Below are positions 1 to 64,000 of a stretch of 64,000 nt of DNA, piece after piece. Source of the DNA: Gammaproteobacteria bacterium (GTDB lineage Bacteria; Pseudomonadota; Gammaproteobacteria; UBA6429; Thiohalophilaceae). The stretch's first letter is position 1. Every line of letters starts with the position of its first letter. The notes below the pieces were generated by a model. The model was given only the letters and a program-made list of their open reading frames with translations, ran no database searches and was not told the DNA's origin. The stretch is taken from the NCBI GenBank assembly GCA_023135195.1, contig JAGLTQ010000100.1, positions 1 through 64,000 of the forward strand, in the 5' to 3' direction. The position numbers and the translations under genes are program-made.

Positions 1-135
1 AAAATGATGGATCCGTCACGTTGTGACTTGATCCATCCTACAAATTAAACCTGTACTGATAACATATAATTTTTTATTTACAGGCAATAGCCGTGAACCC
101 GCTCCACGCCCTAAGGACGTGGTTTTATTTTTCAA
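1..135 (+). repeat. Repeat copy A, right part only
   Basis: This stretch matches the right-hand 130 bases of copies B (4010-4380) and C (7612-8025). It is cut by the window edge, so its left half is not visible. It ends in the hairpin CCACGCCCTAAGGACGTGG (104-122) followed by a T-rich tract, which could also work as an intrinsic terminator on the plus strand. I see no gene in it. The three shared ends show a dispersed element rather than a chance terminator. Confidence 0.85.
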
Positions 136-141
136 TAAATA

Positions 142-792
142 TCACCTGATATGTTCAGGTTCATCTTTCTCAAGATAGGCTTCTTCTTCTTCTGACAGTT
201 CTACCTTATCAAAGCCGTTAATCATAGGCATAACATGTTCTTTAAGTGAGTGGCCAGTGGTCAACAGGTAGACGTGTATGATCACAAATATCAGAATGGC
301 AAAAGCAACTGCAGTGTGAAACATGGCTACCCACGCCAACGCCTCACCGGAGGCTGCACCGCCCCATAAAGAATATAGTAGATAAAGCAGACCGCTGATC
401 CAGATCGCAGGAAACAGGAATAGTTTAAGTGCTAAATAAGATAATGCCTGAAGCGGATTATGTTTGCGCCAGTATGCTTTGCGGTAAGGGTGACGTTCTC
501 CCTTAAATATTCCGTAGGCATAAAACTTTGCCACTTTTAACAACCCGTTACTTGTGGGTACATAATGACGCCAGGTGCCGGTGGTCAAATGCCAGAAGAT
601 CGCAAAGACCCACAACAACAGAAGTACCAGCGCACTCCCCGTATGCCAGTTAACTACGGTTTTGAAATCAAGCACAGCATAGAAACCATGAATACCAAAA
701 CCGGTGAATAGCAATACCATAATTAATATCATTTGTGACCAGTGCCAAAAGCGCTCGAAACGAGTAAAAAGCATAATGTTACGCATGGTCAT
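142..792 (-). CDS. Membrane cytochrome b (b561/PhsC-like)
   Basis: This is a 216-residue integral membrane protein with about four transmembrane helices. Histidines placed as haem b ligands occur near residue 17 (RFWHW), in the NWHTG helix, in MFHTAV and in IIHVY, the pattern of cytochrome b561 and thiosulfate-reductase or hydrogenase cytochrome b subunits. The C-terminal tail is acidic and probably cytoplasmic. The gene starts 2 bases after the octaheme cytochrome gene ends, on the same strand, so the two are very likely co-transcribed. The likely role is to pass electrons between membrane quinols and that cytochrome. The exact substrate cannot be read from this gene. Confidence 0.85.
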   Translation of the reverse strand: MTMRNIMLFTRFERFWHWSQMILIMVLLFTGFGIHGFYAVLDFKTVVNWHTGSALVLLLLWVFAIFWHLTTGTWRHYVPTSNGLLKVAKFYAYGIFKGERHPYRKAYWRKHNPLQALSYLALKLFLFPAIWISGLLYLLYSLWGGAASGEALAWVAMFHTAVAFAILIFVIIHVYLLTTGHSLKEHVMPMINGFDKVELSEEEEAYLEKDEPEHIR

Positions 793-794
793 GA

Positions 795-2480
795 TTATTT
801 CCTCGCCTTATTAAATACAAACCGAATCAAGCCGTGGGCAAAAACCCCAAACAAAGTAGCAGCAACAGCCAGTAATCCGATAATATCTAACCAATAGTTA
901 CTACCTCGTCCAGGCAGATAGAAACCTTGCAGATCTTTTAATCGACCTTCTTTAGCATGGCATTCGCCACACGCAAGTGCATCCTCTTTGGGTGCGACCA
1001 TGTGGGTGATGGGCCAGTAAGAGTAAGTTTCAAGAAAACCGTACTCTCCACTATAGGGTAAATTATTTTTTTCCATCCCTGCTTTAATAGCTTTACCAAA
1101 ATCATAGTTGCCCCAGTATGCATCCTTATCCTCACCCCACAGGTGCATGTAAACCAGAGTGTTGTTGCCTTTGTCATAAGGTTGAAAAGTATGCATCTGC
1201 TTAAAGGGCCAAATACGCGAATTTTCATCATTAGCAGCACCGCTGTAACGATTAACATCCACTGGGCCACTGGACGGATCAAACTTTGTGTCGATAGTGG
1301 TGTAAATCATCTGGCCGTCAAACCAACCATAATGTGGTACAAAGTTTTCATCATATTTAAAGCTACCCTTAATTGATTTATAAGTAGCGCGATGTTCGCC
1401 ATTGCCCTGGGTGTAGTTCTTCTCTTTATAACCTTCACCATTTTTAGTCTTGCCAGCAGTTCGCCAGTCCCAGTCAACTTTAGTGGCAACACCACCACGG
1501 GCAATAGTTGGAATATGACAAGTTTGGCAGGCAACCCTATCGACATGATTATTTAGTTTAATGTTGGCCAAACTGTTGATCGGATGTGGTGAAGCGCTGT
1601 GGCACGATTCACAAGTAGCAACATCACGACGTTGCCCGGGTTTACCTGTGCCTTCAGTATCTTTAGCGATCACATCATAGCGGCTACCTGTCCACACATG
1701 TTTTTTAGTCACATGGCATTCAGTACAAGGAAAATTAGCACCAGCCTCATTCATATGTACATCCAGTTTTTTATCCGGATGGATGAGTGATGAATCCAGG
1801 TCCCCATGTTTTACACCATCACCGCCACCACCATAGAAGTGGCAACCGCCACAATTTTCACGAGCAGGCAAGCCGACATTCTGTGCCACCTTGCTCCACT
1901 GGATCGGCTGCTTACCTTCAAACATTATCGAGCAAGCTTTGTTGCCTTTACTGGGAGGTGTTTTGTAGTAAGTACCAGTACGGTCATGACAGACCACACA
2001 ATCAATATTATTCTCATTGGTAAAATCAAAGGTTTCATCCTTCCAACCATAACCGGCATGGCACTGCGCACACATACCTTCATTACCACGAGAGTTTGTG
2101 CAAAAAGTATTGACCAGATATTTCTTACCCAAAAGCTGGCCTGTTTTCTTATTCTCGTAAGTCCAGGTCCAGTGTATATTTTTCATAAACTGATGACCTG
2201 CCTCGGTATGACACTTTAGACAAGCTTTAGTAACCTCAGGGCCACCATTTGGAAAGGACGCTTTCAGCTCTTCAAATTTAGAGTGGTCAGCGGTGGAATT
2301 GGAGTCTGTACGCTTAGTAGGTTGTTCCACCACCTTATCCAGACGAAAGTTCATGTCAGTATCTATTTTCTGAGTAGATTGAACCGAAGCCTGAGTAATA
2401 GATGTTATTGAAAACAGCAATAAACCGAAGAGCAAGCTTAATGCTGCTTTTGATGTAATATGTTGACTGATGATGAACAT
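795..2480 (-). CDS. Octaheme c-type cytochrome, tetrathionate reductase (OTR) family
   Basis: Eight CxxCH haem c sites are visible in order: CLKCH, CAQCH, CVVCH, CGGCH, CTECH, CESCH, CQTCH and CGECH. The spacing, and the long insert between the first and second sites, match octaheme tetrathionate reductase-family proteins. An N-terminal signal peptide and one C-terminal transmembrane helix place it anchored in the periplasm. Characterised relatives reduce tetrathionate, nitrite or hydroxylamine in vitro, and the physiological substrate is unsettled. An in-frame GTG 24 bases upstream is open, but the ATG at 2480 has GTGAG about 8 bases before it and gives a proper signal peptide, so I chose it. 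It forms an operon with the cytochrome b gene. Confidence 0.9.
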   Translation of the reverse strand: MFIISQHITSKAALSLLFGLLLFSITSITQASVQSTQKIDTDMNFRLDKVVEQPTKRTDSNSTADHSKFEELKASFPNGGPEVTKACLKCHTEAGHQFMKNIHWTWTYENKKTGQLLGKKYLVNTFCTNSRGNEGMCAQCHAGYGWKDETFDFTNENNIDCVVCHDRTGTYYKTPPSKGNKACSIMFEGKQPIQWSKVAQNVGLPARENCGGCHFYGGGGDGVKHGDLDSSLIHPDKKLDVHMNEAGANFPCTECHVTKKHVWTGSRYDVIAKDTEGTGKPGQRRDVATCESCHSASPHPINSLANIKLNNHVDRVACQTCHIPTIARGGVATKVDWDWRTAGKTKNGEGYKEKNYTQGNGEHRATYKSIKGSFKYDENFVPHYGWFDGQMIYTTIDTKFDPSSGPVDVNRYSGAANDENSRIWPFKQMHTFQPYDKGNNTLVYMHLWGEDKDAYWGNYDFGKAIKAGMEKNNLPYSGEYGFLETYSYWPITHMVAPKEDALACGECHAKEGRLKDLQGFYLPGRGSNYWLDIIGLLAVAATLFGVFAHGLIRFVFNKARK

Positions 2481-2585
2481 GATTTTTTTCTCACTACAAC
2501 GCACAACAATTTCTAATTAGATTAACGCTAACTTGATAGTTTGTCTACTGTATAACTTAGCCTACTCTAGCGGGAAAGAATTATT

Positions 2586-3149
2586 CTAAAAAGAAAAAGT
2601 ATCATAACGACTTATTTTTACGGCATTATCCCACCAGTGAGATGATAGCCCTGCTTTCATTTTTAAATGATTTAAAAATTCTTTTTTATCTGGCAATTGC
2701 TCCCATACACTGGGTAAAAATGTACCACGATTGTATCCAGACTCGAGAATCAAACCATCAATATTTGGACGAATTTGTTCTAGTAAATCTTCTTCAGATT
2801 CAAATATCATTGGTTCCGGTTTACCCAGTACAGAAATTTCAACATCAAGTTGTTCGTACTCATTGTCCTGCAAAGCAGGAAACCGGGGATCCTGAAATGC
2901 GGCAGAATAAGCATGTTCAGCGATATCATTGATTAGTGGTTGGTAAGCTTCCAGTGCACCAATACATCCCCGCAGTTCTCCATTTTTATGCAGGGTGACA
3001 AAGGTGGCGAGGTTTTGTTGTAAGTCACTTGAATAATCGCTGGCGGCAATCTGTAGTGCACTGCCCTTTTGTAAACCATGCTTAATAGATTGACGGGCTA
3101 TTTGAAGACAGACTTTCTGATCTTCAGTCGTTAATTTAATGGAAGACAT
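2586..3149 (-). CDS. amrA: AmmeMemoRadiSam system protein A (AMMECR1 domain)
   Basis: This protein of about 187 residues is an AMMECR1 domain: it carries the LRGCIGALEAY motif followed by an AFxDPRFPAL segment, both hallmarks of the family. The family is found in bacteria, archaea and eukaryotes and its chemistry is unknown. In prokaryotes it travels with a MEMO1-like protein and a radical SAM enzyme, as it does here. The start overlaps the end of amrB, which points to translational coupling. A start three codons earlier (3158) is also possible. Confidence 0.92.
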   Translation of the reverse strand: MSSIKLTTEDQKVCLQIARQSIKHGLQKGSALQIAASDYSSDLQQNLATFVTLHKNGELRGCIGALEAYQPLINDIAEHAYSAAFQDPRFPALQDNEYEQLDVEISVLGKPEPMIFESEEDLLEQIRPNIDGLILESGYNRGTFLPSVWEQLPDKKEFLNHLKMKAGLSSHWWDNAVKISRYDTFSF

Positions 3150-3924
3150 AAGCACCATATCCTACAACACGACTTTTATCGCCAGCAGTATCACCCGAGT
3201 TTCTCAAGTCGAGAATATCAACAGTAAGATTTTTTTCTTCGGCTACTGTTAGCATTCCCTTTAAACCATTGCGACCACAAGCATCATCAAAACCAATAAG
3301 ATCAGGTTTTAAATTTTGAATAGCATCACTAGTTAAACGATCAAGACGTCTTGCCTCGTTGTATTCATGGTAATGACTAAGATCAGTACTAATAACAATT
3401 AAGGTGTGTTCATCATCCCAAAACTTCTCGATGACTTCAGCAACATCATGCCGTTCCGCTTCGCCAACAACAATTGGAATCAGTGTGAACTCACCAAGTA
3501 TTTCCTGTAAAAAAGGTAACTGTACTTCCAGACTATGCTCTTCACGATGCGCCTGTTCTGAAACAATTACTTGTGGAAGATCTGACAGTTGTTGAATACC
3601 TTTTTGATCAATCGGGATATTGCCCAGAGGCGTATTAAAAACATCAGATTCAGGAACGGCTAAACCGTTAAATGCAACTCGATGAGAAGGACCAAGCAAA
3701 ACAACACGATTTATTATATCTTTAAGCGGGACAATTTGTTTATAAGCAGAAGCGGCTATTGGACCAGAATAAATATAACCGGCATGCGGAACAACAATCG
3801 CTTTTGGAATTATCTTCTGCTCATTAGTAACCTGCTCCAGATATTGGTGAATATCAGCTTTTAACGACTGTTTATCTGCCGGGTAAAACATGCCTGCTAC
3901 CGCAGGCTGCCTAATCTGATTCAT
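3136..3924 (-). CDS. amrB: AmmeMemoRadiSam system protein B (MEMO1 family)
   Basis: This 262-residue protein belongs to the MEMO1 family, related in fold to extradiol dioxygenases. It opens with RQPAVAGMFYP, typical of family N-termini, then PHAGYIYSGP, LLGPSH, EHSLEVQLPFL and STDLSHYH. The histidines in these motifs are the likely metal ligands. It overlaps amrA, and its upstream side faces amrS across repeat B. Human MEMO1 binds iron or copper and receptor peptides, but the bacterial role is unknown. Confidence 0.93.
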   Translation of the reverse strand: MNQIRQPAVAGMFYPADKQSLKADIHQYLEQVTNEQKIIPKAIVVPHAGYIYSGPIAASAYKQIVPLKDIINRVVLLGPSHRVAFNGLAVPESDVFNTPLGNIPIDQKGIQQLSDLPQVIVSEQAHREEHSLEVQLPFLQEILGEFTLIPIVVGEAERHDVAEVIEKFWDDEHTLIVISTDLSHYHEYNEARRLDRLTSDAIQNLKPDLIGFDDACGRNGLKGMLTVAEEKNLTVDILDLRNSGDTAGDKSRVVGYGAYVFH

Positions 3925-4009
3925 AATAAATACTCCTTATATTATAGCGAACTAGTATTTTATGACCTATTATAATAATAGGGGTATTTTCCATACTTGC
4001 AATAATAAA

Positions 4010-4380
4010 AATTCACGTTCTAAGACCGTGGTTTTGCTCTCACCCTATAAGGGTGTATAAAATCCAAAACCCATCATCCTCTGTAGGTGAGTTCAAGGAG
4101 CGCTGTAGAACCGCTATGCGTTTTACCTCAGAACTGCAAACTGTGCAGTCCATCAGGTACTACTTCGCGTTGCTTAGGTCGCATCAGCACTTCTTCGCTA
4201 TGCTCAGTCTCGCGTGACGGAACTAACAAAAGATGCAAAAAAGACAACAAATGATGGATCCGTCACGGTGTGACTTGATCCATCCTACAAAATAAATCTG
4301 CACAGATAGCATCATTTTTTATTTGCAGGCAAGAGCCGCGAACCTGCTCCACGCCCTAAGGACGTGGTTTTATTTTTTAA
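4010..4380 (+). repeat. Repeat copy B, complete
   Basis: This non-coding element of about 370 bases fills most of the 525-base space between amrB and amrS. The left end is an imperfect hairpin (CACGTTCTAAGACCGTG, 4014-4030) and the right end is the hairpin at 4349-4367 followed by a T tract. Several internal dyads lie between, for example the GTCACGGTGTGAC-type dyad near 4262. It aligns almost throughout with copy C in the same orientation, and its right part with copy A. Subterminal hairpins without inverted terminal repeats recall non-autonomous IS200/IS605-type elements, but no transposase gene is present to confirm this. Confidence 0.85.
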
Positions 4381-4449
4381 TAAAATATTGAAATAGTGTT
4401 CTTCTGCCATTATGTAGTTAATATACGTAATATTAAATTAGGTGCTGTG

Positions 4450-5535
4450 ATGTCTGATCCTTCAGTTGTTAAAACAAAATACTGGCATTTGCTGGATGAT
4501 GGTCGTGTTCAATGCGATTTGTGTCCACGTGAATGTAAGTTACACGAAGGGCAACAAGGCCTGTGTTTTGTGCGCGCCAACCAAAATAATGAAATAGTAT
4601 TAACCACTTACGGGCGTTCGAGTGGTTTTTGTATTGATCCTATTGAAAAAAAACCCCTAAATCATTTTCTCCCCGGTACGCCTGTATTTTCATTTGGAAC
4701 CGCTGGTTGTAACTTAGCCTGTAAGTTTTGTCAGAACTGGGATATTAGTAAATCACGAGAAATGGATACTCTGGCCGATGCTGCCAGTCCTGAAATGATA
4801 GCAAAAGTGGCGGCAGAATATGACTGTAAAAGTGTTGCCTTTACCTATAACGATCCTGTCATTTTTCATGAATACGCCATTGATGTCGCTAAAGCCTGTC
4901 GAGAAAAAGATATTAAAACAGTGGCAGTAACAGCAGGCTACATAAGCCCTGAGCCTCGTGTAGAATTTTTCGAATACATGGATGCAGCTAATGTTGACTT
5001 AAAAGCATTCACCGAACGCTTTTATCATAAGATTACCGGCGCTCATCTTGAACCTATATTAGACACATTAAAATATATTAAACATGAAACAGATTGCTGG
5101 CTTGAAACGACGACTTTAATTATTCCCGGTGAAAATGATTCAGAAAAAGAAATTACCGAAATGTGTGAATGGGTCGTAGAAAATCTAGGCCCGGATATGC
5201 CAATGCATTTCAGTGCATTTCATCCGGATTTTAAAATGATGGATATACCGTCAACACCCTCCTCAACGTTAACCATGGCAAGAGACATCGCAATGAAAGC
5301 AGGTGTACGTTATGCCTATATTGGTAACGTACATAATAAAGATGCAGATAGCACATGGTGTCATCAGTGTGGGGAGTTATTAATAGAACGTGATTGGTAT
5401 GAATTAGGAAAATGGAATTTAAATGCCAAAGGATGTTGTAAATCCTGCGGCACTAAAGTGGCAGGGATATTTGAAGCAACTCCGGGTCACTGGGGTGCTA
5501 AACGATTACCGGTGAAAATGTCATCTAAGGTATGA
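4450..5535 (+). CDS. amrS: AmmeMemoRadiSam system radical SAM enzyme
   Basis: This protein of about 361 residues carries the radical SAM cluster motif CxxxCxxC (CNLACKFC). It has an N-terminal cysteine cluster (CDLCPREC, then GLC) and a C-terminal zinc-ribbon-like segment with CHQC and a CC/CSCG pair. It resembles pyruvate-formate-lyase activating enzymes and is the third member of the AmmeMemoRadiSam set. Its product is unknown. An in-frame GTG at 4396 extends the frame, but the ATG at 4450 gives the normal family N-terminus. It is divergent from amrB-amrA, with repeat B between. Confidence 0.93.
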   Translation: MSDPSVVKTKYWHLLDDGRVQCDLCPRECKLHEGQQGLCFVRANQNNEIVLTTYGRSSGFCIDPIEKKPLNHFLPGTPVFSFGTAGCNLACKFCQNWDISKSREMDTLADAASPEMIAKVAAEYDCKSVAFTYNDPVIFHEYAIDVAKACREKDIKTVAVTAGYISPEPRVEFFEYMDAANVDLKAFTERFYHKITGAHLEPILDTLKYIKHETDCWLETTTLIIPGENDSEKEITEMCEWVVENLGPDMPMHFSAFHPDFKMMDIPSTPSSTLTMARDIAMKAGVRYAYIGNVHNKDADSTWCHQCGELLIERDWYELGKWNLNAKGCCKSCGTKVAGIFEATPGHWGAKRLPVKMSSKV

Positions 5536-5746
5536 AAAGTCATTTTCTAATCAAACAAAATAGTAGCTATGTTCTTTTCATCATAAATATCAACTAAAAA
5601 AACTGAGCAGATTATAGAAGTAAAATATTTTATAGCGGCCAGCAGCTAACATGCGACGGTTATCTTTACTTAATATTTAACCTAACTAAAAGAATAGTTT
5701 CATGCCGGCAATTATCATCTATTTTAATTGCAGTATGTTTTACAAA

Positions 5747-6520
5747 CTATTTACTTTTCAACTTTCTATTGCTGCCTACCTTTATTTCAACGGGATAATG
5801 ATCGCTGAAAGGTATTGGTGTCACTTTGTAGTCGAACAATGATAATGATGAGGTAATGTATAATCGGTCGAGCCGCCTACTTTTTTCACCATAACCTGCA
5901 GTAGCCATGGCCAGTTTATTTTTTTTCACATCATAAGTAGGGTGATTTATAAAGGGCGTTAAGGTAGCAGCATCGTTTAGCTTATATGGTGGTTTATAAT
6001 AATATGGACCATCTATTGAAAAATTAAAGTCACCCAAAAGAATAGTATTTTTGTGCAGTAAAGTTTTAAGTGATTTTATTTGCTTCTGACGGAGATAACG
6101 ACTACTTCTGGAATCAAGACTTTCAAGATGAACATTAATAACTCTAATCGTCGTACCATTATGCACTATATCTGAATAGACTGCAGCTCGCCCCATAAAA
6201 GATTGAAAATCAAACACACCCGAAGTTGTCGGTAGTGTTTTTGATAAAATAAGATTAAAGTATGATCCTGACGGAGTTTTTGGTGTTATTGTATATTTTT
6301 TTTCAAGCGTAGAATCCTTAATGTATTGATAAAAACGAGGCGTCACTTCCTGTAACGCAATCACATCTAAATTTTCAGATTGAATATATGAAATAATTTT
6401 TGGATAACGTGTTTCACCTGTACTATCATCAAAGTAGACATTGTATGACATAACCGATAAATCGGACGCCTTTATTAAAAGGCTAAATGGCAACAGAATG
6501 ATGAATATTAAATATCGCAT
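5747..6520 (-). CDS. Exported endonuclease/exonuclease/phosphatase-family protein
   Basis: This 257-residue protein has an N-terminal signal sequence (cleavage near IKA-SDL). The family landmarks follow in order: SYNVYF, LQEV, LGDFNF, DRLYI and SDHYP. These supply the Asn, Glu, Asp-x-Asn and Asp-His catalytic residues, so it is probably active. The family covers extracellular DNases, sphingomyelinases and phosphoinositide phosphatases, and the sequence alone does not choose among them. Export favours a nuclease or phosphodiesterase acting outside the cytoplasm. It stands alone, without close operon partners. Confidence 0.85.
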   Translation of the reverse strand: MRYLIFIILLPFSLLIKASDLSVMSYNVYFDDSTGETRYPKIISYIQSENLDVIALQEVTPRFYQYIKDSTLEKKYTITPKTPSGSYFNLILSKTLPTTSGVFDFQSFMGRAAVYSDIVHNGTTIRVINVHLESLDSRSSRYLRQKQIKSLKTLLHKNTILLGDFNFSIDGPYYYKPPYKLNDAATLTPFINHPTYDVKKNKLAMATAGYGEKSRRLDRLYITSSLSLFDYKVTPIPFSDHYPVEIKVGSNRKLKSK

Positions 6521-6667
6521 AAATAATTATAATTCCAGACAAACCAAGACTTTACTTATAGCCATTCATTGTTAATGATACAAATGAAATGATGATGAAT
6601 CGAAGTCTGCTATAAAAAATCATTACTGATAAAACAGAAACTATAAATGCAAGCCCCCATTCTAACC

Positions 6668-6813
6668 AACTCTCATTAAACTTTATCAGTACCGTGAGCG
6701 GATGAAGAAAACTCACCTGTTGCTAAATAAGCAATCCTTCATCATTTCTTTTGGCAAGCAGAGTTAAAATGATTTTTTTACTCTTATTATTAATAAATAA
6801 TATTTTTTGTCTT
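6668..6813 (-). pseudogene. Broken C-terminal fragment of a TPR/beta-propeller gene
   Basis: The 146 bases closely match 8188-8336, the part encoding the C-terminal GEFSSSAHG region of the neighbouring large lipoprotein gene. The copy has small indels and an in-frame TAG where the parent reads a proline codon, so it cannot encode that segment. It lies in a 472-base gap (6521-6992) that otherwise holds no gene I can support. It is probably the remnant of a duplicated paralogue. Confidence 0.85.
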
Positions 6814-6992
6814 AATCGTTATCTTCGTGAGTGTTTGTTTGAGTTCATTAAGGTCTGCTTCTGATTTTATATTCGTAGCTGCTTGTGCATTTATTTTAAT
6901 TCATTTTTTTTCATCATCATCTATCCTCACCCAATTACTGAGTTAATAATAAACAGTTACACAGATTTGTTTACAGGCTCATCGACGATGAC

Positions 6993-7472
6993 TTAAGGTT
7001 CAGAGATACCTAATACATTTAACTTAATCCACATATTTGCACCATCAGGTATGAATGGAAAATGATTATCTTCAGCCAAGCCGTTACGATTAATTTCCTC
7101 GATAATAGACTCTAAAATAAATTCATTCCCTATTAGCAACCAGGCAACCCCCGGTTTTCGCGTTTTGAGGTAACAAGTTTCCCCACCAAAAATTATGCCT
7201 GGCTCACGAAAAGGGATAAAGCTACGTCCTTTCTCACATTCAATACTGGCGATTTCAGGGTTTTGTGAAATGATGCCTGGTTTATACCCCCACCAACCAG
7301 GGTAGCCGTTCCCTACAACGAGTATTTCCCGCTTTTCTTTTACTTGTAATGTAATAACCGGCTTGGCAGTATTTTTATCCAGCAAAGATTCATAGCTATT
7401 CCTAACTCCTGTACAGCCAGACAAAAGTAATGAAGCAATCCCTATTATAAATAAAAAATTTACTTGATTCAT
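6993..7472 (-). CDS. Putative lipoprotein of unknown function
   Basis: This is a 159-residue protein with a lipoprotein signal peptide ending in LLSGC. The ATG at 7472 is preceded by GAGG a few bases upstream, which makes it a better start than the in-frame codon at 7490. The mature part contains a glycine/tryptophan-rich stretch (GYPGWWGYKPG) and two cysteines. I recognise no domain. It is flanked by the fragment at 6668 and by repeat C, with no clear operon partner. It is probably an envelope protein. Confidence 0.75.
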   Translation of the reverse strand: MNQVNFLFIIGIASLLLSGCTGVRNSYESLLDKNTAKPVITLQVKEKREILVVGNGYPGWWGYKPGIISQNPEIASIECEKGRSFIPFREPGIIFGGETCYLKTRKPGVAWLLIGNEFILESIIEEINRNGLAEDNHFPFIPDGANMWIKLNVLGISEP

Positions 7473-7611
7473 ATATCCTCGCACTATCATATTTTAGTGT
7501 AAATAATAAGTAGACTTAATAACACCCTGGATGAGGACGAGTATAAGAAAACCAGCTTCCCCCCCTAAAATAATTATACCCTAACCTTTCTTTACATCAT
7601 CTTTTAAGTAA

Positions 7612-8025
7612 AAAACCACGTTCTAAGAACATGGTTTTGATCTCACCCTATAAGGTGTATAAAACCGCTCATCCTCTGTAGGTGAGTTCAAGGAGCACTG
7701 TAGAACCGCTGCGCGTTTCCCCAAGAACTCCAAAGGAGTTCATTAGGGATGACCCAACTACACTTTGTTTGTTCTGGCCTTACCTCAGGACTGCAAACTG
7801 TGCAGTCCATCAGGTACTACTTCGCGATGCTTAGGTCGCATCAGTACTTCTTCTCTGCGCTCAGGTTGCTAGTGACGGAACGAACAAAAAGGCTAAAAAT
7901 GATTGAGCCGTCACGTTGTGACTTGATCCATCCTACAAATTAAACCTGTACTGATAACATAATATCTTATTTACAGGCAATAGCCGTGAACCCGCTCCAC
8001 GCCCTAAGGACGTGATTTTATTTTT
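7612..8025 (+). repeat. Repeat copy C, complete
   Basis: This copy of about 410 bases has the same orientation as copies A and B. Its left hairpin is at 7614-7636 (CCACGTTCTAAGAACATGG core) and its right hairpin at 7997-8015, followed by a T tract. It carries about 50 bases absent from copy B near 7720-7780. A short open frame at 7749-7943 lies inside it but is made of repeat sequence, with no sign of being a gene. With flanking sequence it accounts for the 600-base gap between the lipoprotein gene and the TPR/beta-propeller gene. Confidence 0.87.
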
Positions 8026-8095
8026 TAATAAAGCCTTTCGACTACAAATTGTTTTTCTTCATGCATTAATATTTTAATTTAATTTATAACTAATT

Positions 8096-11000
8096 TTACT
8101 TTAGTGCATTACGCCTTAACGTATTAACAATAACATCTCTGCGTTTATATTTTTTCACGGCTTCTTTTGCTGTTAATTTCTCACCATTAACTTCCCAATA
8201 AACCTTATCAATACCGTGAGCGGATGAAGAAAACTCACCCGTTGGTAAATAAGCTATCCATTCATCATTTCTTTTTGCAAGTAGAGTTAAAATAAGATTT
8301 TTACTCTTATTATTAATAAATAATATTTTATTGTCTTTTGATACCTTCACCAATAGTTTTTTATTGGGGAATAAAGCATTATTTCCCCACTTTGTATGAG
8401 AACCAATGTTGGAAGGATTCTTTGATGACAAAGCAGCCGCTGACCTTCCTGTTTTTATTGAATAAACAGTGGATTTATTGCTCTTCTTATCAGTGATAAT
8501 CACATTTTCATTATCTTTAAATGAAAGCTCACCTACCTGTTCAAAATAAATTTCTTTCTTTCCTGTTTCAACATCAAATACACGCGTCAACTCTGATAAT
8601 GTTTCATCCTGTTTCCAGCCATCAACCCACGCCGTTGATAGCGCGATACGCTTTCGATCCGGACTAATCGCAAATGAATTGAACCAGGAATCAGTAAGAT
8701 TTTTATATTTAAGAATATCTGTAACCATGTCGACCTCTAATTCATAATAAGAATTAGTTTTTAAGTCAACCACCATTACTACGCCAAAAAAGTTCCCTTT
8801 ATTCATTGAGGTGAAAGCTCGACCTGCTAATAAAATGCTGTTTTTATTAATAGACCATTTATCAATAATAAAATTAGGGTCGGCAATTTCTTTTTCAGTT
8901 CCATCTTTAATATTATATTGCACAATATAAGTCCGTTCAGCTTTGTTGTTTTTAATTAAAGCATAAATATTATTTGAATTTTTCAAATCTGAAATAACAC
9001 TTTGGAACCTTCCCTTCCAGCTACGAATTTTTTCTCCATTAATAATCGACCAAACGTGTAGTCCTTCCTGATCCCAGGTAATAAGCTGGTTTCTTTTAGT
9101 ATCAGCATAAGCACCGCCCGTAACAACAGCTGATTCTCCACTGTATCTTTTAACTCTTTCAAGTGACTGCGAATCATAAAACTCATATAAATTACCCGTA
9201 ATATCATTTGCAATAATTCGTTCACCATTATTTATATATTGAATTCTTAATTCATTCTTACCGGTATAGACTTCAGTAATAATTTTCATTTTTTCATAAT
9301 CAACTAAAATTAAATTGTTACGGCCGCGCCAATCATTGATAATTATTTGAGGCTTAGAAGGATGTGCTGCAATGAGTCTACCTAGCACAGGAATTTTAAT
9401 GCTTTTATGCTTAAAGTTATTTTCTGTATCCCACCTATGTAAGATGGAACGATTATCAGCACTGAAAATATATTTTCCATTAGTACTAACACCTAACGCA
9501 TGAGGCCAGCTTACTTCTGTAAGACGATGTGTCTGCTCAAGCGTTTCAGCATCAAAAATACGAATCGAACCACCTGCTGAACGCTCTAATAATGCAAGAT
9601 ATTCGCCATTAGCAGTCCAAAACATAATGTCAGCACCGTCTTGACCTTTTACCTCTCCTTGTTTAACAACAGCATTTTTTTCTACATTATATTTAATGAG
9701 TCGGCCATAGTTCCAAATTGCTATTTCGTTGCCATTAGGACCCCATGCAAGTCCCGAGGTTTTTTTGATCATAGGTAATTGACTGCTGAACCGATGATTT
9801 TTAAGATCATAAATCAACATTACACTTCCTAAATCATCTTTTAACTCCGTTGCATACGCAACATAACGTCCATCTGGTGAAAAGACTGGTTTGGTCATTG
9901 ATTTTGTATAATCTTTATCAAATATTGCATTTTTAAACTGATCAATAATAGAAAGATTATTAGCATCCCAGTGGTTATAAATAGCGTCACCATTAGTAGC
10001 AATAAAAGTTTTTTGTTCTGGATGCACAACTAACCAGTGAGAAGATACAGATGTTGTGGCAACTACTTTTGCTGAATTACGTTTATTTTTAGAGATTTTA
10101 TTTGTATTGTTTTTTCTTTCGATATAATCATTAACAATAGATTCTAGTTTTTCAGGAAACCAGGAGTCAGAATTTTTCATAGATGATTTATATTTTTTCA
10201 AATATCCAGCAGACTTATCATAATTCCCGTCATAGAGATTGGCTTTTGCTAAAGCAATAAATAAGCCTCGTTCATTTTTTTTGTATTTTTTTTGAATATC
10301 TTTTAATAAAGAAATTGCTTTTTTAGCACGGAATGTTGGATATAAAACTTCCTGGCTATATTCAACTGTATAAATTCGTTTATCAATATAGACATGAGAG
10401 TTGTTAATTGCGCGTAAATAAATACTTTCTGCTTTATCATAATCCTTTAAATATGCATACTCTTGAGCAAGAGAACCAAGTACATCAGGATTGTTAGGTA
10501 ATTTTTTCTCTGCCGCTTCGAGTACTTGCAATAAATTTCTTGAGCTATAATTTTTAACCAGCTCCTGTCTTATGTCATCTACAACTTCAGAAGTAAAATA
10601 ATATTGATTAGCTTTCTCATACAGTTGATAAACAGATTTATACCCAGCCTTTTTTGACTTGTAAGCAAGATCTTTGATTAATTTATGAATAACGATATCT
10701 TTTAGCTGTTTATTTCTTGGTGCTGCTGCTGAGGCTTTTATATCGTCAATTGCTGTAAAAATAGCAAGACCATATGCGCGATCACCACTATGTCTTTTTC
10801 CTACAATGCCATCTGGATACCGAGTATCAATTGAATGCAACCATAAATCACTTCGCAATATACCGCCACGCTTTAATAATGCAGAGTTAGAATACTTATC
10901 AACTTTTTGTTTGTATCCCTTCATTTTTTTGTAGATTGATGCTCGCGCATAATCAAACACATAGATATCATTTCCAATAACCGCGGCATATTTATCAATA

Positions 11001-11473
11001 GCCTTTAATATTTCTTTGTATTGAAATTTACCTTTCTTTTCTTTATAAAGATCTACAAACTTTATAAAAAAATTATAATTCAAAAATGATGGCGCAACTT
11101 CTATGCCTCGTTTAACAGCCATAATTTTAGAATTAAAGTCTCCCATGAATGATTGATAATGTAGGGTATTCGGATTATTAGGGAATTTAGCAACTAATTC
11201 AGACAGGTATTTTAATTCAAGATTATCCTGACCATTTTTACTGGCAAGATAAGCTTTTGCATAAAGCCCCCCCACAGTTTTTGGATAGTGTTTAGCAAGA
11301 TATGCTCGAATTTGAATTTTCTCAGCACCGCTTGGAGTATTATGTGACAGCAAGAGCAAATCATCTGCACTAACCTCTGCATATTTATTATTACTCGTTA
11401 TTGCACAACTGCTGGAAGCAACAACTGCTAGCAACAATAAGAACCTCATACCTAATATGTAAAAATTTTTCAC
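8096..11473 (-). CDS. TPR and beta-propeller exported protein, probable lipoprotein
   Basis: This protein of about 1,125 residues starts with a hydrophobic signal segment ending ASSSCA, a weak lipobox. Residues of roughly 50-430 are TPR-like helical pairs (FPNNPNTLHY, LPNNPDVLGS). The rest is a WD40/TolB-like beta-propeller with repeated FSPDGRY and AWGPNGN motifs. It ends with a WIAYLPTGEF-SSSAHG-YWEVNG tail of the kind found after propellers in caspase-WD40 proteins, but there is no protease domain. I chose the GTG at 11473 because TTAGGAGT lies 7 bases upstream; ATG at 11449 or the open frame to 11527 are alternatives. A fragment of a paralogue lies at 6668. Confidence 0.75.
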   Translation of the reverse strand: MKNFYILGMRFLLLLAVVASSSCAITSNNKYAEVSADDLLLLSHNTPSGAEKIQIRAYLAKHYPKTVGGLYAKAYLASKNGQDNLELKYLSELVAKFPNNPNTLHYQSFMGDFNSKIMAVKRGIEVAPSFLNYNFFIKFVDLYKEKKGKFQYKEILKAIDKYAAVIGNDIYVFDYARASIYKKMKGYKQKVDKYSNSALLKRGGILRSDLWLHSIDTRYPDGIVGKRHSGDRAYGLAIFTAIDDIKASAAAPRNKQLKDIVIHKLIKDLAYKSKKAGYKSVYQLYEKANQYYFTSEVVDDIRQELVKNYSSRNLLQVLEAAEKKLPNNPDVLGSLAQEYAYLKDYDKAESIYLRAINNSHVYIDKRIYTVEYSQEVLYPTFRAKKAISLLKDIQKKYKKNERGLFIALAKANLYDGNYDKSAGYLKKYKSSMKNSDSWFPEKLESIVNDYIERKNNTNKISKNKRNSAKVVATTSVSSHWLVVHPEQKTFIATNGDAIYNHWDANNLSIIDQFKNAIFDKDYTKSMTKPVFSPDGRYVAYATELKDDLGSVMLIYDLKNHRFSSQLPMIKKTSGLAWGPNGNEIAIWNYGRLIKYNVEKNAVVKQGEVKGQDGADIMFWTANGEYLALLERSAGGSIRIFDAETLEQTHRLTEVSWPHALGVSTNGKYIFSADNRSILHRWDTENNFKHKSIKIPVLGRLIAAHPSKPQIIINDWRGRNNLILVDYEKMKIITEVYTGKNELRIQYINNGERIIANDITGNLYEFYDSQSLERVKRYSGESAVVTGGAYADTKRNQLITWDQEGLHVWSIINGEKIRSWKGRFQSVISDLKNSNNIYALIKNNKAERTYIVQYNIKDGTEKEIADPNFIIDKWSINKNSILLAGRAFTSMNKGNFFGVVMVVDLKTNSYYELEVDMVTDILKYKNLTDSWFNSFAISPDRKRIALSTAWVDGWKQDETLSELTRVFDVETGKKEIYFEQVGELSFKDNENVIITDKKSNKSTVYSIKTGRSAAALSSKNPSNIGSHTKWGNNALFPNKKLLVKVSKDNKILFINNKSKNLILTLLAKRNDEWIAYLPTGEFSSSAHGIDKVYWEVNGEKLTAKEAVKKYKRRDVIVNTLRRNALK

Positions 11474-11908
11474 TGCAAAGACTCCTAAACTGCATAAATA
11501 TTCATTTACTGTAGATAAATCAACCATTTGTTTGTTGATAACTTTTCAATAGACTAAAAAATTACTTTCATCACCAATATGTATAGAGATGCAGTAAAAG
11601 TAAAAATATCAGCATAACCAGGTAAATTTTGTAGATTTGGGGTTAAATATAATTAAAAGAGCCAATCTATATGATTGAACACATTTAGAATCATTATAAT
11701 TATATAAATACAATCCTATATCTTATAAGTATATAACTGGAAAATAGTGAACAATAGACCGGCATTTTTACTCCGTCCTTTAATTTTATTGGTTAAAAAA
11801 CAATCAAAAAGTAAGGAAAATAGTAAGGTTTATTTTATAGACATGTAAGTAATATTTATTCTTATTATTTCAATTGGATCAACTGAGCCATATTGAATAT
11901 AAAACATA
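11474..11908. other. AT-rich intergenic gap
   Basis: I see no supportable gene, RNA or repeat here. A 33-codon GTG frame at 11747-11848 has a weak ribosome-binding site and no recognisable product. The promoter for the large lipoprotein gene probably lies near 11480-11600. Confidence 0.5.
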
Positions 11909-12019
11909 TTATTTCATGGTTCCCATTTGCTGTATGGGGACTTGCAAAGCAAAAATAACTAAGGCAAACCATATAATACAAATTAAAAGTGAAATATTTA
12001 GAAAGACAAAAGACTTCAT
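11909..12019 (-). CDS. 36-residue single-helix membrane peptide
   Basis: This short frame begins at ATG 12019 with AGGTG six bases upstream, a well-placed ribosome-binding site. It encodes about 36 residues, dominated by one hydrophobic helix (ISLLICIIWFALVIFAL) with a short polar tail. It starts 17 bases after the stop of the 84-residue membrane protein gene on the same strand, so it probably closes a three-gene operon. The function is unknown, and similarity searches would have little power at this length. Confidence 0.6.
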   Translation of the reverse strand: MKSFVFLNISLLICIIWFALVIFALQVPIQQMGTMK

Positions 12020-12035
12020 ATTTACACCTGATTTT

Positions 12036-12290
12036 TTATTGTGCAATGAATAATCGTACACTTAAAATTAGCATAACAAAACATAAAATATAGCTAAAGC
12101 CATATACCTTAAGAATTATTAATGTAACTGCAGGCAAAGATGCATCGAAAATCTTGTAAAGACCAACAAATGTTAACTCCACAACGGGTGCTAAATAATA
12201 TATTGTAGTGACAAGCACAATAGAGAAAGTAAAATATACCAATGGAATTGAAGCTGCAATGCTCCTGGACAGTACAATTTTATTATTCAT
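12036..12290 (-). CDS. Small membrane protein of unknown function
   Basis: This 84-residue protein has two predicted transmembrane stretches (roughly residues 12-38 and 53-82), joined by a short loop with one aspartate. AGGT lies 9 bases before the ATG. It sits between the exported 12318-12863 product and the 36-residue peptide, all on one strand with short gaps, so the three may form a membrane-associated unit. I recognise no family. Small multi-helix membrane proteins in defence and signalling islands can be pore-forming, but nothing here shows that directly. Confidence 0.65.
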   Translation of the reverse strand: MNNKIVLSRSIAASIPLVYFTFSIVLVTTIYYLAPVVELTFVGLYKIFDASLPAVTLIILKVYGFSYILCFVMLILSVRLFIAQ

Positions 12291-12317
12291 ATATGACTAC
12301 CTAATCCCTTAATATTT

Positions 12318-12863
12318 TTACTCTAATAATGCTACGCATTGATTAAACTTATCATATTCTTTCTTAAAATCTTTAAAGAATACAGCCCCATATTCTATCG
12401 CATTTGTATCTGTGTTGAACTCCAATGTTAAATCTTCATTATTCAAAAGAGACCTGGCAATATCTAAACTTTCAAGGGATGATGAAAGATAGATTGCTTT
12501 CCTACCACTTCCATCACTAAAGTAGTTCATAGACGAACGAAGACTTTGTGAGCTTATTTGTATCCCTACTCCTTCTTCTAATTTTAGAAGACTCTTTTGT
12601 TCAAGCATAAAACCAACATCACCAAGAAATAACTCCTGTGCTACTTCAGGAAATTTACTTATTTCGGACGCACTAAGTTTGTACATACCAATTTCAGCAA
12701 TATGTCTGTCTGAATCCATGTCAAGTACCGGACTATGCAATATACAGCTAATATTTTTTTCACTATCAAACTGCCAATTTTCAGCCATTACATTTAATGA
12801 CAGCGATAAAAAAACCACTATAGTTAAAAACAGGGTTATTTGTTTTGATATATTAAATTTCAT
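12318..12863 (-). CDS. Exported protein of unknown function
   Basis: This protein of about 181 residues has a clear Sec signal peptide (cleavage near VMA-ENW) and a mature periplasmic part with two cysteines. I chose the ATG at 12863 because GGA stands eight bases upstream; an ATG three codons earlier is also open. The mature part shows alternating strand-like segments ending in an FFKDFKKEYDKFNQC helix. No domain is recognised. It is the first gene of the three-gene operon running to 11909. Confidence 0.7.
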   Translation of the reverse strand: MKFNISKQITLFLTIVVFLSLSLNVMAENWQFDSEKNISCILHSPVLDMDSDRHIAEIGMYKLSASEISKFPEVAQELFLGDVGFMLEQKSLLKLEEGVGIQISSQSLRSSMNYFSDGSGRKAIYLSSSLESLDIARSLLNNEDLTLEFNTDTNAIEYGAVFFKDFKKEYDKFNQCVALLE

Positions 12864-12966
12864 TGGAAACATCCATTTTGTGATTAGTTACTAAAACAGA
12901 TGCGATTTATTTACAAATATCAGGATATTTCGGTAAATTATATACAAGAAAATTTATATTGAATTC

Positions 12967-13557
12967 TTATTCATCAAGAGATGCTATTCTTTTATCTAAT
13001 AATGAAATGTTTTCTAATTTCCCGGCATTTCTCTTATTAATATCCACATCTAGATGATATGTATGATTTTTTATAAATTTTAGTTGAATATTAAGCCAGT
13101 CAAACTCATCAACTTCATTTTTAAAGCTTATAACCTCAGCCATCAGATCATTTCCCCTTACAACAAAATCATCTCTATGCAAAGAATCCAGATCAGAATC
13201 ACATATTATTTTTTCAAGCAAGGTAGAAGGTTTTTGAGGAATTTGAGTAGAAATAATTAATTTTGTAATTATTTCTATCTGTTCAGGATTGTAATCATAT
13301 TGAGGCAAAATTTCTTCGGCCATTTTTGCGCCAATACTTTCATTATTTTCATACTGCTGAAGATATCCTAAATCATGAAATAAAACAGCTGTTTTTAAGA
13401 TTGTTAAATTTCCCTGGTTAATATTTACCTTGCTGGCAAAAGTTATTGCTACAGGTAAAACATCACCCATCGTATGCCAGGCATTATGATATGTAAGCTT
13501 TGAATCAAGACCTTGAAGGCATTTCTCAACGTATGTTTTTACTTTAGAATATTGCAT
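12967..13557 (-). CDS. HD-domain phosphohydrolase
   Basis: This 196-residue protein carries the HD superfamily metal motifs: YHNAWHT (H24, H28), the FHDLGY doublet (H61-D62), and a downstream DSDLDSL segment supplying the distal Asp. HD proteins hydrolyse phosphoesters, including cyclic nucleotides and (p)ppGpp. Its start is 7 bases after the cyclase gene ends, on the same strand. The simplest inference is that it degrades or processes the nucleotide made by that cyclase, acting as a phosphodiesterase partner. No membrane segment is present, so it should be cytoplasmic. Confidence 0.8.
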   Translation of the reverse strand: MQYSKVKTYVEKCLQGLDSKLTYHNAWHTMGDVLPVAITFASKVNINQGNLTILKTAVLFHDLGYLQQYENNESIGAKMAEEILPQYDYNPEQIEIITKLIISTQIPQKPSTLLEKIICDSDLDSLHRDDFVVRGNDLMAEVISFKNEVDEFDWLNIQLKFIKNHTYHLDVDINKRNAGKLENISLLDKRIASLDE

Positions 13558-13563
13558 TAATGC

Positions 13564-15876
13564 TCATTTTTTATACATATGATATGCAGGTATTATTCCA
13601 TGCCCCTTAGGCAATACAACCTGACCAGCGTATGCAAAATTGAAATCACTAAGTTTTTCAACATTAGCCATTGCGGTAAATGTTTCACTTGCATATATAT
13701 ATCCAGGAGGTGTTATCGGCTCCATGCGTGCCGCACGATTAACGTAATCACCACATAGTTCCAGATTTTTAGTAACGGGTTCAATGTAAGAATAAACGGG
13801 GCCGGCATCAAGAGAAATCCGTATTGTTAAATCTTCTGGCAAGCCATATTCCTGCCATTGTGTAGCAACAATAATATTTTTTATCTCATTCGCGCATTCA
13901 GCAGCAATATTGAGTGAATTAAAAACGATAAAAAGTCCATCCCCTTGAGTACGTTTAATTAAAATACCTTCATTATATTTTTCAAACACCTCACTTATAT
14001 ATTTTAAAAAAACAGTAGAAAACGTTACTAACTGCTTCTCATTAAGTTTGCTATACCCTTTTACATCGGCAAATAAAAGAGGGAGAAAATTATAATAACC
14101 AACATCAGTACCGTAACTGGATAATTTGCATTCTATTAAAGATGGCAGAAACTTATTTTCATGAAGCGTAATTTCTCGGACACCATTAACCGGATCAATA
14201 ACAGTAATGGATGGATTTTCCCTTGACCATAAATCAATCACAGAAGATGTTCCACCAATGTTGTTATTAGTAACTCCATTCCATATGGATAAATATTCTA
14301 CTTCACTATTTATTACCTTTGCCCTGGCAACAGCAATACCTAAAACAAAGCGATTAGTAAAATCATAAGCAGGCTCATTAGTCACATCATTATATTGCGA
14401 CAAAATGACAACCCGACTTGCTTTATTTAATAAAACATCAAATCGATCACCCCAATTACCTTCTAGCACAGTATTAACGCTATGTTTTTTAAATCTTTCA
14501 ATGTCATGAGGAAGAATAATATTAATTTCCCCACCTTTACTAACAACCTCTTCAAGGAATAATATATCCGATCCACATGCTGCAGATGAATAAGCTATGC
14601 AATCCTCGTATTTACTTAATTGATTCTTAATTTCATTTCTAACAAAATTTTCTCTATTAGCAGGAAACCTGGCTACCTTTACACCAGGAACATCTATCAT
14701 ATGGCCTGAAAAAACGATTACCCTCGGTTTTTTAAAGAGCTCATCAAACATATCAAACTCAATATTTTTGAAGCTTAGTATTTTTTCTACTTGCTTATGC
14801 ATAGAGTTTTTTCCACGCATGTCTTTGCCAACTTTCACAATGGCTGACTGGTAAAATGATTTCGCAGACTCAATATCGCCTAACAATAATGCTGCCTCTC
14901 CCAACGTTGCATACACCCAATACATAACATCAATAGAATTACGTTCACTTTCATCTATAATCTGGTTGCAAATGGTTGTAACCTGGTTTGCTATTTTTAT
15001 GCTTTGTTCAGCTTCCCCTTGTAACAAGGCAATAGTAGCGGCATTAATACCATTATAATAAGCATTATTTTTATTTTTATTTTTTAATGATGTTTCAAAA
15101 GCAGTGAAATAACATTCAAATGATTTTTTTAAATATTCTTTTTTCTCTTTACCATTAACACCTTCTGAGAGTGCCATTTCTTTATATGTACGACCTAATA
15201 AACCCAATGTTGCACTATCTACTTCTTTAGAAATGGCATATAAATTATTTAATATTATTGAGGCCTCTTTAACTGCACCTGTTTCTGCCAATGCTAACGC
15301 CTGCTGCTGGTTTATATGGATATATAACCTTTGATTAACATCAGTAAGATTTACAGGATCAAGAAAACACTCTAAACCTTCTGAAAAAACATCATAGGCA
15401 AGAAGTGGTTCAGATGACTTCAAAAAACATAATCCGAGTTGGTAATATATATTTGGCTCAGACTGCCAACTCGTATAGTTATGTTCTCGCCAGAGAGAAA
15501 TAAGCTCTGGTAACAATAAGCTGCAATCCAGAATTGAGTTAAGCTGGTGGTCTACAACTAATTTTTCATGCTCAGACAAGATAACAGTATTAGGGGCTGT
15601 GATTGTATAGCCAAGCTTAAGAGTCAGCTTTAGCGTTTCTAATACACTATTACGATCATATTTTTTGTCATTTTCAGAGAGCTCATCATAAGGAACCAGG
15701 CAAGGATGCTGTTTATTAACATCATCTCTTCTCCCCCCATAAACCCATCCATTATCAAGCCGCTCTTGCGACCAGACTTCATGAATATTTCTGGAAAGTT
15801 GTTCTTGTAAATCAATTAATGATTTTTCAAGCTCAATGCCAGATGTATCAACGGATTTAGGAATATATTTTTCCAT
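13564..15876 (-). CDS. RyR-TPR-class III nucleotidyl cyclase
   Basis: The order in this 770-residue protein is as follows. A RyR domain (PF02026 type, about residues 30-90) has HEVWSQERLDNGW, KQHPCLVPYDEL and KKYDR. A TPR-like helical region spans about 120-370. A Rossmann-like segment (about 385-540) has GSDILFLEEV and recalls SLOG/TIR-type nucleotide-binding folds, though weakly. The C-terminal class III cyclase domain carries metal aspartates D604 (FADVKGY) and D646 (QGDGLF), and the transition-state Asn and Arg in VNRAARM. The base-selecting positions appear to be Lys (IKRTQ) and Glu (LELCGD) instead of the usual Lys/Asp of adenylate cyclases, so the product may be cAMP or another cyclic nucleotide. 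It is co-transcribed with the HD gene. Confidence 0.85.
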   Translation of the reverse strand: MEKYIPKSVDTSGIELEKSLIDLQEQLSRNIHEVWSQERLDNGWVYGGRRDDVNKQHPCLVPYDELSENDKKYDRNSVLETLKLTLKLGYTITAPNTVILSEHEKLVVDHQLNSILDCSLLLPELISLWREHNYTSWQSEPNIYYQLGLCFLKSSEPLLAYDVFSEGLECFLDPVNLTDVNQRLYIHINQQQALALAETGAVKEASIILNNLYAISKEVDSATLGLLGRTYKEMALSEGVNGKEKKEYLKKSFECYFTAFETSLKNKNKNNAYYNGINAATIALLQGEAEQSIKIANQVTTICNQIIDESERNSIDVMYWVYATLGEAALLLGDIESAKSFYQSAIVKVGKDMRGKNSMHKQVEKILSFKNIEFDMFDELFKKPRVIVFSGHMIDVPGVKVARFPANRENFVRNEIKNQLSKYEDCIAYSSAACGSDILFLEEVVSKGGEINIILPHDIERFKKHSVNTVLEGNWGDRFDVLLNKASRVVILSQYNDVTNEPAYDFTNRFVLGIAVARAKVINSEVEYLSIWNGVTNNNIGGTSSVIDLWSRENPSITVIDPVNGVREITLHENKFLPSLIECKLSSYGTDVGYYNFLPLLFADVKGYSKLNEKQLVTFSTVFLKYISEVFEKYNEGILIKRTQGDGLFIVFNSLNIAAECANEIKNIIVATQWQEYGLPEDLTIRISLDAGPVYSYIEPVTKNLELCGDYVNRAARMEPITPPGYIYASETFTAMANVEKLSDFNFAYAGQVVLPKGHGIIPAYHMYKK

Positions 15877-15957
15877 TAAATGTCTCTTTCTGTAACCAAA
15901 ATTTGATTATTTATATGATATAACTTGTATATACCATAATATATTATTTGCATGAGG

Positions 15958-15982
15958 TCAGTATTTTAATAATATATACTGA
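15958..15982. promoter_or_regulatory. Candidate operator dyad
   Basis: TCAGTAT and ATACTGA form a perfect 7-base inverted repeat separated by 11 AT-rich bases. It lies in the 225-base space between the divergent cyclase gene and the exported-protein gene at 16102. The shape fits a dimeric repressor site. No matching copy has been confirmed elsewhere, and dyads arise easily in AT-rich sequence. Confidence 0.3.
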
Positions 15983-16101
15983 TGAGAATAAAGATTAATT
16001 GTCAGGCTCGTACCTTATAATTTATATTATGAGTACTTATACGGTATTAACCATTAAAAAAATGCCATTATCACGACTATCAGATAATCCCGGGTAAATA
16101 G

Positions 16102-16560
16102 ATGTTTAACATAATGAATTCAGCTTCTAAAACAATATTGATACTTATTCTTGGCTTTCACACTCAGCATGCTAATGCATCAGGCCAACGATCCGCTACG
16201 ATTTCTCTTGATTCTGTAAAAACATATAACACATTAATGCTAGACAAAAAAACCTTAACTGAAAAGTATTTAAACTATGCAGGAACAGTAAATAATCATA
16301 CTCATATATTAATGGTGAAGAAGACCTCTTATTCTGAAGATTCAAATGGAAATATAGGAATGCCATGGAATGATGTTTATACTTATAAAATCGCTGTTGA
16401 TAAAATGACTATTGTTAACGGATGGGATTTAACCAAATTACTCAAGCAAAGACCGATTGAGATTAGCCCAGCTTTTTGTCCAATTCTGTATTTAACTCCA
16501 AACAAGAAAAAATACGTTATTTCAAACGAGAAAGGTATTAAATCTAACTGTTTAGATTAG
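16102..16560 (+). CDS. Exported protein, paralogue 1 (SGQR family)
   Basis: This 152-residue protein has a signal peptide ending near ANA-SGQR. It is a clear paralogue of the product at 39226-39687. The two share the mature N-terminus SGQR-S/T-A, the central LMVKKTS/LMVTKTS motif, and MTIVNGWDLT, which is also nearly identical in DNA. Two cysteines near the C-terminus (PAFCP and the terminal SNC) are conserved in the pair and may form a disulfide. The function is unknown. Both copies precede a tiny helical-protein gene and a TIR operon. The start could be the second ATG at 16114. Confidence 0.75.
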   Translation: MFNIMNSASKTILILILGFHTQHANASGQRSATISLDSVKTYNTLMLDKKTLTEKYLNYAGTVNNHTHILMVKKTSYSEDSNGNIGMPWNDVYTYKIAVDKMTIVNGWDLTKLLKQRPIEISPAFCPILYLTPNKKKYVISNEKGIKSNCLD

Positions 16561-16568
16561 ATTATTAT

Positions 16569-16733
16569 TTAACCAATCAAGTCTTCAATCAAATTATACT
16601 TCCTTAGAATTTTCACCGCCTGAATTTTCTTTCCCGCAGCCACATATTTATTAAATGCTTCTATATCATCAGATGGCGCAACCTTTAATAAATCATAGGT
16701 ATATTCATCCATTGTTTTAATTAATCTTTTCAT
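16569..16733 (-). CDS. 54-residue helical protein, paralogue 1
   Basis: This short gene encodes about 54 residues and is homologous to the frame at 41712-41867. The two share a KTMDEY N-terminal motif and an IQAVKILRKYNLIE C-terminal motif, with variable residues between. That is strong evidence of a real conserved gene, despite its size. The C-terminal motif faintly recalls the helix of ribosomal L7/L12 C-terminal domains. It is convergent with the exported-protein gene and divergent from the TIR-WD40 gene at 16925, the same layout as at the second site. A role as regulator or partner of the TIR operon is possible but unproven. Confidence 0.75.
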   Translation of the reverse strand: MKRLIKTMDEYTYDLLKVAPSDDIEAFNKYVAAGKKIQAVKILRKYNLIEDLIG

Positions 16734-16924
16734 TTACCTTCTAGCCAATTGAAATTTTATAATAAATTACTGATAATTTATTTGTTTATCACTCTTAACC
16801 TTATATGACTAAAAGCTAGCTAATACCGAGCTTATTCTACATTAATCTTTGCCAAAGCAATCTTATTTTGGGAAGATTAAATATGCAATATAAAATATTT
16901 AAATAGTAATAATTTGGTGTATTA

Positions 16925-19900
16925 ATGAGTCAACAACTAAAATATCACGCATTCATATCATATCGTCACGCAGATAATAAGGAGCAAGGTCGCCAATGGG
17001 CTACATGGCTGCATCAGGCTATTGAAACCTACGAAGTACCCAAAGATCTTATTGGTAAGAAAAATGGCTTAGGCGATATTATACCTGCACGAATTTACCC
17101 CATTTTTCGTGATGAAGAAGAATTACCTACACATGCTGATTTAGGACAGTCCATCGTAAAGGCACTTGATTCTACTCGTTTATTGATTATACTTTGCTCA
17201 CCCAATTCCGTCGCTTCAACCTATGTTGCTGATGAAATTGATTACTTTAAACGCCAAGGTGGAGCTTCTCGTATTATTGCTGCCATGATCGCAGGTGAAC
17301 CAAATGCTAGTTGGGACAAAGGCAAACAAGCTAGTGGTTTTAAAGTAGAAGATGAGTGCTTTCCCACCCCTCTTCAATATGAATATGATAATCATGGTAA
17401 CCGTACTGAAAACCATGCAGAACCTATTGCTGCTGATTTTAGAATCAATAACAATGGCCAAACCGAGCAAGGCTGGACATCACCCGAAGCTTACCGCCAA
17501 CATCTAAAGAACACTACAAAGCTTAACAACGAACAAATCCAAAAGAAAATAACTCAATATGATCAGCAGCAACATTTAATGCTACTGAAAATCATTGCAG
17601 GTATTTTGGGTGTAGCACTAGGAGAGCTGACACGACGAGATAAAGAATATCAGTTAGCTCAAGAACGTTTAAAAGCAAAAAAACTGCGCCGCTGGTTAAG
17701 TGCAGTAGCGATGTTATCTATTGTTGCTATTGGTGCCGGTGCTATTGCTTTAATGAAACAAAAAGAAGCTAAGATTGAACGGGATAAAGCGTTAAACAGC
17801 CAAAGTAACTTATTAATGGGGCTGGCTAAACAAGAAAGTGATAGAGGCCATTATGATACAGCATTACTATTGGGCTTAAATGCAATGCCAGGAATTTATG
17901 GTGGTGATCGCCCCATGCTGCCTATTTCTCATGAGTTACGTCGGGCTGTTGCAGGCAATAGAAAGTTGGTTGAATTCAGACATAAAGAGGATGTTAGCTA
18001 TGCCACCTTTAGCCCGGATAAAAAAATACTTGCCACAGTTTCAGAAGATGGTACCGCCATACTCTGGTCCGTTACATCTGGAAAAAAATTACAAATACTC
18101 CATCATAAAAAGGGCGTTAGACATATAACATTCAGTCCCGATGGTAAAACAGTAGTGACAGCATCATCTGATAGAACAGCAGCACTCTGGTCTGTTGCTA
18201 CGGGAGAAAAACTTCAAACTTTACAGCACAGGGTTGCCGTAGAACACGCAATATTCAGCCCTCATGGTTCAATAGTCGTTACAGTTTCATGGGATCAAAC
18301 CGTTGCTATTTGGCTAGTTGCCAGTGGTAAAAAGCTAATATCGCTCGATTTTGATTATGGCGTCAGACAAGTTACGTTTAATCCAAATGGTAAAATACTA
18401 TCAACCGTATCTAAAGATAAGGTAGTGCTATGGTCTATGAAAGATGGTCAGAAGCTGCACACGTTAAAGCATAAAAAAAATATTCATCATGCCTCATTCA
18501 GTTCAGATGGAAATTTTATCCTTACTACCTCAAGAGATAAGACAGCTGTAATCTGGTTAGTGAAAACCGGAAAAAAAATCAAAACATTTAAACATACTAA
18601 TGGGGTTAAATACGGAACATTTAGTTCAGACGGAAAAACCATCCTAACAGCATCTCACGATAATACTGCTGTTCTTTGGTCAACTGCCAGCGGGAAGAAA
18701 TTGCACACATTAAAACATAAAGCATCTGTGTTACATGCATCATTTAGTCCTGATGGAAAAACATTCGTTACAACATCTGTCGATAACACTGCTGTTCTAT
18801 GGTCAGTTAGTAATGGAAATAAATTACTAACACTGCAACACAAAGATAATGTCAATAATGCAATATTTAGTGGAAACGGACAAACTCTTGTTACAACATC
18901 TAATGATAAAACGGCTGCTCTCTGGAACATATCAAACAATGGAAAACCGTTAATTCTTCAACATAAAAACCAGGTCTATCACGCAGAATTTAGTTCAGAT
19001 GGAGAAACTGTACTCACTAGCCCATGGAATAAATCGGCAGCAATCTGGTCAACATCAACAGGTAAGAAGCTTGTAACATTAAAACATAAAGATATAATCA
19101 AACACGCAACTTTTAGCCCAAATGGAAAAACCGTTGCAACGGCATCGTCAGATAATACTGCAATAGTATGGTCGACAATAAATGCTGAAAAAATATTTAC
19201 AATGCAACATAAGCGTGATGTCGACCACGTAACATTTATAAATAATAAAACACTGCTTACATCCTCATGGGATAAAAGTGACGTCTTTTGGTCATTAACT
19301 ACCGGAAAGAAATTTTCTACATACAAACATAATAGTACAGTGGGAGCGCATGCAACACTTAGCCCTGATAAAAAGACTCTGTTTACACTTTTTGATAGCA
19401 AAGACAGATTTGGAACTAACTATGAAACAGGCTCACTTTGGTCTATTCAAACAGGCAAGAAATCATTCTCTTTAAAACACCGTTCAGCAATAAAACATGC
19501 TACGTTTAGTCCAGACTCATTAACGATACTGACAACTTCATGGGATAATACAGCGGTACTATGGTCAACATCAAGCGGAGAAAAACTTCATACATTCCAT
19601 CACAATGATGATGTCATACATGCTACATTTAGCCCTAATGGGCAGATATTAGTAACAGCATCAGAAGATAACACCGCTGTGATTTGGTTAGTAAAAACAG
19701 GTGAAAAAATACTTACACTACGGCATAAAGATGATGTCAACTATGTATCTTTTGATAAAGAGAGTAAGAAGCTACTAACGGCATCTGATGACAATACAGC
19801 TGTACTTTGGATAGTATCTACTGGAGAAAAAGTACAAACTTTTCAGCACAAGGATTTGGTAAAACAAGCAAAATTCAGTCCAGATGGAAAAACAGTACTG

Positions 19901-20086
19901 ACTGCATCAACCGACGACACAGCGGTTCTTTGGCCACTATATCCATATAACATTAAGGCAACAGCAATAAAAAGCCTACCAGCTAATCGAACCTGCTTAA
20001 CTCCAGAAGAACGTGAAAAATATTTCTTAAGTGAATTAACGAAAAAAGAATGGATAGCGCGTGGTTGCGCTCATTATGTAAAATAA
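16925..20086 (+). CDS. TIR-TM-WD40 protein
   Basis: In this 1,053-residue protein the N-terminal TIR domain (about 1-150) has HAFISYRHAD, the FRDEEELP loop, LLIILCSPNS and the putative catalytic Glu at E104 in VADEI, as in NAD-cleaving TIRs. A basic coiled region and one hydrophobic segment (about residues 258-276, SAVAMLSIVAIGAGAIAL) follow. From residue 353 come 16 WD40 repeats of about 41 residues, with consensus HATFSPDGKT and TAVLWS. The WD array is probably the sensor or scaffold and the TIR the effector. Its gene is divergent from the 54-residue gene and stands alone on this strand. Confidence 0.9.
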   Translation: MSQQLKYHAFISYRHADNKEQGRQWATWLHQAIETYEVPKDLIGKKNGLGDIIPARIYPIFRDEEELPTHADLGQSIVKALDSTRLLIILCSPNSVASTYVADEIDYFKRQGGASRIIAAMIAGEPNASWDKGKQASGFKVEDECFPTPLQYEYDNHGNRTENHAEPIAADFRINNNGQTEQGWTSPEAYRQHLKNTTKLNNEQIQKKITQYDQQQHLMLLKIIAGILGVALGELTRRDKEYQLAQERLKAKKLRRWLSAVAMLSIVAIGAGAIALMKQKEAKIERDKALNSQSNLLMGLAKQESDRGHYDTALLLGLNAMPGIYGGDRPMLPISHELRRAVAGNRKLVEFRHKEDVSYATFSPDKKILATVSEDGTAILWSVTSGKKLQILHHKKGVRHITFSPDGKTVVTASSDRTAALWSVATGEKLQTLQHRVAVEHAIFSPHGSIVVTVSWDQTVAIWLVASGKKLISLDFDYGVRQVTFNPNGKILSTVSKDKVVLWSMKDGQKLHTLKHKKNIHHASFSSDGNFILTTSRDKTAVIWLVKTGKKIKTFKHTNGVKYGTFSSDGKTILTASHDNTAVLWSTASGKKLHTLKHKASVLHASFSPDGKTFVTTSVDNTAVLWSVSNGNKLLTLQHKDNVNNAIFSGNGQTLVTTSNDKTAALWNISNNGKPLILQHKNQVYHAEFSSDGETVLTSPWNKSAAIWSTSTGKKLVTLKHKDIIKHATFSPNGKTVATASSDNTAIVWSTINAEKIFTMQHKRDVDHVTFINNKTLLTSSWDKSDVFWSLTTGKKFSTYKHNSTVGAHATLSPDKKTLFTLFDSKDRFGTNYETGSLWSIQTGKKSFSLKHRSAIKHATFSPDSLTILTTSWDNTAVLWSTSSGEKLHTFHHNDDVIHATFSPNGQILVTASEDNTAVIWLVKTGEKILTLRHKDDVNYVSFDKESKKLLTASDDNTAVLWIVSTGEKVQTFQHKDLVKQAKFSPDGKTVLTASTDDTAVLWPLYPYNIKATAIKSLPANRTCLTPEEREKYFLSELTKKEWIARGCAHYVK
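17981..19953 (+). repeat. Sixteen tandem WD40-coding repeats
   Basis: Sixteen in-frame units of about 123 bases, each starting with a His-Lys type codon pair, make up the C-terminal two-thirds of the TIR-WD40 gene. The units are much more alike than typical blades. Unit 12 carries a short insert and unit 11 is slightly shortened. Sixteen units would build two full propellers. The similarity suggests recent expansion, with a high chance of unit gain or loss. Confidence 0.85.
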
Positions 20087-20110
20087 ATATACAGACACGT
20101 TAAAACGAGC

Positions 20111-22381
20111 TTATAATTTAAGCACATCATCAAAAAACAGAATAAATAATGAAAACGTAAGAACAAATAAAGATACACCAAGCACAGTTGTAATTTTAAC
20201 GAGCCAACGCCAAACTATATGTCCTTGATAAACATTTGAGGCAGCCCAAATAGATCTTGATACAACAAAAACATATGCCGCAAACCAGAAAATAACTAAT
20301 GGTGAATGAGATAAAAAATAAAGGAAAAAATTAATAAAACTTCCAAATACACCAAACAGCCAAAATGTTATGGGCAAACCATAACCACCATCAGTTAATT
20401 TTAAATAACTAAATCCTTTGGTTTTTTTAAATAAATTTACAGGCAAGTGCAGAATATAATTAACAAAACCACCTGTTTTTTTGATTAACCCACTACCCTT
20501 AGTTCGTTCGTGATTTTTAGTATTGAACACATTAAATACTGACTTTATTTTTGAAGAACCATTGACAATGGATTTTTTAAAATCATATTTATTCTTTAAA
20601 TTATTAAATAACGATTCATGTTGCCTGGTTGTTTGCTCGAGATTATCTAAATCTACAAGCAACTCTTCTACACTCTGATAACTTATTTCTTGAGTTGTTT
20701 GAAGACACTTATTAATAACTTTAATTAAACTTTCACTACAACCATTAAAATTTGTCTCTGAATCTACATATTTACGGAAATCTCCTGAAGCATCTCCAGT
20801 AATAAGACTCTTCATAAGAATGCCTATTGAACAAATGTCCGTACGAAGATGCAACTCTGAACCAAGGTAAATAGGCCCCCAAATTTGATAAGGATCAAAT
20901 TCTGGATCTCTTTCCGCCATTTCATTTAAAAACCCCTGATTCTTTTGATAAAAACTCTCTTCCGCTTTACCTAGGTAATTTATTAAAAATAGACGCTCAT
21001 CATGCTTACGTATATAGATATTTCTAAGGTTAATATGCCCATGAAACAGACCTTTAGAATAAACCTCAGAAAGTCCTGTCAATAATTGCTGAACTAACCC
21101 TATTATTTGATTTTCAGAGAAGGGTTTATTATTACGTTCAATAATAAGTTTTTCCAGGATCATTCCATCTGAATAATCCATAACAAGATAGGCCGTTCCA
21201 TTATCAGTAAAAAAATCACGATTACTAATAATAGCAGGTGATTTTTTAAACTGTGTTAACCGTTTGGCACCGAATAGATACTCATCAAGTTCAGCCTTAC
21301 TTATTTCTGATCGTTGACTTCGAGTACTTGGATAAAACTCCTCTATTACCACCTCTTCATCAAGTTGCGTGTGTTTTGCTTTATACACAAAATAAAGCCG
21401 ATCATTCCTTAATGTTTCTGTAATAACATATTGATTTAAAACAGTACCATCAGGCAAAGATTCTCTATAAAACACCTCTTCCGTACTCGTTTCATCAGTA
21501 AGTGCTGCAACTAATTCATCAACACTTTGAAAGCGCTCTTCTTCATTGATCAATAAACATTTATCAATCGCTTGTAGAAAACCAACACTATACTCACCCG
21601 CGCCAACTTCTACAGCAGGAATTAAAGGATCAGGTTTTCGCTTAATCATAGCAGTTAAACGTTTATTCACATTTACTGGATTTTGCCCACTAATGACTCG
21701 CCATATAACTGCGCCAAGTGCATATATATCAGTCCAGGGACCTAAACTCCCTTCATCACTGACTTGTTCCATTGGAACATAACCCACGGTATATGGCGAC
21801 ATCGATTTACTGTGTTTTGAATAGTTTTGTTTAGCTGCACCAAAATCAATAAGAAGAGGTTGCTCATCACCACGCCGGATAAAAATATTAGCTGGCTTAA
21901 TATCGCGATGTAATACCCCTTTTTCGTGCACGAACCTTAAACCATCAAGAAGAGACAGCATCATATTTAAAAGTTGTTTTTCACTTAAAGGTTCATTATT
22001 ACGTGCTCTTAGTAATTCACTAAGCGATAAACCCTCTTCAAAGTCCATTACCAAATAAGCCGTACCATTCTCTGTAAAAAAATCACGGCAGCTGACTATA
22101 TTAGGTAGTTTTTTAAACTGAATGAGTTGCTTGGCTTCATCTAAAAACCGAGCTAAACCTTCATCATAATCATCTTGTTCTTGATTACTTAACGGGTGAA
22201 TAGTCATACCTTCACGTGTGGCTATTTCAGAGGGTAGATACTCTTTAATAACAACAGCTTCATCTAAGTGAGTGTGTTTGGCTTTATAAACAATACCAAA
22301 ACCACCATAAGCAATCATGGATTCAATTTTATATTGTTGTAATACTGTGCCATTAGTTAGGGCATTTTTATGAGAAGTCAT
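20111..22381 (-). CDS. Ser/Thr kinase-pseudokinase membrane protein
   Basis: In this 756-residue protein the first Hanks-type kinase (about 15-300) is intact: GGFGIVYKA loop, K46, HRD at 158-160 with IKPANIF, and DFG at 179-181. A second kinase-like domain (about 316-590) keeps the fold but has Glu347 for the Lys, HGH at 447-449 for HRD and NYL at 468-470 for DFG, so it should be inactive. Three hydrophobic segments end the protein. The first domain is closely similar to that at 27314. It is the last gene of the sigma-small-GAF-subtilase operon. The pseudokinase probably regulates the active half. Confidence 0.92.
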   Translation of the reverse strand: MTSHKNALTNGTVLQQYKIESMIAYGGFGIVYKAKHTHLDEAVVIKEYLPSEIATREGMTIHPLSNQEQDDYDEGLARFLDEAKQLIQFKKLPNIVSCRDFFTENGTAYLVMDFEEGLSLSELLRARNNEPLSEKQLLNMMLSLLDGLRFVHEKGVLHRDIKPANIFIRRGDEQPLLIDFGAAKQNYSKHSKSMSPYTVGYVPMEQVSDEGSLGPWTDIYALGAVIWRVISGQNPVNVNKRLTAMIKRKPDPLIPAVEVGAGEYSVGFLQAIDKCLLINEEERFQSVDELVAALTDETSTEEVFYRESLPDGTVLNQYVITETLRNDRLYFVYKAKHTQLDEEVVIEEFYPSTRSQRSEISKAELDEYLFGAKRLTQFKKSPAIISNRDFFTDNGTAYLVMDYSDGMILEKLIIERNNKPFSENQIIGLVQQLLTGLSEVYSKGLFHGHINLRNIYIRKHDERLFLINYLGKAEESFYQKNQGFLNEMAERDPEFDPYQIWGPIYLGSELHLRTDICSIGILMKSLITGDASGDFRKYVDSETNFNGCSESLIKVINKCLQTTQEISYQSVEELLVDLDNLEQTTRQHESLFNNLKNKYDFKKSIVNGSSKIKSVFNVFNTKNHERTKGSGLIKKTGGFVNYILHLPVNLFKKTKGFSYLKLTDGGYGLPITFWLFGVFGSFINFFLYFLSHSPLVIFWFAAYVFVVSRSIWAASNVYQGHIVWRWLVKITTVLGVSLFVLTFSLFILFFDDVLKL

Positions 22382-22402
22382 AACATGTCTTTTTCTATAT
22401 TA

Positions 22403-23173
22403 TTATTTGCCTGTCGATATTGATTTAAGTATCGCTTTAGCTTCTGTTGCAGTTAAATCTGGATAAGCTTGTAACATCAAAGCGACTATTCCTGTTACAT
22501 GAGGTGTTGCAAAGCTTGTTCCTGTTTGAATAGCATATGTTCCTCCTGGGGCGAGCACTTCAATTTCGGTCCCTCTTGCATCGTACTCAATCAGGTTTTT
22601 AGGTCGAAAGCCAATTTGATATTTGTCTTCATAATCTTCGCGATCAACACTGATCACAGATGAAAACATCGCAGGACAACCTAATCCACCAAAATTACGT
22701 TTAGATGAAACTATAATGGTGTTCTGCTCATAGGCTTGTTCTGCTAATTGAAATAATTCCTGGAACCACTGCTTTTTTGAGGTAGCCAAACTCATATTTA
22801 TAAGTTTAATATTTTGATCTAACGCCCACTTCAATCCTGCGATTAAAATATCACCCGAACAATCATTGTATTGGTTGAGTACTTTTATATTAATAATTTC
22901 AACGTCAGGCGCTATGCTGATAACACAACCTGCAACCGCGGTACCATGACCGAAGCTATCATTTGATTTTTCTATCTCTGTTTCAGAACATTCAATATCG
23001 CCACTTTTATTTTTTGAAACGATACAAGTACGTTTTATTTTATCTTTCAGTTCAGGATGTAAACCATCAATCCCACTATCAATAATAGCCACCTGCACAG
23101 TTTTACCTGTTGAGTTTTCACTCAACCATTGCATAGTAAGAGCAGGGTTTATGATTGGGAGCACGTTATTCAT
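22403..23173 (-). CDS. Cytoplasmic subtilisin-like serine protease
   Basis: This 256-residue S8 peptidase carries the complete catalytic triad in DSGID, GHGTAVAG and GTSFATP. The oxyanion Asn is probably in the KRNFGG segment, an altered context compared with the usual AAGN. There is no signal peptide, propeptide or membrane helix, so it should act in the cytoplasm and is a minimal version of the family. It lies between the GAF gene and the kinase-pseudokinase gene with gaps of 13 and 21 bases. Its substrate may be a component of this system, such as the small protein next to the sigma factor, but that is inference. Confidence 0.9.
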   Translation of the reverse strand: MNNVLPIINPALTMQWLSENSTGKTVQVAIIDSGIDGLHPELKDKIKRTCIVSKNKSGDIECSETEIEKSNDSFGHGTAVAGCVISIAPDVEIINIKVLNQYNDCSGDILIAGLKWALDQNIKLINMSLATSKKQWFQELFQLAEQAYEQNTIIVSSKRNFGGLGCPAMFSSVISVDREDYEDKYQIGFRPKNLIEYDARGTEIEVLAPGGTYAIQTGTSFATPHVTGIVALMLQAYPDLTATEAKAILKSISTGK

Positions 23174-23186
23174 ACTTACAAACTAG

Positions 23187-23990
23187 TTATGACCATTTAT
23201 TACGATCACTCATATCGGCAAGTAATTCTGTTAATTTTTTACAAAGAGGTAGAAGATTGTCTTGTTGCTTAGCAATTTTCATCACGTCCTGCATAATGGA
23301 CATGAATTGTTTATCTTCTTCATTAAAATCGATACCTTCAAGCTCCTCTATTTCACTTGAGCTACCAGAAACCAAGTTTTTTAATACTTCTTCGCGTTGT
23401 CGCTGACGCACAACCATTGCAGCAAGATCAGCAAAATGTTTATATGCTTGCATATCTTTAGGCGTAAAGTGATCACCGTTTTGCTTATTCACGGCACTGA
23501 TAGTGCCTACTCCATCATCATTTATAAAAAGTGGTGCAACCAGAACATTTTTGAATTGTATATCTGCTGAGCCTTCAATATCGGTATTAATAGGTGTTGA
23601 TGATTGTATTTCACCTGTAGCAAAGGCTAAGCCATGTTGAGAACCTTCAAGAGGAACATGATAACCAATTACCCCTTCTGCTCCATCACCGATAACGGCT
23701 TTAAAAACAAGCGTGTTTGTTTCGGGATCTAATAGTGTGAGGCCGGCACCACTCGCATTTACAACATACATTGCACTTTGTAAGATCATGGTGAGCAAGG
23801 CATCATCTTGAATATCTGAACCCAGGGCCAAATAACCTAATAATGCTTTTATATTTGTGTTGTTTTCAACGTCGATTAACGATGAAGAGGAACTCTCTGA
23901 ATTTTTCAACTCGCCACTGAGAGAATTAAGTGTTTCTAAGCTATTTTCAATTTGTTTTTTAAGGGTATCAATTTGTTCCTGTAAACTCAT
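23187..23990 (-). CDS. GAF-domain protein
   Basis: This 267-residue protein has an N-terminal coiled coil (about residues 1-35) and a Ser-rich linker, then a GAF domain (about 60-200) with the VNASGAGLTLLD and VPLEGSQHGLAFATG segments. A C-terminal helical tail of about 60 residues follows. GAF domains bind small ligands, including cyclic nucleotides, or act as dimerisation sensors. No output domain is fused, so it probably acts through partners in its operon. GGA stands seven bases before the ATG. It is cytoplasmic by composition. A link to the cyclase in the island is attractive but untested. Confidence 0.85.
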   Translation of the reverse strand: MSLQEQIDTLKKQIENSLETLNSLSGELKNSESSSSSLIDVENNTNIKALLGYLALGSDIQDDALLTMILQSAMYVVNASGAGLTLLDPETNTLVFKAVIGDGAEGVIGYHVPLEGSQHGLAFATGEIQSSTPINTDIEGSADIQFKNVLVAPLFINDDGVGTISAVNKQNGDHFTPKDMQAYKHFADLAAMVVRQRQREEVLKNLVSGSSSEIEELEGIDFNEEDKQFMSIMQDVMKIAKQQDNLLPLCKKLTELLADMSDRNKWS

Positions 23991-24047
23991 ATATTATCCA
24001 AACTTATGTATACATGTTAGATTTAATTCATTAACAAAATATATTTG

Positions 24048-24290
24048 TTACAGTAGATTTTTATTTTTTAATTTTTCAATTAACTTATCTTTAGAAGCTT
24101 CAACATCAAAGTCTTCTGACTGCACTTGTTCTTTTTTATCTATCGATATTAATGCTTCGCGTACAAGCTCAGCTTCTTTAAGAATTTTAAGCTGTTCTTT
24201 ATCTAAAAACTGTCCAGACACATCACTATCGTCACGACCAGTGAGGACATTTAGCCACATATCATCAATTGAATTTTTGTCATCAACCAT
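24048..24290 (-). CDS. Small acidic protein, possible sigma-factor partner
   Basis: This 80-residue acidic, mainly helical protein has no signal or membrane segment. It starts 12 bases after the sigma-factor gene ends, on the same strand. In many bacteria a gene right after an ECF sigma factor encodes its anti-sigma factor, but this sequence shows no zinc-binding or transmembrane anti-sigma signature. It is as likely to be an uncharacterised adaptor. Its position beside a cytoplasmic protease gene makes regulated degradation a testable idea. Confidence 0.6.
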   Translation of the reverse strand: MVDDKNSIDDMWLNVLTGRDDSDVSGQFLDKEQLKILKEAELVREALISIDKKEQVQSEDFDVEASKDKLIEKLKNKNLL

Positions 24291-24302
24291 AATTATTTGC
24301 CA

Positions 24303-24893
24303 TTAAGCGAGTTGTAACTCTCTACATTCTTCTAAACAAGGTTTAATCTTTTTGCGACTTTGTGAAATATATTCACAGGTCGCATGTTTTGTTGCCTTGC
24401 CCAGAAAACCGGATAATTGTTCGTTATCCCATTCATAGCGTACTGCCAATCTGAGCGCATAACCTCGTTGCTCATCTTCGTCTGTCATTTTTTGCAAGCA
24501 ACGTTCAACACAATTCGAAAGATCCTCTTTATCAGAAGAATCCGTATAATGAAGCTGATTATCCAGCCCCTCGTCACTCACAGAAGCGTTAATAATCTTA
24601 GCTTCTTTACTGCGAAAATAACCTGCCCTGTTGGTAAAGACCACACGCCACATCCAGGGGCCTAACATCCTTACATTGTTTAAATTATCTTTATTTTCTA
24701 ATAACTTAATAAATACATCATGAGCCAAATCTTCAGAGGTTTCCGCATCTAAACCTTTACGGCGATAGTGAGACTGAATATCTTTAGCATATCGAGAATA
24801 TATATTAGCAATGGCTAATTCTAAGCTGGCACCGCCCTGCTGTATAAGCTTCTGATCTTCAATATCTTGTTGTGCTTTTAGTTCAAAATCCAT
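24303..24893 (-). CDS. ECF-like RNA polymerase sigma factor
   Basis: This protein of about 196 residues has a sigma-70 region 2 (about 27-95), with YSRYAKDIQSHYRRKG, DLAHDVFIKL and a WMWRVVFTNRAGYFR segment for core and -10 binding. The region 4-like C-terminal half is less typical (about 130-185) and would bind the -35 element. It is the first gene of the operon ending in the kinase-pseudokinase, so it may control its own operon and the second kinase operon. The start could be the TTG at 24899 or the ATG at 24893. No membrane anti-sigma factor is nearby. Confidence 0.82.
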   Translation of the reverse strand: MDFELKAQQDIEDQKLIQQGGASLELAIANIYSRYAKDIQSHYRRKGLDAETSEDLAHDVFIKLLENKDNLNNVRMLGPWMWRVVFTNRAGYFRSKEAKIINASVSDEGLDNQLHYTDSSDKEDLSNCVERCLQKMTDEDEQRGYALRLAVRYEWDNEQLSGFLGKATKHATCEYISQSRKKIKPCLEECRELQLA

Positions 24894-25108
24894 ATCCAAT
24901 TCTACTACTAAAATGATGTAATTGATTAGAATTTATCAGGCAGTTTCTAATTAATCAACAGTAATACAACCGGGCTAATAAATAAGCATTAGCTTATATT
25001 GCTGGATAACTTTTGAATAGAGATAGGTTATAAATTAACCAAATTTGAGTTGAATCCCTATGTAAATATCCACCTATCATTAATTACGGTGATTATATTC
25101 ATCCTAAA

Positions 25109-25661
25109 TTAATTTTGTACTGCAACATCAATAATATTTAAAGATATTGATTTATAGTAGAGCTGAGAATCAGTAATTCTTTCAAATTCCTTAAACACAT
25201 CATTTATCGAACGATAGTCCAGCTTAGCAAAAACTTTTAAATCTGATATTTTTCTTGGAAGTTTGTATAACAGGGGGGGCTGCTCCGACACAACTGACTT
25301 CATCTGTACCAATAGGCTTAGCCGCATAACCGCCGCTGATGGTGAGTGGATATTTGGGCAATATAGGTTTTGCAATTCCCTGATGACGATACGTATGGGC
25401 AGGCGCTAATTTCCTGATATCTTTTCCCGAAACATAAAAACAATGAAGATACAGGGGATGAGACACTTGAAACTTAAATGTAAACTTCTCTCCAACTCGA
25501 AACTCTCGTAAATTAGAATAATTAATACGAATAACGATAAAATCATCATCAGTTACAAATAAATTATTAGATCTTAATGTTTGATTACATCCAGATAACA
25601 CCAGCAAAAAAGCTGACAATAAACTTATGAAAGTAAATGAATATATTTGTTTCTTACCCGT
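25109..25661 (-). pseudogene. DUF4384-like lipoprotein, frameshifted and start-lost
   Basis: Two overlapping frames (25224-25619 and 25109-25375) join into one sensible protein if one base is removed from the C7 tract, plus-strand G7 at 25273-25279. The result has FTFKFQVSHPLYLHCFYVSG and PIGTDEVSCVGA segments resembling DUF4384 domains. A perfect lipoprotein signal ending LVLSGC extends upstream, but its natural start codon position reads ACG (25659-25661). Only a TTG inside the signal is left. Loss of both the start and the frame suggests decay; phase variation or a sequencing error in the tract is the alternative. It would be the last gene of the FHA-to-kinase operon. Confidence 0.75.
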
Positions 25662-25687
25662 ATCTCAGCGACCAAAATATTAAGTGG

Positions 25688-26356
25688 TTATTTTATATTT
25701 ACAAGAATGGATTCATGAATATAGCCGATCATTGTATTTTGCTCACCATTACGAACAGGGTTAATCACTCTGTACCAATCTTTTGATTTACCGACAATCA
25801 TAATTTTGAGACCATTTCTTAAACTTGCGAGTACGCTCCCTTTTGGTTTAGAACGTATTTTACCGCCGCTCGGTGCATTGATTTTCATTATAATAGTGTC
25901 ACCATCAGGGCAAGCGCTTCGGCCAAAGTATTCAAAAAGAGTTAGATCTGATTGACTAATTTTTTGAATATGATTCACTTGTGCATCATTAAGACAGTAG
26001 AACCGTCGGTATATTGACTCAACAAGACCTTCATAAGCGATTAAGCCGCGATATTGTCTTACCTGGTTTCTAACATCACGATTTTTTGTTGGCATCATCG
26101 AATATTGATATTTATGTGACATTGCATCTGTGAGTATTGTAAGTAGACGAGTTTGTTGTGATTTATTTATCATAGAAGAGCCTCCACAACTACGCAGCAT
26201 CACTAATTTCTCCAGTTTACTCATAGAGTCTCTCCACTTGTTACCACTATCAATATCTTGATAGGCATCCATCCAATTGGATGGTATTCCGCAGGAATAG
26301 CTAGGAAAACTTATTAAAAACAATAAAGATAGGAAAAGTATTTTGGCTTTAATCAT
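25688..26356 (-). CDS. Exported bacterial SH3-domain protein
   Basis: This 222-residue protein has a signal peptide (cleavage near SYS-CG), a helical middle with several cysteines, and a C-terminal SH3b-like domain (about 160-222) with KIRSKPKGSVLASLRNG and KDWYRV motifs. Such domains bind peptidoglycan stems or envelope ligands. The ATG at 26356 has AGGA eight bases upstream, so I prefer it to the longer frame that begins at 26419 inside the preceding gene. It lies among three other exported-protein genes downstream of the kinase-FGE gene, which suggests an envelope-sensing module. Confidence 0.8.
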   Translation of the reverse strand: MIKAKILFLSLLFLISFPSYSCGIPSNWMDAYQDIDSGNKWRDSMSKLEKLVMLRSCGGSSMINKSQQTRLLTILTDAMSHKYQYSMMPTKNRDVRNQVRQYRGLIAYEGLVESIYRRFYCLNDAQVNHIQKISQSDLTLFEYFGRSACPDGDTIIMKINAPSGGKIRSKPKGSVLASLRNGLKIMIVGKSKDWYRVINPVRNGEQNTMIGYIHESILVNIK

Positions 26357-26366
26357 AAAGCATTCC

Positions 26367-26801
26367 TTATTTTTCAAATTCAAAACTAATTCCTTTAAGG
26401 AATTTAATTCGTTGTTCATTCACATCAGTCTGACATGAGTGAAATTCTGATGCCCACATCCTACTATTTGAGGGGTATACATATACATTTGCTTTTAGCT
26501 CGCAATGTGAATCACGAAAGACTATCCAGTTTTTCTGATCAATTATGAATGATTTAGCTATCTCTGCAATATGCTCTTTATCACCAGGATAGGCTCTTGC
26601 CTTAATACGACTCAATAAGGTCTTATATTCTTTTTCAACTAGCACACTGCTTAACTTAGCTTTCTTGGTCACCAACTGACGAGGATAGTCATGACCAAGA
26701 TGTGTTGTATCACTACCCCCTACATCCTCAGCCTGAACAGTAGTGCTTAGAATAAAACAAAAGGTAATAAGTACATGTAATTTTGTAGCCTTAATAATCA
26801 T
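26367..26801 (-). CDS. LprI-like exported protein (PF07007 type)
   Basis: This 144-residue protein has an N-terminal signal peptide (cleavage near VQA-ED). The mature domain matches the LprI family: the YKTLLSRI helix, WIVFRDSHCE with the invariant Trp-Arg-Cys, and a C-terminal cysteine in SEFHSCQTD. Some members inhibit lysozyme, while many are uncharacterised periplasmic proteins. It sits ten bases upstream of the SH3 protein start. In this setting it could be a ligand-binding component of the envelope sensor, or protection against host or phage lysozymes. Confidence 0.8.
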   Translation of the reverse strand: MIIKATKLHVLITFCFILSTTVQAEDVGGSDTTHLGHDYPRQLVTKKAKLSSVLVEKEYKTLLSRIKARAYPGDKEHIAEIAKSFIIDQKNWIVFRDSHCELKANVYVYPSNSRMWASEFHSCQTDVNEQRIKFLKGISFEFEK

Positions 26802-26946
26802 TTAATTCATCTCAAAAGAAATTGTTACATTACTATTAATAACAGGAGCATCAGTCCATTTACAATAAATCTATATAATCAAGATGCAGCAACTCTAAAA
26901 ACATCAGGAAATCTTAATAAGACAACGAATAAATAAACGATATATT

Positions 26947-27258
26947 TTAGTCTGCCACTTTACCATTTTTAAGCATCTCACGATGTTTCTTTATTGCTTC
27001 ACGTTTTCTCAACTTTTCTAATTTTGAATCCCTACTATGTTCTTTAAACACATCACGATAACAATCTTCATATGAACCTCGTGACCTGTCCCAACAGCTT
27101 TTATTATCATTATAAGATTCATCTTTAATACAATATTCAAGCATTGCCACGCTTAGTTTCTTACATCTGTCAAACTCGTTGATAGTTGGAGATGCAAAAA
27201 TAGCACTGCAATATAAAGTCAACAACAGCAAAGTACTGGTTATGAGTTTTTTTGTCAT
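26947..27258 (-). CDS. Small exported cysteine-containing protein
   Basis: This 103-residue protein has a signal peptide (cleavage near IFA-SP). The mature half contains four cysteines (DRCKK, EYCIK, KSCW and EDCY), likely two disulfides, followed by a highly charged Lys/Arg/Glu helix. It follows the kinase-PEGA-FGE gene by 55 bases, on the same strand. I do not recognise the family. The charged tail suggests a coiled helix or contact with nucleic acid or anionic polymer outside the cell, which is only a guess. Confidence 0.65.
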   Translation of the reverse strand: MTKKLITSTLLLLTLYCSAIFASPTINEFDRCKKLSVAMLEYCIKDESYNDNKSCWDRSRGSYEDCYRDVFKEHSRDSKLEKLRKREAIKKHREMLKNGKVAD

Positions 27259-27313
27259 ATCATTAATTGTATTTAATTTAATGTCATATCAACCAACACA
27301 TCTACTTTAAATA

Positions 27314-29698
27314 TTAGTTAATTTCCTGAACAAGGCGAAATCCAAACTTATATTTTTTATTAGTAGCTTTTTCTGGACGTCGATTAGCTACCCGTATTCC
27401 TTTATGATTAGATGTCCAACCACCCCCACGCACTATTCGTTTATTACAATTCCCAGTTAACCAAGCATTTCCATTTTTAGGAGCTCCTTTATAATTATCG
27501 TTATAGCAATCTTGAGTCCATTCCCACACATTGCCATGCATATCATAAAGGCCAAAGTCGTTGGAACGATAACTACCTACTATAGCTGTCCCATTCAACA
27601 CACCATCATTTTTGTAATAACATCCTGAAGATTTAGTTCCACTATATTGTGCTTTAGAACAGCTTACTGAATTACCCCAGCTATACTTACTACGGCTACC
27701 TGCACGGGCTGCATATTCCCACTCTGATTCTGTAGGTAAACGGAAGCGCGTCCCTGTTTGTTTACTAACCCATTTAGCAAAATTTCGAGCATCCTGCCAA
27801 GTTACATATATAACAGGTCGATTACCTCGACCAAAACTATTGTCTTTTAGCTTATTTTTACCTACAGCTCTTGCATATGCATCATACTGATTAAAGGTGA
27901 CTTCTTTGGACATCATTTTAAAAGCAGATAATTTGACGGAGTGAACAGGCTTTTCATCAGAGCTATACGTTGATCCCATACGAAAGCTACCTGATGGTAT
28001 ATTTACCATTTCCCCAACATACCCATGTGCAGCAGCAGCCTTTGCAGCCGCTTTAGCTGCAGCTTTTTCTTTAGCCGCCTTAATTTCTTTTAGTTTCGCT
28101 ATTCGCTTTTTTTCAGCTTCTGCAATAGCTTGTTTTTGTTTAGCCACCTCATCGGGCTCCATCCATTTCCCTCTATACTTTATTAAGTTTCCACCTTTTA
28201 AAGTGTAATCACCTTTTAAGGTTTGTTTCTTTTGAACATAAATATTCTCTTTTAAATTATAGAACTTATCTTTCTTTAGAGTTAAAACGTGTTTCCCAGC
28301 AGTTATATTTAATAATGTTGCCGGTGTCGTTTTTTGTGTATATTTATAATCGACATAAATTCGTGCTCCTTCAGGTGTACTAAACACACTGAAATTGCCT
28401 GTAGCAAGTTTAAGCTTGAATTTTTCTTTACTAATAACATTATCTTCTAATGTTATTGTTTTATTCATATCCTGATAATCAGCATGAGTGAGTTTGATTG
28501 TATGCTTTCCAGCCGGAAGATTACTCCCTACATAAGGCGTTTGACCAAGCAAATGCTCATCCAAATACAAATTAGCACCTCGTGGTTGACTATTTATATG
28601 TAGAACAGCTTTACCTTTGGCGAGTTCATTAGATACTTGAAAAGCAAAAATAGCACCAGCAAAAATAATAGCTAGTCCTGTAAAAACAGCCACTCTTTTA
28701 AGTAAAGGTTTTTTAGATTCAGTCACATGTGAATTGTGTGATTTTTTAGCATTAGGTTTTTTATTTTCTATAGCTGCATCAATTGGCGCTACTATCTCAA
28801 CATTATTAATTTCATGTAAAGCTGAAATTAATTCATTCACACTCTGATAACGGTCGCTATCATTTAATGCCGTACATTTATCAATAATGGTAAGGAGTTC
28901 TTCTGAGTAATTATTGTCAGCCACTTCTTTTGCAGAAACAAAAGGGTCAGGTTGCCCTTTGATAACAGCCGTAAGCCGTTTATTAACATCAACAGGATTC
29001 TGGCCGCTAATGATTCGCCACATCACAGCACCAATAGCATAGATATCAGTCCATGGTCCTAATTCACCATCATCACTGATTTGTTCCATGGGTGCATAAC
29101 CCACTGTAAACGGTGCCATGGATTTTGAGTGTTTTGAGAAGTTTTGTTTTGCTGCACCAAAATCAATTAACAGGGGTTGCTCATCTTCACGGCGAATAAA
29201 AATATTACCGGGTTTAATATCCCGATGCAAAACACCTTTGTCATGCACAAAAGCTAAACCATCTAACAAGGCTAGCATCATATTTAATAAATGCTCTTCA
29301 CTTAGAGGGTCGTTGTTTCGTGCTTTCATTAACTCACTGAGAGACAAACCTTCTTCAAAGTCCATAACCAGATACGCTGTACCATTAAGCGCAAAAAAAT
29401 CACGGCAACTAACAATATTTGGATGTTGTTTAAACTGAACGAGTTGTTTGGCTTCGGCTAAAAAACGATCAAGACCATCCTGGTAATCGTTTTCAACACT
29501 GCCACTTAACGGATGAACGGTTGTCCCTTCTCGTGTCGCAACTTCTGAAGGCAGATATTCTTTTATTACAACCACTTCATCTAAATGAGTATGTCGTGCC
29601 TTATATACAATACCGAAACCACCATGAGCAATAATGGATTCTATTTTATATTTATCTATTACTGTTCCATTTGCTAGGGCGTTTTTATGATCTGACAT
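27314..29698 (-). CDS. Ser/Thr kinase-TM-PEGA-FGE sulfatase-modifying-fold protein
   Basis: In this 794-residue protein the N-terminal Hanks kinase (about 15-300) is intact, with K46, HRD 158-160 and DFG 179-181. One transmembrane helix (about 335-357) follows, then two PEGA domains (about 365-500) with INSQPRGANLYLDE and FSTPEGARIYVD. A Lys/Ala-rich helix and a C-terminal FGE/SUMF1 domain (about 565-794) with GSFRMGS, RLPTESEWEYAAR and GNVWEWTQD complete it. The RGGGW segment lacks the paired cysteines of true formylglycine-generating enzymes, so it is probably a binding domain. The topology puts kinase inside and PEGA/FGE outside, as a receptor kinase. Confidence 0.92.
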   Translation of the reverse strand: MSDHKNALANGTVIDKYKIESIIAHGGFGIVYKARHTHLDEVVVIKEYLPSEVATREGTTVHPLSGSVENDYQDGLDRFLAEAKQLVQFKQHPNIVSCRDFFALNGTAYLVMDFEEGLSLSELMKARNNDPLSEEHLLNMMLALLDGLAFVHDKGVLHRDIKPGNIFIRREDEQPLLIDFGAAKQNFSKHSKSMAPFTVGYAPMEQISDDGELGPWTDIYAIGAVMWRIISGQNPVDVNKRLTAVIKGQPDPFVSAKEVADNNYSEELLTIIDKCTALNDSDRYQSVNELISALHEINNVEIVAPIDAAIENKKPNAKKSHNSHVTESKKPLLKRVAVFTGLAIIFAGAIFAFQVSNELAKGKAVLHINSQPRGANLYLDEHLLGQTPYVGSNLPAGKHTIKLTHADYQDMNKTITLEDNVISKEKFKLKLATGNFSVFSTPEGARIYVDYKYTQKTTPATLLNITAGKHVLTLKKDKFYNLKENIYVQKKQTLKGDYTLKGGNLIKYRGKWMEPDEVAKQKQAIAEAEKKRIAKLKEIKAAKEKAAAKAAAKAAAAHGYVGEMVNIPSGSFRMGSTYSSDEKPVHSVKLSAFKMMSKEVTFNQYDAYARAVGKNKLKDNSFGRGNRPVIYVTWQDARNFAKWVSKQTGTRFRLPTESEWEYAARAGSRSKYSWGNSVSCSKAQYSGTKSSGCYYKNDGVLNGTAIVGSYRSNDFGLYDMHGNVWEWTQDCYNDNYKGAPKNGNAWLTGNCNKRIVRGGGWTSNHKGIRVANRRPEKATNKKYKFGFRLVQEIN

Positions 29699-29738
29699 AA
29701 ATATAATTTCTCAATTCAAGTTTTTTTTGTTAAATGAG

Positions 29739-30578
29739 TTATTTAAGAATAGCAAGTAAAAAGGTTGCCCAGAAAGAACGTCCACTTGTAGCATCAATAA
29801 ATTGTCCATTACCTTGCTTTGCAATATTCTTTAACTGTTGTTTCGCTGCGGCATCCTTACCCACTAAAGTTGTTGAAATAACATGACCTTTTTTAGAGGC
29901 AAACCGTCTTACTGTTTTAAATAATTTTGAAGTATCGTCTGAGTGAGCCACGTCATCTGTATAAACAAGAATATATTTTTTCTTTGATTTAGATCTCCAC
30001 GGCATATCTACTGCTGCTCTAACACCTTGATAAAGCGCTTCACCTGAAAAACTATTGCTTCCACCACCTTTACCGATATTTGTTTTTAAATTATTAATGA
30101 ATCTCTCAAGAGATTTTAATTTCGTGCTGCTACTTAGTGTACTTAATTTATAAACTGTTGTTGGTCTATCAAAACCATTGTCGCCAAATACAACAACACC
30201 AATAGCCAGAGATTTAGCCATATTATTAAGCACATCAGCCAGATCAACTATTTCACGTTTTAATGAAGTAATAGAATCACTCATACTTCCTGAAATATCG
30301 AGACAGATAACGACATCTATATCCGGTATTTTTACTTTTGAACCAGCACCTTGTCCACCACTTGGTGCCTTTCCTTTGCTTTTGAGCTTTTTAATTTTTG
30401 ATTTTGCTGCACTTAGTTCCTTTTGTAATTTTTTCAGTTCTGCTTCATTAGAAACCGATGTATTACCAAAGTATGGCAAAGCAATAACAGCTAACAATAT
30501 AAAAGCACCTAACGCTGAGGCAAAAAGATCCAGCGCAGACATGCTAAATATATTGACTTCTCTATTTCGTGTTTTCAT
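29739..30578 (-). CDS. Membrane-anchored vWA protein with ExbD/MotB-like helix
   Basis: This 279-residue protein has one N-terminal transmembrane helix with an acidic residue at its entry (D17 in SALDLF). That is where ExbD, TolR, MotB and ZorB carry their proton-binding Asp. A Lys-rich linker is followed by a vWA domain (about 85-270) with intact MIDAS motif DISGS (D94, S96, S98) and downstream VYTDD. Its operon also encodes a MotA/TolQ-family channel, so I infer the two form a stator-like complex with the vWA domain on the far side of the membrane. Nothing resembling an OmpA peptidoglycan-binding domain is present, unlike MotB or ZorB. Confidence 0.85.
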   Translation of the reverse strand: MKTRNREVNIFSMSALDLFASALGAFILLAVIALPYFGNTSVSNEAELKKLQKELSAAKSKIKKLKSKGKAPSGGQGAGSKVKIPDIDVVICLDISGSMSDSITSLKREIVDLADVLNNMAKSLAIGVVVFGDNGFDRPTTVYKLSTLSSSTKLKSLERFINNLKTNIGKGGGSNSFSGEALYQGVRAAVDMPWRSKSKKKYILVYTDDVAHSDDTSKLFKTVRRFASKKGHVISTTLVGKDAAAKQQLKNIAKQGNGQFIDATSGRSFWATFLLAILK

Positions 30579-30590
30579 ATTTAGCAGTGT

Positions 30591-31982
30591 TTACAAAAAA
30601 TTAACTTTACAGGAAAATGTGCCAATATTTAATTCATCATTATTTTTTAATAATGTAGACTCATCTTTTGCTAATGAAACCCCATTAACCTGAGTACCAT
30701 TAAAGCTTCCTAAATCTGTAACGTGTAATTTATTATCTTCCACTTGCAAGCGAAGATGTAACCTGGAGACCTGCTCGATATTCAACACATGATCTGCATG
30801 TTGACCATGCCGTCCTATTGTTTGACCTTCTTTTGCTCGAGCCAATGTATTTCCGTTAATTTTCAGGCGATGTTCTTTTCCGCTTTCATCAGTACCGACC
30901 AGTAAAATATCATTGAACGTCATAGCAGTTTCTTTTAACTCCTGCTCCATCTGGTCAACTTGTGAGCTTTTCTGCTCTACAGCTATATTAGCTTCTACAA
31001 CTTTCTTATTTCTTTTTCTAATAAGAATAATGCTTATCAACACTATTAAAAATAAAATACCACCCGCCGCATACAACAAGTTTTGTTTTTGCTTTTCTTT
31101 GTCTGCTAGTTCTTTTTTAGATTTTTTATCTGCAGCATCTTTTTTATCTTGTGTTGCTTTTGTTTTTTTATCCGCTTCTTCTTTTTCTTGTTTTAGCTTA
31201 TCTGATTCTTCTTGAGCTGTTTTACTGTCTTTTACACTTTTATCCTGCAACTCTTTGTTCTTTTTCTTTAAAGCATCAGCCGATTTTTTTGCATTTTTTG
31301 TTTCTTTCTTCTCTTTAGCTAATTGTTCTTCCGCTGTTAAACATTTACCGCTTGATTCAACAAAACTTACTTTTGAGCTTTTAAAAAACTTTTTAAGCGT
31401 ACTTAATTCAGACGCAGTATTTGTTGCTCCTGGCTTTTCAAGCCCTAAGGTAAACACACCAACTACTTTGGCTTGATTTAACCCAATTAATTGCCCACAG
31501 GTGTTTAATACTGGAGAACCATGTTGATGCACATTAAATGGCGCAGAATGGACTATCCGGGCAGATTTAACGTCTTCATTTGGTTTTACTATTTGAGTTA
31601 AAACCCCTTTGGTTTTTTTTGTTGCAGACAAACCAAGTAAAATAGGTTCACCTACTCCTGGCATCTTTTTAGAAATTTGAATTGGCTTACCGCTCAAACC
31701 ATTGGCCTTCAACAAAACTAAATCATCAAGCTCTGAATGACCTGTTTTTTTGCTCAATAGTTCTGCATTGGTTTTCCTGTCTTTAATAATATATTGGTCA
31801 CCTAAGCTTAAAAGCGCATTACTGGTTAACACGTGAGTCTTATCAACAATTACACCAATACCTTTGGCTACTTCTTTATTATCTTTAAGTACTTTTACAT
31901 CAACCAAAGAATTGGCGCTTACCGAACTCACCATTACAATTGTGAGAAGAAATATTTTAATTATTAAAGAACCGTAACGCAT
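30591..31982 (-). CDS. Degenerate trypsin-like domain-TM-FHA protein
   Basis: This 463-residue protein has a signal peptide, then a DegP/trypsin-like domain (about 25-205). The catalytic residues are mostly lost: Ala56 stands at the His position (VLTSNALLS), D87 is kept (DLVLLK), and His154 stands at the Ser position (HQHGSPVLN). A long Lys/Glu/Asp coiled coil (about 220-300) follows, then one transmembrane helix (about 304-324) and a cytoplasmic FHA domain (about 370-463) with TIGRHGQ, VSRLHLRL and GSFNGTQVNG. It looks like a sensor: an inactive protease fold outside and a phosphothreonine reader inside. It is 12 bases upstream of the vWA gene. Confidence 0.88.
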   Translation of the reverse strand: MRYGSLIIKIFLLTIVMVSSVSANSLVDVKVLKDNKEVAKGIGVIVDKTHVLTSNALLSLGDQYIIKDRKTNAELLSKKTGHSELDDLVLLKANGLSGKPIQISKKMPGVGEPILLGLSATKKTKGVLTQIVKPNEDVKSARIVHSAPFNVHQHGSPVLNTCGQLIGLNQAKVVGVFTLGLEKPGATNTASELSTLKKFFKSSKVSFVESSGKCLTAEEQLAKEKKETKNAKKSADALKKKNKELQDKSVKDSKTAQEESDKLKQEKEEADKKTKATQDKKDAADKKSKKELADKEKQKQNLLYAAGGILFLIVLISIILIRKRNKKVVEANIAVEQKSSQVDQMEQELKETAMTFNDILLVGTDESGKEHRLKINGNTLARAKEGQTIGRHGQHADHVLNIEQVSRLHLRLQVEDNKLHVTDLGSFNGTQVNGVSLAKDESTLLKNNDELNIGTFSCKVNFL

Positions 31983-32017
31983 GTATTACTCCAGTATCTT
32001 GTTTATATGTTATGTAT

Positions 32018-32833
32018 TTATTTCTTACCTGACGCTGTAGCCACATCTTCTACTTCTGCCTGATCATCTAATTCTGTATCACCATCCAGGAACGAAATAG
32101 CAATTACAGAAGCGTTGTCTTGTCCTGGCCGTTCATGTTGTTCTACTCGCTCTAAAATCTGAAAGGTTAATGCTTTAGCATTGCCATCATTATCATTTGC
32201 CATTTCCAACAATTCTTCTTCTCTGCAAGTTTCAACTCCATCACTTGCTATGAGCACTGTACTGTTAGACGTAATTCCTAATGGATTATCAGGCGCATCC
32301 ACCATCTGAATGTCATCACCCATTACCGCTTCTAATAATTGAGATCTTTGTGGTGAAAAACGGGCTTCTTCCTCAGTGATTTCACCTTTTTCAACCTGTT
32401 TCTGTAATACGGCTGCCATAGAGTGATTTTCATTAATCCGTTCGATTGAGTCATTTTCAATTAACCACATTGGACTATCACCCACACTAATCCATTGTAT
32501 TCTTTCACCATCGGTTAACATGGCGACGAACGTAGTACCCATTCCATCCATATCAGGATTTTCTTCGACATAATCGTAAATAGCATCATTGACTTGTTGC
32601 AGGCAGTCGATAAAGCGTTCTTTTATATTAGCTATCTCACTTTCTATAAATGCACGATGAAATACACCAACCGCGATCTTACTTGCTTCACGACCACCCT
32701 TATGTCCTCCCATTCCATCGGCTAAAACAGACAACCAATTACTATCATCTATCTGAAAGACTTCCAGACTATCTTGCTGTGTTTCTCGTTTACCTATGAT
32801 TTGATCACAAGCAGCATCAACATTGAAAAGCAT
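32018..32833 (-). CDS. PP2C-type Ser/Thr phosphatase
   Basis: This 271-residue protein has all core PP2C motifs: the ETQQDS acid, LADGMGGHKGG, MGTTFVAML, SVGDS, SDGVET and GQDNAS. The metal-binding aspartates are present, so it should be active. It is cytoplasmic, with no membrane segment, and ends with an acidic tail. It lies 6 bases from the FHA gene at 32840. The likely job is to dephosphorylate threonines placed by the two kinases, in particular those in the FHA protein motifs. Confidence 0.93.
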   Translation of the reverse strand: MLFNVDAACDQIIGKRETQQDSLEVFQIDDSNWLSVLADGMGGHKGGREASKIAVGVFHRAFIESEIANIKERFIDCLQQVNDAIYDYVEENPDMDGMGTTFVAMLTDGERIQWISVGDSPMWLIENDSIERINENHSMAAVLQKQVEKGEITEEEARFSPQRSQLLEAVMGDDIQMVDAPDNPLGITSNSTVLIASDGVETCREEELLEMANDNDGNAKALTFQILERVEQHERPGQDNASVIAISFLDGDTELDDQAEVEDVATASGKK

Positions 32834-32839
32834 TTACAT

Positions 32840-33607
32840 TTAGTCCTCTACATTATCCCAGGAGAAATCTGGACTACAAAAGGGAACAAATCGAAGTGTT
32901 GTTTCACCTAATATAATTTCACAATTAGCTTCTAACACTGTTGGCGCTAATACAGGTGCATCATTCATATATGCTAAATTACTACCCGTACCCTGGGAGA
33001 TATAAAACTGTTTACCTCTAGGATCAAAAGTAATCATGGCATGATTTTGTCGGGAAATTTGTCCATCACCGAAATCTATTTTTATACGTTCACTATTATC
33101 TCGGCCAATTGTATTTTGACCAAAGCCTACCTGCATGACATGCCCCATCCCTGGCCCATTAATAATGACTAGCCAGCCTGCAAGAGGATCACTCATTGGA
33201 TCGGCAAGATTATTATCAGAAGTTTGTATGTTATTTTCTGATGTTCCTTTTGATTCTGCTGCTTTAGCTTTCTTTCGACCTCCAAAAATTTGAGTTTTAG
33301 GCTCAGAGAGATCTGCACTAACATCTGGAGTACTAGCTTCTTCTTCATTTTTTTGTTTATGCCGTCCACCAGGTACAGTTGGGACATCATCAGGAAATAA
33401 AGATCCTCCACCCGAGCGCTTTTTAGCAGGAGCAGCTCCAGATGATCTTGCTCCACTCATAGCGCCCTTACCTTCCGGGGGTATAGTGGGTTCATCACCA
33501 CCATAACCTTGTGGCGAAGGTGTATTACTCGATGCTGTATTTTTATTTTTAGCCGGTACAGTTGGCACATCTACTGGTAAACCATCGGGACCCATCTTTT
33601 TAGCCAT
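32840..33607 (-). CDS. FHA protein with repeated Asp-x-Pro-Thr-x-Pro motifs
   Basis: In this 255-residue protein the N-terminal half (about 1-140) is low-complexity and contains three copies of D-(V/E)-P-T-(V/I)-P around T16, T41 and T77, and a related EPKTQIF at T105. The C-terminal half is an FHA domain (about 150-240) with NTIGRDNSERI and ISRQNHAMI. The motif set looks like kinase target sites that the FHA domains of the cluster could read, as with T6SS Fha and mycobacterial GarA. It has no membrane segment. It is the neighbour of the MotA-like channel gene and the PP2C gene. Confidence 0.88.
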   Translation of the reverse strand: MAKKMGPDGLPVDVPTVPAKNKNTASSNTPSPQGYGGDEPTIPPEGKGAMSGARSSGAAPAKKRSGGGSLFPDDVPTVPGGRHKQKNEEEASTPDVSADLSEPKTQIFGGRKKAKAAESKGTSENNIQTSDNNLADPMSDPLAGWLVIINGPGMGHVMQVGFGQNTIGRDNSERIKIDFGDGQISRQNHAMITFDPRGKQFYISQGTGSNLAYMNDAPVLAPTVLEANCEIILGETTLRFVPFCSPDFSWDNVED

Positions 33608-33629
33608 TGTTCAATACTCCTTCACAAAT

Positions 33630-34436
33630 TTATTCTTCGTATAATCGATTAATCAGGTTATCAAGACAGTATTGACCGCTGCCATTTAATGCCATTTCTT
33701 CTCGCGCCTGAGCAACATGCATCATAAAAACCAAGATTGCAGACATAACTAATGCCACTAAGGTGGTGTTAAAAGCGACACCAAGACTTGTGGTTAGTAC
33801 TCCCACCCAGTCCTTAATCGCCTGGCTATCTCCAATGTTTGGCATTGCACTCGCATCAGATAAGGCCATTGCAATACCAATAACCGTACCAATAAACCCT
33901 AGTGTTGGAATTAACCACATAATATAGCGCAACATATTATATTTAAGATCAATTTCATGTTGCATCAACTCAAGACTGGTATTCATTAAGTTATTCGCTT
34001 GTTCGATAGATTTTGTTATTTGAAACTGCATAATCACGCGTTTAAGTAAACGTCGTAGAAAAAATTTGTGATATGAACGTAATTGAGTAACATTTTTATA
34101 AATAGGTACTAAATCTTTTGAGCGCAACATTGTCGCTTCGTCTTCAGGTAATAAAGAATAATCAAGTTGTTGATACTCTTTTGTGCCATGCTCAAATCTA
34201 ACCCAAAGCTCACCAAACCCCAGGAAAAACATCAACCACATAATGTTTTGAATGGTAAAAGGGAAAAGTTCATTACGTACATCAAGTAACACATCAGACA
34301 TGAAAATCTGACCTTTTGCATCACCTGGATCAGGTAATATCAACCATAAACCGAGAATAACGATACATGCCATCATCAGCGAGACTAAAGCAACAATAAC
34401 TCGATATTGTTGATCCTGTTTATAATTTTGTTGCAT
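33630..34436 (-). CDS. MotA/TolQ/ExbB-family proton channel
   Basis: This 268-residue membrane protein has an N-terminal helix pair (about 14-33 and 60-80), a cytoplasmic helical region, and two C-terminal helices with the family signature: TLGFIGTVIGIAMAL and LGVAFNTTLVALVMS. Pore-lining Thr and Gly residues are kept. The extra N-terminal length, and the FHA genes on both sides, separate it from the housekeeping exbB at 54287. I infer that it forms a pentameric stator-type channel whose dimeric partner is the vWA protein at 29739. Confidence 0.9.
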   Translation of the reverse strand: MQQNYKQDQQYRVIVALVSLMMACIVILGLWLILPDPGDAKGQIFMSDVLLDVRNELFPFTIQNIMWLMFFLGFGELWVRFEHGTKEYQQLDYSLLPEDEATMLRSKDLVPIYKNVTQLRSYHKFFLRRLLKRVIMQFQITKSIEQANNLMNTSLELMQHEIDLKYNMLRYIMWLIPTLGFIGTVIGIAMALSDASAMPNIGDSQAIKDWVGVLTTSLGVAFNTTLVALVMSAILVFMMHVAQAREEMALNGSGQYCLDNLINRLYEE

Positions 34437-34457
34437 CTTTATTTTCCTTGATGGTAC

Positions 34458-34811
34458 TTAAACTTCTACTTCACCCGTTAATACGTTTCGTTTTGGTTTA
34501 ACGCTAAGAGGTTCAGCCTCATAATTATTTTTCTGTTTTACTGGAGCTGATAGTCCTGATACTAAATCTTTCATAAGAACACGATATTTACCAAAAGCTA
34601 TGTAATCTCCCAGCTCAACATAGCTATGGGTAAATTGTTGCCATTCATTATTACGCAGTACGAAGGTACCCCAGGTACTATCGCAGTCAATTACGTAATA
34701 TCGTGAATTATTAACAAATGATATTTCAGCGTGATTACGAGAAACAGTTTCATCATCTACGACTATATTAGAGACTTCTGATCGTCCAATGGTAAAGGTC
34801 TTAAATGTCAT
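34458..34811 (-). CDS. Stand-alone FHA-domain protein
   Basis: This 117-residue protein is an FHA domain with TIGRSEVSNI, VSRNHAEI and DSTWGTFV, plus a short C-terminal tail of about 30 residues with Lys/Glu/Pro. It binds phosphothreonine peptides in the cytoplasm. It is the first gene of the minus-strand operon, 21 bases before the MotA-like gene, and divergent from the transmembrane PP2C gene. As the smallest FHA protein of the set, it may be an adaptor between the channel and phosphorylated partners. Confidence 0.9.
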   Translation of the reverse strand: MTFKTFTIGRSEVSNIVVDDETVSRNHAEISFVNNSRYYVIDCDSTWGTFVLRNNEWQQFTHSYVELGDYIAFGKYRVLMKDLVSGLSAPVKQKNNYEAEPLSVKPKRNVLTGEVEV

Positions 34812-35062
34812 TAATCTAGCTCAAACCTACATTATTAAATTGATTTTATGCGCATATAAAATAATTAACTTTATAAATAAAACATCTATATCTTCTAATT
34901 TGGATATAAAGACGCCATAACGTTAAAAATATCAGGCGGATGAAAAAGTATCACTTTTGTTGTTAGATTAAAACATCTACTTAATTTTTATGGTAAATTC
35001 CTGAGAAATATAGATTGATTAACTCATTATTATTACTTTGTTTGATTAAATTGGGATTAAAA
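34812..35062. promoter_or_regulatory. Divergent promoter region of the two phospho-signalling transcripts
   Basis: This 250-base AT-rich space separates the first gene of the minus-strand FHA-to-kinase operon from the plus-strand PP2C gene. Both promoters must lie here or nearby. I do not see an unambiguous -35/-10 pair or operator, and the site for the ECF sigma factor of this island cannot be named by eye. Confidence 0.4.
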
Positions 35063-36631
35063 ATGGTTGAAGTTAAAGTACTAACAGATATTGGCGGACG
35101 TGAAGAAAATCAAGATCGAGCGGCATACTTTAAAGATGAAGAACATAATGAAACGCTTATAATCATCGCCGATGGCATGGGTGGTCACAGTGGTGGCAGC
35201 CTTGCAGCAGAAACAATTATTCAAACAGCGGAAACCGCCTGGGCTAATCGGAAATCGGCTTCTGATATTGAAAACTTCCTTAATACTATGGTGATGGATG
35301 CACATAAAGCCATCAATAAAATTGGCAAAGAAAAGGGCATGGATCCCCACTCTACCCTGGTTGCCTTATACCTAAGCGCAGATCAAGCTATTTCAGTTCA
35401 TGTTGGAGATAGTCGCATTATCCAATTCAATGACAATGGTTATGTTAAAAGAAGCATGGATCACTCAATTGCTCAGTTGTTTGTTCTACAAGGAAAAATC
35501 ACTGAAGAAGAAATGGCCAGCCATCCTGACCAAAATAAATTAACCACTAGTATGGGCGGTGAAGATGAACCTGATCTTGAAATTACCCATTGGGCATTAG
35601 AGGAAGGTCTTAAATTTATTCTATGTTCAGATGGTTTTTGGGAAATTGTTAATGTCGATACAATGAGCTCAATTCTTAACTCTGAAAACCTGATTGAATC
35701 ATTACAAAACAGAACCCGGGATGCGCTCCGTTTAGCATCAGATGACCAAGATAATACAACCGCGGTGGTGGTTAAAATTGCTAATGAAAATAAAAAAAAA
35801 TCACTAACATCTAATTATATTCTTATTACTGCATTTGCAATTATAATTCTATCAAGCTTCATGTTCTTTTCTGAAAATAAATCAGAAGATATAACCACCC
35901 AGCATGGAGTTGAAGATAAAAAAGCTCAGACCGATACTACACCAGTCAATCCAGAAACTATACCAACAAAAGAAGAACTTGACGAGCTGGCTAAAATACT
36001 TAAGTTACAAAAAATTATTTTACCCTATGCTAATAAGTTTAATGAAGACAAAGTAAAGAGTGATAATGAAGAAAACAATAAAGAAACGAATAATAAAGGC
36101 TCTTCATCAAAGTTAGGAAAACAAAGCACTGTTGAAGAGGAAGTAGAAATAATCATTACAAACTCTAGTCAAACATCGGCAAAAGTAACTGAACATTTAA
36201 GAAAAAATGGCGTCATCGGCAAAGATGACAAGTTAATAGCAAGCAGAAAAGGAAAGTTGATTAAAGAGACGAATAGCCGTATCACACAACATCAACAAAT
36301 GCACAAAGGTATTTTTATATTAGGGGCGGTAATAACAACTGTTGAACAAAATGGAAAAATTACTGTTCTACAAGGAAAAACCAGCCCTAACATTACTATT
36401 TCAATCATCCCGACTCTCAATTATATGCAAGCCTTAAAAAAATCTAGAAAGCATACAAATACAATATTTGAAAGTAAAGAGACTGGCTCACTTATCATTA
36501 TCAAACAACCTAACGAATATGTCCTTGCCTGGATAGGTCGAGTAAGTAGCAACATTGAAGAAGTAATTGTTATGAATGCACATACTGCAGAGATTATATT
36601 ACGCAGACCAATAATAATAAGTGGTAAATAA
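35063..36631 (+). CDS. Transmembrane PP2C phosphatase with PepSY/FTP-like C-terminus
   Basis: This protein of about 522 residues starts with an active PP2C domain (about 1-235): REENQDR, IADGMGGHSGG, HVGDSR, SDGFWE and QDNTTAV. One transmembrane helix (about 248-267) follows, and then an extracytoplasmic domain of about 250 residues. The last 50 residues (YVLAWIGRVS, IVMNAHTAEIILRR) resemble PepSY/FTP domains of thermolysin propeptides. The next gene, two bases on, encodes a thermolysin-family protease. The start at 35063 has GGGA upstream and matches the PP2C N-terminus; a TTG at 35015 is open but unlikely. Confidence 0.88.
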   Translation: MVEVKVLTDIGGREENQDRAAYFKDEEHNETLIIIADGMGGHSGGSLAAETIIQTAETAWANRKSASDIENFLNTMVMDAHKAINKIGKEKGMDPHSTLVALYLSADQAISVHVGDSRIIQFNDNGYVKRSMDHSIAQLFVLQGKITEEEMASHPDQNKLTTSMGGEDEPDLEITHWALEEGLKFILCSDGFWEIVNVDTMSSILNSENLIESLQNRTRDALRLASDDQDNTTAVVVKIANENKKKSLTSNYILITAFAIIILSSFMFFSENKSEDITTQHGVEDKKAQTDTTPVNPETIPTKEELDELAKILKLQKIILPYANKFNEDKVKSDNEENNKETNNKGSSSKLGKQSTVEEEVEIIITNSSQTSAKVTEHLRKNGVIGKDDKLIASRKGKLIKETNSRITQHQQMHKGIFILGAVITTVEQNGKITVLQGKTSPNITISIIPTLNYMQALKKSRKHTNTIFESKETGSLIIIKQPNEYVLAWIGRVSSNIEEVIVMNAHTAEIILRRPIIISGK

Positions 36632-36633
36632 AT

Positions 36634-38847
36634 ATGTGTAAAAAAACATGGTGTTTTGTTACTTTCTTTAGCTATATATTTTTTGTTAATTCAACTTATT
36701 CCAGAAGCATTATGGACGATCAGCTTCCGCCTGATAATAATGGAAGCTACCAAACAATCATTATAGAAAACGGTACGGAGCTAAAGTCGACAAAAGATGT
36801 ACAACAATGGGCTCAAAAAGAATTACACAACTGGATGGGCCTATCTGAAAATGATCAACTTGATATAAGTTTCCCCGAAAAATCAAAAGGAAATTATAAG
36901 TTTTATCGCATCGAACAAAAACACCATGGAATTCCAGTTATAGGACTTGAAGCAACACTATTAACATTCAAAGGGAAACCGGATTATATATTAGGCCGTA
37001 ATCACGCTATTAATAATATTCGACACAAACCATCCATCACCGAACAACAAGCAATTAACAATAGTAAAGTGATTACTGATAAAAAGAATGAAATTAATTT
37101 AGTTTACTGGCGCAAATCAAAAAGTGATATCACTTTAAGTTATGAAATTACAGGTACCTTTGAATACAAATCTGGTACAAGAGATGAAAAAGTTTATGTT
37201 AATGCTGTCAATGGAAAAATCCATAATCGAGTAGCATTAGAATATAGTTCGATTAAAAGACATATTGTTGATGTTGAATCCGCGTGTCGGGATCTTGGTA
37301 TCAACCGACCTGTTTCTTCCAAAAAAATGAATAAAGTTTTAGATCATGCAATTCGAAATTTTTCCCGAAAAGAAGGTGATGCCCCTACAGGCATAGAAAC
37401 GACTGATTATTTTTATGATCTAATGGGAAGTGCTTATATATTCCTGAAAACAACATATAACATGGATAGCCTTAATGATTCGGGTATGTATTTAAATGGT
37501 ATTGGCCGAATACGATTTAATCAGCATGTCAAAGGCATACAGTGTACTGGCAATGATTTTAATGCTTTTTGGAATGGCCATGCAAATGCACTTTTTGTAC
37601 CTGACTCAGCTATAAAATATACTGAGGTCGTTGCTCATGAGCTTGCTCATGGCATTGTTAGCAATGGCAGCAACCTTGTTTATCAAGATCAATCCGGAGC
37701 ATTAAATGAAGCCATTGCAGATGCTATTGGCGTTACATTCAGAGCATGGTTAGAATCAGGTGGGAATGAAAATAATGCTGTTACTAAAATAAATACAAGA
37801 AGAGGCATTTGGAAATTAAGAAGTCCCAGAGGCATTTTAAGGGATATGAAAACCCCTAAAAATGCTGATCCCAAATTACCGGATCATATGAGTAGCTATG
37901 TGTACACCAGTCGAGACCACGGTGGTGTTCATATAAATTCGAGTATTATCAATCAAGCATTTTATATTCTAAGTAAAGGTGGCAAACATCCCAGACGAAG
38001 AACCGGCTCCCGAGTTAAAGGCATAGGTATTAAGAAAGCGAGTCAAATATTCGCTCTCGCTGCCAGTCATATTTTAACTCCTACATCAGATTTTAAAGAT
38101 GCACGTTATGCCTTTGCCCGTGCCGCCAAGGTTCTATTTGGCAAACGTTCTCATGCCTGGGTTGCTGTGCATAAAAGTATGGATGCCGTAGGTATATCTG
38201 GCAAATGGAGTATCCCTAAGCCAAGAAAGGTTGTTGTTATTCCTCCAGCTAAAACAACAACAAAGAGTACTACAAAAATACCGACTACAAGTACAAGCTC
38301 AACTAAAACAGCTCAGGTTCCCTCAAAAACTTCAAAAACAAAAGGGAAATCAACAACAAAATCTAAATCACATTCATCTAATTCAAAAATATGGATAGCC
38401 CTTATAATTATTGGCGCTATGTTAATTATTTTTGTTTTGATAAAAATGCGACCTAATGATAAGCAAGTCGTCGGACAGTTTGAGAGAGAGACTGATAAGT
38501 CTGATGAAAATAATAAGGATTCAATTAATCAAAATATATTTGGTCATCTTGAAGCTTTAGATGGTACTGAAGCTATCCCATTAAACAATGCATTATTAGA
38601 CAGTGAAGAAGGTTTGATTATCGGTAGAGCGCATGAACTAGTTCACATCATCATGGAAAACAAAGATATTTCGCGACGTCATTCACGTATTAAATTATTT
38701 AACTCTCAACTATATATAGAAGACATGAATTCAACTTATGGTACACAAGTTGATGGTGTCAAACTCAGTCCATTTAAACCTTCTAAAATCAGTGAACAAC
38801 AAATTGTACGTTTTGCGGGGTTCTCTTATCAGCTAAAGTTAGGTTGA
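36634..38847 (+). CDS. Thermolysin-family (M4) protease-TM-FHA protein
   Basis: This 737-residue protein starts with a signal peptide, then an FTP/PepSY propeptide region (about 45-205). The M4 catalytic domain (about 230-525) is complete: HELAH at 335-339, zinc ligand E359 and proton donor H433 in GVHINSS. A Thr/Ser-rich linker, one transmembrane helix (about 587-606) and a cytoplasmic FHA domain (about 640-737; LIIGRAHE, ISRRHSRI, STYGTQVDG) follow. M4 enzymes are normally secreted, so a membrane-tethered form with a phosphothreonine reader is unusual. It is translationally linked to the transmembrane PP2C gene. Confidence 0.93.
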   Translation: MCKKTWCFVTFFSYIFFVNSTYSRSIMDDQLPPDNNGSYQTIIIENGTELKSTKDVQQWAQKELHNWMGLSENDQLDISFPEKSKGNYKFYRIEQKHHGIPVIGLEATLLTFKGKPDYILGRNHAINNIRHKPSITEQQAINNSKVITDKKNEINLVYWRKSKSDITLSYEITGTFEYKSGTRDEKVYVNAVNGKIHNRVALEYSSIKRHIVDVESACRDLGINRPVSSKKMNKVLDHAIRNFSRKEGDAPTGIETTDYFYDLMGSAYIFLKTTYNMDSLNDSGMYLNGIGRIRFNQHVKGIQCTGNDFNAFWNGHANALFVPDSAIKYTEVVAHELAHGIVSNGSNLVYQDQSGALNEAIADAIGVTFRAWLESGGNENNAVTKINTRRGIWKLRSPRGILRDMKTPKNADPKLPDHMSSYVYTSRDHGGVHINSSIINQAFYILSKGGKHPRRRTGSRVKGIGIKKASQIFALAASHILTPTSDFKDARYAFARAAKVLFGKRSHAWVAVHKSMDAVGISGKWSIPKPRKVVVIPPAKTTTKSTTKIPTTSTSSTKTAQVPSKTSKTKGKSTTKSKSHSSNSKIWIALIIIGAMLIIFVLIKMRPNDKQVVGQFERETDKSDENNKDSINQNIFGHLEALDGTEAIPLNNALLDSEEGLIIGRAHELVHIIMENKDISRRHSRIKLFNSQLYIEDMNSTYGTQVDGVKLSPFKPSKISEQQIVRFAGFSYQLKLG

Positions 38848-38860
38848 GCTCTCAGAGACA

Positions 38861-38904
38861 GAGTCAAATTATACGATGAACTATAATTTAATGTGATTTG
38901 ACTC
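38861..38904 (+). terminator. Possible terminator after the M4-FHA gene
   Basis: GAGTCAAAT (38861-38869) pairs perfectly with ATTTGACTC (38896-38904). The loop is AT-rich and itself partly self-complementary. It begins 14 bases past the stop codon. No T tract follows; instead a C9 run does, so Rho-independent termination is uncertain. Confidence 0.4.
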
Positions 38905-39225
38905 CCCCCCCCAGCTCAATTTACTAAGATGTTATACATTACAATTTATCAGGATATATTAAATATATCCAACATGAGCGCCGGTATTTAATGATCTATT
39001 AATAAATAAGCTTTTTACTTAAACCCAAGATAAAACCTTCAATATAATTATTTAATTTATCCATATTTTCCTGACATAATTTTATTTTTACACTCTTTAA
39101 CTCTAACATTTAATGATTTATGCGGTAAATTATATTCACTCACCCCATATTTACAATTATTACTTAAACATCAATAATTGGTTAAAAAATAAACACTATG
39201 CAGTTTGACAATAAAGACATCCAAT
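38905..39225. other. Intergenic gap with a perfect palindrome
   Basis: I see no gene in this stretch. It holds the C9 homopolymer (38904-38912) and a perfect dyad GGATATATTAAATATATCC (38952-38970; 8-base arms, 3-base centre) that could be an operator. The promoter for the exported-protein gene at 39226 must lie nearby. Confidence 0.4.
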
Positions 39226-39687
39226 ATGAAATTATTAAGTAAATCAATATTCGTTTTTCTTATTATTATATTTTCTCAATTAACTACTGCGTCTGGACAA
39301 CGAACAGCCGTCATTACAACAGATGCCTTAAATAAATATAAAGTTCTTAGGCTTAAAAATGATGAACCAGTTGGGAAGGTTTTACATTATATGGGCACAA
39401 TAAACAATAAAGTCCATTTACTCATGGTCACTAAAACTTCATCATCCAGAACTTCATCCGGTAAAATTGAAAGACCATGGAGTCACGTATTCAAATATAA
39501 AATATCTGTTGATGAAATGACTATTGTTAACGGATGGGATTTAACAGATAAAATAAAACAAGATAATTTTAGAATGAGGCCATCTTACTGCCCTCGATTA
39601 ATTATTTCATCAAATCAAAAAAAATACATACTAGCTAATAACAAAAAAATGAAATCAGCATGTATTACAATGAGAAGACGTTATTAA
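39226..39687 (+). CDS. Exported protein, paralogue 2 (SGQR family)
   Basis: This 153-residue protein has a signal peptide ending near TTA-SGQR. Its paralogue is the product at 16102: both keep SGQR, a LMV-K/T-KTS motif, a PWxxVxxYKI segment and MTIVNGWDLT, plus two C-terminal cysteines (SYCPR and SACI). The matching DNA over the MTIVNGWDLT codons suggests recent duplication or gene conversion. I chose the ATG at 39226; an upstream TTG at 39205 would lengthen the signal. The function is unknown. It precedes three membrane-protein genes and then the second 51-residue helical-protein gene. Confidence 0.75.
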   Translation: MKLLSKSIFVFLIIIFSQLTTASGQRTAVITTDALNKYKVLRLKNDEPVGKVLHYMGTINNKVHLLMVTKTSSSRTSSGKIERPWSHVFKYKISVDEMTIVNGWDLTDKIKQDNFRMRPSYCPRLIISSNQKKYILANNKKMKSACITMRRRY

Positions 39688-39720
39688 AACCAGACGAAAT
39701 AATAAGAGTATAGGTGTTTA

Positions 39721-40608
39721 ATGGATATTATTCATCATACACTCATTGGTGGAGCTGGGTTAAGTATTGCGGCAGAGCTTAATCAACCCTTATTAGGCGT
39801 AGCTTTTATCGTTGGTAGTATTTCCCCTGATCTCGATGTTATATTTATGTTTTTCGGGAAACGTTTTTATTTACGAAATCATCAAGGGATTACTCACTCC
39901 CTTATTCTTGCCCCACTCTTTTCTATATTTTTGTGTTTACCTTTGCTTTGGTTGCTAAATCTTGAATGGAATTGGTTAATCTATTTAGGGATGCTGGCTG
40001 GGTTAGTCATACATATTACTCTGGACTGGTTTAATACCTTTCGTATTGCACTTTTTTATCCTTTCATTAAAAAACGATACAGCCTTGATGCTATGTTTTT
40101 TATAGATAGTGTACTCTTGGCATTTACCGCAGCTTTTTACCTGTTTTATATCTATATGGACGCTAAAGCTATGGGATACATCTACCCGGTTATATTCACT
40201 GTTTATTGTACTAGCAAACTTTATTTACACAAAAAGGTAATTAATCAGCTAAATCCTCTTTATGCAATACCAAGCAGTATAAATCCTTTTGAATTTTATA
40301 TATTAGAGGGCAATGATGATTTATTGTGCGGTTATCTATATAGCGTAATCTCAAACAAAAGACATGACAAAATAAATTTCCACCCTGTTGATATGAAATT
40401 CCAAGAGCTTGCAGAAACAAGCAACGTCTTTCGAGAAATAAAGCTTATTACACGAGCATTAACAGTTACTGAGGTATTAGAAACAGATACTAAAATAACA
40501 ATAATAGCATCAGACCTCGCTGTGAGAAATTTTGGTGGGGAATTTGCTAAAACCACCCTTACATTTGATAATCATGGGAATTTACTTAATGAACTGGCTA
40601 ACATTTGA
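39721..40608 (+). CDS. Membrane-bound metal-dependent hydrolase (YdjM/DUF457-like)
   Basis: This 295-residue protein belongs to the YdjM/DUF457 type of inner-membrane hydrolases: HHTLIGGAG, SISPDLDV, RNHQGITHS and IHITLDW provide the conserved His and Asp metal residues, and about four helices follow. The C-terminal 110 residues are a soluble domain of unknown role. E. coli YdjM is LexA-regulated, but no LexA site was sought reliably here. Its gene overlaps the end of the next gene's frame, suggesting translational coupling. The substrate is unknown. Confidence 0.8.
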   Translation: MDIIHHTLIGGAGLSIAAELNQPLLGVAFIVGSISPDLDVIFMFFGKRFYLRNHQGITHSLILAPLFSIFLCLPLLWLLNLEWNWLIYLGMLAGLVIHITLDWFNTFRIALFYPFIKKRYSLDAMFFIDSVLLAFTAAFYLFYIYMDAKAMGYIYPVIFTVYCTSKLYLHKKVINQLNPLYAIPSSINPFEFYILEGNDDLLCGYLYSVISNKRHDKINFHPVDMKFQELAETSNVFREIKLITRALTVTEVLETDTKITIIASDLAVRNFGGEFAKTTLTFDNHGNLLNELANI

Positions 40609-40960
40609 GATCAAACATAGTCCAGGATTTCGTTTTAACGTAATTGATTTTATCTTTATAGTTGCTTCTGGTATTTTAAGTTTCTTAATTTATAATGAGA
40701 CTCCAAATCTTAGCTTATATTTAATACCGCTTTACCTTGTGTTTTCATTTTTTCTCTTTTGTAATGTTTTTCGCATTGGTAATAAACTTGAAGTGTTTTG
40801 GTATATACCCTTTACTCTTATCGCTATCGTATCCATATATAATTTTAATCTGAATTTATTTTGGTTTGGGATCATGATTATCCTTGAACCTATCAAATTA
40901 ATTTTAATCCTATACAAAATAAAAAACGGCCCCTACTATGGTATATTTTCAGGTGAATAA
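40589..40960 (+). CDS. Membrane protein of unknown function
   Basis: This protein of about 123 residues consists of four closely spaced hydrophobic helices with short loops. The ATG at 40589 overlaps the hydrolase gene by 20 bases; earlier ATGs in frame (40532, 40574) would run deeper into that gene and are less likely. Recognised motifs are absent. The overlap with the hydrolase gene suggests the two proteins work together in the membrane. Confidence 0.6.
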   Translation: MNWLTFEIKHSPGFRFNVIDFIFIVASGILSFLIYNETPNLSLYLIPLYLVFSFFLFCNVFRIGNKLEVFWYIPFTLIAIVSIYNFNLNLFWFGIMIILEPIKLILILYKIKNGPYYGIFSGE

Positions 40961-40984
40961 TAAACTTACTCATAAGTATAAAAA

Positions 40985-41482
40985 ATGAAAAAAAAGACCG
41001 ATAAAATTATACTGGTAGCACATAAAAGATCCATCACTATTGCTGCTTTTGTAATAATACCACTCCTCCTACTTTCTTTAGGAAGCGCGCTTTCTTCATT
41101 AACACGTATTTATGTCAACTCAGGTGAGTTTTTACTATCTATCTTCTTAGGTGGTTTACTGACATCGCTATATTACGGTCAGTTTATCCATAACAATATG
41201 ATAAAGATCATATTTGTTATTAGCTTTGGTATTTTAACCCCAGTCCTATTCATTAATGCTGCACAAGAAATATATGGATCGGGTATTCAGGAACATAGCG
41301 GATTATGGAGCCCAATATATTTTTTAACTACGCTAATAGGTGTTGTTGAGATTATTTTGTATACGAGAATTATTTTGCTTTCATTATTTAAGTCAATAAT
41401 AAAATTATTTTCTTTGATTTCAATATTGGTTCGAAAAGTTATTTTTATTATTGCAAAAAAATTAAAAGAACAAATAAAATAA
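40985..41482 (+). CDS. Membrane protein of unknown function
   Basis: This 165-residue protein has a basic N-terminus, then about four transmembrane helices (near 20-42, 47-65, 70-92 and 105-128), and a long amphipathic, Lys/Ile-rich C-terminal helix. It starts 24 bases after the previous gene, in the same direction. I recognise no family. It completes a group of three membrane-protein genes after the exported paralogue 2. Confidence 0.6.
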   Translation: MKKKTDKIILVAHKRSITIAAFVIIPLLLLSLGSALSSLTRIYVNSGEFLLSIFLGGLLTSLYYGQFIHNNMIKIIFVISFGILTPVLFINAAQEIYGSGIQEHSGLWSPIYFLTTLIGVVEIILYTRIILLSLFKSIIKLFSLISILVRKVIFIIAKKLKEQIK

Positions 41483-41711
41483 TATATTCATGAGTTAAAC
41501 TTCCTGTTAATATTTAAAATATCTTACTGCGTGCATTAAACTAATAAAGAACATTATAGATAATAACAAAATTTAATATATAAGCACCAAGAGTGGCCGT
41601 TATTTCTATTATCAATGTCATTCAATTAATAACTTCTTTACGCCTTAAGCTAATATTTTATATCGATAATATACACCGAGACGATTTCATGAAATGAGTG
41701 ATAATTAGATA

Positions 41712-41867
41712 TTATTCTTCAATTAAATTATATTTTCTTAATATTTTAACCGCCTGAATACGATTACCACATGCCATATATTGAAAAAACAGTTGAACCA
41801 TATCTGGTGGTGCTATTGTTAATAAATCACAAGCATATTCATCCATTGTTTTAATTATTTTTTTCAT
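41712..41867 (-). CDS. 51-residue helical protein, paralogue 2
   Basis: This short gene encodes about 51 residues, homologous to 16569-16733: the KTMDEY motif and the IQAVKILRKYNLIE motif are shared and the centre differs. AGGA lies six bases before the ATG at 41867; the ATG immediately before it (41870) is the alternative. It is divergent from the TraB-TIR operon that begins at 41977, as paralogue 1 is from the TIR-WD40 gene. Two independent copies with the same orientation relative to TIR genes support a functional link. Confidence 0.75.
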   Translation of the reverse strand: MKKIIKTMDEYACDLLTIAPPDMVQLFFQYMACGNRIQAVKILRKYNLIEE

Positions 41868-41976
41868 CATAATTCCTTTTTTATTTTGCTAAAAATCAAC
41901 CTGATTTACTGACATAATACTCATTAGTCACTCTTAGTATTTAGATGTAGCTAATTAACAAATGTCAGGAAAAAAT

Positions 41977-42927
41977 ATGGCAAAAGTAAGAATAAGCTCA
42001 AAAATATTACAACAATCAGATAACCTCCCCCCTAATTCTCTGGATTACCTGGAATTTGATTTTAAAGGGGTAACATTCCGTTGTTTTGGGATATTACATG
42101 GCATTACAGGTGGACTAAACCGTGATTATCGTGAATTCATAAAGCAATCAATTAAAGCTATAGATGGGGTTAAACTGGCTGAGAAAGGCATGAAACAACT
42201 CTATCGTAATTGTGGCATTGAAGCCGAATTAGAAGACTGGGCAGTTTTACGCCCAATTGATAGCTTTGTTATGGGGTTCCAATTACTCGCTGATCCTCGG
42301 TCTCTTTGGATGATTACAATAGATGCGCTACGAGAGAAGTTTCGCAAACATGATGCTTTTATAACAAACAAGAGAACAAACATTTCTGATCTTGGTGAAT
42401 CAAGCTATTTTCATTATCTGGATGAACAAGAACGTCGTGAGATTGCAGGCTTTTTACCCTCACAACAAGCGATTAGTAATGATCTCAAATCCATGACTCA
42501 TTGGTATAGCGCGATTATTCCGAAATCTCGTCATAAGAAAATCGATCATCCACAGTGGCGACGACTTTTATTATTAGAGCGTGTAATGCATATCCCCTGC
42601 CGTTCTATCCATATGCTGCATTACGCTCTCAGCTATGCACAAACGCATAGTCACCAACAGATTAATTTACTTATAGGAGAGACTCATAATACAGATATGC
42701 AATTTCTCGCAGAAAATATAAACATATTTAAAAGCGAACTAGATAGTAAGCAACTCAATGTTATACAAAAAATTATTGTAAAAGCGACAAATATGGGTAA
42801 GCGAAGAACAATATCAAAAAACATTATTTTTGGCCTGAAAAAAATAAATTACCTTGTATTTCTATTAATGGGTGCGGCTTCAGCATTAAGTTTATATTTC
42901 GTTATCTATGTAATTCTCAATAATTAA
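41977..42927 (+). CDS. TraB/TIKI-like protein with C-terminal membrane anchor
   Basis: This protein of about 316 residues carries two GxxH motifs, GILH (near residue 43 of the open frame) and GETH (near 239), the defining pair of the TraB/TIKI/Ere-like metallohydrolase group. A Glu in AEKG (near 74) is a plausible third ligand. One transmembrane helix (about 296-318) anchors the C-terminus. AGGA lies six bases before the ATG at 41977, while the ATG at 41962 has no such site. It is the first gene of an operon that continues to 50730. The match is based on motifs only, so the family call is provisional. Confidence 0.55.
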   Translation: MAKVRISSKILQQSDNLPPNSLDYLEFDFKGVTFRCFGILHGITGGLNRDYREFIKQSIKAIDGVKLAEKGMKQLYRNCGIEAELEDWAVLRPIDSFVMGFQLLADPRSLWMITIDALREKFRKHDAFITNKRTNISDLGESSYFHYLDEQERREIAGFLPSQQAISNDLKSMTHWYSAIIPKSRHKKIDHPQWRRLLLLERVMHIPCRSIHMLHYALSYAQTHSHQQINLLIGETHNTDMQFLAENINIFKSELDSKQLNVIQKIIVKATNMGKRRTISKNIIFGLKKINYLVFLLMGAASALSLYFVIYVILNN

Positions 42928-42930
42928 TAT

Positions 42931-43458
42931 ATGGAAAACATGAACGAATCTCAAATGAATGAACCTCCTATTTGTGAGACAAGAGAAAAATACCTTATTG
43001 GTCCTATAAGTTGGAAATTGTTCAACCAGATTAATTATTTACTTGCTAGTGATAAAGAAAAAGAAGATTTTGTTGATGTTATGCTACATCCAAAAGGTTA
43101 TTTATGTATCAGACGAGCAGTACAGGAAACGGTATTTGGATTTGAATTTCGCGTTCATATAGATGATATTCAGCTGCCTATTAAATTAATAGAGGCATCT
43201 ACTAAACAAAATATGAGCAGTATCGTCATTGCGGTAAAAGAGAATAAAAATGTCGTTCAAATAACACAATTTGTTCACGAAAAAAAGCCAGATACAGACT
43301 TAGGTTATTCAAGTGGTTCAAGTGATGGCATAGGTATTCAAATGAAAGATATTACAAAAGCAAAGGAAGTAAAAAATCTGCTAAACACTTTAATAAATAA
43401 GTTGGTGAATAATCCAACACTGGTATATGCACTATTACCCTTTTACTGGCAAGATTAA
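42931..43458 (+). CDS. Unknown protein in the TIR operon
   Basis: This 175-residue soluble protein has mixed strands and helices and no cysteine-rich, membrane or nucleotide-binding motif that I can see. It lies 3 bases after the TraB-like gene and 5 bases before the first TIR gene, so the three are one transcript. A Gly/Ser-rich loop (SSGSSDGIG) divides it into two parts. Its fixed position between the two neighbours suggests a dedicated partner. I do not recognise it. Confidence 0.7.
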   Translation: MENMNESQMNEPPICETREKYLIGPISWKLFNQINYLLASDKEKEDFVDVMLHPKGYLCIRRAVQETVFGFEFRVHIDDIQLPIKLIEASTKQNMSSIVIAVKENKNVVQITQFVHEKKPDTDLGYSSGSSDGIGIQMKDITKAKEVKNLLNTLINKLVNNPTLVYALLPFYWQD

Positions 43459-43463
43459 TACAT

Positions 43464-46400
43464 ATGGCTAAGATAAATACACTATCACAAGAAAATAGTT
43501 CTTATAAAGCATTTATTTGCTGTAGTTCTACTGAACATGAATGGGGGCATTGGTTAAAAAAAGCATTTACAAAATATAAGATACCCCGCTCGTTAATTGG
43601 AACTCAGAGAAGAGATGGAACAGTCGGACAGAAAATTGGGGATGTATATCTTGATTTAAATGAAACATCAAAAAGCTCTAATCTAGGTGCCCGGATACAG
43701 AGTGATTTAGAAAAAGCATCTTATCTTATTGTAATCTGTTCACCTGCAGCAGCCCGCTCCGAATGGATTGCCGAACAAATTATCGAGTTTAAACGACAAG
43801 GTAAAGAAAACAGAATTCTCTCATTTATTATAGACGGCGAACCTAATGCTATAAATAAACCTGAATTAGGACTGGAAGAATGCTTTCCTGACGCATTAAA
43901 ATATTGCATTGGTTCAGATGGGCAGTTAACAAATAAACGAACCGAACCCATTGCCGCCGATGCTAGACCAGGAAAAGATGGCAAAACGAATGCCTCCTTA
44001 AAAATATTAGCCGGTCTCTTAGGTGTTAATTATAATGATTTACGACAAAGGGAAGTTATACGTAAACGTCGCAAACAGTTGTTAGCAACGACTACTGTAA
44101 TTATTATTATAGGTGGATTATTTTCCTGGTGGCTAAAGGGATATCTGGAAACACTGGAAAAGCAACAGCTAGTCGATATTGCAGAAATAAAAAGAGACCT
44201 GGCAAGCGCACGAAAAGCTATCTCATTAAAAAATTGGCCATTAGCCATTCGGTTATTAAAAAACACAGTGATAAGTAATGATGACTTAATAAATGATAAA
44301 CAAAGACAAAGAATCGCTGTTGACCTTCATTACGCCTTACAGAAAAATAAAAAAATAACAGTTCTAAAAAACCATACTTCAGCAATTGTATCAATGGATT
44401 TCAGTCCCAATGGCCTTTTATTTGCCAGCTCTGATAAAGAAGGTAATATCATTATCTTCAATAGAAAAACGTGGATAGAAGTTGCTCGATTTAAAGATAA
44501 GAAGCCACGTAATATCTGGTTCTCAAGTGATAGCAAACAACTTATTTCTCTAGCGAAAGAGTCATGGGGCGACAGTTATGTTAAAAGCTATAACACCAAC
44601 TCTATGATTGAAAAAACTATTTTTAGCATAGACGATAAAGTCAGAAATATAAATGCTAAGTACTGGAGTCATAATCGAGATTATATAATCGTTAAAGATT
44701 GGAATGACAACCTAATACTGAAGAAACTTGAGAATGACAAGATTATTACTATCACAAATCCTGAAAAATTCTCGATAAGTCAGGTATTACTCGACCTTTC
44801 AAAAGAATCGATATTTATTTTCGATGCAAAAAAAGGTTTGATAAAAAAAGAGCTGAAAACAGGAAAACTATTATTCAAGAATATTCAATGTAAACATACT
44901 TATAATTCCTTGCCGGTTTTTTCAGATAATTATTCTAAATTAGTCGTAAGAAGTGAACGTAATAAATTTATATTATGTGATTTAGGCAATAAAAACATAA
45001 ATTTTACAATTAATACACGATACAGAGATCAAGTTCAGTTTAATCCAAAAGGCGACAAAATATGGTTTAAACGTGGTCATTCTCAAATAACGTGGGATAC
45101 ACATACACATCTGTTTGATAAAAGTATGGTTTTTCCAATAGTTGAACTATTAAATAATTCAATCGATACAAGCTTGAACAAACTTAAAACAAGCTATGAA
45201 TCAATATGGATTAAATCAAAAGATAATGATGTGGCAGCTCTTACAAACAGTAGCGTAATAGAAATTATTGATATATCAGCTCCTCATTCAATAAGTACTA
45301 ATAAATTACCTCCACTAAAAAGAGTTGAGGAAGGCGATCATGGATTTCATGCAGCGTACTTGAATACTATCCAGTCTAACAAACTCCAACTGTTAAATAA
45401 GTTTTTTACTGCACAAGGGGCTACCTTCAAGTTAGCCGATGGTAAAGTTTTAAAAATGCTTTCACCCTCTATTGGTGAAAAATATATAGTTAGAGTCGAA
45501 AAAAAGATTGGTTTATCTGAGTGGCCAGAATTAACCGTTTCTGAGTTTGATTCAGGAAAAACTATTTTTCATGTTGAAAAACTCACTACCTGGGCCTTTG
45601 ATAAATCTCGTGCTCACCTTATATTCATACAAAAAGGTGGTGAGCTGCAATCAATAGATTTTTCAAAAACATCCATAGAAATAAAACCAATTAATTTACC
45701 TGCAACGGAGGGCTTCTCACGGTTCTTCGGTGGAAATAATAAAGATTATTTTATACGAATATCGGCTGATTATAAAATAAACATTATTAAGCTAAAAACA
45801 TTAGACGTTATGCCCCCTATTCAACTTGACATTCCATCTGAAGAAAAAAAGTGGGGGAGTCCTGTTTATGGAACCATAAAAGCAATATTTGATAATCGTT
45901 TTTTATTAATAAAAAGTAATAATCAGCTCTCTGTAATAAATTTAGAAAACCGATTACCACCGAAAATAATAGAAAGAACTCAGGGTGCCTCGCTATATAA
46001 AGCGATTCAATTTCCACGCATTCTAATTCAGCAAGCTAACAATAATGTACAAGAAATTGATGTGACAGAAGAAACACCAAGACATACATATTCATCATTA
46101 CCACTATTTTTTAATGGTGTGGCAACTTCGCTTTCTGATAATTATTTAATTTTATATGATTATAATGATATTTACTGGATTAACAGAAGAAAGGAAACCA
46201 CCACAAAATTACGCTGTGCAGACGAAAATGCAGAACATTATAAGTTTGATAAAAATAATAATATATTAATAGTCGCATCATCAAAAAACATTTGTGTATT
46301 AGACTCAGAGTCTTTATTGCCCGTTTCCCATCAATCTTTACCCAGCAAAATAATGAGCATTTTTCTTCAACAGAAAGACAGCTTTTCTGTTCTCCTTGAA

Positions 46401-46508
46401 TCTGGTAACCAATTATTATTCAAAATCAACTTATCTTTACCTGTCTTACTTAAAAATGCAGATAATGAACTTGCCTTTATCTATGAAAGAAAATTAAAAA
46501 AATTATAA
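43464..46508 (+). CDS. TIR-TM-beta-propeller protein, copy 2
   Basis: In this 1,014-residue protein the TIR domain (about 10-150) has KAFICCSST, LIVICSPAAA and the putative catalytic E104 in WIAEQI. The FRDxEELP loop of the other two TIRs is replaced by YLDLNETS, a notable divergence. One transmembrane helix (about 211-230) is followed by a C-terminal region with scattered WD-like blades (FSPNGLLF, FNPKGDK), much less regular than in the 16925 gene. It lies in the operon with the next TIR gene, 3 bases apart. The propeller half probably recognises a target or a partner. Confidence 0.85.
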   Translation: MAKINTLSQENSSYKAFICCSSTEHEWGHWLKKAFTKYKIPRSLIGTQRRDGTVGQKIGDVYLDLNETSKSSNLGARIQSDLEKASYLIVICSPAAARSEWIAEQIIEFKRQGKENRILSFIIDGEPNAINKPELGLEECFPDALKYCIGSDGQLTNKRTEPIAADARPGKDGKTNASLKILAGLLGVNYNDLRQREVIRKRRKQLLATTTVIIIIGGLFSWWLKGYLETLEKQQLVDIAEIKRDLASARKAISLKNWPLAIRLLKNTVISNDDLINDKQRQRIAVDLHYALQKNKKITVLKNHTSAIVSMDFSPNGLLFASSDKEGNIIIFNRKTWIEVARFKDKKPRNIWFSSDSKQLISLAKESWGDSYVKSYNTNSMIEKTIFSIDDKVRNINAKYWSHNRDYIIVKDWNDNLILKKLENDKIITITNPEKFSISQVLLDLSKESIFIFDAKKGLIKKELKTGKLLFKNIQCKHTYNSLPVFSDNYSKLVVRSERNKFILCDLGNKNINFTINTRYRDQVQFNPKGDKIWFKRGHSQITWDTHTHLFDKSMVFPIVELLNNSIDTSLNKLKTSYESIWIKSKDNDVAALTNSSVIEIIDISAPHSISTNKLPPLKRVEEGDHGFHAAYLNTIQSNKLQLLNKFFTAQGATFKLADGKVLKMLSPSIGEKYIVRVEKKIGLSEWPELTVSEFDSGKTIFHVEKLTTWAFDKSRAHLIFIQKGGELQSIDFSKTSIEIKPINLPATEGFSRFFGGNNKDYFIRISADYKINIIKLKTLDVMPPIQLDIPSEEKKWGSPVYGTIKAIFDNRFLLIKSNNQLSVINLENRLPPKIIERTQGASLYKAIQFPRILIQQANNNVQEIDVTEETPRHTYSSLPLFFNGVATSLSDNYLILYDYNDIYWINRRKETTTKLRCADENAEHYKFDKNNNILIVASSKNICVLDSESLLPVSHQSLPSKIMSIFLQQKDSFSVLLESGNQLLFKINLSLPVLLKNADNELAFIYERKLKKL

Positions 46509-46511
46509 ATT

Positions 46512-49500
46512 ATGCATCAACTTAAATATAAAGCTTTTATTAGTTACAGCCATCAGGATTCTACGTTCGGTGATTGGTTGCACAAACAATTAGAAACGTT
46601 TGTGATACCAGGAAGTTATGTTGGTAAACAAGGAAGAATAGGTAAAATAAGTAATAAGCTGTTCCCTATCTTTCGAGACAGAGAAGAATTACCAACGGCA
46701 ACAGACCTTGGTGAAGTTATCGATAATGCTATCGAAGAATCTGCGAGTCTTATTGTAATATGCTCACCTCGGTCTGCAAAAAGTCTCTGGGTAGACCAGG
46801 AAATTATTAATTATACAAAGATACACGGTAGTAATAATATCGTTGCTTTAATTGTTGATGGGGACTTTGATTCAGAAAAACCCTACTTGAGTAATGCCCT
46901 TCCTGATTCACTATTACGTTTGTCAGAAAACACAGAGTATGGTGGAACAAATTCCAAGGTAAAATTGATAGATGCTCGTTCCGATACCAGCTCAAAAAAT
47001 AAAGCTTTTTTAAAGCTAATCAGCTTTTTATTGAACATTACTGATAAGCAACTCCAGAAAAAAGTTCAGCGTAGAAAATATATTACAAGTAGTATTGTTG
47101 CAGCATTAATTATAGCCATAAGTGCTTTTGCATTATTTATTCAAAACACAGCAAAGCAGGAACAAAAAGAAAAAGAAATAGCTTTAGTTCAGACAAAAAA
47201 TAATAAAAAGATAGCAACTATACATTCAAAGATAAATCAAGGTCGATATGACCAGGCATTAAAAATTGGCCAGTCAATTTTAGAGCAAGATATTATGGGG
47301 TTATCTGCTAAATTGAATGAGAAATTAATGCTTCCACTGCATAACTCCTTCCTAAATAACAGAATAATTACTCGACTATCAACACATACGTCAGAAATAG
47401 AAAATCTGGAAATAAGCCCAGATGGTTCACGTTTATTATCTACTGATCTAGGTGGTAATACTCGGCTTTGGAATACAAATAACTGGAATGAAGTAGCACA
47501 TTGGAAATCTTTATCAGGCGCAAGGGTGAAAGCATGGTTTAACAGCAATAGTAACCAAGTTATCATTTACAGTGGAGCATTTCAAAGTAACTTTAAGGTC
47601 AACACCTATAGTGCCATTAATGGTAAACCTTTAACTTCTGGTTTAAATATAGCCAAATCAGGTGCTTTAAATATTCCTTTTTGGAAGTACAATCCGGATT
47701 ATATTATTAGTCGCCGTTATGAGATAGTGGGAAAAAATGGACAACAAAAAGAAATTGGCTATCTCAGCTTTTATGACCTGGATCTTAACCTTATCAAAGA
47801 ACTAAAAACCCCGTCATGTGGTGAATATTATTATTTACAGTTAGCAATTGTTTTGGAGAAACCAACACGTTTTTTGATTGCTGATAAAGAATGTGGAGGC
47901 AATATCTATCATTCACAAGAAAACATAAAGCCTTTCTTTGATAAAAATCTACGCCATTCTAAAGTTATAACCAGTAAGATATTACATTGGAACAAAAATA
48001 ATCAACAACTTGTTACCAAATCAAGTAAGGACGAGTATCACCTATGGTCTCTATCTGAACAAAAAAAGTTACTATCTTTTAAAACCCCACATCTTATAGG
48101 TTTAGAAATAAATGCAGATGAAAAATCAGTAGTCACGTATAGTTGCGATGAAAAATTATTTGCATGTGACGTAAAAATCAGACTCATATCTAAAAACAGT
48201 AATAAAGTACTTACAAATAATCTTAGCCCAAGATATCACCGTTCACGTAAAAATATAAATATAACCGATGGTAGTTGGTTAGAGATTAGTAATAATTATG
48301 TACAAAGAATTTACCCTAGCTTAGGTATTAAAACTCAACTTACCAGTACTAAAAATAATTGGGAAAAAGATAGTGGCAAAATCGAACCTGATAATAAATG
48401 GATAGCTGTTGCTGATGGTTTAAATATTTCAATTATTGATATTAGAAATAGCTGGTTGTCACATGAAAAGGTTAGTGTGGAACCAGACACATATACATTC
48501 ACCCCATCAAAAAAATATTTCTTAACTACAACAGAAACAGAAGAAGCATTTTTGTCTACTTCTGATTTTTCACAGCATGGTAAACCAATAAAACTGGAAT
48601 ATTCGACGAAGGATAGATTTAATTGGTCAAAAGATGAAAATACTCTCTTAATATCATCGTTACCAGTACACCATACTGAACCTGCTGGTTATGCATTATG
48701 GGTAGACTTCAAAAAACACCGTTTAATCAAACGAATTAACCATGTTTATGCCAGCTGGATGAATCGAACAGGAAATAAACTTAAACTTTTCAATGATGAT
48801 GGAAATATTGTCAGCTTAGATATAAAGAGCCCTCGCTCTGAAAAAGTTTTTGTGAAGCTCGATAATATAAATAGCAGGCAAGCCATGTTTTCACATGATG
48901 GGAAAATATTAGCCGCTATTGACAATAAAACATACACATTAAAATTAATTAATACATCTTCAGGCAAGTTAATTTTAGACAAAGAAGTTTTTAATAATGA
49001 TGAAATGAAATATAGTAAAATATATTTCACACCATATGATGACAAATTGATAATTCAACCTAATGATAAACCACTTATTATATTAGACACTACTAATCTA
49101 CAACAAGTTGTAAAGTTACATAATTTACAGGGATTATACTTAAATAAAATAATATCCAATGATTACCTTTTACTACAAGGTAATGGATTGACTCAATTAC
49201 GCTCTATATCTGATAAAGATATAAAAATAGACCTAAGCAAATATACTAATAACTCTATATCTGCTACAACTACGTATTCAAATAAAAATAAACTATTAAT
49301 CGAAACATATGAACCAAATTTTATATTGGTTGACTTAAAAGGAATAAAAACACCGGAGTTATTAACTTGTGATGGGGTAAAACCTTCCAAGATGATTATT
49401 AACTGGGAAAAGAATATTTTAGTTTCAATTGTCAATAAAGATCTATGTATATCAACTTTAGACACACGTCAGACCATTTACAGAACACCTCTAGCAACTA

Positions 49501-49655
49501 ATTTTGTTTATGCTATGAATTATCTTGCAAAAACCAACCAGGTAGTTATTGTTTATCGACATGGCATTAAGGTTGTATATCAACTTCAGCAAAATAACAT
49601 CACAAAATTAATTGACAGTATAAAAAATATGGTGAAATATATACCCAACAATTAA
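46512..49655 (+). CDS. TIR-TM-beta-propeller protein, copy 3
   Basis: This 1,047-residue protein has a TIR domain (about 1-150) with KAFISYSHQD, FRDREELP, LIVICSPRSA and the putative catalytic E97 in WVDQEI, all the landmarks of NADase-type bacterial TIRs. One transmembrane helix (about 195-213) follows, then a charged coil and a degenerate WD40 region (ISPDGSRLLS, TRLWN). It is closer to the 16925 TIR than to its direct neighbour at 43464. The tandem arrangement suggests the two TIR chains may form a mixed assembly. It is followed by the cNMP-binding gene 46 bases on. Confidence 0.87.
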   Translation: MHQLKYKAFISYSHQDSTFGDWLHKQLETFVIPGSYVGKQGRIGKISNKLFPIFRDREELPTATDLGEVIDNAIEESASLIVICSPRSAKSLWVDQEIINYTKIHGSNNIVALIVDGDFDSEKPYLSNALPDSLLRLSENTEYGGTNSKVKLIDARSDTSSKNKAFLKLISFLLNITDKQLQKKVQRRKYITSSIVAALIIAISAFALFIQNTAKQEQKEKEIALVQTKNNKKIATIHSKINQGRYDQALKIGQSILEQDIMGLSAKLNEKLMLPLHNSFLNNRIITRLSTHTSEIENLEISPDGSRLLSTDLGGNTRLWNTNNWNEVAHWKSLSGARVKAWFNSNSNQVIIYSGAFQSNFKVNTYSAINGKPLTSGLNIAKSGALNIPFWKYNPDYIISRRYEIVGKNGQQKEIGYLSFYDLDLNLIKELKTPSCGEYYYLQLAIVLEKPTRFLIADKECGGNIYHSQENIKPFFDKNLRHSKVITSKILHWNKNNQQLVTKSSKDEYHLWSLSEQKKLLSFKTPHLIGLEINADEKSVVTYSCDEKLFACDVKIRLISKNSNKVLTNNLSPRYHRSRKNINITDGSWLEISNNYVQRIYPSLGIKTQLTSTKNNWEKDSGKIEPDNKWIAVADGLNISIIDIRNSWLSHEKVSVEPDTYTFTPSKKYFLTTTETEEAFLSTSDFSQHGKPIKLEYSTKDRFNWSKDENTLLISSLPVHHTEPAGYALWVDFKKHRLIKRINHVYASWMNRTGNKLKLFNDDGNIVSLDIKSPRSEKVFVKLDNINSRQAMFSHDGKILAAIDNKTYTLKLINTSSGKLILDKEVFNNDEMKYSKIYFTPYDDKLIIQPNDKPLIILDTTNLQQVVKLHNLQGLYLNKIISNDYLLLQGNGLTQLRSISDKDIKIDLSKYTNNSISATTTYSNKNKLLIETYEPNFILVDLKGIKTPELLTCDGVKPSKMIINWEKNILVSIVNKDLCISTLDTRQTIYRTPLATNFVYAMNYLAKTNQVVIVYRHGIKVVYQLQQNNITKLIDSIKNMVKYIPNN

Positions 49656-49701
49656 GGTATTTACAGTAATTATTCATACTAAAATCACCCTGAGGAAAAT
49701 A

Positions 49702-50730
49702 TTGGATATGAAAAATACAGCATCATTCTTTGAAAAATTAACCGATTCTGAGATCAACCAAATCAGAGATCAGGCAGAAATTAAAGAATATAAAAAGGAT
49801 GATACCGTATTTTCAAAGGATGATGAAGGGGATTCGTTTTATGTCGTTGAAAAAGGATGTGTTTCAATCTTTATTGACGATTCTGATTCTAAAAAAATAC
49901 TCAATACTCATTCTAAAGGTGGATATTTTGGCGAAATGGGGATTGTTAATAATGACAAAAGATCTGCTTCTGCTGAAGTCAGTGAAGAATCAACATTACT
50001 CTGCATTAATAAAGCGACCTTTCTGAATATTACCAATAACCACCCTTCCCTCGCAGAAAAAATCAACCAGGTACTTCCTCAAAGAAATGAAGAGCTCATA
50101 TTAAGAGAGACTTTAATTAATACTATAGGTTCCGATAGTAAAAAGCTTTATGTCAGCATTAAGGGCGATCCATCACTTCGAGAAACCGCTTTATTTCGTG
50201 AGCGATATGAAAGTCCTGTAGATAAAATAATTGATAAGTTAAAAGTAAGTCTTGAAGATCTTTTATTAAATCGATGCGTATATCAACTAAATATCAACTT
50301 TAACAGTGGTGAAATACATTTATATACCGTTTTTGACCCATTCAGGGAAAAAATTTATATCGCCGAAACGTTGATTGAACAGGCATATATAAATCGTCAT
50401 TTTATTGAAATGCCTTACGATGAAAAAACATTAATGATCAAAAGCATCTATGGTTTTATTGCAGAACAACCTCAATATAAAAAACTGCCCGATCAATGGC
50501 GAAATATTTTTAACAAAACATCTAAAATATGGGAACCACTGCAAAAAGATGAAATCAGTAAAGTGATGAATAAACTTAGTGAATTAAGAAGTGTGCCGAA
50601 TTTTTATTTACGCAGCTTTAGTATAAACACAATCCAGGATGCTATTCGCCTTCAATTCAATTGTGATGGGACACATATAGTTAATTCAGGTGACTATGAA
50701 AACTTTCTTGATGAGAATTTTTCTCTATAA
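49702..50730 (+). CDS. Cyclic-nucleotide-binding domain protein
   Basis: This 342-residue protein has an N-terminal cNMP-binding domain (about 10-125) with GDSFYVVEKG and the phosphate-binding cassette GEMGIVNNDKRSASAEV, where the Glu and Arg that contact ribose and phosphate are kept. The C-terminal 210 residues are an unrecognised helical/mixed domain without a DNA-binding HTH that I can see, so it is probably not a CRP-type regulator. I chose the TTG at 49702, preceded by GAGG; an ATG two codons later is possible. It ends the TIR operon and may respond to the cyclic nucleotide made at 13564. Confidence 0.85.
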   Translation: MDMKNTASFFEKLTDSEINQIRDQAEIKEYKKDDTVFSKDDEGDSFYVVEKGCVSIFIDDSDSKKILNTHSKGGYFGEMGIVNNDKRSASAEVSEESTLLCINKATFLNITNNHPSLAEKINQVLPQRNEELILRETLINTIGSDSKKLYVSIKGDPSLRETALFRERYESPVDKIIDKLKVSLEDLLLNRCVYQLNINFNSGEIHLYTVFDPFREKIYIAETLIEQAYINRHFIEMPYDEKTLMIKSIYGFIAEQPQYKKLPDQWRNIFNKTSKIWEPLQKDEISKVMNKLSELRSVPNFYLRSFSINTIQDAIRLQFNCDGTHIVNSGDYENFLDENFSL

Positions 50731-50913
50731 TCCATTACACTGAAATTATATTATAATGATGCTATTCAGAAAGGATTATCAGGAAGTATTACACACACAA
50801 AGCACCTGAACTTATCCAGATGCTTTGTAAATATGGTGTTATACCCGAGATTACGCGTCTTCATAAAATGAAACATAATACTCATTTATTAGAAATAACA
50901 ACGTCTTTATCTA

Positions 50914-51096
50914 TTATTTAATTTCTTCATCTGCAGGCATTTGGCGAGCTTCTTCTTCAAGCATAACGGGAATATCTTCTCGAATGGGGTATGCAAGCCT
51001 GTCCGCTTTACAAACAAGTTCATTTTTCTTTTTTAAGTAGACTAACGGTCCTTTACAGACAGGACAGGCCAGAATATCAAGTAGTTTTTTGTCCAT
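50914..51096 (-). CDS. Trm112-like protein (YcaR type)
   Basis: This 60-residue protein opens [14 protein letters not shown], with a CxxC motif, and later has [12 protein letters not shown] and DIPVML, the family signature. Trm112-like proteins bind zinc or act as small activating partners of methyltransferases, and in gammaproteobacteria the gene usually sits between lpxK and kdsB. The start at 51096 overlaps the end of lpxK. It marks the return from the island to ordinary chromosome. Confidence 0.9.
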
Positions 51097-52075
51097 TGAT
51101 TCTCTCAAGCATAACAAGTAATTGTTCAGTGAATTGATTGTCTAGTATCGCCTGAATAGGCTGATACCATACATTATGTAAATAAAAACGTTGGCATTTT
51201 ACTGCATCTTTTTCAGTGATCACAATAGGTTGTATTTCACCAAAGTCTAAATCGGTTTTCTTAAATGGATAATGATCTGGAAATGAATGCTCAATAATAT
51301 CTAACCCACTCTTTTTAAGCTGTTCAAAAAAACGTTGCGGATTTCCGATGCCTGCTATTGCATGAACAGTTTGATTTTTAAGTGATGATAAATCAAGTGT
51401 TACCGCGGGATCATCTGCCCGACGAAGCTTTTCCGCCTTATAGGTCATAGCGAATTCTTCTGGCCCTGCTATACCGTTTGTTATTTTAAAATTAACTTTT
51501 TCTAAACGTTTTATAGGTTCACGCAATGGACCTGCCGGTAAACATTTCTCATTACCATAGCGTCTTATGCCATCTATAACAGCTATTTCAATATCACGCC
51601 CAAGAGCATAGTGTTGTAAGCCATCATCACTTATTATTACATTACAGTCGGTGTATTTAAGTAATGCTTTAGCCGAGGCAACACGGTCAGGCCCAACAGC
51701 CATTGGACAGCGTGTACGACGCGCAATAAGTATTGCTTCATCTCCTACCATGGTTGGATCGCCATCCCAACGCACTTGTTGTGGCCATGTACGTGCTTTG
51801 CCACCGTAACCACGACTTATAATGCCTGGTCGATAACCGTATTTTTTTAATAAATTAGCAAGTTCAATAACCAGTGGCGTTTTACCCGTACCACCGACGG
51901 TTAGATTCCCTACTACAATAACGGGCACATCAAGCTGTGATGTACGAAATATTTTCAGCCGGTAGAACAACCGTCTAATATAGACCAATATACAAAACAA
52001 CCACGATAAGGGTTGTAAAAGCGACGTTAAACTACTTTTGTTATACCATGATTTTTGTATTTTTTTTATCAGCAT
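51077..52075 (-). CDS. lpxK: Tetraacyldisaccharide 4'-kinase
   Basis: This 332-residue enzyme phosphorylates the 4' position of the lipid A disaccharide precursor using ATP, at the inner face of the cytoplasmic membrane. An N-terminal hydrophobic helix (about 22-40) and the Walker A-like [13 protein letters not shown] are visible, followed by ISRGYGGK and ISDDGLQHY, all typical of LpxK. It lies 26 bases after msbA, on the same strand, in the standard gammaproteobacterial order. Length and motifs are normal. Confidence 0.96.
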
Positions 52076-52101
52076 AATTTTTTAATAAATCTAAAACAGG
52101 A

Positions 52102-53865
52102 TTAGTCTACTGTTTCACTTTTAAATTGCATATTATGAAGCGCTGCGTAATGACCATTTTTTACGATCAACTCTTTATGTGTACCAAGTTCAACTATTTT
52201 CCCTTTGTCTAACACGACAATTTTATCGGCAGCTTCTATGGTAGATAATCGATGTGCAATAACAAGTGTTGTTCGTGTTTTAATAAGCTCATCAAGTGCG
52301 GCTTGAATACTACGTTCAGATTCAGTATCGAGTGCAGATGTTGCTTCATCTAAAATTAAAACAGGTGCATCTTTAAATATTGCTCTTGCGATGGCTATAC
52401 GTTGTCTTTGGCCACCTGAGAGCAGCACACCATCTTCACCTACCACCGTATCAAAACCATCAGGTAAATTTTCAATGAACTCTAATGCATTTGCAGATTT
52501 TGCTGCATCCCTGATTTTACCTTTATCAACATCTTCAAGGTCACTGTATGCAATATTATGTGCAACAGTATCGTTAAATAAAGTAACGTTTTGACTCACT
52601 AATGCAATATGACTTCTTAAATTACTTAAACTCAGTGTTTCTATTGCTAAATCATCAATCGTTATATCACCCGATGTTTTATCATAAAAACGGGGCAATA
52701 AACTTACCAGTGTCGATTTACCCGCACCAGAACGACCTACAAAAGCGACCGTTTCACCCGCTTTTATCTCAAGTGTTATACCTGACAATACTTTTTCATT
52801 CTCATTGGTATATGAAAAATTAACATTATCAAATTTAACTTTACCTTTTAGTGTTTTAATTTCTTTTGTACCTTGATCAATCTCTTCTTCAAGGTCAATA
52901 AAAGCAAATACACTTTCAGCAGCAGCTATACCTCTTTGTAATGTCATATTTATTGTTGTCAGACGTTTAGCGTGTTGCAACAACATAACCATACCCATGA
53001 GAAACGCGACAAACTTACCAGCGGTCATATCAGGGATAATTTTTGGCGATGTCGCCATAAAAATCATGACCGCAAAAGCAATAGCAACCATAAGTTGGAT
53101 AGTTGGATTACTGATGGCATTAGTTGCGACTAATTTTAAATGTTGACGTCGATTGTATTCATTTGTTTTTAAAAAGCGTTGCGTCTCAAACGTCTGCCCG
53201 CCAAATATTTTTATCTCCTGATTCGCCTTAATGGATTCTTCAGTGATGTCGGTAACGCCACCCATTGAGCTTTGAATACGTTTACCGATAGTACGAAAAC
53301 GTTTACTAATGGTATAAACAATCGCGGCTACAAAAGGTGCGATAACAAACAATATTAATGTAAGTAAAGGATTCTTATATAACATCCATACCAGTAATCC
53401 AATTACTGTTATCCCATCCCTGATTAAAACGATCACCACGCCGGATGTTGCTGCGGCAAGTTGTTCAATGTCATATACCATTTTTGATAAAATGGTACCT
53501 GATGATGTCACGTCAAAATAGCGGGTGGGTAAAACAATAATTTTATTAAATATTTTTGCGCGCAAATCACGAATAACATTTCGTGCAATCATTGCCATGC
53601 CGTACTCTGATAAAAATGTTCCAATAATACGTACAGCAAAAATCGCTACCAATAATATAGGCACCCAAAACATAGAGTCAGGATCTTTTTCAACAAAGCC
53701 ACCATCCATCATTGGTTCAAGAATTTGTGCAAAAGAAACTTCCGTTCCTGCATAAATCACCATGCCAATCACCGCAAATACAAATATTTTCCAGTACGGT
53801 AAGGAATATTTTAATAAACGACGATAAATTATAGTTGCATCGTTACTTTCAGGTTTATCGCTCAT
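52102..53865 (-). CDS. msbA: Lipid A export ABC transporter (MsbA)
   Basis: This 587-residue half-transporter has an N-terminal six-helix domain (about 15-320) and a C-terminal ATPase with Walker A GRSGAGKST, signature LSGGQ, Walker B LILDEAT and the H-loop IAHRLST. As a homodimer it flips lipid A-core across the inner membrane. The neighbours lpxK, exbD and exbB agree with this. No missing residue is seen. Confidence 0.95.
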   Translation of the reverse strand: MSDKPESNDATIIYRRLLKYSLPYWKIFVFAVIGMVIYAGTEVSFAQILEPMMDGGFVEKDPDSMFWVPILLVAIFAVRIIGTFLSEYGMAMIARNVIRDLRAKIFNKIIVLPTRYFDVTSSGTILSKMVYDIEQLAAATSGVVIVLIRDGITVIGLLVWMLYKNPLLTLILFVIAPFVAAIVYTISKRFRTIGKRIQSSMGGVTDITEESIKANQEIKIFGGQTFETQRFLKTNEYNRRQHLKLVATNAISNPTIQLMVAIAFAVMIFMATSPKIIPDMTAGKFVAFLMGMVMLLQHAKRLTTINMTLQRGIAAAESVFAFIDLEEEIDQGTKEIKTLKGKVKFDNVNFSYTNENEKVLSGITLEIKAGETVAFVGRSGAGKSTLVSLLPRFYDKTSGDITIDDLAIETLSLSNLRSHIALVSQNVTLFNDTVAHNIAYSDLEDVDKGKIRDAAKSANALEFIENLPDGFDTVVGEDGVLLSGGQRQRIAIARAIFKDAPVLILDEATSALDTESERSIQAALDELIKTRTTLVIAHRLSTIEAADKIVVLDKGKIVELGTHKELIVKNGHYAALHNMQFKSETVD

Positions 53866-53870
53866 ATGTA

Positions 53871-54287
53871 TTATTTTTTATTAACTTGTTTTGTTGCAAA
53901 GGTTAAATGTACCAGACCCAGCTGACGTGCGGCATCCATCGCTCTTACCACAGACTGATGTGGTGTCATTTTGTCTGCACTAATAATCAATTTAGGTTCT
54001 TTAAAATCACCACGTGTAATGGAAATGGCTTTTTTTAATGTTTTGATATCGGAATCTTTTAATCGACGTTGATTTACAAAGTAACGACCTTGATTATCAA
54101 TACTAATCTCAATTACTTTTTTCTTAGACTCAGCCACTTCGCCAGATGACTCTGGTAATTCAATCGTTATTTCAGATTCACGTTGGAAAGTGGTTGATAC
54201 CATAAAGAATATTAACAGTAAGAACACAACATCAATTAAAGGTGTTATGTTTAATTCAAGTTCAGTATCACGTTTGGTACGTAACAT
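53871..54287 (-). CDS. exbD: ExbD/TolR-family protein
   Basis: This 138-residue protein has one transmembrane helix (about 16-36) with the proton-binding Asp in PLIDVVFLLLIFF, and a periplasmic domain ending near residue 138. It pairs with the ExbB-type channel in the next upstream gene, whose stop overlaps its start by one base. In this gene order (exbB-exbD-msbA-lpxK) no tonB is adjacent. It energises a TonB- or Tol-type process using the proton motive force. Confidence 0.93.
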   Translation of the reverse strand: MLRTKRDTELELNITPLIDVVFLLLIFFMVSTTFQRESEITIELPESSGEVAESKKKVIEISIDNQGRYFVNQRRLKDSDIKTLKKAISITRGDFKEPKLIISADKMTPHQSVVRAMDAARQLGLVHLTFATKQVNKK

Positions 54288-54910
54288 TAATTTTTTTCCT
54301 GTTGCACACGATCGCCATGCATAACATCAACAATTTTAAGAGCTTCCTCTTCCATTTTCAGAACCAGCTCATCAACACGACCACGGAAGAAACGGTAAAA
54401 AATCAAAGTTGGAATTGCGACAGATAATCCTGCTGCCGTTGTTATTAACGCTTCAGAAATACCACCCGCTAATATCGTTGGATTACCCACACCTTGAGTT
54501 GTAATTGCGGCAAAAACTTTAATCATGCCAATAACCGTACCTAACAAACCCATTAACGGGGTTATCGAAGCAATTGTGCCCAAAGTATTAAGATAGCGCT
54601 CAAGTTCATGAATCACCTGGTGCCCCACTTCTTCGATACTTTCTTTCATTATTTCACGAGGGTGATCGCGATTAATTAAGCCTGCCGCAAGAATCTTTCC
54701 TAGTGGAGAATTATTACCAAGCGCAACAATATGTTCATCTGTCAGAGTTTTGCTTTTATGCCACTGCCATACTTGAGCAACTAAACTGGGAGGAGTAACT
54801 TTTTTAGCTTGTAATGACCAGAATCGTTCCGCCACTATTGCCAAAGCAATGACTGAACTCGCAAGAATAGGCAGCATCAACCAGCCGCCATGTTGAATCA
54901 TCTCGAACAC
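54287..54910 (-). CDS. exbB: ExbB/TolQ-family proton channel
   Basis: This 207-residue membrane protein has three helices (about 10-30, 110-132 and 150-175). The last two carry the family motif ITPLMGLLGTVIGMI and LITTAAGLSVAIPTLI, with the pore Thr residues. It forms the channel for the ExbD partner whose gene overlaps its end. It is the housekeeping relative of the longer MotA/TolQ protein at 33630. Confidence 0.93.
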   Translation of the reverse strand: MFEMIQHGGWLMLPILASSVIALAIVAERFWSLQAKKVTPPSLVAQVWQWHKSKTLTDEHIVALGNNSPLGKILAAGLINRDHPREIMKESIEEVGHQVIHELERYLNTLGTIASITPLMGLLGTVIGMIKVFAAITTQGVGNPTILAGGISEALITTAAGLSVAIPTLIFYRFFRGRVDELVLKMEEEALKIVDVMHGDRVQQEKN

Positions 54911-55004
54911 TTTTTGGGTTCCTTATACTACAAAATATAGGTGAAAATCTGGTGCTCACTTTATCAGAGACGACGGTGTGCGGATAGGGTATCGTTCACA
55001 GCAT

Positions 55005-57368
55005 TTAGTGGTGACTGTTCCAGTATTTTTGGCTCTCTTTACGATATTCATCAGGCTTTTTGCTGCTGCTTTTTTGACCAACACTACCGAGTAATACAGA
55101 AATAGCACCCGAATTGTGTGTTTTAAGAATGGGGATGTGCCTCCCTTTATATCGAGCTAAAACCGTTGCATGAGGCATACGATAGCGGTTCATAAACCCA
55201 ACAGGTATTAAGATATAGTCAGGATCAACTGCCTCTAGAAAAGCCCTGGATGACGATGTTTTACTGCCATGGTGTGGAGCAACCAGGTATGTGGATTTTA
55301 ATTGCTCATAGCGCTCTTCTACTAGCTGCTTTTCAGCCCGTTTTTCAATATCTGCACTCAATAATAATGATTCCTTTCCTGTGCTTATCCGCAAGACACA
55401 TGAGGCATTATTACGCTTTTTATAGCTAAGTGACTCATCTGGATTAAGCATTTCAAATAAAATACCATCCCATACCCAGTTTTGGCCCGCCCGGCATGCT
55501 TCACTGCCCTTTTCACCATAACTACTCACTAAACGATGGATTTCGAATTCTTTTTGAATAGATTTATAGCCTCCACGGTGGTCATTATCCTTATGGCTTA
55601 GAACGAGCATATCGAGCTTATTAATACCCTTTTGTCTAATAAACGGAATAACCACCGCCGCCCCGGTATCAAAATTTTCACTAAATTTAGGCCCGGTATC
55701 AAACACCAGCGTATGTTTACTTGTTTGCACTACCGCAGCCAAGCCCTGCCCTACATCCAATAATGTGATTTCAGCTTCACCTTGTTTTGGCAAATGAGTA
55801 TTTGGCCATATCAGTGGAATAATGAGAAAAAAACCTAAATATTTAGCCGGCCATCCCTTTGGTGTTAACAATAAAACAAAGCCTAAACTGGCCAGACACA
55901 GCACCAATAAACCAGGTTTAACCCCATACCACTGACTTACCGGTGTATTGGCTAAATAAGACAAAAACCACCACAAGGCATTCAATATTGTGTCAGCAAG
56001 AGAAAATAGTATTGCGGCTAAATCAGGGAAAAATGAAGCCATGGATGTTGCAATCAAGGTCAGTGGAACAACTAAAAAACTCACCACAGGAATAGCAATT
56101 AGATTTGCAAATGGAGAAACGATGGATGCTTGTTGAAAAAGAAAAATAAGTAATGGAATGAGGGCTAAACTAATACGCCATTGTAAACGCCCCCATATTC
56201 TCCAGCCCTTATCAACATCAAGTCGCCCCGAAGCTGCGAGACTTATTATGCTAACAGCCGCAAAAGACAACCAGAATCCTGCCGATAAAACTGCTACAGG
56301 ATCAAGCAATAAGACACTCAACAATGCAAGACTTAACACTAGCAAACTTTGTACCTTGTGTAATTTGAAAATTGAAAACATCACAATGCTTAACATAATA
56401 AGAGCACGCTGAGCAGGAACAGCAAAACCTGATAAAGCCGCATAGAACGCCGCAATTGATAAAGCACTTAAAGCCGCGACTCGGGGCGATGCCAACTTTA
56501 ATGCCGCAGAACCACAATACGGCCATAAACGTCGGACAATAAGAAAAATAAAACCGGCAAGAAGCCCTATATGTAAGCCTGATATTGCAACAAGATGGCT
56601 GGTACCTGTGGCACGAAAAACATACCACTGTTCTTGTGATATTCCTGTTCGTTCTCCCATTGCCAGTGCAATCAGGATGCCGGCGTATTTATTTTCTGAC
56701 GTAATGCTTATTAAGGTGTCATATAAATGTTGACGTAGAATAAGCATACTATAGCCGTTTGCTTCATCATCCAGTTTTTTTGCAAACTGTTTCTTTCTGG
56801 CATTTATACGCACATAACCTGTTGCTCTTATCTTTTTTTGATACAGCCATCCTTCATAATCAAAGCCGCCTGGATTCATAAAACCATGAGGTTGTTTTAA
56901 ACGTAGCCAAAACTGCCAACGCTGTCCTGCTTTCACTTTTATCTTGCTTTTATTCTTGAAACGCCCCCCACGTTTGCCATACCAGCTAATTCGAACTTTA
57001 CCTATTGAATCAATTTTTTGTTTATTAAATTCTATGGTTTCAATATTAAATTCAAATCGCTGCTTACGGTTATCTGCAAGAGGAATACTTGCAATCACTC
57101 CCGTTACTAATAAGTCTTTACCCTGTAATTCATTTGGCAACGAAACATCTAAAACCCAATGAGCGCGTAATAAAGCCCATAGAAATCCCAGGAAGAATAA
57201 GATAATTATTCGGATATTTCGTGCAATCAGAACATTATTAAAGTAACGAGGTAAAAAAGGTAAACTAAAAATAGAAAATAGAGCCCAACACCACATAATG
57301 TTCGGCAAGCTACTAAATTGCTGAAGAAATAGAATTCCAAAGAGGAAAGATATAATCCCTGATTTCAT
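55005..57368 (-). CDS. comEC: DNA uptake channel protein ComEC/Rec2
   Basis: This protein of about 787 residues has an N-terminal OB-like extracytoplasmic domain, a competence domain with many helices (GTSHLVAISGLHIGLLAGF signature), and a C-terminal metallo-beta-lactamase-type nuclease (LDVGQGLA, FDTGPK, SHKDNDHRGG, APHHGS). It transports one DNA strand into the cytoplasm during natural transformation. An ATG at 57401 is open, but GGTGAG lies just before the ATG at 57368. It is intact, so the cell may be competent. Confidence 0.93.
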   Translation of the reverse strand: MKSGIISFLFGILFLQQFSSLPNIMWCWALFSIFSLPFLPRYFNNVLIARNIRIIILFFLGFLWALLRAHWVLDVSLPNELQGKDLLVTGVIASIPLADNRKQRFEFNIETIEFNKQKIDSIGKVRISWYGKRGGRFKNKSKIKVKAGQRWQFWLRLKQPHGFMNPGGFDYEGWLYQKKIRATGYVRINARKKQFAKKLDDEANGYSMLILRQHLYDTLISITSENKYAGILIALAMGERTGISQEQWYVFRATGTSHLVAISGLHIGLLAGFIFLIVRRLWPYCGSAALKLASPRVAALSALSIAAFYAALSGFAVPAQRALIMLSIVMFSIFKLHKVQSLLVLSLALLSVLLLDPVAVLSAGFWLSFAAVSIISLAASGRLDVDKGWRIWGRLQWRISLALIPLLIFLFQQASIVSPFANLIAIPVVSFLVVPLTLIATSMASFFPDLAAILFSLADTILNALWWFLSYLANTPVSQWYGVKPGLLVLCLASLGFVLLLTPKGWPAKYLGFFLIIPLIWPNTHLPKQGEAEITLLDVGQGLAAVVQTSKHTLVFDTGPKFSENFDTGAAVVIPFIRQKGINKLDMLVLSHKDNDHRGGYKSIQKEFEIHRLVSSYGEKGSEACRAGQNWVWDGILFEMLNPDESLSYKKRNNASCVLRISTGKESLLLSADIEKRAEKQLVEERYEQLKSTYLVAPHHGSKTSSSRAFLEAVDPDYILIPVGFMNRYRMPHATVLARYKGRHIPILKTHNSGAISVLLGSVGQKSSSKKPDEYRKESQKYWNSHH

Positions 57369-57489
57369 TAAACTCACCCGTCCTTGAGTGTGATTAAGCA
57401 TGTTAATATAACTTTATATTGGTAACAATATCTCGATATTGCTAACATCTAATTTTAGACTAACAGATTTCATTAAAATAGAAAGCCGA

Positions 57490-58026
57490 ATGCCAAAGAA
57501 GTTTATTAAACGCTACATGCCGGATCATGAAAAAATCCGTAAAAACAAACAACTTAACAAAGTGTTTGGAACTTTACTGCATGATCCGAATTTACTACAT
57601 CTAAATAGACGTTCAGTGTCCATGGCTTTTTTTGTTGGCTTGTTCGTGGCCTTTGTTCCGCTCCCTTCACAAATGATTATGGCTGCTGCCATTGCTATTC
57701 TTATTCGATGCAACCTACCTATTTCTGTTGGACTTGTTTGGGTATCTAATCCAATAACCATGCCTCCTCTCTTTTATTTTGCTTATAAAGTAGGTGCATG
57801 GATCTTAAGCACACCTGAACATGAATTTGTTTTTGAATTAAGCTGGAAATGGTTAGGTACTGAGCTCGAAGCTATATGGCAACCCTTTTTATTAGGTTGC
57901 ACTATTAGTGGAGTTGTCTTTGGCGCGTTAGGGTATATTACAATCCGACTTTTATGGCGCTTACATATCATTAATACAATTAAAGAACGAAAAAAGAAAC
58001 GAGCATTAAAAAAGGCTCAAAAATAA
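57490..58026 (+). CDS. DUF2062 membrane protein
   Basis: This protein of about 178 residues has the DUF2062 landmarks: HLNRRSVSMAFFVGLFVAFVPLPSQM and WVSNPITMPPLFY, with three to four hydrophobic helices, and a Lys-rich tail. The family is common next to comEC in gammaproteobacteria. Its role is unknown. The ATG at 57490 gives the usual MPKKF start; the in-frame upstream codon at 57439 is not needed. Confidence 0.85.
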   Translation: MPKKFIKRYMPDHEKIRKNKQLNKVFGTLLHDPNLLHLNRRSVSMAFFVGLFVAFVPLPSQMIMAAAIAILIRCNLPISVGLVWVSNPITMPPLFYFAYKVGAWILSTPEHEFVFELSWKWLGTELEAIWQPFLLGCTISGVVFGALGYITIRLLWRLHIINTIKERKKKRALKKAQK

Positions 58027-58074
58027 ATATTTTCTTAATTAACCCCAGCCTCATATAAGAAAATATGTTAATGG

Positions 58075-58159
58075 GTAGCCCGGATGAAATGTAATGTGAT
58101 CCAGGGGGAAACAGGCAAAACATTCTCTCCCGGATTTCTCTTCGCTACATCCAGGCTAC
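58075..58159. repeat. Short inverted-repeat element (GTAGCCCGGATG type)
   Basis: GTAGCCCGGATG (58075-58086) and CATCCAGGCTAC (58148-58159) form near-perfect terminal inverted repeats around a core with an internal CCGGATTTC segment. Elements with these ends are scattered in many gammaproteobacterial genomes as REP/MITE-like repeats. It lies in the 232-base gap between the DUF2062 and sucD genes, which is otherwise empty. Confidence 0.75.
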
Positions 58160-58258
58160 ATTACTCTCTTTTTAAAACATCCCTGTTATTAACAACTCTG
58201 GGAATGCGAGAATGATGTGCATTGCTTTATACCCAGCGGAGGTTAATTAGTTAAAAAG

Positions 58259-59137
58259 TTATTTACTATTTTCAATCGCCTTCTGCAATGTCGAACCAAG
58301 TTCTGCTGGTGAAGTCGCAGTGTAAACACCAGCCTTTTCAAGCGCTGCATATTTTTCTTTCGCAGTACCTTTACCACCCGCAATAATTGCACCGGCATGT
58401 CCCATACGTTTACCTTTCGGTGCTGTTACACCTGCAATGTAAGCGGCGACGGGTTTACTCATGTTTGATTTAATGAACTCGGCAGCCTCTTCTTCTGCGG
58501 AACCACCAATCTCACCTACCATAATGATTGATTCTGTTTGCGGATCATTTTCAAAAGCTTCTAAGCAGTCGATAAACGTAGTGCCAGGAATAGGATCTCC
58601 ACCTATACCAACACAAGTACTTTGACCTAAGCCTATATCGGTTGTTTGTTTAACCGCTTCATAGGTTAATGTGCCTGAACGAGAAACAATACCAACCTTA
58701 CCCGGCAGATGAATTTCACCCGGCATAATTCCGATTTTACATTCACCCGGCGTAATAACGCCCGGACAGTTTGGACCAATAAGACGAGAGTCTGATTGAT
58801 TAACAACGTGCCAAACATCTAACATATCTTTTGTTGGTATACCTTCAGTTATACAAACAATGAGTTCAAGGCCAGCATCGACGGCTTCTAATATCGCATC
58901 TTTACAAAAAGCAGCAGGTACATAAATAACGGTAGCATCAGCTTGTGTTTCATTTACCGCATCTTTAACCGTATTAAATACAGGCAAACCTAATGAAGTT
59001 TGACCTCCTTTACCGGGTGTAACACCACCCACCATTTTTGTTCCGTATTCAATGGCTTTTTCAGAATGATACTGTCCTTGCTTGCCAGTAAAGCCCTGAC
59101 AAATTACTTTTGTTTCTTTATTAATCCAGACACTCAT
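58259..59137 (-). CDS. sucD: Succinyl-CoA synthetase alpha subunit
   Basis: This 292-residue protein has the CoA-binding N-terminus ([20 protein letters not shown]) and the phosphohistidine loop ([14 protein letters not shown]). It interconverts succinyl-CoA and succinate with nucleotide phosphorylation in the TCA cycle. Its start overlaps the sucC stop in ATGA, the usual coupling of the two subunits. sucAB is not nearby. Confidence 0.97.
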
Positions 59138-60300
59138 AATGACTTCACCTGCTTAACAATTTTTTCGGCCGCATCATTTAAGTTATGTGCTGTTTCAATT
59201 TTTAACGGGCTTGCATCAAGAATTTCTAATCCTTTCTTAGCATTATTGCCTTCTAAACGAACCACAACAGGTACATTAACGCCTATCTCTTCAACTGCTG
59301 CTGCAATACCTTCTGCAATAATATCGCAGCGCACTATACCTCCAAAAATATTTACTAAAATACCTTTAACCTTTTCATCCGATAAAATAATTTTAAAGGC
59401 TTCAGCTACTCTTTCTTTTGTTGCTGTTCCGCCCACATCTAAAAAGTTTGCCGGCTCACTGCCTTGTAGTTTTATTAAATCCATTGTTGCCATGGCTAAT
59501 CCCGCACCGTTTACCATGCAGCCTATTTCACCATCTAATGAAATATAATTAAGATCCCATTCTTTAGCACGGACTTCTCTTTCATCTTCTTGTGTAACAT
59601 CACGTAATTCTTCAAGATGAGCGTGACGATATAAAGCACTGTCATCAATATTTATCTTGGCATCAAGACAAAGTAAATCACCTTGCTTCGTTACAACTAA
59701 AGGATTGATTTCTAACAAAGACAAATCTTTTTCGACAAACATTTTAGCTAACGCCATCAGTAACTTACTAAACTGTTTTATTTGATCACCTTTTAAACCT
59801 AAAGCAAAACCAAGATCACGACATTGATACCCTTGTATTCCAACTATAGGATTAACAGCTGCTTTAAGAATTTTTTCGGGTGTTTCTTCGGCAACCTTTT
59901 CAATCTCCATGCCACCTTCGGTTGAGGCCATGAATACAATTTGTCGTAAAGAACGATCAATCACAGCACCAAGATAGAGTTCTCGTTCAATATCACAGGG
60001 TTGTTCGATTAATATTTTATGAATAGGTTGGCCCTTTGCATCTGTCTGAAACGTAATCAGGTTATGTCCCAGCATTGAAGATACAAAAGCTTCTACTTCT
60101 TCTTTTTTATCTGTGATTTTAACGCCGCCTGCTTTACCGCGACCACCGGCATGAACTTGAGCCTTAACGACCCAACGTTCACCACCTAACTCTTCAAGCT
60201 TAGCTTTAACTTGTGAGCTTTGGTTAACCACTCGAAACTCAGGAACAGCTATACCGTATTCGGAGAACAGTGTTTTTGACTGATACTCGTGTAGATTCAT
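59134..60300 (-). CDS. sucC: Succinyl-CoA synthetase beta subunit
   Basis: This 388-residue subunit has an ATP-grasp domain, with [16 protein letters not shown] near the N-terminus and LEINPLVV and [10 protein letters not shown] later. It determines nucleotide specificity and works with SucD. Gene order sucC-sucD and the 4-base overlap are standard. Length is typical. Confidence 0.97.
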
Positions 60301-60355
60301 AATGATTTCCGGGTTTTAAATTTCAAGATCATTGCTAAGAACGACAGTTGTTTTC

Positions 60356-61057
60356 TTAGTTACTAATTTGACCATCAGATAAATGTAAAATGCGATCCAT
60401 CTTGTTGGCAAAATTCAAATCATGTGTAACAACAACAAAGCTGGTATTTAGCTCTCTATTTACTTCTAACATGAGCTCGTAAACCTGGTCAGCGGTTTTA
60501 CCATCAAGATTTCCCGTAGGTTCATCCGCTAAAACACACGTTGGATTAGTGACTAACGCACGCGCTAATGCAGCTCGTTGACGTTCACCACCAGAGAGTT
60601 CACTTGGTTTATGTTTGACCCGATGTCCTAAGCCAACACGCTCAAGCATACTGTTTGCTTTATCTGTCGCTTCTTTTGGGCTCAAACCACGAATTAATAA
60701 TGGCATAGCCACATTTTCCAGTGCACTAAATTCAGGTAATAAATGATGAAATTGGTAAACAAAACCCAGGTTATGATTTCTTAATATACCGCGTTGAGTT
60801 TCATCCAATGAAGCCATGTTTTTTCCTGCAACTTCAACGCGCCCTTTTGTCGGTAAATCCAGGCCACCTAATAATTGCAGTAAGGTGCTTTTACCTGAAC
60901 CGGATGAGCCAATGATAGCAACCTGTTCACCTTTATTAATACTAAGAGAAATGTCTTTTAGAACTTCAACTTCTGCTGGGCCTTCAGTAAAGGTTTTATT
61001 AAGACCTTCGCACATTAAAACGATGTCAGAAGAACCTCGATCGGAGATGTTATTCAT
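60356..61057 (-). CDS. lolD: Lipoprotein-releasing ABC transporter ATPase LolD
   Basis: This 233-residue ATPase has Walker [10 protein letters not shown], signature [15 protein letters not shown], Walker [13 protein letters not shown] and the H-loop VVTHD. It powers release of outer-membrane lipoproteins to LolA, together with the membrane subunit of the overlapping gene (8 bases). The N-terminus may start later, at the Met near residue 15. Confidence 0.95.
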
Positions 61058-62297
61058 AACGCAGAGCCTCCGCCGGTTGAGTCTGGCTCGCTCGCCATGC
61101 AGGATAAAGTGTTGCCACTAAACCAAGAACGAGTGAAATAGAGCAAATAGTCCAAACATCATCCCAATGTAAATCTGAGGGTAAGACGCTAATATAATAA
61201 ACAGCAGGATCAAGAATACGTATACCAAATATTCCTTCCAGAAACGGCACCACAGTATCAAGATTTAAAGCTAAACTGACTCCAGCCACCGTGCCGACTA
61301 ATGTTCCAATGAAACCAATAATCGCCCCTTGCACCATAAAGATACCCATTATGCTACGAGGTGAAGCGCCTAATGTTCTTAAGATAGCGATATCACTTTG
61401 CTTGTCCGTAACAACCATAACTAACGTCGAAACAATATTAAAAGCAGCAACCGCGACAATCAGTAGCAACAGTAAAAAGATCATACGTTTTTCAATTTTT
61501 ACTGCACGGAACCAATTTGCATGATAGCTACTCCAGTCCCTAACCCAATATTCACTTAATTCTTTATCTTGTAACTCTTCTTTTGTTAGAGGTGCAGCAA
61601 ATAAATCATTCAGTTTAGCTCGTACACCTGTCACCTGGCCTTTCATACGAAATAAACGTTGCGCATCTTTTAAATGTATTAAAGCCATGCTGCTGTCGTA
61701 TTCATACATACCGAGATAAAATACGCCAACAACGGTAAAACGTTTTAACCGTGGCGCAACCCCGGCAGGTGTCACATTTGCGCTAGGAGTAACCATGGTG
61801 ACTTTATCTCCAACATGTACACCCAAAATTCGGGCTAGGTCCTGTCCTAAAATAACGCCAAATTTTCCTGCTTTGAGATCTGTAAAACGACCCGCTTTCA
61901 TTTTTAAAGAAACATTCGAGACATCAGGTTCTTTCTCAGGCAAAACACCCCGGATCAGAGTTCCATTTACACTGGAGCCATTAATCAACATTCCTTGTGC
62001 TTCAATATAAGGGGCGGCAGCAATCACATTTTTATGTGTTTTCGTTGTTTTGAGAACAGCAGGCCAATTTTTTAAGCGGCCATCAAAATCCGTGACAGTA
62101 AGATGCGACACCATATCGAGAATGCGTTCACGGACTTCCTTTTCAAAGCCATTCATGACCGATAAAACGGTAATTAAGGCCATAACGCCAAGCGCAATTC
62201 CCATCATCGAAGACAGAGAAATGAAAGAAATGAAGTGGTTGCGGCGCTTTGCTCGTGTGTAACGAAGCCCGACAAAGAGTTCTAGTGGTTTAAACAT
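61050..62297 (-). CDS. lolC: Lipoprotein-releasing ABC transporter permease LolC/LolE
   Basis: This protein of about 415 residues has the LolCE layout: an N-terminal helix ([21 protein letters not shown]), a long periplasmic domain (about 55-265), then three helices (FtsX-like core) ending in PAEALRYE. Only one such gene is present beside lolD, so it may act as a LolF-type homodimer or have a separate partner. The ATG at 62297 gives the usual [13 protein letters not shown] start; 62321 is an open upstream alternative. Confidence 0.92.
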
Positions 62298-62426
62298 GGG
62301 GCAAATATTAACTGAAAACAACTTTCAGGCATACTATTGATTTTATTCAATTTTTTTGCATGAATTTTAACCATTAAGCAGGCCGGTTAATGGTGTAAAT
62401 GCAGAACTATTCAAAGCTAAACACAT

Positions 62427-62617
62427 CCCGTCATCGCGAACGACGGCATGGACACAGAAGAGCAACGCAGGACGATTCCATGAATGGAATCGGTAGAGTC
62501 GAGTCTGGAACGGAGACCGAGCAGTTGCCGAGGAACAACGTGACTGCGGCAATCTCATGTTAATAGCCCCTTTTGTGAGATTGCTTCGCCCGATAAAACT
62601 GGGCTCGCAATGACAGG
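62427..62617. repeat. Intergenic repeat with TCATTGCGA ends
   Basis: The ends CCCGTCATCGCGA (62427 on) and TCGCAATGACAGG (to 62617) are near-perfect inverted repeats. The interior contains the CGAAGCAATCTC type segment on the minus strand. Repeats of this kind (TCATTGCGAG...AAGCAATCTC) occur in many bacterial genomes as non-coding MITE-like elements. It fills much of the 438-base gap between lolC and the gene at 62736. Confidence 0.8.
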
Positions 62618-62735
62618 ATATCATTCAAAAGTTTATTCATGCCCTGATTAACAAGATAATGGCTTAGCTTTTGCCTGTAAGCCATTGATAGAGTATAGTT
62701 TACTCCTCAGTTGAGAATAATTCTGGAGTTATGAG

Positions 62736-63026
62736 ATGTTAAAACTAAGTCACATTACAGCAACAGGGCTACTGTTACTTGGATTATCTGCGAGCGTATC
62801 TGCAGAAGAAATTATTTTACCTACTGCAGAGCCTGAAACAACGGAGTATTCAATTCAGTTACCGGGACGTGGAATGACCATGGAATCGGTACAAAACCGA
62901 TTTGGTGAAGCGATAGAGAGATATCCAGCCGTTGGAGAGCCACCCATTTCAAAATGGACTTACAAGGATTTTAGCGTCTACTTTGAAAGCGAATATGTTA
63001 TTCATGCTGTAGTTAATAATAACTAG
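62736..63026 (+). CDS. Small exported protein of unknown function
   Basis: This 96-residue protein has a signal peptide (cleavage near VSA-EE). The mature part contains the GRGMTMESVQNRFGEA and PPISKWTYKDFSVYFE motifs, which also occur in short conserved gammaproteobacterial proteins. GGAG lies 7 bases before the ATG. It is probably periplasmic. I do not know its function. Confidence 0.8.
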   Translation: MLKLSHITATGLLLLGLSASVSAEEIILPTAEPETTEYSIQLPGRGMTMESVQNRFGEAIERYPAVGEPPISKWTYKDFSVYFESEYVIHAVVNNN

Positions 63027-63085
63027 AGTTACTGATAGCAAAATCTAAACTGAAACTCTATACCTCATCTTAGCCTAGCTCATCA

Positions 63086-63487
63086 TTACCTAAACTTAGG
63101 AAATGGCGAGTCAAGGTACCAAGCTTTACCTTCTTTATCTCTTTTCCAGTGTTGTTTAACCGTCATTATTTTTATCACTTGCTGACTTTTTTTAATATAT
63201 TTTATTTCAACAAGTAAATAGGAGTTATGCTCATCCGGCGTACTATTTTGCAGTACTGAGTAGCCTGTAACACGATAAAATTTTAGTCTTCGACGCTCAA
63301 GGTCAGATAAAGTAGACCCATTTTTATGAAAAGATTTTGCCTTGGTAAACTCTCCCCAGCGAACCGCTCTTTCATACGATCTTGTTGAACTATCAAGCAC
63401 TTGCATTGCATCGGGAGATACCGAACAAGAAAACAATGAACTCAATATGGTGCTCACTAAAACTAATTTAAATAACCGCCTAACCAT
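63086..63487 (-). CDS. Putative lipoprotein of unknown function
   Basis: This protein of about 133 residues has a lipoprotein-like signal ending SLFSCS. The ATG at 63487 has GGAGAG six bases upstream, whereas the longer frame to 63535 lacks a signal. The mature domain (about 25-133) is a mixed alpha/beta fold with YLLVEIKYIKKS and a C-terminal KAWYLDSPFP. Similar small lipoproteins occur widely in gammaproteobacteria. No function is known to me. Confidence 0.75.
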   Translation of the reverse strand: MVRRLFKLVLVSTILSSLFSCSVSPDAMQVLDSSTRSYERAVRWGEFTKAKSFHKNGSTLSDLERRRLKFYRVTGYSVLQNSTPDEHNSYLLVEIKYIKKSQQVIKIMTVKQHWKRDKEGKAWYLDSPFPKFR

Positions 63488-63568
63488 GTATCTCTCCGTT
63501 TTACTTATTATTATAGTCTGATAACATAAATACATAATAAGCAGGCTTTATAAAAGACACAACTATTA

Positions 63569-64000
63569 ATGTCAGAAGAAAGTACAGAACATAAACGACT
63601 TGGTCATAAATTCATTATTGCAATGTGGATTGCGGTAATGATTATGGTGTTTTTTTTATTTAGTGATTTGCTTGAAACAGATTACAATCCAAATCAGCAA
63701 GTCCTCAGTAAAACGACCGGTCAGCAAAATGTTGTTACGCTAAAACGTAATCGCTACGGCCACTATGTGACTCAAGGAAAAATTAATAATCATCCGGTTA
63801 CGTTCTTACTTGATACTGGTGCCAGTGATATTTCTATCCCTGACAAAATCGCAAAAAAACTTAAACTAAAGTATGGCCAGGAGCAACGTTATCAAACAGC
63901 TAACGGAGTGATTGTTGGTTATTTGACAACATTAAAGAGCGTTAGTATTGGAAACATCCAGTTACAAAATGTTCGCGCCTCTATAAATCCTAAAATGGAT
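63569..64000 (+). CDS. Retropepsin-like aspartic protease, partial
   Basis: The gene runs off the window; 144 codons are visible. A short cytoplasmic segment and one transmembrane helix (about 14-32) lead to a clan AA aspartic protease domain with LLDTGASDIS, the catalytic Asp-Thr-Gly. The flap region (TANGVIVGYL) follows. Single-domain, membrane-anchored enzymes of this type are common in proteobacteria. The C-terminal part is not visible. Confidence 0.88.
   Translation, partial: MSEESTEHKRLGHKFIIAMWIAVMIMVFFLFSDLLETDYNPNQQVLSKTTGQQNVVTLKRNRYGHYVTQGKINNHPVTFLLDTGASDISIPDKIAKKLKLKYGQEQRYQTANGVIVGYLTTLKSVSIGNIQLQNVRASINPKMD

What the first reader, a model, noticed from the sequence alone, without database searches (positions are those of the whole stretch)
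13564..15876. RyR-TPR-Rossmann-cyclase fusion as a possible ligand-triggered messenger maker
RyR domains in bacteria are rare, and fusion to a class III cyclase through TPRs makes a plausible sensor enzyme. The second base-selecting position looks like Glu rather than Asp, so the product may not be cAMP. A Pycsar-like use of a pyrimidine cyclic nucleotide is conceivable.
Basis: partly seen in the sequence, partly recalled or inferred. Interest (0 to 1): 0.72.

Follow-up and report, generated by a model that had tools for sequence, protein, structure and literature searches.

The report
RyR sensor fused to nucleotide cyclase
A bacterial gene joins two sensor parts of kinds known to bind NAD-derived alarm molecules (a ryanodine-receptor-type domain and a SLOG domain) to an enzyme that should make a cyclic nucleotide, beside a gene of the type that makes such alarm molecules, which suggests a relay in which one immune messenger switches on a second.

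Summary
Window 13564-15876 (-) is one intact 770-aa gene: RyR (PF02026, E 6e-32), TPR-S helical repeats (PF20308), a Rossmann domain and a class III cyclase. The Rossmann domain folds as SLOG (YpsA Z 16.5; weaker to TRPM2 and to cADPR-bound ThsA). TPR-S-SLOG(-cyclase) genes sit within about 5 kb of a TIR gene in 11 of 14 genomes that have few TIRs (0.08 expected; set not chosen blind). The window has a TIR-WD40 gene of the same subfamily, divergent, 1 kb away, and an HD phosphohydrolase gene 6 nt downstream. All three genes are absent from close relatives. The RyR keeps the four ligand residues of the phage enzyme RyDEP (2'/3'cADPR) at identical spacing. The cyclase keeps its metal and transition-state residues, but its base-selecting residues are Arg642/Gln644/Glu706, not Lys/Asp; Phe602/Arg642/Gln644 match the cytidylate cyclase EaPycC by position. 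Best reading: a cyclase gated by TIR-made ADP-ribose signals, product probably not cAMP (cCMP favoured). It is not a Pycsar member: no Pycsar profile match and no PycTM. A Priestia plasmid does carry PycTM, cyclase-TPR-S, RyR and TIR side by side. Function is inferred, not shown.

The parts
13564..15876 (-). RyR-TPR-S-SLOG-class III cyclase fusion gene, 770 aa
   Evidence: Intact ORF; Pfam; AF2 model pLDDT 83.8
15598..15867 (-). RyR domain (aa 4-93); keeps H32, W35, H57, D74
   Evidence: PF02026 E 6.3e-32; spacing 3/22/17 identical to RyDEP H75/W78/H100/D117
14743..15591 (-). TPR-S helical repeat region (aa ~96-378)
   Evidence: PF20308 E 1.3e-16 at aa 183-282; all-helical in the model; Chromatiales homologue of RyR+TPR-S, E 1e-80 on the TPR-S part (L020)
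14188..14727 (-). SLOG-fold (YpsA/DprA-like Rossmann) domain (aa ~384-563)
   Evidence: Domain folded alone, pLDDT 80.8; YpsA Z 16.5, TRPM2 8.9, ThsA SLOG+3'cADPR 6.4; conserved family
13567..14100 (-). Class III nucleotide cyclase domain (aa 593-770): metal D604, D646; N713, R717; base-selecting R642, Q644, E706
   Evidence: PF00211; Z 20-23; residue table
12967..13557 (-). HD-domain phosphohydrolase gene, 6 nt after the cyclase stop; possible signal phosphodiesterase
   Evidence: PF01966 E 5e-5; HD motif and 6-nt junction; absent from same-genus genomes
16925..20086 (+). Divergent TIR-TM-WD40 gene, likely signal generator
   Evidence: TIR subfamily alignment with TIRs next to TPR-S-SLOG genes elsewhere, Glu kept; absent from sampled relatives
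16102..16560 (+). 152-aa ORF with a signal-peptide-like start, between the two divergent genes; membership uncertain
   Evidence: ORF list; no family match

Best explanation
The gene encodes a nucleotide cyclase gated by NAD-derived signals. The neighbouring membrane-anchored TIR-WD40 protein is activated by some stress (phage infection is the likeliest) and converts NAD+ into ADP-ribose or a cyclic ADPR. That molecule binds the RyR and/or SLOG domain, the TPR-S array passes on the change, and the C-terminal class III domain, acting as a homodimer, makes a cyclic mononucleotide that is probably not cAMP (cCMP favoured). The HD protein may end the signal by hydrolysing it. The receptor is not identified. 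Shown: gene structure, folds, kept active-site residues, the altered base-selecting residues, and the recurring TIR neighbour in other genomes. Inferred: ligand, product, activation, partner identity and role in defence.
For: RyR keeps all four ligand/catalytic residues of RyDEP at the same spacing. The SLOG fold is shared with ThsA (3'cADPR) and TRPM2 (ADPR). TPR-S-SLOG(-cyclase) genes have a TIR gene within about 5 kb in 11 of 14 genomes, 0.08 expected. The window TIR is of the same subfamily. Bacterial RyR genes are also near TIR genes: 35 of 80 loci; adjacent genes 19/139 against 12/359 farther away, p 9e-5. Priestia plasmid: PycTM + cyclase-TPR-S + RyR + TIR. CRP-family cNMP-binding genes beside five of these loci. 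Metal Asp, Asn and Arg kept; R642/Q644/E706 unlike all 47 other distinct cyclases aligned. F602/R642/Q644 match EaPycC F100/R142/Q144 relative to the metal Asps. RyR-cyclase, HD and TIR genes are all absent from close relatives.
Against: The window TIR gene is divergent and separated by about 1 kb and a 152-aa ORF, not co-operonic as elsewhere; the contig holds two more TIRs of that family. No pNTSase1, PycTM or CRP-type gene next to it. No full-length orthologue was found; the only close one is cut by a contig end after TPR-S (L020). Most phage RyR homologues tested bind but do not cleave cADPR, so binding versus hydrolysis is open. Arg/Glu could be a charge-conserving form of Lys/Asp, hence still an adenylate cyclase. 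The ThsA-SLOG similarity is weak (Z 6.4).
Confidence: 0.5

Rival explanations
1. The RyR domain is an enzyme or sponge that removes the TIR-made signal (as phage RyDEP does), so the fusion is a brake or self-protection device, and the cyclase reports on or is relieved by signal removal.
For: RyDEP hydrolyses 2'/3'cADPR with a His/Asp dyad that is kept here (H32, D74); small RyR genes lie next to TIR genes.
Against: Covalent fusion to a TPR-S sensor and a signal-making cyclase looks more like input than disposal; none of the eight further phage homologues tested cleaved cADPR, six only bound it.
Confidence: 0.2
2. An ordinary adenylate cyclase with unusual sensory domains; the product is cAMP acting on CRP-like receptors, not part of defence.
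For: R642/E706 conserve the charges of Lys/Asp; the genome has 11 cNMP-binding domain hits; CRP-type genes lie beside related loci.
Against: Relatives of the subfamily mostly use Asn-x-Trp and no Asp; the gene is accessory and absent from relatives; TIR neighbours recur.
Confidence: 0.2
3. A true Pycsar system: the cyclase makes cCMP or cUMP that opens a membrane effector.
For: EaPycC-like Phe/Arg/Gln residues; PycTM in the Priestia locus with the same parts.
Against: No match to any PADLOC model; no PycTM in the genome, which is 86% complete; no CNBD-TIR or PycTM effector adjacent.
Confidence: 0.12
4. The cyclase domain is catalytically dead and only binds a nucleotide as a regulatory part of a TIR defence complex.
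For: Most related TPR-S cyclases have lost the transition-state Asn.
Against: In this protein both metal Asps, Asn713 and Arg717 are present.
Confidence: 0.1

Closest known systems
TPR-S (PF20308) systems with TIR and pNTSase1 (PF20301) neighbours; as I recall, predicted by Burroughs and Aravind by comparative genomics (paper not held, recollection only)
   Same: TPR-S sensor plus SLOG plus cyclase, TIR gene nearby, same TIR subfamily
   Different: Extra N-terminal RyR domain; TIR divergent; no pNTSase1 or CRP gene adjacent; HD gene in the operon; unique base-selecting residues
RyDEP, phage RyR-domain anti-Thoeris protein (PMC13232231)
   Same: PF02026 domain with the same four ligand/catalytic residues and spacing
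   Different: Here it is a cellular domain fused to a cyclase, not a free phage protein; activity unknown
Thoeris (ThsA/ThsB)
   Same: TIR gene plus a protein with a SLOG domain that may sense cADPR
   Different: Output would be a cyclase, not Sir2 or another NADase effector; different SLOG subfamily (nearer YpsA)
Pycsar (PycC with PycTM or PycTIR)
   Same: Class III cyclase; Phe/Arg/Gln positions as in clade E EaPycC
   Different: No Pycsar profile match, no PycTM, large sensor N-terminus
Priestia aryabhattai plasmid NZ_CP128553 locus
   Same: RyR, TPR-S, class III cyclase and TIR in one cluster
   Different: Parts in separate genes and other order (cyclase-TPR-S, free RyR), PycTM present, Asn-x-Trp cyclase, no SLOG match found in it

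Membership tests
Pycsar | Class III cyclase with two metal Asp and transition-state Asn/Arg | tested here: met
   D604, D646, N713, R717
Pycsar | Pyrimidine-selecting residues | tested here: inconclusive
   F602/R642/Q644 match EaPycC F100/R142/Q144 by position; not assayed
Pycsar | Match to a Pycsar profile | tested here: not met
   No PADLOC model at E<=0.1 or up to 10
Pycsar | Adjacent PycTM or PycTIR effector | tested here: not met
   No PycTM in the own genome, 86% complete; neighbouring genes carry no CNBD-TIR or PycTM
RyR domain family PF02026 / RyDEP-like | PF02026 match | tested here: met
   E 6.3e-32, aa 4-93
RyR domain family PF02026 / RyDEP-like | His, Trp, His, Asp ligand residues at RyDEP spacing | tested here: met
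   H32, W35, H57, D74 against H75, W78, H100, D117
RyR domain family PF02026 / RyDEP-like | Binding or hydrolysis of 2'/3'cADPR | not testable with these tools
   Needs purified protein
TPR-S / TIR systems | TPR-S domain (PF20308) | tested here: met
   E 1.3e-16
TPR-S / TIR systems | TIR gene close by | tested here: met
   TIR-WD40 gene about 1 kb away, divergent, same subfamily
TPR-S / TIR systems | pNTSase1 gene between TIR and TPR-S | tested here: not met
   Intervening ORF 16102-16560 has no such match; seen in L134 and L148
Thoeris | TIR signal producer plus SLOG sensor fused to an effector | tested here: inconclusive
   TIR adjacent; SLOG fold present but ThsA SLOG only Z 6.4; no known ThsA effector domain found
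SLOG superfamily | SLOG Rossmann fold | tested here: met
   YpsA Z 16.5, 159 aligned, rmsd 3.0

The most novel reading that the evidence does not exclude
A two-messenger immune relay: TIR-made cyclic ADP-ribose binds a RyR-SLOG double sensor and switches on a fused cytidylate cyclase, so a Thoeris-type input is converted into a Pycsar-type output in one polypeptide.
Probability: 0.22. Interest if true: 0.85.

Novelty: new variant of a known kind. Interest (0 to 1): 0.62.

Why it matters
RyR domains are the place in ryanodine receptors where adenine ligands and dantrolene bind, and cADPR action on those channels is a long-standing question. A bacterial enzyme with a RyR domain wired to a cyclase gives a simple readout of what a RyR domain senses. 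If true it would also show that NAD-derived and cyclic-nucleotide immune messengers can be chained, and it points to a broad group of TIR + TPR-S-SLOG-cyclase loci that could be tested the same way.

Tried and rejected
Scans of genome and viral collections with the whole protein gave no relatives. PADLOC and NCBIfam gave nothing for the fusion. phmmer and profile searches of the PDB with the cyclase did not list any PycC among the rows shown, so sequence relationship to PycC was not supported. PycTM sought in the own genome: none. The CNBD gene 49702-50730 was considered as receptor; its C-terminal part recurs in several relatives that lack the cyclase, so it is not specific. The HD homologue on an annotated plasmid had no cyclase next to it. 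The Tolypothrix cyclase (49% identical over the last 97 aa) is a fragment with no other part of the protein left, so its TIR-WD40 neighbour is weak evidence. L198's large neighbour looked DUF4062-like by eye, but Pfam did not list it among the rows shown. Assembly artefact rejected: same RyR-TPR-S fusion in an independent Chromatiales contig.

Full report
Observation. The ORF at 13564-15876 (-) is intact, 770 aa. Pfam finds RyR at aa 4-93 (E 6.3e-32), TPR-S at 183-282 (1.3e-16) overlapping a MAP3K TRAF-binding match (9e-9), and a class III cyclase at 600-760 (6e-6). The Rossmann part has no Pfam match. A model of the whole protein has mean pLDDT 83.8, and its cyclase part matches solved cyclases at Z 20-23. 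The Rossmann domain folded alone (pLDDT 80.8) is a SLOG fold: YpsA Z 16.5, DprA about 11-12, LOG about 10, TRPM2 8.9, ThsA SLOG with 3'cADPR 6.4. The ThsA and TRPM2 values are moderate and show fold, not ligand.

RyR domain. The 2026 preprint PMC13232231 shows that phage RyR-domain proteins bind 2'/3'cADPR and that one, RyDEP, hydrolyses them with His75 and Asp117, with Trp78 and His100 in the site. In the window protein the residues are H32, W35, H57, D74, with exactly the same spacing of 3, 22 and 17 residues. Among 94 RyR matches in fetched genomic loci, 72 keep that full pattern. So an ADP-ribose-type ligand is the best guess; binding versus cleavage cannot be told from sequence, since none of the eight further phage homologues tested there cleaved the signal and six bound it.

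RyR and TIR in other bacteria. A scan with an alignment of four RyR domains gave 296 confirmed places and 80 loci, most from Bacteroidota and Bacillota. Of these, 35 carry a TIR gene within the fetched flanks. TIR genes make up 19 of 139 immediate neighbours and 12 of 359 genes four or more away, Fisher p 9e-5. Pfam agrees: 10 of 58 immediate upstream same-strand genes match TIR_2 and 10 match RyR. No class III cyclase was found in these 80 loci, so RyR plus cyclase is rare.

TPR-S, SLOG and cyclase. Searching the phylum for TPR-S showed two layouts: TPR-S-SLOG-cyclase and cyclase-TPR-S. Around the first type, a TIR gene recurs, often as TIR, small gene, TPR-S-SLOG(-cyclase). In 14 genomes other than the window's, which hold 1-9 TIR_2 matches each, 11 have one within about 5 kb of the TPR-S gene; 0.08 genomes would be expected if TIR positions were random. 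I picked the genomes after seeing some neighbourhoods, so the exact probability should not be trusted, but the excess is large. The small gene matches pNTSase1, 'predicted novel nucleotide synthetase', in two loci, and a CRP-family cNMP-binding regulator lies beside five loci that I picked by eye. Cyclase-TPR-S genes have TIR or ThsB-type TIR neighbours in Priestia, L135 and L138. One TPR-S-SLOG locus has both TIR and DUF4062 neighbours (L201); DUF4062 is reported as a TIR-like NADase (PMC13174449). As I recall, TPR-S and pNTSase1 systems were predicted by comparative genomics by Burroughs and Aravind; that paper is not held, so this is recollection.

The window locus. The TIR-WD40 gene 16925-20086 (+) is divergent from the fusion gene and about 1 kb away. 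Its TIR, the following conserved block (EPIAAD...; LKIIAGILGV) and the membrane segment align with the TIRs that sit beside TPR-S-SLOG genes, and the Glu at the position of the TIR catalytic residue is kept. The HD gene 12967-13557 starts 6 nt after the cyclase stop, with an intact HD motif. The fusion gene is absent from the other relatives searched apart from a weak cyclase-only match. The HD gene has only weak distant matches, and the TIR part has no strong match in 23 relatives. The three genes therefore share the same narrow distribution, which fits joint acquisition but rests on one genome.

Cyclase residues. Metal D604 and D646, N713 and R717 are all present. The base-selecting positions are R642 (first), Q644 and E706 (second). 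None of 47 other distinct class III cyclases aligned has Arg or Gln at the first two; standard ones mostly show Lys, and the TPR-S-linked ones mostly Asn-x-Trp. In EaPycC, a cCMP-making enzyme, F100, R142 and Q144 select CTP, with metal residues D102 and D146 (PMC11224242). The window residues F602, R642 and Q644 have the same offsets to D604 and D646. This makes cCMP the favoured product, but Arg/Glu is also a charge-conserving form of the adenylate pair, so cAMP stays open. I give about 0.4 to cCMP, 0.25 to cAMP and the rest to cUMP, cGMP or none (judgement, not computed).

Pycsar link. The window gene matches no PADLOC model, and the genome has no PycTM, so I do not file it as Pycsar. A plasmid of Priestia aryabhattai does hold, side by side, PycTM (PADLOC E 1.7e-29; PF18967 1.2e-11), a cyclase-TPR-S gene, a free RyR gene and a TIR gene. 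The same parts in another order in another phylum suggest one functional module whose output can be a Pycsar effector.

Independent copy. A Chromatiales contig (L020) encodes RyR plus TPR-S in one frame, 56% identical to the window protein over the stretch held, and ends inside TPR-S. The RyR fusion is therefore not an assembly error; whether that gene goes on to SLOG and cyclase is unknown. No second full-length copy was found in 369 genomes of the class.

Verdict. New variant of a known kind: a TPR-S-SLOG-cyclase protein with an added RyR sensor, probably gated by TIR-made ADP-ribose signals. Sequence, folds and neighbourhoods are shown; ligand, product, activation and role are inference.

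Noticed in passing
window 43464-46508, 46512-49655 and 49702-50730 (+): Two more TIR-WD40 genes of the same subfamily followed by a cyclic-nucleotide-binding protein (PF00027 E 7.5e-23); all three TIR_2 matches of this genome lie in this window.
   Followed up: partly
L019-L098: Free RyR genes of gut bacteria often lie beside TIR genes, and 16 loci have more than one RyR gene; a general RyR-TIR link in bacteria.
   Followed up: partly
L132, L134, L142, L143, L148: TPR-S-SLOG loci flanked by CRP-family regulators and, in two, by pNTSase1: a candidate TIR to cyclase to CRP transcription pathway.
   Followed up: partly
L043:8285-10195: TrkA_N (ion-channel regulatory) protein with a weak C-terminal RyR match, directly after a free RyR gene and next to a divergent TIR gene in Cytobacillus; similar in Neobacillus L077.
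   Followed up: no
window 20111-22381 (-), 27314-29698 (-), 36634-38847 (+): Protein with two kinase-like segments, kinase-PEGA-FGE-sulfatase protein, and M4 peptidase-FHA protein: a signalling/conflict island around the finding.
   Followed up: no
window 16572-16733 (-): Possible small ORF (about 54 aa, MKRLIKTMDEYTYDLL...) between the 152-aa ORF and the TIR gene.
   Followed up: no
L012:4869-5303: Tolypothrix plasmid keeps only the last part of a related cyclase (49% identical) directly before a TIR-WD40 gene of another TIR type.
   Followed up: partly

Follow-up and report, generated by a model that had tools for sequence, protein, structure and literature searches.

Two tiny genes in the 64,000-nucleotide stretch of DNA analysed here (the window) encode proteins and evolve under purifying selection; their products, which we call copies A and B, are members of a very rare, undescribed protein family. 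The small gene appears to have been duplicated inside one seemingly species-specific signalling island, where each copy faces a TIR operon across a putative common bipartite element resembling a promoter or operator. We tentatively favour a role for the small proteins as trans-acting regulators that tune the island operons, a reading that is possible rather than probable. Under this reading, the small protein would tune transcription of the island operons by binding either DNA or RNA polymerase or a sigma factor; any such binding activity or effect on expression we only infer. The features discussed below are collected in Table 1.

Table 1. Genes and intergenic elements of the island, in window coordinates
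Feature	Position	Strand	Basis
Putative secreted protein, paralogue of 39229–39687, convergent with copy A	16102–16560	+	Window ORF comparison
Small protein copy A, 54 aa	16569–16733	−	ORF, homology, dN/dS, AlphaFold2 model, placement test
Element A (probable), TTACTGA-N16-CACTC, between copy A and TIR gene	16767–16797	+	
TIR (N-terminal)–WD40 protein, 1053 aa, facing copy A	16925–20086	+	Pfam
Divergent ECF-sigma-like gene, candidate reader of the element	24303–24899	−	NCBIfam
Element D (tentative, weakest), upstream of PP2C gene (ATG about 35064)	34998–35025	+	Fails leave-one-out
Element C (probable), upstream of 39229–39687, no small gene	39068–39095	+	
Putative secreted protein, paralogue of 16102–16560	39229–39687	+	Window ORF comparison
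Small protein copy B, 51 aa	41712–41867	−	ORF, homology, placement test
Element B (probable), between copy B and TIR operon	41906–41936	+	
Operon B gene 1, 321 aa, facing copy B, without family match	41962–42927	+	Pfam
Operon B gene 2, 175 aa, nothing above curated cut-off	42931–43458	+	Pfam/NCBIfam
Operon B gene 3, TIR–WD40-like	43464–46508	+	Pfam, sequence comparison
Operon B gene 4, TIR–WD40-like	46512–49655	+	Pfam, sequence comparison

Copies A and B are identical at 33 of 51 residues (65%, E 5e-25) and pair only with each other when all window ORFs of at least 40 aa are compared. A whole-genome search found only these two copies in the 2.7 Mb genome, which is estimated to be 86% complete. 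Copy B has a possible alternative start one codon upstream, at 41870. The first-pass annotation had described two homologous genes here and had argued from their conserved ends and variable centre for a real protein, and our results agree on both counts. Twelve of the first 16 residues are identical, as are all 14 residues of the C-terminal stretch I37–E50, with a variable centre between these ends. When the 41 nucleotide changes between the copies were placed randomly, none of 20,000 placements retained the observed protein identity without a stop, and NG86 estimates gave a dN of 0.23 and a dS of 1.04. An independent pair of relatives in two other genomes was matched in constraint by 28 of 20,000 placements when scored by identity and by 2 of 20,000 when scored by BLOSUM. 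We conclude that both copies are real genes. Chance ORFs within a duplicated non-coding stretch would be short and lack a family match above curated cut-off, as these do, but that explanation is very improbable given the coding constraint in both pairs, the existence of relatives elsewhere in the class, in a different family (E ~1e-9), and the absence of an Rfam match to copy A.

The family has very few members. Clear relatives (E ~1e-9) occur in two other genomes among 369 genomes of the class, own genome included, and both belong to one genus: Sulfuriflexus (JAGLUW010000018.1) and a second genome of the same genus, whose proteins are 38–40% identical to copy A. Repeating the class search with four query sequences returned the same two genomes. 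The small protein is absent from all 39 other genomes of its own order and from the other two genomes of the relatives' order, and none of the further matches in a search of 398 genomes from the phylum was convincing. Neither viral contigs nor plasmids contained relatives, nor did phages, which were searched with one query sequence only. A short-peptide-pattern scan of 84,980 species genomes, a kind of scan that distant relatives escape, gave one locus, in Sulfuriflexus sp. (0 of 203 stretches with the two-sequence version and 1 of 68 with the second version). We judged four other matches to be due to chance: one within the order (E 0.0018, inside a 463-aa frame), a third match within the class (E 0.0077, inside a 204-aa frame), and two within the phylum (E 9.4e-4 in a 42-aa frame, with mainly the N-terminal half in common, and E 0.009 in a 497-aa frame). 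In the literature, we found no description of such a small protein beside TIR–WD40 genes.

Both copies had nothing above curated cut-off in Pfam and NCBIfam and nothing clearly significant in PHROGs, the models of established small DNA-binding regulators (HTH, RHH and the like) included. PADLOC gave two weak matches for copy A, KwaB (E 0.006) and SoFic (E 0.03), which we attribute to chance, as copy B shows neither. AlphaFold2 models led by copy A and by the Sulfuriflexus relative, both built from the same four sequences, each have three helices and a mean pLDDT of 84, and from these models we infer a three-helix bundle fold for this family of 47–54 residue proteins. All four sequences share M8, Y11, L15, A19, P20, Y30, I37, A39, K41, I42, L43 and Y46 (copy A numbering). 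The third helix is conserved and basic (I-x-A-[VI]-K-I-L-x-x-Y), and the two relatives keep both this motif and the A-P pair, like copy A. A fold search with the copy A model against the PDB gave 14 rows, none significant (all E > 6, best Z 3.2), and a PDB sequence search gave seven matches with a best E of 0.49. We also considered a likeness of the third helix to the "GKKIEAIK" stretches of ribosomal L7/L12-like proteins, which no match supports.

The first-pass annotation placed both small genes head to head with TIR operons, starting at 16925 and 41977. Both copies are indeed head to head with plus-strand operons containing TIR genes, and copy A lies 191 bp from the ORF starting at 16925. 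Across a gap of 94 bp, however, copy B faces an ORF that starts at 41962, of which 41977 is an in-frame internal ATG, and the 321-aa product of this ORF has no Pfam match and is not a TIR protein; the TIR genes are the third and fourth of the operon. The N-terminal TIR part of the 16925 protein is 35–41% identical to those of the two operon B TIR proteins. All three TIR_2 matches of the genome lie inside the island. Since relatives of the 16925 TIR protein are confined to the own genome within the order (1 of 40 genomes), the island looks species-specific. Viral contigs yielded no relative of the TIR part encoded at 16925, the order none of the 321-aa protein, and plasmids none of the 175-aa protein. 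In an alignment by eye, the TIR domain of 43464–46508 has a Q (AEQI) where the other two have an E (ADEI, DQEI), which we take to be the catalytic glutamate, so this domain may lack it.

This arrangement could reflect a dedicated TIR partner: the small protein would bind the TIR proteins as an adaptor, a chaperone or an inhibitor of the antitoxin kind, and would set the threshold at which they are activated. Both copies face TIR operons, the genome has its TIR_2 matches in this island only, and within the order TIR relatives and small protein are alike restricted to this genome (1 of 40 for each). The relatives elsewhere, unlike the window copies, have neighbours other than TIR genes. In Sulfuriflexus, the small gene has on one side a gene for a secreted SH3-like protein of 389 aa and on the other a gene for a small membrane protein, after which comes a NUDIX gene; in the second genome, it follows a DegQ-like protease gene and is convergent on a gene adjoining a methyltransferase gene (we assigned neighbour names at both loci by reading the sequences). 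Neither neighbourhood (about 15 and 20 kb, listed ORFs) contains a TIR gene, and the facing partner is not the same at the two loci. The two genomes have one TIR_2 match each, located away from the small gene, and one of the two proteins is 289 aa long with a C-terminal TIR, an architecture unlike that in the window.

In the reverse direction, relatives of the N-terminal part of the 16925 TIR protein were found in 12 plasmid records, and at the six loci that we examined a six-frame profile search found no small protein within 4–6 kb (one profile row, E 7.4, was at chance level). In addition, each small gene is divergent from its TIR operon rather than co-transcribed with it, and two small proteins that resemble each other would need to fit TIR parts sharing only 35–41% identity. 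Specifically for a type II antitoxin, the co-operonic layout is absent, with both small genes divergent, and so is linkage across genomes (0 of 2 carriers and 0 of 6 TIR loci, a small sample). An antitoxin, inhibitor or chaperone devoted to the TIR proteins is thus less likely, though with only two other carriers known this reading keeps some probability. Of the reading in the first-pass annotation, a real, duplicated and divergently transcribed protein is supported and the TIR-specific partnership is not, as homologues adjoin TIR genes in neither of the other genomes (n = 2), the pattern that it had named as telling against it. Its suggestions of an antitoxin-like partner or chaperone of the TIR systems are therefore unlikely, and its suggestion of a regulator fits the shared element described below but not as a regulator specific to TIR genes. 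The island pair resembles toxin–antitoxin pairs with an NAD-degrading toxin, such as NatR–NatT (PMC11535050), in having a small gene beside a predicted NAD-acting gene, and differs in that the window genes are not co-operonic and relatives occur without a TIR gene.

The two divergent intergenic regions share a block that reads TAAGAGTGA-N15-TCAGTAA from the small gene and TTACTGA-N15-TCACTC toward the TIR operons, with 22 of 31 positions in common. In an unweighted identity test, 4 of 200 shuffles reached this, a weak result; by a rarity-weighted score, it was matched by 1 of 300. These statistics suggest an element common to both regions. Allowing up to two mismatches, the block matches 66 further places in the genome, and two of these (39068 and 34998) lie upstream of plus-strand operons of the island, where ~0.05 would be expected (P ~0.001). 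The exact pattern TTMCTGA-N16-MACTC, which we refined post hoc on the four sites, occurs four times in 2.7 Mb, each time upstream of an island plus-strand operon; shuffles of the window gave a mean of 0.04 and never four. Looser matches to the pattern were not enriched (18 versus 16.25 expected), and with up to one mismatch there were 51 matches genome-wide versus 41 for the reversed pattern. In leave-one-out analysis, sites A and C ranked first and site B second among untrained positions, and site D was outranked by five unrelated positions. Judging from these sequence comparisons, sites A, B and C are probably real, and site D is tentative.

Of the island's five plus-strand transcription units, four are preceded by the element, the exception being 16102–16560. 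Two of the four sites (C and D) precede operons without a small gene, and at site C neither translation nor blastn detected a small-gene relic (38848–39060). Extracytoplasmic function (ECF) promoters have a spacer near 16 bp between two boxes, and the sites have a layout of this type, with two conserved boxes and a spacer of 16 in all four (under the post hoc pattern). The element is oriented as a promoter of the plus-strand operons would be, and it may have no link to the small protein.

We consider it nearly as likely as regulation that the small gene is an orphan passenger, that is, a rare and possibly mobile gene with an unrelated cellular role that arrived in the island a single time and was duplicated together with its flanking block. 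Its position facing the TIR operons would then be an accident of that duplication. The neighbourhoods differ between the two Sulfuriflexus-genus genomes, the order lacks the gene elsewhere, and the facing gene is not the same for A and B. Both copies lie in one island and, as block duplication predicts, paralogous putative secreted genes lie to the left of both. These secreted proteins, 16102–16560 and 39229–39687, are 45% identical, have signal peptides predicted by eye, and lack a family match above curated cut-off. On sequence grounds, the two loci look like an old block duplication. Against a passenger, both copies are under purifying selection and a conserved element lies between each copy and its operon. 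Between the loci, moreover, the small protein is the closest pair (65% identity versus 45% for the secreted pair and 35–41% for the TIR N-terminal parts), which argues for a continuing role. No inverted repeats of the kind that end mobile elements surround the small gene in either relative; those matched near the small genes in the window are AT-rich and unshared, and we discounted them.

We prefer the regulator reading because the small genes are divergently placed and under selection, because the element between each of them and its operon is conserved, and because relatives also occur away from TIR genes. Small regulators whose genes diverge from the operon under their control are a general kind. 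The window genes resemble these in that a tiny gene and an operon are arranged head to head, with a conserved element in the gap; they differ in that their proteins have no recognised DNA-binding domain, and regulation here is a candidate role. The presence of an ECF-sigma-like gene inside the island (24303–24899; NCBIfam SigZ E 5e-13 and generic ECF 6e-7, both below curated cut-offs) also speaks for regulation. Against it stand the fold search without a significant match, the lack of enrichment of loose element matches, the element at two operons without a small gene, the leave-one-out failure of site D, the weak unweighted test of the A/B block, and the lack of a common partner among the relatives.

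Sigma genes commonly, but not universally, regulate themselves through their own site, and we found no element with two or fewer mismatches upstream of the sigma gene (24899). Downstream of it on the same strand follow 24048–24290, a 267-aa gene (23187–23990), a subtilase-like gene and a Ser/Thr kinase gene. A more ambitious form of the regulator reading, which we regard as improbable, is that the small proteins are the first recognised examples of a new class of micro-regulators that read, or are read through, the island-wide element and that, with the ECF-like sigma factor and Ser/Thr kinases, switch the TIR and phosphatase operons together. Hanks-type kinases activate ECF43 sigma factors (PMC13147305); we do not assign 24303–24899 to this group. 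If the regulator reading holds, a tiny protein missed by annotation would offer a handle on switching a TIR/kinase island as a unit. Otherwise, our analysis still puts on record an unnamed family of small proteins and a candidate promoter motif for the island as a whole.

The island combines TIR, Ser/Thr kinase, PP2C, vWA, FHA and subtilase-like genes. This mixture recalls the NTP-dependent conflict systems, whose parts include TIR, kinase, vWA and PP2C, and for which the sections of the published account considered here describe no such small protein (PMC7159879). Two Ser/Thr kinases on the minus strand (20111–22381 and 27314–29698) are 73% identical over 303 residues, and the latter carries PEGA and FGE-sulfatase domains. 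Also on the minus strand, 13564–15876 encodes a protein with RyR, TPR-S and nucleotide cyclase domains, with an HD-domain gene downstream (12967–13557). Finally, a pair of ~400-bp direct repeats (4006–4384 and 7609–8032), 77–93% identical in pieces, has ends that look like hairpins and is reminiscent of a non-autonomous mobile element.

Follow-up and report, generated by a model that had tools for sequence, protein, structure and literature searches.

Two genes of one gammaproteobacterial operon, P0002 and P0001, very probably encode, judging from their sequences, the A and B parts of an ion motor of the 5:2 type. We consider it likely that their products form an inner-membrane motor resembling ExbBD, MotAB and ZorAB, which carries periplasmic heads and is coupled to phospho-signalling. 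The motor is a modular new variant among 5:2 motors and introduces no new principle. The window, a stretch of 64,000 nucleotides, had been described in an earlier note as encoding a MotA/TolQ-family protein at 33630 and a vWA protein at 29739 whose single helix carries Asp17, and the two were taken for the parts of a 5:2 motor lying in an operon with FHA and kinase genes. Both genes were placed correctly, the operon holds two FHA proteins, a PP2C phosphatase, a trypsin-like/TM/FHA protein and a transmembrane kinase (Table 1), and the proposed pairing is supported by functional residues, by co-occurrence across phyla and by the lack of an ExbD or MotB candidate in the family loci.

Table 1. Features of the proposed motor operon and accessory genes in the window
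Feature	Positions	Strand	Evidence
P0005, FHA protein, first operon gene	34458..34811	-	FHA 2e-15
P0002, A-subunit-like MotA/TolQ/ExbB-family protein, 268 aa, four TM helices	33630..34436	-	Pfam, hhalign, Foldseek on relative
Thr184 codon (P0002 TM3; Thr of ExbB/TolQ GTV motif)	33885..33887	-	hhalign register
Thr225 codon (P0002 TM4; TM4 Thr of ExbB/TolQ)	33762..33764	-	hhalign register
P0004, FHA protein	32840..33607	-	FHA 2.3e-7
P0006, PP2C phosphatase	32018..32833	-	PP2C_2 4.3e-12
P0003, signal peptide, HtrA-like trypsin domain, coil, TM 303-321, cytoplasmic FHA	30591..31982	-	
P0001, B-like axle protein, 279 aa; TM 16-34, coil ~45-68, vWA 88-264	29739..30578	-	Pfam, charge/hydrophobicity, Foldseek
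Asp17 codon, putative ion-binding residue	30528..30530	-	conservation
MIDAS Asp94 codon (DxSxS)	30297..30299	-	conservation
MIDAS S98 codon	30285-30287	-	conservation
MIDAS D208 codon	29955-29957	-	conservation
P0007, Ser/Thr kinase, TM 336-354, PEGA x2, FGE-sulfatase-like domain	27314..29698	-	
P0009, divergent PP2C with TM, accessory	35015..36631	+	
P0008, thermolysin-like M4 protease, TM, FHA, accessory	36634..38847	+	

The A subunit

P0002 matches the Pfam model MotA_ExbB (8.7e-12), and in hhalign the profile of its family aligns with both ExbB/TolQ (92%) and MotA (91%). Thr184 and Thr225 are both kept in 60 of 60 A subunits, which form a branch of their own in the family tree, apart from ExbB/TolQ and MotA (support 100/99). 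In the AF2 model of a family relative (L163), pLDDT is about 95 across the A part, and all 50 among the Foldseek matches listed for it are ExbB, TolQ, ZorA, MotA or PomA. The best TM score of this relative's model is 0.60, to ZorA, and its E-values are modest (best 1.9e-3), though the probability is 1.00. The model is an artificial read-through of separate A and B genes, which share a reading frame and are divided by a single TAG; it serves the A fold and not the A-B interface. The read-through alignment A3 with helix-only rows was set aside because MAFFT put those rows on TM4, and alignment A4 was used.

Cys replaces T224 solely in the two A sequences whose axles bear the divergent LLDILCGALGAF / VLDLLTGALGAF motif, a suggestive co-variation of two cases.

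The putative axle helix and its aspartate

P0001 has one hydrophobic segment, with a cationic N-terminus before it and Asp17 at its cytoplasmic start. The earlier note had held that its proposal would fall if Asp17 varied among homologues; the residue is invariant in alignment A2 and is kept in 84/84 collected family helices, a collection that itself required an LD motif, and in an unbiased test it was present in all 32 frames that matched the search pattern without the Asp. In addition, Gly24 is invariant and a Phe occupies position D+9 in 82 of the 84 helices. Mean charge across the family is +2.3 on the N-terminal side of the helix versus -0.5 after it, a bias that indicates an N-in orientation and thus places the vWA head of P0001 in the periplasm.

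Comparison of the helix profile with those of known B subunits points tentatively to ZorB, with which it aligns Asp-on-Asp at 35% (the accepted ZorB-ExbD pair reaches 34%), a match that is weak owing to the short segment and to only three ZorB rows. The ZorB1 model is matched by 43/77 helix-family members. The alignment with MotB reaches 3.5% and includes a one-residue gap, the profile of ExbD gives no Asp-on-Asp register (E=0.15), and P0001 has no ExbD match in Pfam.

Exchangeable periplasmic heads

The head of P0001 is a vWA domain (Pfam VWA, 6.4e-15), for which Foldseek finds BatB and integrins. As the earlier note had read it, the domain contains a MIDAS and is not a peptidoglycan-binding domain: D94, S98 and D208 are invariant among the 16 closest vWA-type relatives, and MotB is not matched in the family loci. 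The canonical Thr position of the MIDAS is not evident in this head. The vWA arm described in that note is thus present in P0001, but it is not constant in the family, since other heads replace it on the same helix (38 vWA, 38 YfaP-like beta domains and 6 others). Head type changed 8 times on the A tree, and at least 2 of these changes are forced by supported branches. The vWA domain was therefore rejected as the family-defining part, and the conserved helix is the constant part of the system.

Operon and distribution

The operon is tightly packed from 34811 down to 27314, with gaps of 6-40 bp. The protease site of P0003 has been lost in this genome. Both accessory genes are found elsewhere: P0009 recurs alongside the system in several Gammaproteobacteria, and P0008 in the loci L093, L107-L110, L124, L125 and L131.

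A search with nothing but the helix recovered 79 further loci, which belong to Pseudomonadota, Binatota, Latescibacterota, Gemmatimonadota, Acidobacteriota and other phyla. Of these, 59 carry the A subunit, mostly on the same strand as the Asp-helix gene; in the other 20 the fetched stretch contains no A gene, and 18 of those 20 genomes hold a relative elsewhere, while in 2 no A relative was found. Together with the retention of Asp17, this co-occurrence goes beyond what chance would give. ExbD or MotB genes were found in none of the family loci, with working controls, which leaves the Asp-helix protein as the sole candidate partner of the A subunit. Among the loci of at least 18 kb, FHA genes occur in 37/40, kinase genes in 33/40, PP2C genes in 33/40 and trypsin-FHA genes in 28/40, and the gene order FHA-A-FHA-PP2C recurs widely across phyla.

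In a sister group, furthermore, the A subunit is accompanied by two Asp-helix proteins and also by a PEGA-FGE protein. This companion is found in 13/16 sister-group loci, and its counterpart in the window is fused to the kinase of the operon, P0007. FHA genes (2/16), kinase genes (2/16) and PP2C genes (1/16) are mostly missing from the sister group, which argues against phosphorylation being a built-in property of the motor.

Relation to known systems

The Zorya proteins ZorA and ZorB are similar in the fold of the A subunit, in a weak Asp-on-Asp match of the B helix and in joining a motor core to cytoplasmic signalling partners. They differ from the present pair, which has neither a peptidoglycan-binding head nor the long ZorA tail and combines a vWA or other head with a phospho-signalling operon. 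ZorA models score 10-25 bits where NCBI sets its cut-offs at 500-700, which is below the family level for Zorya, and ZorC, ZorD and ZorE had no match among the eight proteins scanned. ExbB/ExbD and TolQ/TolR share the TM3 GTV motif and TM4 Thr of the A subunit and the topology of the B subunit; however, their A subunits have three TM helices and not four, they lack the vWA or YfaP-like beta head, and they fall on another branch of the A tree. No TonB/TolA-type gene was recognised in the operon. MotA/MotB likewise have a four-TM A subunit and a single B helix with Asp, but the present system differs in its separate A branch and in having neither an OmpA-like peptidoglycan domain nor flagellar genes in the operon.

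GldL/GldM with GldK offer a further parallel, one of architecture and not of demonstrated homology between the A and B parts and GldL and GldM: there, too, the periplasmic part of the motor is not of the OmpA type, and an FGE-fold protein accompanies it. The C-terminal domain of P0007 matches the GldK model (5e-33), a parallel that may be coincidental since the FGE domain is a common family. In the Myxococcus gliding motor AglR/AglQ/AglS, one A subunit serves two different B-type partners, which are TolR-like. The sister group described here also pairs an A subunit with two B-type partners, but Agl is not known to have a vWA head.

Outside the motors, the FHA protein ArnA is bound by the vWA protein ArnB in archaea (PMC6509490), and triads of vWA, PP2C and kinase are encoded together in conflict systems (PMC7159879). 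These systems resemble the present operon in bringing together FHA and vWA, or vWA with kinase and PP2C, but neither a motor subunit nor a transmembrane Asp helix is known from them, and MotA, TolQ and ExbB are nowhere mentioned in PMC7159879. The literature searched on 5:2 motors yielded no mention of a vWA partner, and a search for a motor pair combined with a vWA head and a phospho-signalling operon found nothing.

Proposed mechanism and alternatives

By analogy with known motors, P0002 would form a pentameric ring, and the N-terminal helix of P0001, as a dimer, would thread this ring with Asp17 toward the ring of Thr184 and Thr225. Binding of H+ or Na+ to Asp17 would drive relative rotation. 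The periplasmic heads would not act as peptidoglycan anchors; the vWA domain with its MIDAS here, and the YfaP-like beta domain or other folds in relatives, would pass motion to periplasmic clients or be held by them. The likeliest clients would be the HtrA-like domain of P0003 and/or the PEGA-FGE part of P0007, which the sister group encodes as a protein in its own right. On the cytoplasmic side, the FHA proteins, the kinase and PP2C may couple the motor to phosphorylation, either by switching it or, with the motor acting as an envelope sensor, by responding to its state.

Each direction of control can be taken strictly. The kinase may open or close ion flow by phosphorylating either the A subunit or an adaptor that is bound by FHA, a possibility that we hold only tentatively: most loci, across phyla, have kinase, PP2C and two stand-alone FHA genes on either side of the A gene, but this operon content, which is its basis, carries no direction, and the sister group keeps the A/Asp-helix core mostly without these genes. 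Alternatively, the system could be a sensor and not an actuator, in which the head feels an envelope disturbance, rotation of the motor changes, and the FHA proteins and kinase read that change. ZorB and ZorA are the closest relatives in helix and fold, and Zorya itself has been modelled as an envelope sensor (PMC11890865). Moreover, the heads vary in the manner of sensor domains, close A orthologues are patchy (6, the window's included, among 274 genomes of the class), and TIR-like and WD40-like genes, read by eye, lie near the system within the window. Since neither a nuclease gene nor a gene for any other Zorya effector was found, and defence models match the core only as weak ZorA/ZorB and generic kinase models, a pure sensor also stays somewhat doubtful.

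It is very unlikely that there is no motor and that the vWA protein serves instead as an adaptor, anchored in the membrane, for phosphorylated FHA partners. Such a role would fit the presence of FHA and vWA genes in one operon and the phospho-complex of ArnA with ArnB, but the charge bias puts the head in the periplasm, away from the cytoplasmic FHA domains, and an adaptor would give the helix, which is the conserved part, no reason to keep its Asp and to track the A subunit. That P0002 pairs with a conventional ExbD/TolR or MotB from another place in the genome, and has nothing to do with the vWA protein, is highly improbable: the genome does hold several ExbD and two MotB genes, including one ExbBD pair inside the window (53871-54910), but that ExbD adjoins its own ExbB, and the lack of ExbD and MotB genes in the family loci, the linkage of A subunit and Asp helix, and the separate A branch all speak for P0001 as the partner.

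Implications

Established 5:2 motors drive flagella and gliding, and others energise nutrient uptake, maintenance of the outer membrane and defence against phages. With the proposed P0002/P0001 motor comes a clade that has a partner helix of its own, heads that are interchangeable and do not bind the cell wall, and a phospho-signalling operon. Going further, one might see here, though this is more conjecture than expectation, a distinct and widespread class of ion-driven rotary motors for transmembrane signalling, in which one axle helix, conserved while its periplasmic heads are exchanged (vWA, YfaP-like and others, sometimes as two different axles per ring), would mechanically link a PEGA-FGE or HtrA-like client to cytoplasmic kinase, phosphatase and FHA proteins, with phosphorylation setting the state of the motor or the reverse. 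Because the heads swap, one can test which part of such a motor stays still while the other turns, and in what way function depends on the periplasmic head. Should the kinase prove to be coupled to the motor, this would be, as far as we found, the first described link between a Ser/Thr kinase and an ion-driven rotary motor of the 5:2 class.

The channel subunit and its operon

The operon is compact and runs on the minus strand from 34811 to 27314 with intergenic gaps of 6–40 bp, and, as the earlier note had proposed, it holds FHA and kinase genes together with P0002, the A subunit, and P0001, the Asp-helix "axle" protein. The assembly comprises 2.7 Mb in 232 contigs (86% complete), and no second P0002 match was found in this genome. 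The assignment of P0002 to the MotA/TolQ family is borne out by three agreeing lines, namely a Pfam match to MotA_ExbB (8.7e-12), the profile of its 60-member family, which matches ExbB/TolQ (92%, 6.5e-7) and MotA (91%, 1.1e-6), and the fold of a relative in locus L163. The latter was modelled as an artificial read-through of adjoining A and axle genes, with a pLDDT of ~95 across the A part; 50 of the 50 PDB matches listed are ExbB, TolQ, ZorA, MotA or PomA, the best among them being ZorA 8vvn (TM 0.60). In the profile alignments Thr184 coincides with the threonine of the GTV motif in TM3, and Thr225 with the one in TM4; W174, P177, G180, F181, G183, T184, L218, F222, T225, L229 and E247 are invariant in all 60 A subunits. 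In a tree of 72 sequences, the window family lies together with a sister group (L067-L084) and a third group (L086-L089) of loci, apart from ExbB/TolQ and MotA (support 100/99).

Operon genes (in transcription order) and other features of the window
Feature	Coordinates	Strand	Make-up
P0005	34458-34811	-	FHA
P0002	33630-34436	-	A-type channel protein
P0004	32840-33607	-	FHA
P0006	32018-32833	-	PP2C
P0003	30591-31982	-	signal peptide / trypsin-like / TM / FHA
P0001	29739-30578	-	Asp-helix vWA protein
P0007	27314-29698	-	kinase / TM / PEGA / FGE
ExbB/ExbD	54910-53871		ordinary pair
M4 gene	36634-38847	+	thermolysin-like M4 protease / TM / cytoplasmic FHA
Three large proteins	16925-20086, 43464-46508, 46512-49655	+	N-terminal TIR/SEFIR-like region / TM / WD40-like repeats (by eye only)
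Second kinase	20111-22381	-	apparently two kinase-like repeats / several C-terminal TM segments (by eye only)
S8-like protease	22403-23173		(by eye only)
GAF-like protein	23187-23990		(by eye only)

The Asp helix and its pairing with the A subunit

Among 274 genomes of the class, five besides the window's encode a close A subunit (48–58% identity), and the same five match P0001 over its first 37–71 residues or, in one case, over the whole protein. Scanning genome contigs with the 75-residue N-terminus of P0001 gave 79 loci. Conservation of Asp17, the putative ion-binding residue, was one of the points on which, according to the earlier note, the motor reading could be refuted, and it was tested separately because one of the two search patterns already contains this residue; the Asp is kept in 32 of 32 frames matching the Asp-free pattern, 11 of which lack any match to the Asp pattern. 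Only L16, D17 and G24 are invariant across 77 full-length axle proteins, and the Phe at D+9 is kept in 82 of 84 axle helices and is shared by most ExbD, MotB and ZorB rows aligned. The helix profile aligns with ZorB Asp-on-Asp (35%), comparable to ZorB-ExbD (34%) and ExbD-MotB (54%), and gives no in-register alignment with ExbD. As an internal control, the window's ExbD reads LNITPLIDVVFLLLIFFMV at the place of NIFSMSALDLFASALGAFILL in P0001. The axle N-terminus is cationic, with a mean charge of +2.3, while the segment that follows the helix is slightly acidic, at -0.5, so the head, the domain beyond it, is predicted to be periplasmic.

An A orthologue is present in 59 of the 79 loci; the remaining 20 genomes are mostly fragmented assemblies, and 18 of them contain an A relative (12 below 1e-50). 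Profiles that recover their own controls found neither ExbD nor MotB in any family locus, which leaves the Asp-helix protein as the one visible partner of the A subunit. P0002 and P0001 belong to conserved families that carry the residues a 5:2 motor should have and travel together. At L163:5713-7458, L149:9098-10753 and L164:8690-10834 the A and axle genes lie in one frame, with no more than a stop and a few nucleotides between them. A and B may also occur naturally fused; such a protein, if found, would be strong evidence for the A-axle pair.

Modular heads and related groups

The vWA partner with a MIDAS described in the earlier note holds up: D94, S98 and D208 of the MIDAS are invariant in the closest vWA-type relatives, and structural matches to the vWA head model include the vWA domains of BatB and integrins. 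The vWA domain is not, however, constant: heads assigned by motif comprise 38 vWA, 38 DxDLHV-type (DUF2135/YfaP-like by Pfam in the few that score) and 6 others. Head type changes 8 times on the A-subunit tree, at least 2 times across supported branches, and eight loci (L094, L111, L113, L123, L158, L168, L169 and L171) each encode two Asp-helix proteins. The helix is constant and the head is modular.

The sister group, with A subunits at 30–38% identity, mostly encodes two distinct, adjacent Asp-helix proteins (motif SFLDIxSCGFGA), some with vWA domains, and its axle may be hetero-dimeric. Its helix matches the window helix by profile (97.5%, 6e-12). A TM/PEGA/FGE protein occurs in 13 of 16 of its loci, the other three having the A gene near a contig end, and FHA (2/16), kinase (2/16) and PP2C (1/16) are rare. 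Often a conserved ~430-aa protein (L069:7046-8335) with no confident Pfam match separates the A gene from the axle genes. In the third group the helix proteins differ in type (ALADILANxVAVILIL, and EIFGGxFALLLV with Glu for Asp), and its scanned partners gave no confident Pfam match.

Gene surroundings

Of the 40 family loci that span 18 kb or more, 37 contain FHA, 36 the A subunit, 33 kinase, 33 PP2C and 28 trypsin-FHA. In the trypsin-like domain of P0003 itself, neither the catalytic His (TSNALL in place of TNxHV) nor the GNSGGP motif (here QHGSPV) survives. Both are retained by most of its relatives, and where a locus has two copies, one of them is often degenerate. The M4 gene encodes another envelope protease, whose tail is of the phosphopeptide-binding kind, and it turns up again beside this operon in Alteromonadaceae, SAR86 and Pseudomonas sp. 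WN033. The three TIR/SEFIR-like proteins around the operon, two of which carry FISYRH/FISYSH (by eye only), are possible effectors or sensors. By eye, the second repeat of the additional kinase is possibly inactive, and this gene is followed by the S8-like protease and then the GAF-like protein.

A putative motor and its possible control

By analogy with established knowledge of MotAB, ExbBD and ZorAB, P0002 and P0001 would assemble as A5B2, bind ions at Asp17 and rotate relative to each other. The sister group's periplasmic PEGA-FGE part recurs in the window as a fusion with the kinase, which makes it a reasonable candidate for a client of the motor. This recalls GldK, a ring protein of FGE fold that sits above the GldLM motor; the NCBIfam GldK model matches P0007 (5e-33), although FGE domains are common. 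Phosphorylation control of the motor, and its direction, are speculative. For Zorya, the nearest known system in fold and helix, it has been proposed that the head detects envelope damage and that a signal then passes inward (PMC11890865). A comparable sensor role has about the same likelihood here as a kinase-gated actuator; both are readings of the direction of control and are compatible with the motor reading.

Among the open-licence PMC papers searched, a review of 5:2 motors describes no vWA partner (PMC9389320), and a survey of MotAB homologues, which presents the non-flagellar ones as diverse and of partly unknown function, describes no vWA or FHA partner (PMC12505986). vWA/PP2C/kinase triads are known from a conflict-system survey, which does not mention MotA, TolQ or ExbB (PMC7159879). 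The system is filed as a variant of 5:2 motors previously undescribed in these papers and distinct from ExbBD, MotAB and Zorya.

Follow-up and report, generated by a model that had tools for sequence, protein, structure and literature searches.

Organisation of the gene pair

The window analysed here, a stretch of 64,000 nucleotides from a gammaproteobacterial contig, carries two adjacent forward-strand genes that join a protein phosphatase to a metalloprotease. Each begins with ATG and they are separated by 2 nt: the first encodes a PP2C protein of 522 aa (35063-36631) and the second an M4 protein of 737 aa (36634-38847), as the original prediction had placed them.

The N-terminal part of the PP2C protein is an Stp1-type Ser/Thr phosphatase catalytic domain (35063..35785, + strand; Pfam PP2C_2, E 4.8e-16), which matched Stp1 in the PDB (2pk0, E 7e-29) and retains all of its metal-binding motifs (DGMGG, GDSR, SDGF and DN). 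Its score against the NCBIfam model Stp1_PP2C_phos is 152.4 bits, under the curated cut-off of 230, and the protein is a member of the PP2C superfamily that lies outside the Stp1/IreP equivalog. A transmembrane (TM) helix follows at residues 252-270 (35816..35872, + strand; Kyte-Doolittle peak 2.23), immediately preceded by KKK and flanked by four Lys/Arg on its N-terminal side versus one after it; by the charge rule, the N-terminus with its PP2C domain is predicted to be cytoplasmic and the C-terminus to lie outside. Beyond the helix, a long low-complexity linker (residues 271-354) leads to a C-terminal domain, here termed the arm (residues 355-522; 36125..36628, + strand).

The second gene had been predicted to encode an M4 protease with its own propeptide, and this is borne out. 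All its features lie on the + strand. A probable signal peptide, with approximate bounds (36634..36699; MCKKTWCFVTFFSYIFFVNSTY), is followed by the protease's own, or cis, propeptide (36745..37248; 44.5-45.8 bits by HMM) and by the catalytic domain (37249..38208; Pfam Peptidase_M4_C, E 4e-40), in which a motif check found the active site intact, including the HELAH zinc motif (37636-37650), the third zinc ligand within SGALNEAIAD and the catalytic His in DHGGVHINS. A linker rich in Thr, Ser and Lys then connects the catalytic domain to a TM helix at residues 585-603 (38386..38442; Kyte-Doolittle peak 2.88). The FHA domain, earlier described as internal to the protease, is in fact C-terminal, lying beyond this linker and helix at residues 662-727 (38617..38814; Pfam FHA, E 2.1e-13); it contains the phosphopeptide-binding residues GR...SRRH...N and is a putative phospho-threonine reader in the cytoplasm. 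Unlike the family norm, the mature protease would not be soluble, since the C-terminal helix and FHA domain form a membrane tether, and apart from the signal peptide it has no secretion signature. As judged from its domains, it is an atypical member of the M4 family, whose definition rests on the catalytic part. The TM layout of the two proteins places the arm and the M4 domain on one side of the membrane and the PP2C and FHA domains on the other.

The arm is a complete M4 propeptide module

In Pfam searches the evidence for an FTP domain was ambiguous. The whole PP2C protein matched FTP at E 0.056 and its C-terminal piece alone at E 0.012, the arm scoring 15.9 bits against a cut-off of 21; the neighbour's genuine M4 propeptide, searched as a piece, scored no better (E 0.16). 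For this reason we built a custom profile from 32 gammaproteobacterial M4 propeptides, with both window proteins excluded. This HMM matches residues 404-514 of the PP2C protein at 25.6 bits, spanning the FTP and PepSY halves, compared with 9.9 bits for the best of 2000 shuffles and 4.2 bits for the next-best unrelated reading frame among 178 in the window. The arms of orthologues are recognised more readily: the Pfam FTP cut-off is passed by three fused orthologues (35.7, 30.4 and 24.9 bits) and by one free arm (locus L111, described below), and the PepSY half of the arm in locus L089 reaches 20 bits against a cut-off of 24. The window arm shares the conserved Q/G/P/G/L positions with M4 propeptides and is the most diverged member, with PV replaced by FI and a conserved Glu by Val.

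Structural comparison gave the same answer. An unrelated C-terminal fold, which the original prediction had named as the outcome that would count against it, is not what was found: residues 355-522 were modelled by AF2 at a mean pLDDT of 95, and the best PDB match of this model is the cleaved propeptide of vibriolysin MCP-02 (3nqz_A; Z 15.5, rmsd 2.6, 152 residues aligned). A second MCP-02 propeptide chain matches at Z 15.1 and a chain of an Aspergillus extracellular metalloproteinase (4k90_B) at Z 12.5, followed by YycI (Z 8.8) and YpeB (Z 8.7). Residues 1..166 of the model align with residues 28..204 of the MCP-02 propeptide chain, so that the match reaches chain residue 204 at two residues short of the arm's end; as modelled, the arm terminates where a natural propeptide does, at the pro/mature junction. 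Since M4 propeptides were present in the alignment given to AF2, the model confirms the fold, and the HMM serves as the independent test of homology.

Together these results confirm that the arm is a complete M4 propeptide module and that the resemblance is real and beyond chance. The likeness to PepSY/FTP domains noted in the original prediction therefore stands, although its extent does not: the domain comprises about 168 residues (355-522) rather than the last 50. By the TM layout, this propeptide would be located outside the membrane.

Conservation of the pair within a signalling cluster

Divergently from the pair, on the - strand, lies a set of core genes encoding a small FHA protein (34458..34811; with an orthologue in locus L109), a MotA/TolQ/ExbB-like channel protein (33630..34436; Pfam E 8.7e-12; 53-63% identical in relatives), an FHA protein supported by Pfam and by relatives (32840..33607), a second, soluble PP2C (32018..32833), and a protein in which a trypsin-like domain is followed by a coiled linker, a TM helix and an FHA domain (30591..31982; FHA E 1.6e-14; Trypsin_2 27.4 bits, just below the cut-off of 27.6). 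Window annotation and relatives further identify a TM-anchored VWA protein (29739..30578) and a Ser/Thr kinase with PEGA and FGE-sulfatase-like parts (27314..29698). Compared with PADLOC defence families, the M4 protein is unmatched, the PP2C protein matches nothing beyond generic PP2C models (PDC-M21C), the kinase matches generic kinase models and the MotA protein gives a weak ZorA match.

Between about 8 and 52 kb the window has a GC content of 32-37%, versus 37-41% in its flanks; this, together with the system's absence elsewhere in the genus and family, would fit horizontal acquisition. M4-TM-FHA proteins were absent from the 39 other genomes searched in the window's order, class-level M4 searches returned ordinary secreted M4 proteases without TM-FHA, and plasmid searches revealed no site covering 80% of either the M4-FHA or the PP2C-arm protein. 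A scan with the catalytic core identified loci with the same divergent organisation in UBA5109 (L089) and NORP41 (L090, of which L091 is a second copy), and a profile run against 371 genomes from the order to which L089 belongs yielded four more (L109, L110, L111 and L112). The known sample thus consists of seven loci, three of which form one close group, and on sequence evidence the pair recurs in unrelated bacteria.

Two arrangements were found. In four genomes (the window, L089, L090 and L109) a PP2C-TM-arm gene is followed by a protease with its own propeptide, TM helix and FHA domain. In L110, L111 and L112, a free TM-anchored arm of 243-246 aa lies directly upstream of an M4-TM-FHA protease whose signal peptide abuts the catalytic domain, the absent block being exactly the propeptide; in L110 and L112 a TM phosphatase with a different C-terminus is encoded separately. 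Applied to the 95 proteins of the seven loci, the propeptide profile marks the seven arms and four cis propeptides and nothing else, detecting the free arms and leaving the proteases beside them unmatched. The arm gene immediately precedes the protease gene in every locus (7/7), the two overlapping or lying at most 48 nt apart, and in all seven they sit inside one conserved FHA/kinase/PP2C/MotA/VWA cluster. The core of this cluster (FHA, MotA/ExbB, FHA, PP2C, trypsin-TM-FHA, VWA and kinase) also exists without the pair, in two well-covered loci (L124 and L128) that have neither M4 protease nor arm; L128 carries an armless PP2C at the divergent position and no kinase within the stretch read.

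The PP2C and M4 motifs are intact in all members by motif check and alignment, with the M4 active site conserved across the seven proteases, and the FHA residues GR and SRRH are kept in 7/7 and the N in 6/7, so that nothing looks decayed.

Evolutionary history of the arms

Phylogenetic reconstruction resolved three separate clades, one holding the four PP2C arms (support 99/93), another the four cis propeptides (100/99) and the last the three free arms (99/80). The split between the PP2C-arm and cis-propeptide clades precedes the divergence of the genomes, which implies that both copies have been kept; likewise, an arm clade older than the genomes points to an old, retained part of the protein. 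We also considered whether the neighbour's propeptide had been duplicated recently within the genome and rejected this, the arm and cis propeptide falling into separate supported clades in all four genomes. By their PP2C domains, the arm proteins group in a clade distinct from the cluster's soluble PP2C, and the M4-FHA catalytic domains cluster together (SH-aLRT 82). Deeper relationships among the modules were neither rejected nor supported, with p-AU of 0.116 for all arms as one clade and 0.176 for arms plus cis propeptides as one clade.

A proposed model for coupling across the membrane

To our knowledge, little has been established about how signals from outside the cell regulate bacterial Ser/Thr phosphatases, and we know of M4 propeptides as parts of their own proteases but not as modules of signalling proteins. 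The reading we favour, to which we assign a probability of roughly 0.62, is that the two proteins constitute a transmembrane pair in which the arm acts as a propeptide in trans and brings the PP2C domain next to the FHA domain. The inner membrane would hold the phosphatase so that its PP2C domain faces the cytoplasm and its full M4 propeptide module the periplasm; the protease, also anchored, would expose its M4 domain to the periplasm and its FHA reader to the cytoplasm. Just as a propeptide docks in cis, the arm may then engage the M4 domain in trans, its free C-terminus taking the position of the cleaved propeptide end, and could either aid folding or keep the protease inactive once the cis propeptide has been removed. 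M4 propeptides are described as chaperones that remain bound after cleavage and inhibit (PMC6490944, citing Kessler and Safrin 1994).

Comparative genomics makes a strong, if indirect, case for action of the arm on the protease in trans, and with it for the contact between the two proteins that the original prediction proposed: arm and M4-TM-FHA occur together in 7 of 7 loci, three proteases without a propeptide of their own adjoin a free arm, and two core loci without the protease have no arm. In L110-L112 the arm is the sole propeptide encoded, and it is thus very likely to serve the adjoining protease. A window-type protease retains its own propeptide, so the arm would not be strictly required for its folding; here, the arm may represent a second propeptide able to re-cap the protease after loss of its own. 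On the cytoplasmic side, docking would bring PP2C close to the FHA domain and to the phosphorylated proteins that partner it, such as the kinase and the other FHA proteins of the cluster; if the arm undocked or were cleaved, the protease would be released and local dephosphorylation altered. Because the arm is unfused to the phosphatase in the variant loci, coupling to dephosphorylation would not be essential in all members. We infer that the arm binds and inhibits the protease and that protease state is coupled to phosphorylation; recurrence of the pair in unrelated bacteria suggests that extracellular protease activity may be physically tied to intracellular protein phosphorylation. Only tentatively, and with the balance somewhat against it, do we propose that such a propeptide handshake in trans, made outside the cell between a membrane phosphatase and a membrane protease, represents a new kind of transmembrane signalling device, in which occupancy of the protease active site, with the arm either bound or displaced by substrate or self-cleaved propeptide, would set the position of PP2C relative to FHA-bound phosphoproteins.

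Several other explanations would account for part of these observations. Instead of inhibiting the active protease, the arm may be its substrate and be clipped by it, with a resulting change in the localisation or activity of PP2C, in a one-way signal from outside to inside. The title of Chang 2007, as cited in PMC3327674, reports the V. vulnificus propeptide as both inhibitor and substrate, so soluble M4 propeptides may act as both; the long low-complexity linker (residues 271-354) ahead of the arm and the joint presence of membrane-bound M4-TM-FHA and PP2C-arm in every window-type locus are also in keeping with this idea. On its own, however, it leaves the free arm beside a propeptide-less protease unexplained, where the arm would need to take over the propeptide's job, and the compact arm model shows no obvious labile site; we consider it unlikely, though deserving of weight. 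More doubtful is a general sensory role outside the cytoplasm, similar to that of YycI, YpeB or DbfQ and directed at a metal or a partner other than the protease, with proximity to M4 reflecting only the gene of origin. PepSY-type folds do have such roles (YycI Z 8.8, YpeB Z 8.7; PMC12714742) and the window arm is without some residues conserved in propeptides, but the arm co-occurs strictly with, and adjoins, M4-TM-FHA in seven loci, stands in for the absent cis propeptide in three of them, and is carried by neither (0/2) of the well-covered core loci that are M4-less.

The tight coupling of a protease gene to that of a putative inhibitor also recalls an effector-immunity or toxin-antitoxin pair, in which the protease would do harm as the effector and the arm would confer immunity by inhibiting it, an interpretation that has been given to protealysin and emfourin, which are encoded in one operon (PMC9505478). 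Here the protease is tethered to the membrane with a cytoplasmic FHA domain and has no secretion signature besides the signal peptide, and the inhibitor shares a polypeptide with a phosphatase that looks active, within a signalling cluster, which makes this explanation improbable. Finally, homology to M4 propeptides and a location directly upstream of an M4 gene could betray a functionless chance fusion or decayed fragment, the propeptide of a duplicated M4 gene having been joined to PP2C. This is contradicted by retention of the fusion in four genomes at 27-30% identity between the window arm and the other fused arms, by the intact reading frame, conserved residues and well-folded model, and by an arm clade that predates the genomes; we regard it as highly improbable.

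If the arm does engage the protease in trans, nature would be using an M4 propeptide between molecules, and proteolysis outside the cytoplasm would be linked directly and physically to phosphorylation within it. The combination of a free arm with a propeptide-less protease makes the idea testable with purified proteins.

Comparison with known systems

The architecture of the pair has no precedent in Pfam, NCBIfam, PADLOC or the open-licence literature searched. Phosphatases of the Stp1/PstP type belong to the same PP2C family and similarly have kinase and FHA partners nearby, but are without a propeptide-like extracytoplasmic domain, and the window PP2C falls short of the Stp1 model (152 vs 230 bits). 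BlaR1 has a different type of protease and signals through repressor cleavage, not through FHA and PP2C domains. It is nevertheless comparable as a metalloprotease in transmembrane signalling (PMC3356374). In protealysin-emfourin, an M4 protease and its protein inhibitor share an operon (PMC9505478), yet by description emfourin represents a distinct inhibitor family, protealysin is intracellular, and no phosphatase, TM helix or FHA domain is described there. YpeB-SleB, YycI and DbfQ have membrane or periplasmic PepSY-type domains that regulate a partner enzyme or kinase (PMC13393411, PMC12714742), DbfQ acting on a histidine kinase (PMC12714742); what they act on is a cortex-lytic enzyme or sensor kinases rather than M4 proteases, and they are without a PP2C fusion. 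That the same fold regulates such non-M4 partners is a counterpoint to reading the arm as a propeptide in trans. There are also M4 propeptides themselves (MCP-02, PDB 3nqz/3nqy; LasB), with which the arm agrees in fold, in FTP+PepSY order, in length and in its pro/mature end; those propeptides are N-terminal parts of their own protease, whereas the arm is carried by a separate membrane phosphatase or a free membrane anchor.

Genomic context of the protease pair

Beside the protease pair lies a conserved core cluster (minus strand, 27314-34811 in the window) encoding a Ser/Thr kinase, TM-VWA, trypsin-TM-FHA, PP2C, FHA and MotA/ExbB proteins, which is kept at all seven loci with the pair (partially in L111) and is also present at two loci without it, L124 and L128. 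Its kinase is PEGA-bearing and often also carries FGE, with no such kinase seen within the stretch of L128 that was read. ZorA models match the MotA protein weakly. Altogether the cluster looks like an uncharacterised ion-channel and phospho-signalling system. Since its trypsin protease-like domain (30591-31982, minus strand), the second such domain here, is likewise periplasmic and TM-tethered to a cytoplasmic FHA domain, protease-TM-FHA architecture represents a recurring theme of the cluster.

The core cluster is flanked by large plus-strand WD40 proteins (16925-20086, 43464-46508 and 46512-49655), at least two of which contain a TIR domain (Pfam). Together with a nearby kinase (20111-22381), subtilase (22403-23173) and GAF protein (23187-23990), these are situated in a low-GC stretch and may constitute a conflict or defence island.

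Variation among related loci

At two variant loci with a free anchored arm, the TM phosphatase (L110, 15625-16827; L112, 2857-4164) has a conserved periplasmic C-terminus that differs from the arm and finishes ...RQLLRSSTVSMEVL. In the NORP41 assembly the locus occurs twice, on separate contigs (L090 and L091) whose sequences are nearly identical, probably an assembly duplicate. At L109, the gene directly 3' of M4-TM-FHA (11100-13535, plus strand) encodes an ABC transporter bearing a pair of FHA domains at its N-terminus, reminiscent of Rv1747.
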